In this document: in pieces, positions 1 to 23,892 of the stretch
Numbering within the stretch: position 1 is the first letter of the stretch
Layout of the letters: the number at the start of each line of letters is the position of its first letter
IMG/VR virus record: IMGVR_UViG_3300031234_000629
Location: 1-23,892 of that record
From: a virus
Strand: one strand, 5' to 3'
DNA length: 23,892 nt
Translations under genes and position numbers: made by a program
Notes under the pieces: model-generated
The model's input: only the letters and a program-made list of their open reading frames with translations
Databases searched by the model: none
What the model was told of the DNA's origin: nothing

Positions 1-332
1 CAGGCGAAGGGCCCAGGGAATCTCCCAATTCTGAAAGCCTTCGATGCCCGAGGTTCCGGAAATGATCGCGATCGCCGGAGCGGGGGAACTCGAAGCGGGC
101 CGGTACAGGACACGGTCAACGTAAGTCCCGGCGTCTTCGAGGGAAACGCAACGCTGGTCGGGGCTAACGGCGCCTCCGCCGCTCCCGCTGCCAACCGCGC
201 TGCGAACAGCTGCGCTAGGAGCACGCCCGCCAAGAGGACGACCGTACTGTACAGAGTCTTCGAGACGAGGCCTTTACGGGCGAGGAAACGCTGAGTGAAG
301 TTCGACGTCGCGGGCTCTGAGGTCGCGTTCAC
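1..332 (-). pseudogene. 5' part of a secreted alpha/beta-hydrolase-like gene, apparently frameshifted (runs off the window)
   Basis: On the minus strand a GTG at 332-330 follows an AAGG box at about 8 nt. It opens a signal-peptide-like N-terminus: a basic start, then the hydrophobic run STVVLLAGVLLAQLFAARL and an Ala-rich possible cleavage site. In that frame the later codons become meaningless Pro/Arg/Ser text. Another frame then carries a convincing mature region, including DRVLYRPASSSPAPAIAIIS followed by GTSGIEGFQNWEIPW, which resembles the strand-loop start of dienelactone-type hydrolases. Joining them needs one frameshift near 150-200. This is either a real mutation or a base error. The gene is divergent from tRNA-Phe and is probably host flank. 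The family assignment is an inference from a short stretch. Confidence 0.4.
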
Positions 333-539
333 AATCCTGCCTTCGGCGCGGGGCGTGGTCGAACCGTTGCAGCGATTACGATACGCGCTCTAGCAGGATC
401 CTGGCGTGGCGCCGATCCAGGCAGTTCCCCAAGGGGATGTATTCGGCGGGGGGAATAGGGGGCGGTCGCCCGTCCGGGACAGTCGCCGTTCGGCGGGTGC
501 CAATGGTGGTCTCCTTGGCCGGAATGGCCGCCCCAAAGT

Positions 540-666
540 CCGAAAAAAGCCCGTGGTTAAGCGTGCCGAGATAGCTCAGTCGGTAGAGCACAGGTCTGAA
601 AAACCTGGTGTCGCCAGTTCGATTCTGGCTCTCGGCATATTTCAAAAGAACCGAAAAAGCCCGTGG
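540..666. repeat. Direct repeat flanking tRNA-Phe
   Basis: CCGAAAAAAGCCCGTGG at 540-556 recurs with one A fewer as CCGAAAAAGCCCGTGG at 651-666, one copy on each side of the tRNA-Phe gene. The right copy is also the left arm of the terminator hairpin. The upstream copy has no nearby complementary arm. It may be the relic of a duplicated tRNA-terminator unit or of an earlier integration. Confidence 0.6.
565..637 (+). tRNA. tRNA-Phe (anticodon GAA)
   Basis: A complete cloverleaf is visible. The acceptor stem GCCGAGA (565-571) pairs with TCTCGGC (630-636), and the discriminator is A637. The D-stem is GCTC/GAGC. The anticodon stem CAGGT/ACCTG encloses loop CTGAAAA with anticodon GAA at 598-600. 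The T-arm contains GTTCGATTC. CCA is not encoded. The integrase gene lies just past the 3' end, the usual layout for an element integrated at a tRNA 3' end. The tRNA is intact, so this would be the reconstituted attL side. Confidence 0.97.
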
Positions 667-689
667 AATCAGCGTTTCACGGGCTTTTT
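654..689. terminator. Bidirectional intrinsic terminator between tRNA-Phe and the integrase
   Basis: AAAAAGCCCGTG (654-665) pairs perfectly with CACGGGCTTTTT (678-689) around a 12-nt loop. This 12-bp stem has a GC core and ends in A/T runs, so it gives a U-tract on either strand. It can end tRNA-Phe transcripts going right and integrase transcripts going left. The integrase stop codon (669-671) lies in the loop and its last codons form the right arm. Confidence 0.85.
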
Positions 690-1901
690 GCTTTTTGCAG
701 GGGCTTCCTTTTTCCGCCCGCGTGTAGCAGAACGTGTAGCATACGTCGCGTCTAATTGGCGGACTGCGGCCGCCTGAAGACCGGGCGTCGTGTGGCTGTA
801 CGTGTCGAGCGTGACGCCGATCCGGCTGTGCCCGAGCCTCTCCTGAACGATTTTCGGGTGCGCGTTTCCGTGTAGCAGCATCGTCGCATGCGTGTGGCGT
901 AGCCCGTGGAACGAGATCAGTGGCTTCCCTTTGTCGACGAGGCGCGCTCGCTCGAGCAGCGGATAGAACGATCGACGGAGCAGGTTTTGCCGCGCGATCG
1001 GGCCGCCGTTTTCGTTTGCGAATACGAGGTCCGCGTCGCCCGAGAACTCCGCGGCCTTTCGATGCGCACGCAGCGCCGCGAGCGCGAGCTTCGGCAGCGC
1101 CACAAGCCGCTCGGACTTGGCGGTCTTCGTCTGGCCGATCGTCGGCTTGCCGTCGACGTCCTGAAGGCTGCGGCGAACGCTGATCGCTCCGGCCTTGAAG
1201 TCGACGTCCGCCCAGCGCATCGCGAGCAGCTCGCCGCTCCGCAGTCCGCTGAAGACGGCCGTCACGTAAAGCGCCTCGAGCCGATCGCCGCGCGCGGCCG
1301 CAAGGAGCGCCGGAACCTGTGCGGGCTTCAGCGCTCGCGCAGGCGGCGCGTCATAGACCGGCCGCCCGACGCCCTCGAGCGGGTTCGTCGCGATCGCCTT
1401 CCACTTCACGGCCTGCTTCATCCCAGCGCTCAGAAGATCGTGCGCCTTGCGGCGGGTCCTGCCGGACGCGCCGGCTTTGCGGAGCAGCTCGTCGTGCGCG
1501 ACGAAGTCGAGCGACGTCAGCCTGCCGAGGTCTTTGCGAGCGATCGGGTACGGGAGGACGTGCGCGTCGCGCGTCACTTCGTACGTCGAGATCGTCGACG
1601 GGCGCAGCGACGGCTTCACGGAGGCGAGCCAGCGCTCGAGGAATTCGGCGAGGCTGCCGCGCTGCGCTGCGATCCGGGATGCGACCGCGGGCGACCGATA
1701 GAGCTCCTGAAGCTTTGTGGTTGCCGCCTCCTGGCTGGTCGCATACGCGACGACTCGGCGTAGCCGCTTCGTGTTCGTGTCGCGATACGTGACGGCCGCG
1801 ACCCACATCGTGCGAGGCGCCCCGTTCTTCCGGGCGCGTTCGACCTTGTAGACGCTGCCGGCACCGCGGACTCCGCGCTCACGCTTCCTCGGCCGGCTCA
1901 C
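669..1901 (-). CDS. int: Tyrosine-family site-specific integrase (element 1)
   Basis: This 410-aa tyrosine recombinase would integrate and excise the element at the adjacent tRNA-Phe. The N-terminus (about 1-65) is basic and resembles an arm-type DNA-binding domain. A SAM-like core-binding domain spans about 83-180 and the catalytic domain about 190-375. The catalytic set looks complete: R221 (SGLRSGE), a beta-hairpin Lys (K259 or K262), H332 and R335 (FHGLRH), H358 (LGHS) and nucleophile Y368 (DTYSH). A basic tail, rich in Lys, ends in the terminator hairpin. The start is GTG, overlapping the upstream gene by 4 bases (GTGA), so translation is probably coupled. It differs clearly from the integrase at the other end of the window. 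Confidence 0.96.
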   Translation of the reverse strand: MSRPRKRERGVRGAGSVYKVERARKNGAPRTMWVAAVTYRDTNTKRLRRVVAYATSQEAATTKLQELYRSPAVASRIAAQRGSLAEFLERWLASVKPSLRPSTISTYEVTRDAHVLPYPIARKDLGRLTSLDFVAHDELLRKAGASGRTRRKAHDLLSAGMKQAVKWKAIATNPLEGVGRPVYDAPPARALKPAQVPALLAAARGDRLEALYVTAVFSGLRSGELLAMRWADVDFKAGAISVRRSLQDVDGKPTIGQTKTAKSERLVALPKLALAALRAHRKAAEFSGDADLVFANENGGPIARQNLLRRSFYPLLERARLVDKGKPLISFHGLRHTHATMLLHGNAHPKIVQERLGHSRIGVTLDTYSHTTPGLQAAAVRQLDATYATRSATRGRKKEAPAKSKKPVKR

Positions 1902-2584
1902 GATCGAGCTTTCTTGGCGAGCTGTCGACGTGCGGCCGCGCGAGTAGCCAAGGGCCGCCTCCTTTTAATCGTCTCGGCATACGCTTGGTCGAGTTTCTCG
2001 ATCGCCGCGGCAAAGCTCGCCGCCGTCACGTCTCCGATCCACACTTCGTCGTCGATCGCCCACCGGACGTGAGCCGCGAGCGATCGTGCTGAGGCTTCGC
2101 GAAACGATACACCGTAGTCCGGCGCTGGCCGCTCCAGAAACGTCCGACAGGCCTTCGGCGTCAGCGGTATACCGCGGGCCTTCAGAAACTCGTGGAGCGC
2201 AGTCGCGAACCCCTCGATGGCTGCATTCGGGACGTACATCGGCGGCACCGGGATCGTGCGCGGCGTCGGATGAGTCGGCAGCAGCGCTCTGTATTCAGCG
2301 GCGGCGCGCTCGCGCCAGGGTGACTTCTCGCCGCCACCCTTCGCGGATAGTGAAACAGCCTGAAGTAGGCCGTGCAATATCCGATACCCGTCGATCGGCG
2401 CGATGCCGGCCGGGCGATGGAGTACGTCCGCCGTCCACGTCGAGCCGGACGCGCGCTTCGGTTTACGGAGTTTGGCGTCGATCGCGGCATGTCCGATGTC
2501 GCCGATAGATTCGCCCACGCGCACCAGCTCGCGTATTCTTTCCGCCGTCGCCTTCGGTAGTCGCTCGATTCGGGGACGCGCCAA
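1898..2584 (-). CDS. Integrase-linked hypothetical protein, possible N-terminal DNA-binding region
   Basis: This 228-aa protein is first in the leftward operon and overlaps the integrase start by 4 bases. The start is TTG at 2584, supported by a GAGGA box 7 nt upstream; I see no better in-frame ATG. I do not recognise the family. Residues 10-60 hold a helical stretch followed by SGSTWTADVLHRP, which recalls the small DNA-contacting region found after helix-turn-helix segments in recombinases. The C-terminus is Arg/Lys/Ala-rich. No transmembrane segment is seen. The link to the integrase suggests a role in controlling recombination or lysogeny, but this is inference only. Confidence 0.75.
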   Translation of the reverse strand: MARPRIERLPKATAERIRELVRVGESIGDIGHAAIDAKLRKPKRASGSTWTADVLHRPAGIAPIDGYRILHGLLQAVSLSAKGGGEKSPWRERAAAEYRALLPTHPTPRTIPVPPMYVPNAAIEGFATALHEFLKARGIPLTPKACRTFLERPAPDYGVSFREASARSLAAHVRWAIDDEVWIGDVTAASFAAAIEKLDQAYAETIKRRRPLATRAAARRQLAKKARS

Positions 2585-2661
2585 TGCAGATTCCTCGACC
2601 TTCTCGTTTCAGCATAGGTTTGCGCATAGTACCCGTCCCACCTTTTCTGTATATTTTACGC
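2585..2661. promoter_or_regulatory. Divergent promoter region of element 1
   Basis: This lies between the leftward int operon and the rightward early operon and is visibly more AT-rich than its surroundings. TATATT at 2650-2655 sits 6 nt before the ATG at 2662, so the rightward transcript is probably leaderless. On the minus strand TACTAT (complement of 2626-2631) is a possible -10 for the int operon. GCATAG occurs twice in direct repeat (2612-2617 and 2624-2629), 12 bp apart, which suits a DNA-bending or HTH protein on one face of the helix. Confidence 0.5.
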
Positions 2662-2886
2662 ATGGCTACCGCGACAACGTCTCGCTCCCGGCATCGGAAC
2701 CTCGTTCCCGCATTTCTCAGCGCGCGGGAAGTGGCGGCGCGATGGGGAGTATCGCAGTCTGCCGTGTACCACCTTGTCGAGCTGCAGCGCATTCCCGTCC
2801 TTAGAATTTCCGGCGCAATTCGTTTTCCGATTGCGGAGATCGAGCGCTTCGAGCGCGACAACCTCTCGGAGGCGTCGGCTGAATGA
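2662..2886 (+). CDS. Excisionase-like / MerR-type helix-turn-helix protein
   Basis: This 74-aa protein has a single HTH_17-type domain at about 17-68. FLSAREVAARWGVSQSAVYH is the helix-turn-helix, followed by an RI-G-IRF wing and a PIAEIERFE helix, the pattern of phage excisionases and small MerR-like regulators. The reading frame extends upstream to 2584, but the ATG at 2662 is preferred because the domain begins after it and a -10 box lies just before it. No Shine-Dalgarno sequence is present. It faces the int operon across the shared promoter region, the usual place for an excision or direction-control factor. Confidence 0.75.
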   Translation: MATATTSRSRHRNLVPAFLSAREVAARWGVSQSAVYHLVELQRIPVLRISGAIRFPIAEIERFERDNLSEASAE

Positions 2887-3004
2887 ACGGTTATCGCAAC
2901 GGAGCCGTGCGTTCGGTCTGTTCGCCGCCTGCTGGCTCGTGACGGCCATCATCCTCATCACCGTATTTTACTGGCCGTGGGGCCATGACCAACCAAATCA
3001 CTAG
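2879..3004 (+). CDS. Possible small membrane peptide with a CTG start
   Basis: This 41-aa frame overlaps the end of the HTH gene and carries one strongly hydrophobic span, GLFAACWLVTAIILITVFYW, with a basic N-terminal side. The frame has no ATG, GTG or TTG before this span. CTG at 2879 is preceded by GGAGG (2868-2872) at 6-nt spacing, an excellent ribosome binding site for such a start. The ATG at 2883 is in another frame and gives only 19 residues. If real, it would be an inner-membrane peptide, for example holin-like or a regulator. Evidence is limited to the hydrophobic span and the ribosome site. Confidence 0.35.
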   Translation: MNERLSQRSRAFGLFAACWLVTAIILITVFYWPWGHDQPNH

Positions 3005-3030
3005 ACGTAAGGAGTTAGGTACTACTTAAC

Positions 3031-3201
3031 ATGCCAACAATGGGCGCTGCGGCGGAAGAGCGCGAGCGTCGCGTCCTTGCGCGTATGACCGTGCTGCGCC
3101 GCGATCCAGCCGCCCGAGCGTGGGGAGCGATCCGTGCGGAAGCGGAGGACGACGTCGATGCGAGCCGGGACCTCCTCGCCGCCGCGGTCGACCCATGGTG
3201 A
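3031..3201 (+). CDS. Small hypothetical protein upstream of the helicase gene
   Basis: This 56-aa ORF is Ala/Arg/Glu-rich and probably helical. It begins MPTMGAAAEERERRVLARM and ends in a Trp whose codon overlaps the next gene. Its stop (3199-3201) overlaps the start of the TOPRIM-helicase gene (ATG 3195) by 7 bases, suggesting coupled translation. An AAGGAG motif (3009-3014) lies upstream but at a long spacing (16 nt from ATG 3031). The second ATG at 3040 is possible. I do not recognise a family. Support comes from the overlap and from filling an otherwise empty gap. Confidence 0.5.
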   Translation: MPTMGAAAEERERRVLARMTVLRRDPAARAWGAIRAEAEDDVDASRDLLAAAVDPW

Positions 3202-4982
3202 TAGCACCGCGCGTCGTCGCCGAATACAAGTATCTCGATCGCGATGGCTCGCTTCTTTACGTGACGGAGCGTCGCGACCCGAAAGACTTCCGACAGAGGA
3301 AGCCCGGCCCGGACGGCTCGTGGATTTGGAGCCTCACGAACGTGCCACGCGTTCCGTACCGCCTCCCCGAGCTGCGCAAGGCGATCGAGGCCGGCCGGAC
3401 GATCTTCGTCACTGAGGGCGAGAAGGACGCCGATGCGCTCATCAAGCTTGGGTTCGTGGCAACAACGAACGCCGGCGGCGCAGGGTGGAATTGGACGCCC
3501 CCCTTCGTCGAGCACTTCTTCGGCGCGAAGCGTATAGCGATCGTCGCGGACTGCGATCCACCGGGCCGAGGTGCGGCACGCGCGCGAGCGCAACTGCTCC
3601 TCGAGTTGAGCAACGACGTGCGAGTCGTCGAACTCGCGCCCGATCGCGAGGACGGGTTCGATGTTTCGGACTGGCTAGCCGAGGACCACAGCCGCGAGGA
3701 TATGCGCGCGATCGTCGAGGCAGCGCCCATTGTGGAGCGCGAGCTCAGGCGGAGACCGGCCGCGAGCGCGCCGCCGATCGGGAATCCCGAGCGCCGGCTA
3801 AACTTCGTCGATTGGAACACCGTCGCGATCGAGCGGATATACTGGCTGCTCATCGATCGCATGCCGTTCGGCGAGTTCATCTCAGTCGAGGGCGACGGCG
3901 GAATCGGCAAGACGACCTCTATGCTGGACATTGTCGCGCGCCTTTCGGCTGGCCGGCCAATGCCCGACGGAACAACGCACTCGCCGGCAAACGTCATCGT
4001 AATCGCGGAAGAAGACCGTCGCTCCATCCTCAAGGCGCGACTGATCGCGGCCGGCGCCGAGCTCAGCCGGATCCATCTCGTCTCTTCGGTCGATGAGGAC
4101 GAGCACTTCTTCACGTTGCCGACTGACGCGCGGGCGCTCTTGGCAGCGGTCACAAGAATCGGGGCGCGGGCCGTCGTCGTGGACGCGCTCTTCAACCATT
4201 TCGACGACGATATCAACGCCCACAAGGCGCAAGACGTCCGGCGCGCCCTCCGGCCACTCATCGAGGTCGCGCACGAGTCGGGCGCGGCGATAACCGGAAT
4301 CCGCCACTGGGCGAAGACCCGAGGATCAGCGGCCGAGCGCGGGATGGGGTCGATCGACATGCGCAACCTCGCGCGATCGGTCATTTCGGTCGCACCGCAC
4401 CCCTCCGAAGAGGGGCGCTACGTGGCCGCCGTTTCCAAGTCGAACCTCGGTTCGCCGACCAACGCGCTCTCGTACCGTCTCGTCTCAACAACAGTTACCG
4501 GCGACGGCGAGTCGGTCGACGTCGCCAAGGTCGAGTGGGGCGACGAGGTCGCCATTTCGGCGAACGAGCTCGCAAACGTTTCGCTCCCGACTGCGGAAGA
4601 AGGCGCGAAGATCGACGTCGCCGGCGAGTGGGTTCACGATTTCCTCTCGGCTGGCCCACGCCCGTCCGCCGAGGTGTACGAAGCCGGTCTCGCCGCGGAC
4701 ATTCCGCGGGCAACGCTCGCGCGGGCCGCAACGCGGATCGGCGTACGAAAGGAGCGATCCGGTTTCCCCTCGCGGTCGACGTGGTCACTCAAATCACAGT
4801 CGACGCACAGTGCTCCCAAACATCCAGACTCTGAGTTAACTGAGACAAGTGAGCCGACTGCACTCGATGCAAGTCGTCTCAGTCCACTCAACTTATCTCA
4901 CTCTACTCATAAAAGTGTAATGAGCGCGCGCGCGCGCGCGCGCGAAAGCGAGACGACTGGCTTCGACGGAGATCGCCTATGA
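3195..4982 (+). CDS. TOPRIM domain plus RepA/RecA-like AAA ATPase: replicative primase-helicase-type protein
   Basis: This 595-aa cytoplasmic protein is probably the replication helicase of element 1. A TOPRIM-like domain at about 68-165 shows VTEGEKDADAL (72-82) and the acidic motif DCDPPG (119-124). A RepA/AAA_25-type ATPase follows, with Walker A GDGGIGKTT (233-241), Walker B AVVVDAL (326-332) and the sensor-like segment GIRHWAKTRG (368-377). About 475-545 looks like a winged-helix segment. No N-terminal CHC2 zinc finger or catalytic primase domain is seen, so it may not make primers. ATG 3195 is chosen because the gene overlaps the small ORF before it and the homologous region starts right after. 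The Ser/Thr-rich tail is encoded by origin-like DNA and a GC repeat (separate entries). Confidence 0.88.
   Translation: MVIAPRVVAEYKYLDRDGSLLYVTERRDPKDFRQRKPGPDGSWIWSLTNVPRVPYRLPELRKAIEAGRTIFVTEGEKDADALIKLGFVATTNAGGAGWNWTPPFVEHFFGAKRIAIVADCDPPGRGAARARAQLLLELSNDVRVVELAPDREDGFDVSDWLAEDHSREDMRAIVEAAPIVERELRRRPAASAPPIGNPERRLNFVDWNTVAIERIYWLLIDRMPFGEFISVEGDGGIGKTTSMLDIVARLSAGRPMPDGTTHSPANVIVIAEEDRRSILKARLIAAGAELSRIHLVSSVDEDEHFFTLPTDARALLAAVTRIGARAVVVDALFNHFDDDINAHKAQDVRRALRPLIEVAHESGAAITGIRHWAKTRGSAAERGMGSIDMRNLARSVISVAPHPSEEGRYVAAVSKSNLGSPTNALSYRLVSTTVTGDGESVDVAKVEWGDEVAISANELANVSLPTAEEGAKIDVAGEWVHDFLSAGPRPSAEVYEAGLAADIPRATLARAATRIGVRKERSGFPSRSTWSLKSQSTHSAPKHPDSELTETSEPTALDASRLSPLNLSHSTHKSVMSARARARESETTGFDGDRL
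4832..4890. other. Origin-like inverted repeat inside the 3' end of the helicase gene
   Basis: TGAGTTAACTGAGAC (4832-4846) and GTCTCAGTCCACTCA (4876-4890) are inverted copies matching at 13 of 15 positions. Between them GACTGCA and TGCAAGTC can also pair, so the whole stretch can fold on itself. GAGT/ACTC words continue to about 4910. The tract is AT-richer than its neighbours and codes for a low-complexity tail. An origin within the initiator or helicase gene is known in phages such as lambda. Its use as an origin here is inference. Confidence 0.4.
4924..4944. repeat. (GC)10 dinucleotide tract in coding sequence
   Basis: This is an uninterrupted alternating G/C run of 21 bases, 38 bases before the helicase stop codon, coding for alternating Ala-Arg. 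Such tracts are prone to slippage and can adopt Z-DNA. A change of one unit would shift the last 12-20 residues and could change the 4-base overlap with the next gene. Confidence 0.9.
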
Positions 4983-5347
4983 ACGCCGCTGGGATCGTCA
5001 ACTACTTGTCTGGGCGTGGGTTTCATCTGAGCGTCGATCGCTCGGATCTGCTCGTTTCGCCGAAGATCGCAGACGTCGCCCTGCGGGATCGCGTCATCGC
5101 GCGCAAACCGGACATCCTCGCCTTCCTGCGGGAGCACGGCGGTGAGTGGCCGCCGCAACCCGCGAGCGCGCATCGGTTCGTCCTCTGGAGCGGAGCGAAG
5201 GCGCCGCAACTTGCTGCCTGCGTTGCGTGCGGAGTACCCGTCGAGATGCACGGGGACGATCCGCTCGCCGATGCCCTAATCGTCGACGAGGTCAACGAAG
5301 TCGCCCTCGTAACCGCCGTCGCGATCGTGCGCGGAGTGCTGCATTGA
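4979..5347 (+). CDS. Hypothetical protein with a TubC-like N-terminal segment
   Basis: This 122-aa protein has an N-terminal half (1-50: IVNYLSGRGFHLSVD, then DLLVSP, then RDRVIARKPDILAFLRE) that follows the pattern of the TubC N-terminal docking domain. That small helical/strand module is best known from nonribosomal peptide enzymes but also occurs in phage and plasmid replication-associated proteins. The C-terminal half has one CxxC (ACVACG) and an acidic segment. The start overlaps the helicase stop by 4 bases (ATGA), and the stop overlaps the next gene (TTGA). This fits a tightly coupled replication operon and a possible helicase-partner role. The family call is by pattern only. Confidence 0.7.
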   Translation: MNAAGIVNYLSGRGFHLSVDRSDLLVSPKIADVALRDRVIARKPDILAFLREHGGEWPPQPASAHRFVLWSGAKAPQLAACVACGVPVEMHGDDPLADALIVDEVNEVALVTAVAIVRGVLH

Positions 5348-5562
5348 TCCGCCCTGCAACGATCCGCAAGGCGCACCGTCTACCCGTCGTCCGGGCGCAC
5401 GACGGCACCTTCCGAGTCGGCGGAGACACCGACGTCTACACTGTCTACCGCTCCCATTTTCAGAGCGGATGGGTCTGCAACTGCTTTGCAGCCCGCACCA
5501 ATAGGTGCAGCCACGTCGTCGCAGTCGAACTCGCGACAGAAAGAGAACCAGCTAATGGGTGA
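5344..5562 (+). CDS. SWIM-type zinc finger protein
   Basis: This 72-aa protein starts at TTG 5344, overlapping the previous stop. The SWIM signature CxCx(n)CxH is seen as CNCFAARTNRCSH, preceded by a short beta-rich segment and followed by a helix (VVAVELATE), which is the standard SWIM fold order. SWIM domains bind DNA or protein partners and are common as small proteins in phage early operons. Its stop overlaps the start of the SSB-like gene, so it is translated in line with the helicase and SSB-like protein and probably acts in DNA replication or recombination. A second SWIM protein of similar size lies in element 2 (20203-20451). Confidence 0.75.
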   Translation: MIRPATIRKAHRLPVVRAHDGTFRVGGDTDVYTVYRSHFQSGWVCNCFAARTNRCSHVVAVELATEREPANG

Positions 5563-6154
5563 ACTTGGAGCGGCGCTGCCGCGGCAACAACAAAGCGAAG
5601 ACTCGAAGATCAAGAGCGAAAACGGCGTCTATAGAGCCATCTTTCTCGGCCTGAGTGCGCCATTCCAGTTCGTGTCAAACTTTGCAAACGAGCAGTGTCG
5701 GCTCTGCAAAGGCCAGGGCTCGGGAATACGCGGCGAGGGCAAGTGCTCCCAGTGCGGCGGATCGGGACGGCGCACCGAGCAGCACGTCAAACTCAGCTAT
5801 CGCCTCGAGAACAACAACGTCGAGGAAGAAGAGGTGAACTTCAAGCTCCTGCCGGCGGGCATGACCGCGCAGGGTCAGCCGCTCTCGCCGACCACGCTCT
5901 TCCTCCGGCTGCGAACGCTGAGCGGGAACCGCAACGCAACTCCCGCCGATTTGGACGCGTGGTATTCGGCACTCCCGAAGCCGATTAAGATTCCCTGCAC
6001 AGTCGTCATCGGCGATAACAAGTCGGGGACCGCCTCGAAAATCACAGCGATCCAGCTTCGTACGCAGGGCGCACCGGCGCAAGCTCCCGTCGCGCAGACG
6101 ACGTCGAACGACGATTCAAGCTGGGACACACCGGAAGACGAGATCCCGTTCTGA
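5555..6154 (+). CDS. SSB-like protein with an internal zinc ribbon and acidic SSB-type C-terminal tip
   Basis: This 199-aa protein starts at ATG 5555, overlapping the SWIM gene; an AAAGAGAA purine tract lies upstream. The C-terminus (SSWDTPEDEIPF) closely matches the conserved acidic tip of bacterial SSB, which recruits helicases and repair proteins. A disordered Gln/Ala/Ser linker precedes it, as in SSB. The middle has two CxxCxGxG-type motifs (CRLCKGQGSG and CSQCGGSGR), which probably form one zinc site inserted into a beta-rich body. The remainder (YRAIFLGLSAPFQF, VKLSYRLENN, PCTVVIGD) has the strand pattern expected of an OB-like fold, though I cannot confirm it. Single-stranded DNA binding during replication is the likely role. 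Confidence 0.65.
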   Translation: MGELGAALPRQQQSEDSKIKSENGVYRAIFLGLSAPFQFVSNFANEQCRLCKGQGSGIRGEGKCSQCGGSGRRTEQHVKLSYRLENNNVEEEEVNFKLLPAGMTAQGQPLSPTTLFLRLRTLSGNRNATPADLDAWYSALPKPIKIPCTVVIGDNKSGTASKITAIQLRTQGAPAQAPVAQTTSNDDSSWDTPEDEIPF

Positions 6155-6431
6155 AATGCAGTTCAGCGATCCGGACCCCCCTTTGGTATCGTGCGGCGAA
6201 AGCCGCTGTACGGCCAATAAACGCCCGAAACGTCGCTTCCAGCTCGCGATCGGCGCCGATCCATCCGTTGAGTGCCGACGAGGTCGATTGCACGAAAACG
6301 AGTGCCTTCGAAGCCTGAAGCCTCGCGATCACAGCTCCAAACTCCACGCGAAACGGTCGGTTTTTTGGCCCGATTTTAGGGTCGCGAGCGATTCGCGCTT
6401 TGGGGGCCTTCGTGAACGATAACTTGCGCAT
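6042..6431 (-). CDS. Possible antisense gene overlapping the SSB-like gene's 3' end
   Basis: The plus strand between 6155 and 6528 has no convincing gene. On the minus strand ATG 6431 opens a 129-aa frame whose first 85 residues read like a normal protein (RPFRVEFGAVIARLQASKAL, NGWIGADRELEATFRAFIG). The last 37 residues are antisense to the SSB-like gene and look less natural. No Shine-Dalgarno sequence or clear -10 box precedes it. It could be a small cargo gene with its own promoter, a remnant, or a chance open frame in GC-rich DNA. I do not recognise a family. Confidence 0.3.
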   Translation of the reverse strand: MRKLSFTKAPKARIARDPKIGPKNRPFRVEFGAVIARLQASKALVFVQSTSSALNGWIGADRELEATFRAFIGRTAAFAARYQRGVRIAELHFRTGSRLPVCPSLNRRSTSSARRELAPVRPAYEAGSL

Positions 6432-6514
6432 ATCGGGCACGTCCGCGAGCACGGAATCCGGGCAAATTTCGGCCCCCTGCAGGACGTTATACGCCGAAGG
6501 CAGCGCGTTAGCGT

Positions 6515-6528
6515 TACAATCGCCTGAT
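6515..6528 (+). promoter_or_regulatory. -10 box for a likely leaderless late-operon transcript
   Basis: TACAAT at 6515-6520 ends 8 nt before the ATG at 6529. No ribosome binding site is visible and no good -35 is found at 17-bp spacing. The spacing places the transcription start at or next to the A of the ATG. It heads a run of rightward genes that begins after the 374-base gap. Confidence 0.45.
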
Positions 6529-6966
6529 ATGATTTTGGAGAAGGCGACGCGCTTAATCCCGGTCGTGTGCGCGATGTGCGATGAGGTGTTCGCCGCCCGT
6601 AGGTCGACGGCTATCTTCTGCTCGTCACGCTGCCGGACGCGACGGCATCGCCTTGGACTGGCAGAGACGCCGGCCGCGGCACCGATCGCTGCTGTCTTTC
6701 TTGAAGACTTACCGGCCGCGGAGCGCATTAAGCTAATCCTTGGCGATTCAATACGCTGGCGGGCGCTCCACGATCAAGACGACCACGATGTCTTCCCGCA
6801 CATGCTGGAGCGTGGGACGCCGCCGGTCGACGTCGAGGTTTTTATGGCCGTACGGGCCGCGGACGCGGCCTTCGCGGCCACCGCTGACCCCGATCCTGCG
6901 ATCCCCTCACTAATGCGAGCACCTGCTCGAGCTCCGAAACGAAGGTCAACCCGCCATGTTGCGTAG
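6529..6966 (+). CDS. Small zinc-finger protein, first gene of the terminase operon
   Basis: This 145-aa protein has an N-terminal treble-clef-like zinc motif: CAMCDEVF, then FCSSRCRTRRHR (C-x2-C, about 13 residues, C-x3-C). This arrangement is common in small bacterial and phage nucleic-acid-binding proteins. The C-terminal two thirds are acidic and helical (EDLPAAERIKLILGDS, DDHDVFPHMLERG) and end in a basic tail. The frame is open upstream to 6400, but ATG 6529 is chosen because the zinc motif starts just after it and a -10 box sits just before. Its stop overlaps the start of the next small gene by 11 bases. A regulatory or packaging-linked role is possible but unproven. Confidence 0.7.
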   Translation: MILEKATRLIPVVCAMCDEVFAARRSTAIFCSSRCRTRRHRLGLAETPAAAPIAAVFLEDLPAAERIKLILGDSIRWRALHDQDDHDVFPHMLERGTPPVDVEVFMAVRAADAAFAATADPDPAIPSLMRAPARAPKRRSTRHVA

Positions 6967-7099
6967 ACACCTAGCCCAAGACGTGCGGCTGATCGTACAC
7001 CTCCGCAAGGGTGAAGCGATCGGCTCGAGTCTTGCCGACGCGCTAGCCGCCAAAGGCGTCCTTCTCGCTCCAGTCGCTCCCGTGAAGGCAGCGCCGTGA
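6956..7099 (+). CDS. 47-aa hypothetical protein embedded in the terminase operon
   Basis: This short ORF starts at ATG 6956 within the end of the zinc-finger gene, with AAGG about 10 nt upstream, and ends at TGA 7097-7099, overlapping the next gene's GTG start by 4 bases. The product is largely helical (RLIVHLRKGEAIGSSLADAL) with an Ala/Pro/Val-rich end. Overlap with genes on both sides in the same direction is the main evidence that it is translated. No family is recognised. Confidence 0.6.
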   Translation: MLRRHLAQDVRLIVHLRKGEAIGSSLADALAAKGVLLAPVAPVKAAP

Positions 7100-7395
7100 G
7101 CAAACCCGCTGAATTTGGGCGCGACGCCCTTGGACCTGGCTCTGTTCGGGCGATCATCGAGGACGCCGCGATCGGGAAGACCGTTGCGAGCATCTGGTTC
7201 GGGCTTGACCCGGCAGACTGCAAGACGGTGCACAACGGCGAGCGGCTCGTGTTCCGCTTCACCGACGGATCGGCGCTCGAGCTGCAGCTGGGATCGAACC
7301 TGTGGAACCTGCATAGCGATCGCGTACTCGGCAAGACGCTCCCGCGCGATGTCTCTCTGTCGTTCATCGCTCTCTCGCGCAAGAGCAACGGGTAG
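7096..7395 (+). CDS. Family-A conserved small protein, terminase-linked (copy 1)
   Basis: This 99-aa protein starts at GTG 7096 with AAGG at 7-nt spacing. It shares a clear pattern with the 92-aa protein at 18188-18466: SVR, I, A, GKT, SI, VH, ERL, RFTDG, then GSN-W-L, about one third identity over about 75 residues with almost no gaps. The motif spacing suggests a small mostly beta fold. There are no Cys pairs and no membrane segment. Here it lies directly before terS-terL; the second copy lies shortly after an unrelated terminase. I do not know the family. Repeated linkage to terminases suggests a packaging-related job, such as terminase accessory or DNA-end handling, as a hypothesis. Confidence 0.8.
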   Translation: MSKPAEFGRDALGPGSVRAIIEDAAIGKTVASIWFGLDPADCKTVHNGERLVFRFTDGSALELQLGSNLWNLHSDRVLGKTLPRDVSLSFIALSRKSNG

Positions 7396-7407
7396 CGCAG
7401 GCGCACC

Positions 7408-7911
7408 TTGGGCCGCCACTGCACGGTCTGCACGCACCCCGATCACGTCGCGATCGACAAGAAGCTCGCCGGCGGGCACGAGGCCGCCTCTCTTGCGCGC
7501 AAGTATAGCCTCGAGCCGACGTCTGTACGCAGACACAAGGCGTCGCATCTCGTGCGGCCGCGCACGGTCGGTGAGGTCGGGAGCGACGCGGAGTTCGCAG
7601 CATGGCTCGAGCAGCGTAACCTCGAGACGCCCGCCGACGTGCTCGCTTACGCGAAGCATTGCGTCTGGCGCATCGACCGCCTGGCCGAGAAGGCCGAGGC
7701 CGACGGCGACCTGTCGACTGCGGTGCGGGCTATCACGGCGACACTCAAGTCGATGGAAACGCTGTTCGGCAAGGTTACAGGGCTCATCAGCGACAGTCCT
7801 ACGATCGACGCCTCGACGAAGGTCATCGCGGTGCTGAGCAGCCTGTCTGAGCAGCAGCTACGCGCCTTCCTCGCGGGCGGCAAAGACGTGATGGCGCTGA
7901 GGGCCGAATGA
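7408..7911 (+). CDS. terS: Terminase small subunit (element 1)
   Basis: This 167-aa protein starts at TTG 7408 with GCAGG 6 nt upstream. The N-terminus carries a Cys/His site (HCTVCTHPDH) followed by a helix-turn-helix-like segment (AASLARKYSLEPTSVRRHKA). The middle (95-145) is long alpha-helix, as expected for oligomerisation of a small terminase. The position immediately before the large subunit, with a 4-base ATGA overlap, supports the assignment. It would recognise packaging sites on the element's DNA and hand them to TerL. The zinc-like N-terminus fused to the HTH is a less usual feature. Assignment rests on context and architecture. Confidence 0.78.
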   Translation: MGRHCTVCTHPDHVAIDKKLAGGHEAASLARKYSLEPTSVRRHKASHLVRPRTVGEVGSDAEFAAWLEQRNLETPADVLAYAKHCVWRIDRLAEKAEADGDLSTAVRAITATLKSMETLFGKVTGLISDSPTIDASTKVIAVLSSLSEQQLRAFLAGGKDVMALRAE

Positions 7912-9347
7912 TCTTCGCTCCCGAGCATCGCGAGGCGCTCGAGCTGCTGGTGCGGCAGGACCTCGCGCGGCGCCGGCTGATCGACTTCTGCGCGCTGACG
8001 GACCCGACCTACGAGCGTGCGCGTCACCTCGACTTGCTCGCTTCGCATCTCGAGGCGCTCGAACGGCGCGACATTAACAAGCTGATCGTTTGTATGCCGC
8101 CGCGGCACGGCAAGTCGAAGACAGCGTGTCAGGACTTCCCGGCCTGGTATCTCGGCCGCAACGCGAAGAACCAGGTCATCCTCGCGAGCTACGGTGCGGA
8201 GCTCGCCGAGGGACACAGTCGCAAGGTGCGCGAGCTCGTCAGCCACGAGCTGTATCCGTTCAGGAATACGCGCGTTAACGCGAATTCGTCGGCCGTCGAT
8301 CGGTGGGAGACGACATCGGGCGGGATCGTGCGCGCGGCGGGTGTCGGCGGCGCGCTGACCGGCCTCGGCGCAGACCTGTTGGTGATCGACGACGCCGTGA
8401 AGGATGCGGCCGGCGCGGAAAGCGAGACGATCCGCGAGTCGACGTGGGCATGGTATTCGACGGTGGCGCGGACGCGCTTGATGCCGCGCGCTGTTCGGGT
8501 TGTGATCGGAACGCGATGGCACGAGGACGACTTGCTCGGGCGCATTCTCGACTCGCCGGGCGCGAGTGAGTGGACTACGCTGATCTTGCCGGCACTTGCG
8601 GAACCCGGCGATCCGCTCGGGCGCGAACCGGGCGAGGCGCTCTGGCCGGCATGGTATCCGGCGGACAAACTGCCCTCGGTTGCGTCGGGTGAGCTTTCGA
8701 CACGGCAGTTCGTAGCGCTGTATCAGCAGCGGCCGGCGCCCGCGGAAGGCGCGCTCTTCAAGGCCGAGTGGTTCACACACTTTTTCGACGGCGAGCCGCC
8801 GACTCATTGCGTAGCAGGCCAAGAACCGTGGAATGTTCGCCTGCAGGCGATCGACACGGCCGCGAAAACGGGCGTTTCCAACGATTTCAGCGTGATCGCG
8901 ACGGTTCAGACGGACGGCGTGAACTGCTACGTTCTCGACGTCGTTCGCAAGCGCGTCGAGTTTCCCGATCTCGTGCGGCTCGTCGTCGAGCAGGCGCGAA
9001 AACATCGTCCGCACGGCGGCATCTATATCGAGGACTCGTCCGCCGGCACGGCCGTCATCCAAAAGCTGCGCGTCGAGTCGAATCTTCCGGTTATTCCGGT
9101 GAAGGTCGCGGCGCTTTCGAAAGTCGCGCGCGCTGAGGCGCAGACCGCACACTTCGAAGCGGGCAAGATATGGTTCCCGCGACACGCGCCGTGGTATGGC
9201 GACCTCGTCGACGAGATGATTCGCTTCCCATACGGGCGCCACGACGACCAAACCGACGCACTTTGCATGGCCGTCGCGCAGGCGACGATCGCGATTGGCG
9301 CAGCTCGCCGGCGAGCAACAATGCCTAGGCACTGGATGGCGCGATGA
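7908..9347 (+). CDS. terL: Terminase large subunit (element 1)
   Basis: This 479-aa DNA-packaging motor has an ATPase domain with Walker A PPRHGKSK (64-71), Walker B LLVIDD (157-162) and coupling motif GTRW (201-204). An RNase H-like nuclease domain follows, with acidic positions in AIDTAAKTG (D316), YIEDSS (E375/D376) and RHDDQTDAL (D446-D450). The length is normal and all motifs look intact. It starts at ATG 7908, overlapping terS by 4 bases. Its sequence is not close to the second TerL at 16272-17957, which has a different Walker A and no GTRW. No portal gene is recognised after it, which is unusual. Confidence 0.94.
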   Translation: MIFAPEHREALELLVRQDLARRRLIDFCALTDPTYERARHLDLLASHLEALERRDINKLIVCMPPRHGKSKTACQDFPAWYLGRNAKNQVILASYGAELAEGHSRKVRELVSHELYPFRNTRVNANSSAVDRWETTSGGIVRAAGVGGALTGLGADLLVIDDAVKDAAGAESETIRESTWAWYSTVARTRLMPRAVRVVIGTRWHEDDLLGRILDSPGASEWTTLILPALAEPGDPLGREPGEALWPAWYPADKLPSVASGELSTRQFVALYQQRPAPAEGALFKAEWFTHFFDGEPPTHCVAGQEPWNVRLQAIDTAAKTGVSNDFSVIATVQTDGVNCYVLDVVRKRVEFPDLVRLVVEQARKHRPHGGIYIEDSSAGTAVIQKLRVESNLPVIPVKVAALSKVARAEAQTAHFEAGKIWFPRHAPWYGDLVDEMIRFPYGRHDDQTDALCMAVAQATIAIGAARRRATMPRHWMAR

Positions 9348-9366
9348 GCGCCGAGGAGACGAATTC

Positions 9367-10446
9367 GTGACATCAGGACATCCCGACGCGTCGATGGCGC
9401 GCCACAAGCCCGCCGGCCCCGGCGAACCGCCCCCGCGCCGGCCGTCTCCGCCCGATCGCACGACATTCTCCGAAAGGATCGAGCCTGTAATTCAACCGCG
9501 TGCAACTTGGAGCACGGCCGAGCAGCACGTCGGCCGCTGGACGCGCCTTGTCCCCGCGCGGCTTTCGAATCACGGTCTCATTGCGATCGACGCGGCGATC
9601 CCGAACGACTCCACGGGGCTCATGCTCGCGAAGTCGCGCTACCCGTCGTCGTATGTGAGCGTTTCGCTCGGGTCCAACGATCTTCTCGAACTGGTCGTTC
9701 ACGCCGAAACGGGTTACGCCGAGCTCGCGGAGTTCTCGGAACGTATCGGCGCCCCGATCCCAACGGCCGCGAGCTGCTGCGCTGATGGCGAGGGGGTGTC
9801 GCACGTACGGCACTTGATGCGCGTCTCAAACTTTGACTCGCACGTGATCGTCGAAGAGCTTCGGTACGCAGAGCGCAACACGTTCGACGCTTCGCCCGTC
9901 CCCGGATTTCTCAATCTGTCCGTCCGTTTTCGCGGTCTCGCGCTGCTCCCCATCGATCCGACGATTCCGAACGCGCCGCAGGCGCTGCTCGAGTACTTGA
10001 AGCGCTACCGCCAAGAGCTTGCCGCCCGCTCTTGGGAAAGGCTCATCAAAGAGCAGGCGGCAGCGAGCGAAAGGCGCTCAATGCCGTCGGAAGCTCGGCG
10101 GCTTCGTTACGGTGTGCACCTCATGCACCGCGGCACGTATTTGAACTTTCCGGCCGGAACGATCGTCGAAGAGCAAGAGGTCCTCGACGCTATCGCGGCA
10201 GCCGATCCGGACGCGCTCGTGGCGATCGACGCTGATACCAAGCTGCGCGACTTGCGCCCTGGCGAGATTCGCTACAAGACGCGCTTCTTCGGGACTGTTC
10301 CCGGTCTCGGCATGATCAGCGCGGAAGAGGGCAAGGTTATCGAGGGAACGGACCCGTCATACATTGCGCATCTCCGCGCAGCCGGCGCGCAGCTCGAGGT
10401 TTACGGTGGGGAGCCGGCGCGGCAGAAACAGGCGGCGACAGCATGA
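9367..10446 (+). CDS. Unrecognised late protein in the portal position
   Basis: This 359-aa protein starts at GTG 9367, backed by GAGGAG (9353-9358) at 8-nt spacing, 19 bases after terL. The first 40 residues are Pro/Arg-rich and disordered. Residues about 50-215 are a mixed alpha/beta domain (SLGSNDLLELVVHAETGYAE; FLNLSVRFRGLALLP). A helical, charged linker (YLKRYRQELAARSWERLIKE) leads to a second domain at about 245-345 (GVHLMHRGTYLNFPAGTIVE; FFGTVPGLGMISAEEG). I see no portal, protease or HK97-capsid signature and do not recognise a family. The slot after terL would normally hold the portal, so a highly divergent head protein cannot be excluded. Confidence 0.8.
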   Translation: MTSGHPDASMARHKPAGPGEPPPRRPSPPDRTTFSERIEPVIQPRATWSTAEQHVGRWTRLVPARLSNHGLIAIDAAIPNDSTGLMLAKSRYPSSYVSVSLGSNDLLELVVHAETGYAELAEFSERIGAPIPTAASCCADGEGVSHVRHLMRVSNFDSHVIVEELRYAERNTFDASPVPGFLNLSVRFRGLALLPIDPTIPNAPQALLEYLKRYRQELAARSWERLIKEQAAASERRSMPSEARRLRYGVHLMHRGTYLNFPAGTIVEEQEVLDAIAAADPDALVAIDADTKLRDLRPGEIRYKTRFFGTVPGLGMISAEEGKVIEGTDPSYIAHLRAAGAQLEVYGGEPARQKQAATA

Positions 10447-10673
10447 GCCTGCGTAAACGTTTCGAGGAGCGATATGCCGCCGATAAGCGCGCCTCCATGG
10501 ACGCGGACGAAATGACGAAGGCGTTTAGGGAGACGATCCGCGAGACGCGCCGCAAGGCCGACTTCGAGGGCGCCAGGCGAAGCGGCATGGAGATCGTCGC
10601 CGAGCTCGAGTTCGGCGGCAAGCGCTCACCCGGCGAGATCGCCGCGATCGTCGACCTGCGCCTCCTGCAGTAA
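10443..10673 (+). CDS. Small helical hypothetical protein
   Basis: This 76-aa protein overlaps the previous gene by 4 bases (ATGA at 10443). It is highly charged and almost entirely alpha-helical by composition (LRKRFEERYAADKRASMDAD; IRETRRKADFEGARRSGMEI). It has no Cys and no membrane segment. It could be a scaffold-like or oligomerising small late protein, but no family is recognised. It is the last gene before a 185-base gap with a GC-rich hairpin. Confidence 0.65.
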   Translation: MSLRKRFEERYAADKRASMDADEMTKAFRETIRETRRKADFEGARRSGMEIVAELEFGGKRSPGEIAAIVDLRLLQ

Positions 10674-10679
10674 CAACGT

Positions 10680-10698
10680 CCCGCGCCTGGTGCGCGGG
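10680..10698. other. GC-rich hairpin in the intergenic gap
   Basis: CCCGCGC (10680-10686) pairs with GCGCGGG (10692-10698) around CTGGT. It lies a few bases after the 76-aa gene. There is no U-tract, so it is not a classical terminator; it may slow polymerase or protect mRNA ends. The remaining gap to 10858 shows no gene. Confidence 0.4.
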
Positions 10699-10858
10699 TT
10701 CGAGCGGCCCTGAGTGAAGCCGCTTTCGCGCGAGCTCCATCCGGCTTATGCGCGACCGTCTGGGGCTGAGAATGGGGTGCTGCGCCCAGGCGCGCTTCCG
10801 TTTCTTAGCAGCAGCGGCCCATTTCACGGCACAACCTCCTCGAAAGGGACGAACCATC

Positions 10859-11167
10859 ATGGCAAATCCTACTCGCATCGCTATGAAGCGCGGCCTCGAA
10901 GTCTCGCTGCCGGCGGCGAACGTTCTCGTCTTGACCACTTACACTGTGCCGGGCGGTCCGCCGGGCCAGCCGGCCCAATCAAACGGCATACGGGTGCTGA
11001 ATCCGGAGCTCAACACGTACGGCACGCCCCCAGGCTACGTATTTACGTTCCTTGACGCTGGCGCGGTCATTACGGATCCAGTTTTGATCGCTTCGCTCCT
11101 GGCGATCACAAGTGGTCAGACTTCTATCCTGCCCGGGGTTGCGTTGCCCTATTGGGATGCGTTCTAA
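10859..11167 (+). CDS. Hypothetical late protein
   Basis: This 102-aa protein starts at ATG 10859, with AAAGGGA about 9-10 nt upstream. The frame extends to 10748, but that region is Arg/Cys/Ala-rich noise. The sequence is beta-rich with Pro/Gly loops (TTYTVPGGPPGQPAQSNG; GYVFTFLDAGAVITDPVLIA). Such a composition is common in small virion surface or decoration proteins, but nothing specific is recognised. It lies between the terminase genes and the tail chaperone in the late operon. Confidence 0.7.
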   Translation: MANPTRIAMKRGLEVSLPAANVLVLTTYTVPGGPPGQPAQSNGIRVLNPELNTYGTPPGYVFTFLDAGAVITDPVLIASLLAITSGQTSILPGVALPYWDAF

Positions 11168-11169
11168 CG

Positions 11170-11478
11170 ATGGACCCGCTAAAGATTTTCGCCGAGAAGG
11201 ACGCGAATCGCATTCGCAGTACGTCGGCACGGAACTACTTGTGCGCCTTTTCCGTTGCGGTCGGCCAGGTGTTCGCGAAACTCGGCGCGGCCGATGGCGA
11301 AAAGTTTGCTGCGAGCGCGCCGACACCGACCCCCGATGCGGCAGAGCTAGCACGCGCGGCGAGCGAGTATCAGTGCGGGTTCGCGGTCGCGTTCCGTTCT
11401 TCCATGAAGGCCCGCGGCGCGGCAGACGGCGAACTCGCGGCCGCTGCGATCGATGTCGCGACTTTACATCATGGATGA
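11170..11478 (+). CDS. Hypothetical late protein
   Basis: This 102-aa protein starts at ATG 11170, two bases after the previous stop, so translation is probably coupled; no strong ribosome site is seen. It is helical and Ala-rich (LCAFSVAVGQVFAKLGAADG; DAAELARAASEYQCGFAVAF), with a Pro/Thr hinge in the middle. Two helical halves with similar spacing (a Cys/Phe-Ala-Val core in each) suggest a helical hairpin. No family is recognised. The stop overlaps the next gene by 8 bases. Confidence 0.65.
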   Translation: MDPLKIFAEKDANRIRSTSARNYLCAFSVAVGQVFAKLGAADGEKFAASAPTPTPDAAELARAASEYQCGFAVAFRSSMKARGAADGELAAAAIDVATLHHG

Positions 11479-11674
11479 GGAAACAAACGCGACGTCTCCG
11501 ACGTCAGTGCCGCGCCTGCGCATCGATCCCGCCGCGTTACCGTCATGGTCGCTTCGGCGGCTTCCTGTGGGAACGCGCACGCGCCACGAAGACGCCGAAC
11601 GCTGGGTCGGCGACACGCAGCTGCACACGCGTCGGCAATTGGCCGCGCAGGAACGGAACGCTAGTGATGGTTGA
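11471..11674 (+). CDS. Small hypothetical late protein
   Basis: This 67-aa protein starts at ATG 11471 inside the end of the previous gene, with its stop overlapping the next start by 8 bases. It is polar, Thr/Arg/Pro-rich and probably disordered at the N-terminus (DEETNATSPTSVPRLRIDPA), with a Trp-rich middle. Support is mostly positional: it fills the space between two overlapping genes in the same direction. No family is recognised. Confidence 0.5.
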   Translation: MDEETNATSPTSVPRLRIDPAALPSWSLRRLPVGTRTRHEDAERWVGDTQLHTRRQLAAQERNASDG

Positions 11675-12098
11675 ACGGTTTGAGGCTCTCTGGGCCCGCA
11701 TCGTCGCAGACTTTCGGCGCGTCGACGAGATTGGCTTGGCTGCAGTGGCCGATGCCGCGACACGTAGATTCGACGACGCGATCGCGAAGAGCCATCGAGC
11801 CGAGGCAATCGCCGCGAGCGTCTGCGGCATTTGGGCGGCGAACCGAATGACGAGCTGGTCAGGGCTCGACGAGCCGCTACGAGCGTACGCCTCATCGTAC
11901 GTCGACGGTATACGGCGCGGCAGAGCTGACCTGGCGATCGCGAAGGCTGGGCTCGAGGCAATCAATGGCGCTGCCGGCGACGAGATTCAGCGAAAGACAC
12001 GCGCGGCCGCGCGCGTACTGGTTGAGGGCGCTCGCGCGCTGACAGCTTCACTCGGCGGCAAGCCTAACCGCATCGCCACACTTGGCGACGCAGAATAA
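11667..12098 (+). CDS. Hypothetical helical late protein
   Basis: This 143-aa protein starts at ATG 11667; a GTG one codon upstream is equally possible. It is strongly helical (RFEALWARIVADFRRVDEIG; LRAYASSYVDGIRRGRADLA), with a basic C-terminal third and no membrane segment. The frame is open far upstream to 11112, but those residues are Arg-rich shadow sequence of the preceding genes. It ends 44 bases before the tail chaperone. It could be a head-tail connector or tail terminator of unknown type, but no signature supports a specific call. Confidence 0.65.
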   Translation: MVERFEALWARIVADFRRVDEIGLAAVADAATRRFDDAIAKSHRAEAIAASVCGIWAANRMTSWSGLDEPLRAYASSYVDGIRRGRADLAIAKAGLEAINGAAGDEIQRKTRAAARVLVEGARALTASLGGKPNRIATLGDAE

Positions 12099-12142
12099 CC
12101 ACGGGAATTCGCGCCCATGCGGCGCTGAGAGGACGAACCAAG

Positions 12143-12640
12143 TTGCACGTTCGATCGATTGAAGACCCTGAATATCCAAACGCCGAACAGGGCGAAACCG
12201 CTCTCGTAGACGAGCTGGTCGGCAACGAAGAACACCGTTGGGAGGCGCCGGACCGTTCGCGACACTGCACTTTTGGTCGCGCCCGCGGAATGATCTCGCT
12301 CCGGATTGCTCGAGTCCTTGGGCCGATGCAGTCAAACAACCCGGTCCTCGACCTTTACTACAAAGCCGTCGCCGGCATCCGGACCTGGAACGGTCAGGCG
12401 GTCGTCGAGCCGATGATCGATATGCACTTCGAGGCGGCATTCTCTCGGTTTGGGTCGGACGAGAACCTAAACGACTACGTCAATACGTGGCAGATGGCGC
12501 TGTATCCGGATATGGTCGAAGCGCTCAAAGAGATCGCGAAGATGGGCCTCGGACCCGAAGCGGTCGCTCGCGTCGCGGAGAACGCAGGGAAACAAACCTC
12601 AAAAAAATCGCGGACAGCCCGTGGGTCCGGCAAGTCTTAG
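12143..12640 (+). CDS. Tail assembly chaperone, short (G-type) product
   Basis: This 165-aa protein starts at TTG 12143, with GAGAGGA about 9 nt upstream. In siphoviruses two tail assembly chaperones are made from overlapping frames just before the tape measure gene and coat the tape measure during tail building. Here residues 50-155 (YYKAVAGIRTWNGQAVVEPM; NDYVNTWQMALYPDMVEALK) fit the small helical G-type layout. The codons for K154-K155 form a slippery A AAA AAA sequence. Ordinary decoding continues ten more codons of low-complexity text (SRTARGSGKS) and stops. The frameshift product is listed separately. Confidence 0.75.
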   Translation: MHVRSIEDPEYPNAEQGETALVDELVGNEEHRWEAPDRSRHCTFGRARGMISLRIARVLGPMQSNNPVLDLYYKAVAGIRTWNGQAVVEPMIDMHFEAAFSRFGSDENLNDYVNTWQMALYPDMVEALKEIAKMGLGPEAVARVAENAGKQTSKKSRTARGSGKS

Positions 12641-12783
12641 CGCTCACGGGCAGCGGCGTACCTTGGGACGTCGTTACGCAGATGCCGGATGAAATCAGAG
12701 CCGGGTGGTATGTTGCCCTCGGCAACAACAACGCGCCGGCGGACAAGCAATTCGACTGGATCGGCGGACGGTGGCCCGAATGA
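12143..12783 (+). CDS. Tail assembly chaperone, -1 frameshift (GT-type) product
   Basis: Reading 12143-12607 in frame 0 and then re-reading base 12607 in the -1 frame joins the G-type protein to 58 further residues (IADSPWVRQVLALTGSGVPW, then DEIRAGWYVALGNNN, ending DWIGGRWPE), about 213 aa in all. The extension has no start codon of its own and much better protein character than the frame 0 tail. Its stop overlaps the next gene by ATGA. The layout matches the lambda G/GT system: slippery sequence near the end of G, T-part in the -1 frame, tape measure shortly downstream. The GT product is normally the minor species that binds the tape measure. Confidence 0.75.
12601..12651 (+). promoter_or_regulatory. 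Programmed -1 ribosomal frameshift signal
   Basis: The heptamer A AAA AAA occupies 12601-12607 in the correct phase (TCA AAA AAA in frame 0). Nine bases later GCCCGTG (12617-12623) can pair with CACGGGC (12645-12651), giving a 7-bp GC-rich stem at the spacing typical of stimulatory structures. Both elements of a classical frameshift site are therefore present. Confidence 0.75.
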
Positions 12784-13220
12784 TGACCCGTAACTTCCCT
12801 TCGCTCGAAGCCTTCGCGACTTTCCTCGTGGGCGCGAGTGTCGAAGAAGTGATCGCGGATGCGTCGGCGCGCGGTGGCGTCGCGGGGTTTCTCACCAAGG
12901 AAATCAAGGATCGCATTGGCGATCCGGACCGCCTTCCGCCGCCGCTCGCGGAGTCGACACAAGAGCAGCGCGCCAAAGATGGATTCTCCGCGGACCAGAC
13001 TCTCTTGCGCACCGGCGAGCTGCGCGACTCGATTGGCTGGGAGCACATCGGGCGGCGCGAGACCGTCGTCGGGTCGACGGACGAGAAGGCACCTTTCCAC
13101 GAATTTGGGACGAGTCGCATTCCGCGGCGGTCGTTCCTTGCGTCGACGGTAGTCGAGAAGAACGACGAAGCCTTCGCGCTCTACATGAAAATCTTCGAAA
13201 CCAGCTTCCTACCGAGGTAA
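12780..13220 (+). CDS. HK97 gp10 / Mu gpG-like tail completion (virion morphogenesis) protein
   Basis: This 146-aa protein starts at ATG 12780, overlapping the chaperone extension by ATGA; the adjacent ATG at 12783 is also possible. The central segment LLRTGELRDSIGWEHIG, then TVVGSTDEKAPFHEFGTSRI and PRRSFL is the hallmark of the gp10/gpG tail-completion group (TG-L--S, VGS, HEFGT, IP-R-FL). These proteins act at the head-tail or tail-terminator interface of siphoviruses and myoviruses. Its place between the chaperone and the tape measure is unusual, since it normally precedes the tail tube gene. This hints that the late module has been rearranged or shortened. Confidence 0.8.
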   Translation: MMTRNFPSLEAFATFLVGASVEEVIADASARGGVAGFLTKEIKDRIGDPDRLPPPLAESTQEQRAKDGFSADQTLLRTGELRDSIGWEHIGRRETVVGSTDEKAPFHEFGTSRIPRRSFLASTVVEKNDEAFALYMKIFETSFLPR

Positions 13221-13225
13221 GTCAA

Positions 13226-15430
13226 GTGCTCAGTTCGTGGACCGTGGGCGTGAATTTGATCACGCGCTCTAATTTTGGCGTCGTGACGAATCAAATGGCG
13301 CGCCAGTCGACGCTCGCCCAAGCGCGCGTCAACGCGCTGACGAGTTCGACGAATCGAATGGCGACGGTCGCTCGCGCCGGCGTGCAGGTCTTCAATACGC
13401 TCGGGCTTGCCGCGGCTGCAGCTACGGCGATCGGCATCAAGGGTGCCGCGGACCTTCAGGACGCGATGGCTCAGACGGCCGTCGCGATGGGCAAGTCGAC
13501 GGACGAGATCGACCGCCGCTTTACGAAGCTGGCGCTACGAATGAGTGACGCAACGGCCCAGTCCGTCACAAACTCGATGGAGTTGCTGCGCACCCTCGCG
13601 ACGAGCGGCATTAACGATCCTAACCAGATGCGGCAGCTCGCGATGCCGATCGCGCTGTACGCCGATACGCAGTACCTCGGCAAGAACCACGTCGCCTTCA
13701 ATGACTCCGCGGCGCTCGCTGCGAAGATCTCGCACCAGTTCGGGGCGCGAACGGCTGATCAGTTGAAGCCGATTCTCAACACGTTGTTTAAGATCAGCCA
13801 GGACATGCCGGACTCGCTGCAGACTGCCGCGACGCAGCTCGGATACTACGCGGCGACCTATACGGCAGCCGGGGTCTCGGCGACTGAAGTTCTGCAGCTG
13901 CAAGCGACGCTCGATCGCATGGGCTACGGCTCGCGCCAGAGCGGCCGCGGGATGCAGATGGCGCTCCGGTATCTGCAAAACCCCACGAAGAAGATGGGCA
14001 TCGCGCAGGACGAGCTCGGTATCGGTGGGACCGCGTTTCTCGATCACCGTACGGGAACGTTTAACGTCGAAGGCATGATCGCCAAGCTACACTCGGACTA
14101 TGCCCACGCCGTGGCGACGGGGACGGTAGGGGGCCCAGGTGGGTTCAATGCCACGATCGCGCGCGCGTTTCCAGCGAACGCCGTCCAAATTATCAGCGCG
14201 CTCGCGAGCAACGCGGGCGTCTCACAGCGTCAGAATGTACGCAGCACGATGCTACGCGTACCGGATCTCGAGGTTGCTCAGGCGCAGCTACTCAACACGC
14301 TCAACAACCAGACGAAGCGTCTCACGACGAACTTTCAGTCGCTCGCGACAATCCTCGAGAAACCATTCATCGGCCAGATGACGAGCGCTGTCGGAAAGCT
14401 CGCCGATGCGCTTGGAAATGTTACGGATTGGTTCTCCAATCATCCCCGCGATGCGGCTCTTGCAGGCGGCGCGATGGCTGCCTGGGGCGCCTGGAGCGTC
14501 GGCGGACTGTTGCAGAGCAACCTTGGGCACTTCTTTGTCCGTGCGTTCCAGCGTGCCGGTCCGGGGGGCTTCAGCGCCGGCGCGTACGGCCTGGGTGGTG
14601 CCGAGGCAGCCGGTGCAGGCGTTGCCGCGACGGCAGCGGGTGGCGGCGTCCTCGCATTCGTTCGCGGTATCCTGACACTCAGCTCGACACGCGCGCTCCC
14701 GGCGCTGATCGACGACGTCGGTTATCTCGGAATCAAGTCCGTTGGATCGAAGGCCGGCCTCGAGCTGATGGGCGGTGCGCTTGCGCGACTCGGCCTAAAG
14801 ATTATACCGGTCGTTGGCGAGATTTCGCTCTTAGTCGATGCAATCAACCTGTTCCACGACCACGCGCGCGATGCCGGCTATGCGATCGGCTCCGCGGCAC
14901 GGTGGATTACAAACGTCGGTGCCCCCAGCATCGGGAAAGCGTTTAAGGACGCGTTTCGGGCGGCAGCGTCAGCCGGTATTTCCGGGATAGCCGCCGGCAT
15001 TTGGGACTTCATCAATGCGCACAACCCGTTCATCGCGGCGGGCCAAGGGGGGATCGACTTCTTGACGGCCATGCGCGACGGGTTTCGTGGGCTCGATACT
15101 AGTCACGTCGGCGGCGCCCCACTCGGGCTGAACTTGGCGCCTCGCCGTGCCGGGAGTGGCCTTCCTGGTCTAAACTTGCCACCGCCGCACCGAGGCGGCC
15201 CGTGGCGCGAACAGACGCGCCGCGTCGTCACGAACCACTTTCATTACCACGCTGCGGCCGGTCAGGACGACGCGACCGCCCGCCGGCACGCGATGCAAGC
15301 GCATCGGAAGATGGCCGAGCATGTCTCGAAGGTCGTCGCGTCCGCCGGCCGGACGCTTAGCCGGGCGGCCGGGTCAACGATTGCCTCGGCGACGATGTCG
15401 AGCTGGGAAACTGAGGGGAGTCTGGCTTAA
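13226..15430 (+). CDS. Tail tape measure protein
   Basis: This 734-aa protein starts at GTG 13226, with GAGG 8 nt upstream. Residues 1-330 follow the TP901-type core: an N-terminal helical region, a hydrophobic stretch (GVQVFNTLGLAAAAATAIGI), then long helices with MAQTAVAMGKSTDEID, MELLRTLATSGI and QAALSA/TYTAAGVSATE-like repeats. Two further hydrophobic segments occur at about 410-430 and 455-490, as is usual for tape measures that later enter the membrane. By the rule of about 1.5 angstrom per residue it predicts a tail near 110 nm. The length and intact frame argue for recent function, although the next tail gene is broken. Confidence 0.9.
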   Translation: MLSSWTVGVNLITRSNFGVVTNQMARQSTLAQARVNALTSSTNRMATVARAGVQVFNTLGLAAAAATAIGIKGAADLQDAMAQTAVAMGKSTDEIDRRFTKLALRMSDATAQSVTNSMELLRTLATSGINDPNQMRQLAMPIALYADTQYLGKNHVAFNDSAALAAKISHQFGARTADQLKPILNTLFKISQDMPDSLQTAATQLGYYAATYTAAGVSATEVLQLQATLDRMGYGSRQSGRGMQMALRYLQNPTKKMGIAQDELGIGGTAFLDHRTGTFNVEGMIAKLHSDYAHAVATGTVGGPGGFNATIARAFPANAVQIISALASNAGVSQRQNVRSTMLRVPDLEVAQAQLLNTLNNQTKRLTTNFQSLATILEKPFIGQMTSAVGKLADALGNVTDWFSNHPRDAALAGGAMAAWGAWSVGGLLQSNLGHFFVRAFQRAGPGGFSAGAYGLGGAEAAGAGVAATAAGGGVLAFVRGILTLSSTRALPALIDDVGYLGIKSVGSKAGLELMGGALARLGLKIIPVVGEISLLVDAINLFHDHARDAGYAIGSAARWITNVGAPSIGKAFKDAFRAAASAGISGIAAGIWDFINAHNPFIAAGQGGIDFLTAMRDGFRGLDTSHVGGAPLGLNLAPRRAGSGLPGLNLPPPHRGGPWREQTRRVVTNHFHYHAAAGQDDATARRHAMQAHRKMAEHVSKVVASAGRTLSRAAGSTIASATMSSWETEGSLA

Positions 15431-15541
15431 TGGCTGCGCCGACCGCGTTCTCTCGCCGGCGTCTCGCTCTATGCGCTCCCCGGGCATGCCGGAAGCGTAT
15501 TACCACGTCTCGCGATTGCCGCGGTACAACTCTCCCGGTAG
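15430..15541 (+). pseudogene. Decayed remnant of the tail gene after the tape measure
   Basis: The ATG at 15430 overlaps the tape measure stop (TAATG) and begins MAAPTAFS, but the frame then turns into Arg/Cys-rich text. A different frame continues naturally as AGVSLYALPGHAGSVLPRLA, IAAVQLSR and stops at 15539-15541. Joining MAAPTAF to this segment requires a one-base shift near 15451-15455. The gene is therefore frameshifted and truncated. Distal tail proteins often sit here, but the remnant is too short to name. Confidence 0.5.
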
Positions 15542-15930
15542 TCGGGTCGCACGGCCAACAGGATGGGCAGGGCGCTGAGCGTCGCGCGCGATCTCGTCCC
15601 GCTAAGCCGAGGTCCTTAGTCAGAGCGGTGGCTCCCGAAAGAGCTACGGAATCCAGGGCGGGCGCGAAACATTTCGCGTCCGTTCTGGTAGGCAGTGCAC
15701 CTGCGAAGGAGCGCCTATCCCCGAGGAGCTACTGAAACGGCGTCGAGTAATTCGGCCCGTTTCTTACTTCAGGCTGTCATTTGCGGAGAGGCGACGTCGT
15801 CGAACGCTTGCACCGAGCCACACGTTAGGGGACCACGCTCTCGTCGCGCGATGAATTCCGGTCAGGCTTTAGTCTGCCGGGCAGTCCGTCCCGTTGAGCC
15901 GCTCAGGCGGCCCGGGGCAGAGAGGGCTAG
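15542..15930. other. Gene-free junction between element 1 and element 2
   Basis: About 390 bases hold no convincing gene; the open frames are Arg/Ser/Pro-rich and lack ribosome sites. Two structures are visible. CGCGAAA (15663-15669) and TTTCGCG (15672-15678) form a near-perfect palindrome around CA. GAAACGG (15734-15740) and CCGTTTC (15757-15763) form a 7-bp stem followed by TTA. No copy of either tRNA 3' end was found here. The stretch probably contains decayed tail DNA and the left edge of element 2. Confidence 0.5.
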
Positions 15931-16275
15931 ATGCCATACAGGGACCCGGAAAAACAGCGCGCCGCTAACGCGAAGATCAAACGAAAGCGGCGGCAGCGCG
16001 CAAGGGCGGCAGCGATCGCGGGTGTGACGGGTCTGCCCAAAATAGCACGGTGTGACGGCACACCCGCCACGCAGCTCCGGTCGATCAATGACGTCATCGC
16101 CGCGTTCGAGCGAGCCGTCGCGGCGATCGAAGATCCGGCGATCGTGGCGACGGATCCGATCGGGTACGCGCGGCAGTTGACCGCAACGGCGAGCGCCGCC
16201 GGCAAGCTCCTCGCGGACAGCGATCTCGAGCAGCGGATGCTGGAAATCGAACGCAAGCTAGGAGGTCCGGCGTGA
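15931..16275 (+). CDS. Putative terminase small subunit (element 2)
   Basis: This 114-aa protein starts at ATG 15931, with AGAGAGGG just upstream. The N-terminus is very basic (DPEKQRAANAKIKRKRRQRA), as in many DNA-binding small terminase proteins. The rest is helical (SINDVIAAFERAVAAIEDPA; QLTATASAAGKLLADSDLEQ), compatible with oligomerisation. It overlaps the large terminase gene by 4 bases (GTGA), the main basis for the call. It shares no obvious sequence with the TerS of element 1 and lacks its zinc motif. An unrelated terminase-linked protein is possible. Confidence 0.6.
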   Translation: MPYRDPEKQRAANAKIKRKRRQRARAAAIAGVTGLPKIARCDGTPATQLRSINDVIAAFERAVAAIEDPAIVATDPIGYARQLTATASAAGKLLADSDLEQRMLEIERKLGGPA

Positions 16276-17957
16276 GTCGTGACGCACTGCGCGCGCGCCT
16301 GCAACGCGCCGAGTCGGCCATCGCGACGGCGTATCGGTCGTGTTCGGCATGCGACGAATGGCCGGCGGCGACGGCGTCACTGATCGACGGAGACAGCGCG
16401 CAGAGCATGCTAGGGCCGAACCCGTGGCCCGCCGCCGGCGGTGCCTGTCCGACCTGCGGCCGCCGACCATCGTGGGCGCTGACGGTCACGGTCGTCGACT
16501 CGATCGCGGAGGCGGACGTCGTGCGTTCGGCATCCCGGCCCGACGAACCGCACATCGCGGTGACGCGCCACCAGGCCGACTTCTTGCGGTGCGAATCGAA
16601 GACCGCGGTCTTCATCGGTGGCCTGGGCGCCGGTAAGTCGGTCGCCGCTGCGCTCTGGCTGCTGCTTCGCCTCGTTCGCTACCCGCGCGCACGGCACTAC
16701 GTCATCGGGACCACGTTCGCGATGCTGAAGGCCGGCACGCATATCACCCTGCGCGGGCTGCTTGACGATCTCGGGTGGTCCTATACCTACAATCGCTCGA
16801 CTCTCACGATCGCGATCGAGAGCGGGCCAGCCCGTGGCGCTGAGGTCCTGTTCTGGAGTTCGGAAACGTTCACCACGACGAAGGGCCTCGAGGTTGACAG
16901 CTGCGTGGTCGAGGAGCTGGCCGAGTGGCAGAGCGCGGAGAGCGCGTTCGCCTACATCAGCGGCCGGCTGCGTCAATCGCCGCCCGCCTCGCGCCATCAT
17001 CCGGATATCGAGCCTCGGCTCCGGGTCGCATCGAACCCCCCACAGTCGCTTTCTCACTTCGTTTACGAGCGGTTCATTGCGCCGCCCGACGACGCCGAGG
17101 CCGCCAAGGCTCGGCCGACGGTCTTCCTAACCCGCACGCTCGACAATCCCCTGATCCCGCAGCGCGACGAGTACGTCGCCATGCTGCGAGCGATCATGAG
17201 CCCATCCGTATTCCGCTCCCAAGTGCTCGGCGAGTTCGTCGAGATCGGCGCGATGCGGGTCTACGAACAGTTCACGCACCGCCTACACGTGCGGGACAAG
17301 GTCGAAGGAATCGGCGCCGTTCGGTACGATCCGACAAAGCCGCTCGCGGTCGGCCTCGACTTCGGCTCGCGTATGGGCGTCGCGATCATGATGCAGGTTC
17401 ATCGGCTGACGGCCGCCGTCAAAGGGCTACAATCTGTCGTCGTCTTTGTCGTCGACGAGATCGCGGTCGAGTCTTCTTACACTCAGAAGATCCTCGATGC
17501 GTTCGCCGATCGATATCGGGGCAGTCAGCAGCCCGCGAGCGTGTACTGGTATGGAGACGCGACCGGCGAACGTGCCGGCAGCACTGGCCCCGCTGACTGG
17601 GAAATCGTCCGCCGCTTTCTGAGCGCCCGCGGCTACGCAGGCGAAGTCAAGAAGGACTCGACCAACCCCCTCAAAGTCGATCGCGTCGCCGCGATGAACC
17701 ACAAGCTCTTGGACGCGGACGGGAACGTCGGCCTCGTCGTCGCGCCGCATTGCAAGACGCTCATCCGCGACCTTGCGACCGTGAAATGGAAGGACGTCGG
17801 CACGGGGCGGATCATCGACCACGGGAAGGCCGGCGAGGCCATCCTCAGCCACGCGTCCGACGGCGCCGGCTACTTCGTCGCGTACGAGTTCGGCGTGATG
17901 CCTCGCGCCCGCGGTGTCGTGCACGATCACCCGTTTGGAAGATGGAGGGAACGATGA
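16272..17957 (+). CDS. terL: Terminase large subunit with N-terminal zinc-binding extension (element 2)
   Basis: This 561-aa protein starts at GTG 16272 after AGGAGG at 6-nt spacing. The motor domain has Walker A GGLGAGKS (116-123), Walker B CVVEE (211-215) and RVASNPP (251-257), which fits motif III. The RNase H-like nuclease has acidic residues in GLDFGSRMG (D363), YGDATGE (D429) and HASDGAGY (D530). Before the motor there is a 95-residue extension with two Cys pairs (C24/C27 in CSACDEW and C59/C62 in CPTCGRR), probably one zinc knuckle. This extension is not usual in TerL and might replace a function of the small subunit. It belongs to a different lineage from the TerL of element 1. Confidence 0.92.
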   Translation: MSRDALRARLQRAESAIATAYRSCSACDEWPAATASLIDGDSAQSMLGPNPWPAAGGACPTCGRRPSWALTVTVVDSIAEADVVRSASRPDEPHIAVTRHQADFLRCESKTAVFIGGLGAGKSVAAALWLLLRLVRYPRARHYVIGTTFAMLKAGTHITLRGLLDDLGWSYTYNRSTLTIAIESGPARGAEVLFWSSETFTTTKGLEVDSCVVEELAEWQSAESAFAYISGRLRQSPPASRHHPDIEPRLRVASNPPQSLSHFVYERFIAPPDDAEAAKARPTVFLTRTLDNPLIPQRDEYVAMLRAIMSPSVFRSQVLGEFVEIGAMRVYEQFTHRLHVRDKVEGIGAVRYDPTKPLAVGLDFGSRMGVAIMMQVHRLTAAVKGLQSVVVFVVDEIAVESSYTQKILDAFADRYRGSQQPASVYWYGDATGERAGSTGPADWEIVRRFLSARGYAGEVKKDSTNPLKVDRVAAMNHKLLDADGNVGLVVAPHCKTLIRDLATVKWKDVGTGRIIDHGKAGEAILSHASDGAGYFVAYEFGVMPRARGVVHDHPFGRWRER

Positions 17958-18148
17958 ACGACTGCGAAGCGAAGGGCGAGGTCGCTCGCTGTGGTGCTTG
18001 CGGCGTGGTAATCAATCTGCCGGAGATCCGTGCCCACTTCGCCGATCGGCACCCGTTCGCGCCTTTGTCGTGGTCGTCAATCTCGCGGTCGCCAGTGCGA
18101 TATCAGGCGCCACCAAAACCGCGTCGGCGCAGGCTCATCAGCCCGTAA
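17954..18148 (+). CDS. Small C2H2-like zinc finger protein
   Basis: This 64-aa protein starts at ATG 17954, overlapping terL by ATGA, with GGAGGGA close upstream. The motif RCGACGVVINLPEIRAHFAD followed by RHPF has C-x2-C, about ten residues, then H-x4-H, a C2H2-type finger. The C-terminus is Ser/Pro/Arg-rich and basic. The finger suggests nucleic acid binding. It sits between terL and the family-A gene, echoing element 1, where a zinc-finger gene also lies near family A and the terminase. Confidence 0.7.
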   Translation: MNDCEAKGEVARCGACGVVINLPEIRAHFADRHPFAPLSWSSISRSPVRYQAPPKPRRRRLISP

Positions 18149-18187
18149 GCCTAACATAATAACTAAAGACTTAAGGAGCACGAAGCA

Positions 18188-18466
18188 ATGGAAACAGGGA
18201 CAAAGGACAGCCCCGGTTTAGAGTCGGTGCGCGAGCAGATCAAGTCCGCTACCGTCGGTAAGACGATCGAGTCAATCGAGCTGGTCGACAATCCGTCGAC
18301 AGATCCGCTCGTACACTCGGATGAGCGACTTACGCTTCGGTTCACCGACGGCACGGACTTCTGCATGGAAATCGGATCGAACTGCTGGGATCTCGTCGCG
18401 GGCGTTCCGGGACTTGATCCGCGCCGGCTGCGGCTGAATTTCCAGCCGGTCGCGGCGCGCGACTGA
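18188..18466 (+). CDS. Family-A conserved small protein, terminase-linked (copy 2)
   Basis: This 92-aa homologue of the protein at 7096-7395 starts at ATG 18188 with AAGGAG at 9-nt spacing, after a 39-base AT-rich gap that may hold a promoter (CATAAT). Shared positions include SVR, GKTI, ESI, VH, ERL, RFTDG and IGSN-W-L. The least similar parts are the first 12 and last 20 residues. It ends 8 bases before the convergent leftward operon. The copies differ enough that they are not a recent duplication; each probably arrived with its own element. Confidence 0.8.
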   Translation: METGTKDSPGLESVREQIKSATVGKTIESIELVDNPSTDPLVHSDERLTLRFTDGTDFCMEIGSNCWDLVAGVPGLDPRRLRLNFQPVAARD

Positions 18467-18474
18467 GTACCAGC

Positions 18475-19167
18475 TCATACGTCCGAGTCGCCGTCCTTTC
18501 CGTCGAGCTCGTCGGAAATACGCTGAAACTCACTGCGCTCTTCGGCTATTCGGTGTGAATCCATAAGCTGCTTAGCCGTCTCTTCAGCAGCGGCGAGGTC
18601 GCTTGGGATCGCCAGTCTGCTAAGCCGAATCGATAGTGCCGTGCCCGAGATAATCGCGCACCCAAGCCTATCCTCGAGATGCTTCGCGATCCAGTGGGCC
18701 CGAACTGAACGCTCGCGCTCGGTCAGCGGTTCCCGGGTCCACGCGAAGCCGTCCTCGCCGGCGCTACTGCGCGCGATTGCCGTCGCCTGTGACAGAGCGT
18801 CTATCTTCGGCGCGGGGACAGGCACGGACGGGGTTTCCGCGCTTGGCCTTAGCGGGGCTTCGTCGTCTGCGCCCACGTAGTGTTCGACGGCGGCCAACTT
18901 TGCGACGTAATAGCGGCCGGCGCCCTCACCGTCGAGTAGGACGCGCCAGAGCAAGTTTTGGGTGATCGGCTTGTCGGCCAGACGATTCGCCTCGATCTTA
19001 GAAGCTAACCAGTCAACGCCGTCGGCGCGTGCCCGCAGGCGCTTCGCCTCGCGCCGTAGCTGCTTCTCGATACTCCGCACGCGCTGGTTCTGTTGGAACG
19101 GTGTTCCGCTCGGCTTCCACGGAGGCGGTCGCCGCCGCCTCGCCGCTGCTGAAGTCTGGCTATCCAT
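18475..19167 (-). CDS. Hypothetical protein, last gene of the leftward operon
   Basis: This 230-aa protein starts at ATG 19167, with AGGAG at 6-nt spacing; the longer frame upstream is shadow of the neighbouring gene. The N-terminus is basic (ARRRRPPPWKPSG) and leads into a coiled, charged segment (RSIEKQLRREAKRLRARADG). A compact region at about 48-100 (DWLASKIEANRLADKPITQN; LLDGEGAGRYYVAKLAAVEH) follows, then a Pro-rich linker and a helical acidic C-terminus. No recognised motif is present. The basic N-terminus suggests nucleic-acid contact. It overlaps the preceding gene by 8 bases. Confidence 0.7.
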   Translation of the reverse strand: MDSQTSAAARRRRPPPWKPSGTPFQQNQRVRSIEKQLRREAKRLRARADGVDWLASKIEANRLADKPITQNLLWRVLLDGEGAGRYYVAKLAAVEHYVGADDEAPLRPSAETPSVPVPAPKIDALSQATAIARSSAGEDGFAWTREPLTERERSVRAHWIAKHLEDRLGCAIISGTALSIRLSRLAIPSDLAAAEETAKQLMDSHRIAEERSEFQRISDELDGKDGDSDV

Positions 19168-19567
19168 AGGCTGCTCCTCTTGATCCGTTGGTGCGTCGGC
19201 GATCCGCCGGCGTAAGTTCGTCCAGGATGGCACTCGCCTCGCGTTTCGACAGGCTCTCGAGTTCGATGCCGCGATCTCCGACAACAATCGCGAGAACCGT
19301 TTGAAGTTGGGCGACGTTACGCCAGCCTTGCAGAGCGCGCAGCTGCGCGCCTGTGATGTCCCCGGCGCCCGTCCGTCGAGTCGGTCCGGCGTCGGTGGGC
19401 CGCCGGTCGGTCGTCGACGGCGTCGACGCCGGGCGGACAGTCGTGGTCGGGCCGGCCGACTGCAGGGCGCGCACGACTTCATCCGCGACCACGAGCGCAA
19501 CGCGGCGTGCGATCGCGTCGACCTGTTCGGCGCTGAGAGCCAGATTCACGATGATCGGCTCGGTCAT
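19160..19567 (-). CDS. Hypothetical early protein with helical C-terminal domain
   Basis: This 135-aa protein starts at ATG 19567, overlapping the preceding gene by 4 bases. The N-terminal 40 residues form a predicted helix (SAEQVDAIARRVALVVADEV). A Thr/Pro/Arg-rich linker (45-70) leads to a small C-terminal helical domain (ITGAQLRALQGWRNVAQLQT; ESLSKREASAILDELT). The latter resembles the short Q-L...LSK-EAS-ILD-L domain found at the end of some phage recombination and replication proteins, though this is pattern memory, not a search result. The two-domain layout suggests a tethering or accessory factor. Confidence 0.65.
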   Translation of the reverse strand: MTEPIIVNLALSAEQVDAIARRVALVVADEVVRALQSAGPTTTVRPASTPSTTDRRPTDAGPTRRTGAGDITGAQLRALQGWRNVAQLQTVLAIVVGDRGIELESLSKREASAILDELTPADRRRTNGSRGAAYG

Positions 19568-19836
19568 TTCGCGCTCACTTTCATATATGGCTCGAGCCGG
19601 CGACGCCGGAAGATGAGGCCGCCGGTCGGCAGCCGACGGGCCGGAACAGCCCTGTAGAAGCCGGGACGGAACTCGACGCGCACGGTGTCGTCACTCCAGC
19701 GTTGGCCGGCCAGGTCGTTGCGGAGCACACTGCGGAGGTGATCGAGATCGTTCTGGACCTCGCGCCGATGGGCTTCGAGCGCAAGGATCTGCGCAGCGAC
19801 AAAGCTGCGATCGGAAGTCCGCGCGTCGTCGCTCAT
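19564..19836 (-). CDS. Small hypothetical early protein
   Basis: This 90-aa protein starts at ATG 19836 after GGAGG at 7-nt spacing and overlaps both neighbours by ATGA. The first half is a long amphipathic helix (AAQILALEAHRREVQNDLDH), suggesting dimerisation. The second half is basic and beta-rich (VRVEFRPGFYRAVPARRLPT). No family is recognised. Confidence 0.65.
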   Translation of the reverse strand: MSDDARTSDRSFVAAQILALEAHRREVQNDLDHLRSVLRNDLAGQRWSDDTVRVEFRPGFYRAVPARRLPTGGLIFRRRRLEPYMKVSAK

Positions 19837-19994
19837 GCCACGACCTCCGATGCGCCGTAACAGCGTTTGCAGCGCTCGAGGTGAGCTGCGATGTGGTGAC
19901 CGCAGATCCGCTCGCCGCAGGGCCGCGGGCGGCCTGTGTGGCCGCAGGAAGCGCGCTTACCGACCGCCCGAACGATTCGATGCCAGCACCTCAT
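19833..19994 (-). CDS. Small Cys/His-rich protein
   Basis: This 53-aa protein starts at ATG 19994, overlapping the previous gene by ATGA; its stop overlaps the following start. It has six Cys and several His (SCGHTGRPRPCGERICGHHI, then HLERCKRCYG), compatible with one or two zinc sites. The longer frame upstream of this ATG is shadow sequence. Such mini zinc proteins are frequent in phage early regions. The specific role is unknown. Confidence 0.55.
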   Translation of the reverse strand: MRCWHRIVRAVGKRASCGHTGRPRPCGERICGHHIAAHLERCKRCYGASEVVA

Positions 19995-20206
19995 GACGCG
20001 CTCGTCTTCTCGGCCTGCTGCGCCGCGTAGCGCGCGGCCGAGGCTGCTCTCTTGTATCCGCCGTCGATGCGGAGTAGCTCGTTGCCGGGGCACACGTTCT
20101 CGTTGACGATTGGGCCGGTGATACGGTAAAGCGGGTAGCCCGAGCGCGACTTCATCGACGTGGGGGTGATCGTGTGGCCTCGGTAGGTGAAGGGCTCGGT
20201 CTTCAT
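19991..20206 (-). CDS. Small hypothetical early protein
   Basis: This 71-aa protein starts at ATG 20206; earlier residues in the frame are an Arg/Gly-rich shadow. The N-terminal part is beta-like (EPFTYRGHTITPTSMKSRSG; YPLYRITGPIVNENV) and the C-terminal part is a helix (GYKRAASAARYAAQQAEKTS). It overlaps both neighbours by 4 bases. I do not recognise the family. Confidence 0.6.
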   Translation of the reverse strand: MKTEPFTYRGHTITPTSMKSRSGYPLYRITGPIVNENVCPGNELLRIDGGYKRAASAARYAAQQAEKTSAS

Positions 20207-20451
20207 GCCGCCACCATCCGATCGGCGACGACGCGGAGATAGGCGGCCGCCGCGTGCCAGCACGCGTTTCCGAATTGGCCGGCCCTGCAGTCACACGCGA
20301 TCGTGTCGAGCGACAAAACGTAGGCGGTGTAACGGGCGCCGGCGCGGCCGGTGACCGTGTAGCGGCCGTCGCCGCGCGGCGTCGCGGCACTGGCGCCGCC
20401 GTTGACCTTGGCTGCTTCGAGCCGACTCTCAAGCTTCTCTCGCGTCGTCAT
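20203..20451 (-). CDS. SWIM-type zinc finger protein (element 2)
   Basis: This 82-aa protein starts at ATG 20451 immediately after the stop of the preceding gene (TAGATG), with AGAGG at 8-nt spacing. The SWIM signature is CDCRAGQFGNACWH (C-x-C, eight residues, C-x-H) and is preceded by a beta hairpin (GRYTVTGRAGARYTAYVLSL). It continues as helix AAAAYLRVVADR. It resembles the element 1 SWIM protein in layout but with little identity outside the metal ligands. SWIM modules bind DNA or act in recombination complexes. Confidence 0.75.
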   Translation of the reverse strand: MTTREKLESRLEAAKVNGGASAATPRGDGRYTVTGRAGARYTAYVLSLDTIACDCRAGQFGNACWHAAAAYLRVVADRMVAA

Positions 20452-20670
20452 CTAAGCGACCTCTGAGAGGCGGAGCAGCTGCCGGTCTTGGCAGATGGCG
20501 CCGGCGAACGCAGAGAGCGCGCCAAGCAGGTCGTCGTTTAGGACAGCTAGGGCAGCCTGGAGTTCGGCGTGCGAGGCGCGTGCAAGCGCTTCGCTAAGTA
20601 GGATTGCCGCGGTGTCGTGGGACGCGGCGGAACAAGGCGCGAATGTCGCGCTGGGGGATGTCGAGCCCAT
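20452..20670 (-). CDS. Small helical protein, first gene of the leftward operon
   Basis: This 72-aa protein starts at ATG 20670 after GAGGAG at 8-nt spacing, a strong ribosome site. It is nearly all helix with a Leu/Ala core (HDTAAILLSEALARASHAEL; LAVLNDDLLGALSAFAGAIC). It heads the leftward operon behind the divergent regulatory region and so is probably produced early and under the RHH regulator. No family is recognised. Confidence 0.65.
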   Translation of the reverse strand: MGSTSPSATFAPCSAASHDTAAILLSEALARASHAELQAALAVLNDDLLGALSAFAGAICQDRQLLRLSEVA

Positions 20671-20739
20671 AACTCGGTCTCCTCAAGAGCTCGTCGGGTG
20701 CTGTTACACTCGGCGGGCTCGCTTTTGTGGTATGCGATG

Positions 20740-20812
20740 AGTATAGGTTATCTCGCGAGGAAACGCAAGGGTTTCGCGCGTTAATCTTTTGAGTTTCCTC
20801 GCGTGGTATACT
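20740..20812. promoter_or_regulatory. Divergent promoters with a perfect 11-bp inverted repeat operator
   Basis: CGCGAGGAAAC (20754-20764) and its exact reverse complement GTTTCCTCGCG (20793-20803) face each other 39 bp apart. Similarity continues for CAA after one mismatch. A partial third site, GTTTCGCGCG, lies at 20771-20780. Outside the arms are TATACT on the minus strand (complement of 20740-20745, with TTGCGT 17 bp upstream) and TATACT on the plus strand (20807-20812). Protein bound to the arms would cover both promoters. The adjacent RHH protein is the likely ligand. Confidence 0.7.
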
Positions 20813-20820
20813 ATTCGAGG

Positions 20821-21021
20821 ATGAAGAAAAAGAATCTGGGCGGTCGGCCGCCGAGGGTCGCCGGCGAACGTCGCCGCATCGTTGGAATCAGCATGAGTCC
20901 TGGCGCGATCGCGGCCCTCCGGGCTCTCGCCGAACTGCGCGGCGAGTCTCAGGGTGACGTGATCGAGACACTCGTCGTGCGTGCGCTGAAGGCCGCCCGA
21001 CGAAAGGCCGGTCAGGCGTGA
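20821..21021 (+). CDS. Ribbon-helix-helix transcriptional regulator
   Basis: This 66-aa protein starts at ATG 20821, eight bases after a TATACT -10 box, so it is probably leaderless. GTG 20803 lies within the operator and promoter and is unlikely. After a basic arm (KKKNLGGRPPRVAGERRR) comes a typical RHH fold: a beta strand (RIVGISM), helix A (SPGAIAALRALAELRG) and helix B (SQGDVIETLVVRALKAARR). RHH dimers use the strand to read inverted or direct repeats. It is the first gene rightward from the 11-bp inverted repeat and probably represses itself and the leftward operon. It is the only candidate master regulator in element 2. Confidence 0.8.
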   Translation: MKKKNLGGRPPRVAGERRRIVGISMSPGAIAALRALAELRGESQGDVIETLVVRALKAARRKAGQA

Positions 21022-21263
21022 GTCGTCGAACGCCGGCGGCCTGGCTGAAGGACGCGCTCGAAGGGCACCGGCTCCGTTTTCCGCCACCGCCGCCGAAATT
21101 TGCGCAGCTGTTCGTCGAGCTGCCGGACGCCATGCTCGAGACCGTCTTCGTGACGCCGTCGCGACGTCATCGGCTGCGATCGCTGTTTCCAGGACTGTCG
21201 GACAGCCAGATTGTCAACGAGATGATCGACGCGCTCTTTGCGCAGGTAGGAGTGCCGGAATGA
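21018..21263 (+). CDS. Small hypothetical protein
   Basis: This 81-aa protein starts at GTG 21018, overlapping the RHH gene by 4 bases (GTGA). The N-terminal third contains a run of five Pro. The rest is helical with a conserved-looking tail (SDSQIVNEMIDALFAQVG) that resembles the second half of an RHH or a dimerisation hairpin. It may be a regulator partner. No family is recognised. Confidence 0.6.
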   Translation: MSRRTPAAWLKDALEGHRLRFPPPPPKFAQLFVELPDAMLETVFVTPSRRHRLRSLFPGLSDSQIVNEMIDALFAQVGVPE

Positions 21264-21466
21264 CTGGCCCGGATCGCGAGACTGATGAGCGACGCCTTCG
21301 CGAGATTCGCGATGAGGGCACCGCCATCATGACGGAACGCGCGGCCGCGTTGCGATTCGAGGATCCGGAAAGAGACTCGGAATTTCGCGAGTTGGACGCC
21401 CGACTCGCCGAATTGAAGGCCGAGGAAGCTCAGATCCGCGAGCGGCTCGATGGCACTGACTCCTGA
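21260..21466 (+). CDS. Small coiled-coil protein
   Basis: This 68-aa protein starts at ATG 21260, overlapping the previous gene by ATGA. It consists almost entirely of charged heptad-like helix (DERRLREIRDEGTAIMTERA; FRELDARLAELKAEEAQIRE), a two-helix coiled coil. Its stop overlaps the start of the next gene by 17 bases. The function is unknown; it may be an oligomerisation or antirepressor-type peptide. Confidence 0.6.
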   Translation: MTGPDRETDERRLREIRDEGTAIMTERAAALRFEDPERDSEFRELDARLAELKAEEAQIRERLDGTDS

Positions 21467-21680
21467 GCAAACGAAAGATGCGTTCCTTGCGGATCACGAA
21501 GTCGTTGTGCACGTCGCGGAGCTCGAGGACGAACTCGAGACGATCAGCCCGCGTCCAACGAAGTTGAAGGCTGCCCTCGGCGCGATCGGCCGAATCGCCG
21601 GACCGGCCGCACTTGAGACGGTGAAAGCCGCCGTCGAAGGCGCCGTCGCTGGCCTAGTCAAGGGAAGCGGCATAATCTGA
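21450..21680 (+). CDS. Small protein with amphipathic/hydrophobic C-terminus, next to the HEPN gene
   Basis: This 76-aa protein starts at ATG 21450 inside the preceding gene. The N-terminal 35 residues are acidic and helical (AELEDELETISPRP). The C-terminal 40 residues are an Ala/Gly/Val-rich helix (LKAALGAIGRIAGPAALETV; VKAAVEGAVAGLVKGSGII) that could insert into or lie on a membrane. Similar tails occur in small proteins beside abortive-infection genes. It ends 40 bases before the HEPN-like gene. A toxin, membrane effector or partner role is possible but speculative. Confidence 0.6.
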   Translation: MALTPEQTKDAFLADHEVVVHVAELEDELETISPRPTKLKAALGAIGRIAGPAALETVKAAVEGAVAGLVKGSGII

Positions 21681-21720
21681 AGAGCAAGGTCACACCGTTC
21701 TTGATGGCGAGCTCCCGAGC

Positions 21721-22458
21721 ATGCAAGTAAACGCGTGGTGTCCGTCGCCGGAGACTTTGCGGACGATGTCACCAGCCGACATTGGCCGCCGCGTACTCCC
21801 GTCGCTTCGGCAGTATCACGAACGCGGTTTTGCGCCGCGCGATTTAGCTCGGGGGTTCGGCGAGCAATATGGGCAGTTTCTTTCCCGCGAGATGATGTCG
21901 CTCTACATGGAGGGCCTTTGGTGGCTGATGCGTCAGGGCCTTCTCGTTGAGGATCCAACGCAGATGGTAGGCGCCACTTGGTATCGGCTGTCGCGCGATG
22001 GCCTGGCGTTTATCGCGACGTCGCGCACTCCGACGTCGATGGCCGTCGATGCCCCGGTCAGAACCTTGTTGCACCCGCGCATTCTCGCTAGTGCGGTTCC
22101 GATCTACGAACGTGACGCCGACTCGCACGTCGAAGCCGTTGCTGTCGCCTTCATCCAGGTCGAGACGATGACGCGCGAGCGAATAAAGGCGGTTCGAGGC
22201 TCGCCCTCGTCAGAGTCGGGAATCAAGCTCTTTTCCGAGGCTTTCAATCCACCGGACGGCGTCTTGCTGCTGCCTGGCATTGATTCTGGGGAGGCGCACG
22301 GGTTGCGCAATCTGTTCGCCGGCGCGTATGGAGCCCTGCGAAACCCGCACGCTCACGGCTTCGTCCGATTCGAAAGTGATGAGGAGGTCTTGAGGCTGCT
22401 CGTGGTAGCGAGCCAGCTTCTTACGATGCTAGAAAGGCTGCCGCGCGCCGTCGCCTGA
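21721..22458 (+). CDS. HEPN-type protein of the Hypoth_Ymh (TIGR02391-like) group
   Basis: This 245-aa protein starts at ATG 21721; no strong ribosome site is seen. Residues 1-105 form a winged-helix-like region (ADIGRRVLPSLRQYHERGFA; LVEDPTQMVGATWYRLSRDG). The C-terminal domain (115-240) has the Ymh layout: a long helix with VEAVAVAFIQVETMTRERI, then GLRNLFAGAYGALRNPHAHG and VVASQLLTMLERL. The segment RNPHAH (R207-H212) fits the HEPN nuclease motif R-x4-6-H with Asn after Arg. HEPN domains are metal-independent RNases common in toxin-antitoxin and abortive-infection systems. Placement beside the integrase as cargo suits a defence role. The family call is strong by pattern; activity is inferred. 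Confidence 0.75.
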   Translation: MQVNAWCPSPETLRTMSPADIGRRVLPSLRQYHERGFAPRDLARGFGEQYGQFLSREMMSLYMEGLWWLMRQGLLVEDPTQMVGATWYRLSRDGLAFIATSRTPTSMAVDAPVRTLLHPRILASAVPIYERDADSHVEAVAVAFIQVETMTRERIKAVRGSPSSESGIKLFSEAFNPPDGVLLLPGIDSGEAHGLRNLFAGAYGALRNPHAHGFVRFESDEEVLRLLVVASQLLTMLERLPRAVA

Positions 22459-22485
22459 CGGTGCGTCTCGAGAGGAAATGACGAT

Positions 22486-23655
22486 TTGAGGGGACACCTT
22501 CGGAGGCGCGATCGGCGCAAGAAAACTGCCGGCAAGAAGGCGCCGTGCACGACCTGGCAGCTCGTCGTCGAAGGCGAGCGCGACGCTGACGGAAAGCGCG
22601 CTCAGCACTATCGCAGCTTTCGCGGGGACAAGTCCGACGCGGAGCAGGCGCTGCGCGATTTCATCAAAGAGATCGAGACGGGCATCGTCGGCGGCGACCA
22701 GCTCACGGTCGCTGAGTTCATTGAGAAGTGGCTGGCGCACCAGGGCGCGCGCACGCGACCGTCGACGACCGCGCGGTACCGGGACCTACTCGAGTTCCTC
22801 GTCATCCCGAAGATCGGATCTCGCAAACTGAGCCAGATTCGCCCGATCCACATTCAACAGGTCTACGACATGGCGTCGAAGACCGGCAACCGCAGAACCG
22901 GCGGCGAGCTCGCGCCGAAGACGATCGGGCAGCTCCACCGCGTCCTATCGGGTGCGCTGAAGCGGGCCTACGCGTGGCAGCTGATCGCAACGAACCCGTG
23001 CGCAGCTGCATCGCCGCCGCGATCGGCACGCCGCGAAATGCGCGCTCTCGATAGAGACGAATCGCTGCGTCTGATCGACGCCGCGTCGGGGACGCGCCTC
23101 TTCGTCCCGATCGTGCTCTCGATCGCGGTCGGATTTCGGCGCGGCGAGCTGCTCGCGCTTACCTGGGCAGACGTCGATTTCGAGCAGGGAACCGTTTCGG
23201 TTTCGCGCACGCTCAATTCGGATCTGTCATTCGGCGAGCCGAAGACCGCGGCCGGCCGGCGGACCGTCGGGATGCCGCCGACGGCCATGGCCGCCCTCAA
23301 GTCGCACCGCGCGAAACAGAACAGCGAACGCCTCAGGGCGGACTACTACGACGACCAGGGTTTGCTCTTCGCAGATCCCTTCGGTGGTCCGTGGAAGCCG
23401 GACTCGATCACGACGCTCTTTCGATCGATCTGTAAGCGTGCCGGTGTCGGCGTCCTTCGGTGGCACGACCTGCGCCACACGGCCGCGTCGTTGATGATCG
23501 CTGCGGGCCTGCCACCGACGACGGTCGCGAGTACCCTCGGGCACGCGAACCCGGGCGTCACCATGTCGATCTACGCGCACATGCTGAAGGGCGCCGAGAA
23601 AGCCGTCGCGACCGCGATGGAGAACGTCTTCCAGGGAATCAAAACGGCGGGTTGA
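22486..23655 (+). CDS. int: Tyrosine-family site-specific integrase (element 2)
   Basis: This 389-aa protein starts at TTG 22486, with AGAGGA about 9 nt upstream. An arm-binding N-terminus (1-65) includes TWQLVVEGERDADGKRAQHY. A SAM-like core-binding domain covers about 72-180 and the catalytic domain 185-370. The catalytic residues are complete: R218 (GFRRGE), K253 (EPKT), H327 and R330 (WHDLRH), H353 (LGHANP) and Y363 (SIYAHM). It is well diverged from the element 1 integrase. It reads towards the 5' end of tRNA-Lys, 94 bases away. Integrases at tRNA genes usually lie on the 3' side, so its actual attachment site is unclear. Confidence 0.96.
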   Translation: MRGHLRRRDRRKKTAGKKAPCTTWQLVVEGERDADGKRAQHYRSFRGDKSDAEQALRDFIKEIETGIVGGDQLTVAEFIEKWLAHQGARTRPSTTARYRDLLEFLVIPKIGSRKLSQIRPIHIQQVYDMASKTGNRRTGGELAPKTIGQLHRVLSGALKRAYAWQLIATNPCAAASPPRSARREMRALDRDESLRLIDAASGTRLFVPIVLSIAVGFRRGELLALTWADVDFEQGTVSVSRTLNSDLSFGEPKTAAGRRTVGMPPTAMAALKSHRAKQNSERLRADYYDDQGLLFADPFGGPWKPDSITTLFRSICKRAGVGVLRWHDLRHTAASLMIAAGLPPTTVASTLGHANPGVTMSIYAHMLKGAEKAVATAMENVFQGIKTAG

Positions 23656-23749
23656 AAGTCGGCGAGCGGCCTCGTCGGTGGGCCAACGGAGGGCCAACCT
23701 TAAGATCGCGGGCGTCGATTCGGCCGCAAACCCTTACAGGATGTAGCGC

Positions 23750-23821
23750 GCGCCTTTAGCTCAATGGTAGAGCATCGGACTTTTAATCCGCTGGTTCCGG
23801 GTTCGAGTCCCGGAGGGCGCA
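23750..23821 (+). tRNA. tRNA-Lys (anticodon TTT)
   Basis: The acceptor stem GCGCCTT (23750-23756) pairs with AGGGCGC (23814-23820), including one G-T pair, and the discriminator is A23821. The D-stem is GCTC/GAGC and the anticodon loop is CTTTTAA with TTT at 23782-23784. The anticodon stem has one T/C mismatch at its outer pair. The T-arm CCGGG-TTCGAGT-CCCGG is canonical. CCA is not encoded. The gene is intact and forms the right host border. Confidence 0.96.
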
Positions 23822-23858
23822 CTTCCCAACTCGTGCCGGGCCTGACGACGGGAGGGCC

Positions 23859-23892
23859 ATGAAACGATTTGTGCGCGCCGCAATTTTCTTGC
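23859..23892 (+). CDS. Start of a host gene, probably exported protein (partial)
   Basis: The ATG at 23859 follows GGGAGG at short spacing and opens the frame MKRFVRAAIFL, cut by the window end. The short basic start leading into hydrophobic residues looks like the beginning of a signal peptide. Only eleven residues are visible, so no function can be given. Confidence 0.4.
   Translation, partial: MKRFVRAAIFL

Follow-up and report, generated by a model that had tools for sequence, protein, structure and literature searches.

Family A, a rare mobile protein domain encoded beside phage terminase genes, on enterobacterial plasmids and at the C-terminus of a putative HEPN-type protein

Phage T4 Dmd is a small phage antitoxin that blocks the HEPN-domain RNase toxins RnlA and LsoA. 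Among phage morons, a promoter of their own is common. Small terminase subunits and other terminase-adjacent genes, such as those for HNH endonucleases, are found beside the gene for the large terminase subunit (TerL). HEPN proteins carry an Rx4-6H motif that has been described at the end of helix 3 (PMC3710099). Here, we describe a small domain, designated family A, that is encoded twice in one viral contig, each time beside a terminase.

The window analyzed (23,892 bp) makes up an IMG/VR record in full, and both family A copies (A1 and A2, Table 1) were confirmed in it as open reading frames (ORFs). BLASTP pairs them with 28 identities (44% over 64 aa, no gaps, E 7e-18), and all of the short motifs that a sequence-only reading of the window had named as common to the two proteins align. 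Their Smith-Waterman score is 133, against a maximum of 55 among 2,000 shuffles, and the window holds two exact matches to FTDG[ST]-x-[hydrophobic]-x-[hydrophobic]-x-[hydrophobic]-GSN, against none in 100 shuffles. By these alignment measures, A1 and A2 are true homologues. Duplication of A1 into A2 within the contig is disfavored, as A1 pairs in the tree with its orthologue from another viral contig, L003 (93/88). Compared with this orthologue, A1 has a dN of 0.23 and a dS of 0.55, which indicates that its reading frame is under purifying selection, and judged by its substitutions A1 behaves as a real gene. The corresponding values are 0.19 and 0.58 for terS1, and 0.13 and 0.70 for terL1; by this comparison, A1 is less constrained than both terminase genes and evolves faster than TerL.

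Table 1. Family A copies and adjoining genes in the window
Feature	Position	Strand	Remarks
47-aa ORF	6956..7099	+	translationally coupled to A1 (4-nt overlap, GTGA)
Family A copy 1 (A1)	7096..7395	+	99 aa; GTG start; 4-nt overlap (GTGA) with the stop of the upstream small ORF
Small terminase subunit, terS1	7408..7911	+	TTG start; assigned by position and conservation in L003 (74%) and L007 (32%)
Large terminase subunit, terL1	7908..9347	+	Terminase_6N/6C; phrog_38 (E 2e-109)
Putative small terminase 2 (114 aa)	15931..16275	+	assigned by position alone; 4-nt overlap with terL2
Large terminase subunit, terL2	16272..17957	+	Terminase_3; phrog_2 (E 2.5e-27)
64-aa ORF	17954..18148	+	C-x2-C ... H-x4-H pattern; between terL2 and A2
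Family A copy 2 (A2)	18188..18466	+	92 aa; ATG start; ribosome-binding site AAGGAG upstream

The core of the family reads GKT[IV]..[IV]...H..E....FTDG[ST]......GSN, with G24, K25, H43, F52, T53, D54, G55, G63, S64 and N65 invariant, and E46 nearly so, in an alignment of 20 sequences. An AlphaFold2 model of A2 (pLDDT 86) places helices at 11-22 and 67-72 and strands at 27-35, 44-52 and 57-61, resulting in a predicted fold of a helix, a three-strand sheet and a second helix. No significant match to this model was found among solved and viral structures. COMMD-like and enolase N-terminal domains scored at Z ~3 and were not taken as evidence, and the designed WD40 propellers Tako8 and Ika8, which match ~27 residues around the ..F.DG turn, were judged convergent. 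Pfam, PHROGs, NCBIfam and PADLOC contain no entry for the domain, and our literature search found no report of it; family A is new in the sense of being undescribed in these four family libraries.

As the sequence-only reading had it, one copy precedes a terS-terL pair and the other follows a different terL. A1 ends 12 nt before terS1, which overlaps terL1 by 4 nt, while the second operon runs from the 114-aa ORF through terL2 and the 64-aa ORF to A2, followed by convergent genes. Neither terS1 nor the 114-aa protein matches a Pfam or PHROG family. TerL1 and TerL2 have no significant BLASTP similarity and, by profile assignment, belong to different families (phrog_38 and phrog_2), in line with the earlier view that they are not close relatives. 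This gene layout suggests that A1 and A2 are co-expressed with the packaging genes.

Scanning 2.9 million viral contigs for family A yielded two further viral copies, L003 and L007. The pattern that worked was a hand-made DNA pattern for FTDG[ST]x7GSN; automatically chosen peptide patterns, in the genome and viral scans, returned L003 alone or nothing. Variant patterns (F[AS]DG, AGY serine) added no convincing viral homologue, and relatives that have diverged further may therefore have escaped these scans. In L003, A is followed after a 3-nt gap by terS and then terL, and the genes downstream are the same as at the A1 locus. L007 has A, one ORF, terS (32%) and terL (55%), with a primase and an integrase adjoining. 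The fifth phage copy, L134, came from a genome scan and lies in a canonical prophage of MAG bacterium RI_361, probably a planctomycete, as it shares phylum samples with a named planctomycete. Here, the order is integrase, terS, TerL (phrog_9; TerL_ATPase/TerL_nuclease), family A, portal (phrog_12), head protease (phrog_80) and major head protein (phrog_10).

All five phage copies (A1, A2, L003, L007 and L134) thus lie at most two genes from terS or terL, in the company of three TerL families (PHROG 38, 2 and 9), and in positions that vary: before terS, after terL, or between TerL and portal. This five-out-of-five count, with three TerL families, is the strongest support for the sequence-only reading, and the proximity recurs in independent material. 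As evidence, this proximity is of limited weight: A1 and A2 were picked for their flanking terminases, and A1, A2, L003 and L007 group together (99/98), apart from the other 19 rows of a 23-row tree, which leaves L134 as the sole independent observation. The location of L134 between TerL and portal, inside the head module, would also suit a small head or head-tail structural protein (decoration or completion). We consider this very improbable, since conjugative plasmids carry the family too, a non-structural protein includes it as a domain, and no structural match was found.

The sequence-only reading had proposed family A as a candidate terminase cofactor, and this part of it was not borne out. 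Among 50,697 phage records, 2,372 encode relatives of TerL1 and 816 relatives of TerL2, and searches of these records with A2, the plasmid form, the L134 form and the long-protein form (the latter described below) gave no significant match. A weak match (E 0.9) in mycobacteriophage D29, straddling two genes, was discarded. Family A is likewise absent from all 79 viral contigs with a TerL1-type terminase other than the A carriers, 48 of which extend beyond terL by over 1.5 kb in both directions; TerL2 has no close relatives among the viral contigs. Since thousands of phage records with TerLs of the same families have no significant A match, family A is not a required cofactor, and as far as these records tell, it is dispensable to both TerL families (phrog_38 and phrog_2). 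Within the sensitivity of the searches run, these results exclude a cofactor role in general; the exclusion does not extend to a phage-specific role. A1, A2 and the L134 copy have no PHROG match, and hence none to a terS family, and separate terS genes are found at 7408-7911, in L003 and in L134; by family match, then, family A does not belong to the small terminase subunits.

Outside phages, the best-matching records are E. coli and Pantoea plasmids, where family A is a solo gene of ~97 aa. Seven of 5,426 complete E. coli genomes carry the family, all on plasmids and none on a chromosome, and the annotated surroundings displayed for three plasmid copies hold no terminase. Scanning 84,980 species genomes for the motif returned 28 stretches, 17 of which match the family profile (46-85 bits); the others were judged to be chance. 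The 17 contigs come from several phyla, including one archaeon. Besides L134, five of the bacterial contigs carry solo genes (L010, L018, L027, L036 and L037); the contigs of L010 and L018 are ~3.2 kb long, and their surroundings are barely visible. Genomes sampled from four phyla (with overlapping planctomycete samples) held no copy beyond those already known, which indicates that the domain is rare and patchy.

Altogether, the tree holds 23 distinct homologues: five in phage packaging regions, three on plasmids, five other solo genes and ten fusions. The proposal that the family tracks packaging genes stands for the phage copies and fails as a general rule, as 18 of the 23 lie outside any recognized terminase neighborhood, the very outcome that the sequence-only reading had named as speaking against it. 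These counts also bear on a narrower reading, in which the few phages with family A use it to modulate their terminase, for example in termination, in the choice of DNA end or by inhibiting the enzyme until procapsids are available. Such a factor would fit the proximity of all five phage copies to terminases of three families, the tight spacing of A1, terS1 and terL1, repeated in L003, and a gene order that is kept down to 32% TerS identity in L007. However, most homologues have no recognized terminase nearby, both TerL families work without family A in thousands of phages and in the 79 related contigs, and the proximity itself comes down to L134 as its one independent test; we regard this reading as rather improbable.

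Some neighbors of the solo genes are of the defense or toxin kind: the plasmid copies are near the type I toxin gene dqlB, with an Abi-family gene in L005 as well, and an NB-ARC-domain gene adjoins the copy in L027. They would fit solo A as one half of a split defense or toxin-antitoxin system on mobile elements, partnered with a neighboring gene. This is distinctly improbable, given that no neighbor is common to the plasmid, phage and chromosomal-contig copies and that PADLOC gave no match for family A or the long proteins tested, apart from a weak one at E 0.024. The patchy, mobile distribution and the variable position in phages (before terS, after terL, or between TerL and portal) would also be expected of a moron with another host-directed role, such as superinfection exclusion or inhibition of a host enzyme, for which the late operon is a tolerant insertion site and the fusion described below is irrelevant. 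We find this doubtful, though worth serious consideration: it leaves the recurrence of the domain at the end of a conserved long protein unexplained, and A1 is embedded in an operon, unlike morons with their own promoter.

In nine complete cases (L013, L014, L016, L017, L020, L021, L031, L032 and L033), family A is the C-terminal module of a protein of ~380-400 aa. L029 is a probable tenth, with a shorter reading frame whose upstream part resembles the long protein. Aligned, the nine proteins keep invariant residues along their whole length. The model of L031 (pLDDT 81) consists of an alpha/beta region (~1-120), a helical region (~121-287) and the family A domain (~290-383). An invariant arginine (Arg230 in L031) lies near the end of the helix at 213-233, with a histidine in the loop before the next helix; the spacing is R-x3-H in six of the nine and R-x4-H in three (His at R+4 and R+5, respectively). 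Structural comparison of the long protein returned HepT (Z 5.5), LsoA (5.2), the HEPN domain of HEPN-MNT (4.8) and RnlA (4.4), with fumarases scoring higher (5.5-6.4); the T4 Dmd structure (PDB 5hy3) also appears in the list. Foldseek gave no significant match for the long protein, and the long proteins tested have no Pfam match, HEPN included, save for a sub-threshold one to DUF7448. Judging from the model and from the R..H pair, which lies where the HEPN motif has been described, the middle domain is likely HEPN-like; the weak scores (Z below 6.5) and the R-x3-H spacing of most members count against this.

Starting from the observed homology, operon positions, mobile distribution and fusion architecture, our preferred explanation is that solo family A is a rare, mobile accessory domain, placed in the packaging operon in phages, that antagonizes the HEPN-type long protein. 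We hold this combined statement tentatively, at somewhat less than even confidence. Its first part, that solo A is accessory, mobile and not a terminase cofactor, we consider likely. Solo A would be the stand-alone form of the domain that also ends the bacterial and archaeal long protein, carried by phages and plasmids as a horizontally moving accessory gene. Insertion in or beside the packaging operon would lead to its late production along with the terminase, without making it part of the motor. That mobile elements carry, by itself, a domain of a putative toxin or defense protein points to an antagonist, antitoxin or decoy: solo A may bind the HEPN-type protein, or a ligand or partner of its C-terminal module, and thereby keep the putative RNase effector off. 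Taken separately, this antagonist role, drawn by analogy, is somewhat unlikely. No genome in which solo A is paired with the long protein turned up in our search, and the placement of all five phage copies beside a terminase is more orderly than random accessory placement would give, which counts against the preferred explanation. A bolder version, which we rate as unlikely, would have the long proteins form an unrecorded HEPN-type defense family with a C-terminal sensor or regulatory domain; the free-standing domain of phages and plasmids would act as a dominant decoy or antitoxin, placed time after time in the packaging operon so as to be made when late products would trigger the defense.

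Whichever explanation applies, family A connects the late operons of phages with conjugative plasmids of enterobacteria and with a widespread family of HEPN-like proteins. Should solo A counteract the long protein, the two would represent a new toxin or defense family and its mobile antagonist. If solo A is merely a moron, it would be a clean example of terminase proximity as weak evidence for a packaging function.

Among known families, DUF7448 (PF24240), for which we found no paper mentioning it, is likewise a small domain without an assigned function, and the first ~35 positions of its profile weakly match A2 and one long protein at GK..I...FTDG. However, A2 scores 13.7 bits and the long protein 14 (E 0.06-0.08), against a gathering cut-off of 27, and A1 does not match, so that by Pfam's rule family A is not a member. 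Like small terminase subunits and terminase-adjacent genes such as those for HNH endonucleases, family A adjoins TerL, but it does so with a separate terS present, has no HNH or helix-turn-helix features and also occurs off-phage. With the HEPN RNase toxins (HepT, RnlA/LsoA), the middle domain of the long protein shares a similar helical arrangement and the R..H pair at a helix end. Solo A differs from these toxins in having no HEPN domain, and the long proteins differ in their weak scores, mostly R-x3-H spacing, absence of a Pfam HEPN match and other C-terminal module. T4 Dmd serves as a working analogy for solo A, not as a relative in sequence or fold, with binding by solo A conjectural. Seen beside these systems, family A is probably a further small accessory protein carried by mobile elements, and the class to which it is attached is probably a known one, HEPN.

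Family A, the small domain found in two solo copies in the window, also forms the C-terminus of an undescribed family of proteins of ~380-400 aa, in which it follows a HEPN-like middle domain (loci L013, L014, L016, L017, L020, L021, L031, L032 and L033). The hosts of these long proteins are scattered bacteria and an archaeon. At L032, a phage-type integrase directly adjoins the long-protein gene.

Two tRNA genes in the window each adjoin an integrase gene (see table). Neither tRNA region has a 14-nt repeat elsewhere in the window, so the att partners lie outside it or have been lost. The first element also contains a (+) frame (5146-5562) encoding a C-x-C ... C-x-H protein, which by eye resembles the SWIM zinc-finger protein of the second element.

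Features of the window at its tRNA genes and in its second element
Feature	Position	Strand	Remarks
tRNA-Phe	564-638		adjoins integrase 1
SWIM zinc-finger protein	20203-20451	-	second element; Pfam E 1.2e-6
Hypoth_Ymh family protein (PF09509)	21721-22458		E 1.2e-13; adjoins integrase 2
Integrase 2	22486-23655		second element
tRNA-Lys	23750-23822		adjoins integrase 2

The phage lineage represented by the first element and by L003, a viral contig that shares its A, terS, terL order and downstream genes, has a clear TerL, neck protein and tape measure. Between TerL and the neck protein (window 9295-12705, L003 2313-5208), no portal, head protease or major capsid protein was recognisable with Pfam or PHROGs. 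Either this lineage encodes very diverged versions of these head genes, among which the 351-383 aa protein may be a candidate, or it is an element without a head of its own.

In the window, a second terS-like/terL operon starts (15931) ~500 bp after the end of the tape measure gene (15430), whereas L003 continues past the tape measure with more tail genes. The window thus has the appearance of a truncated prophage that adjoins a second element carrying an integrase of its own.
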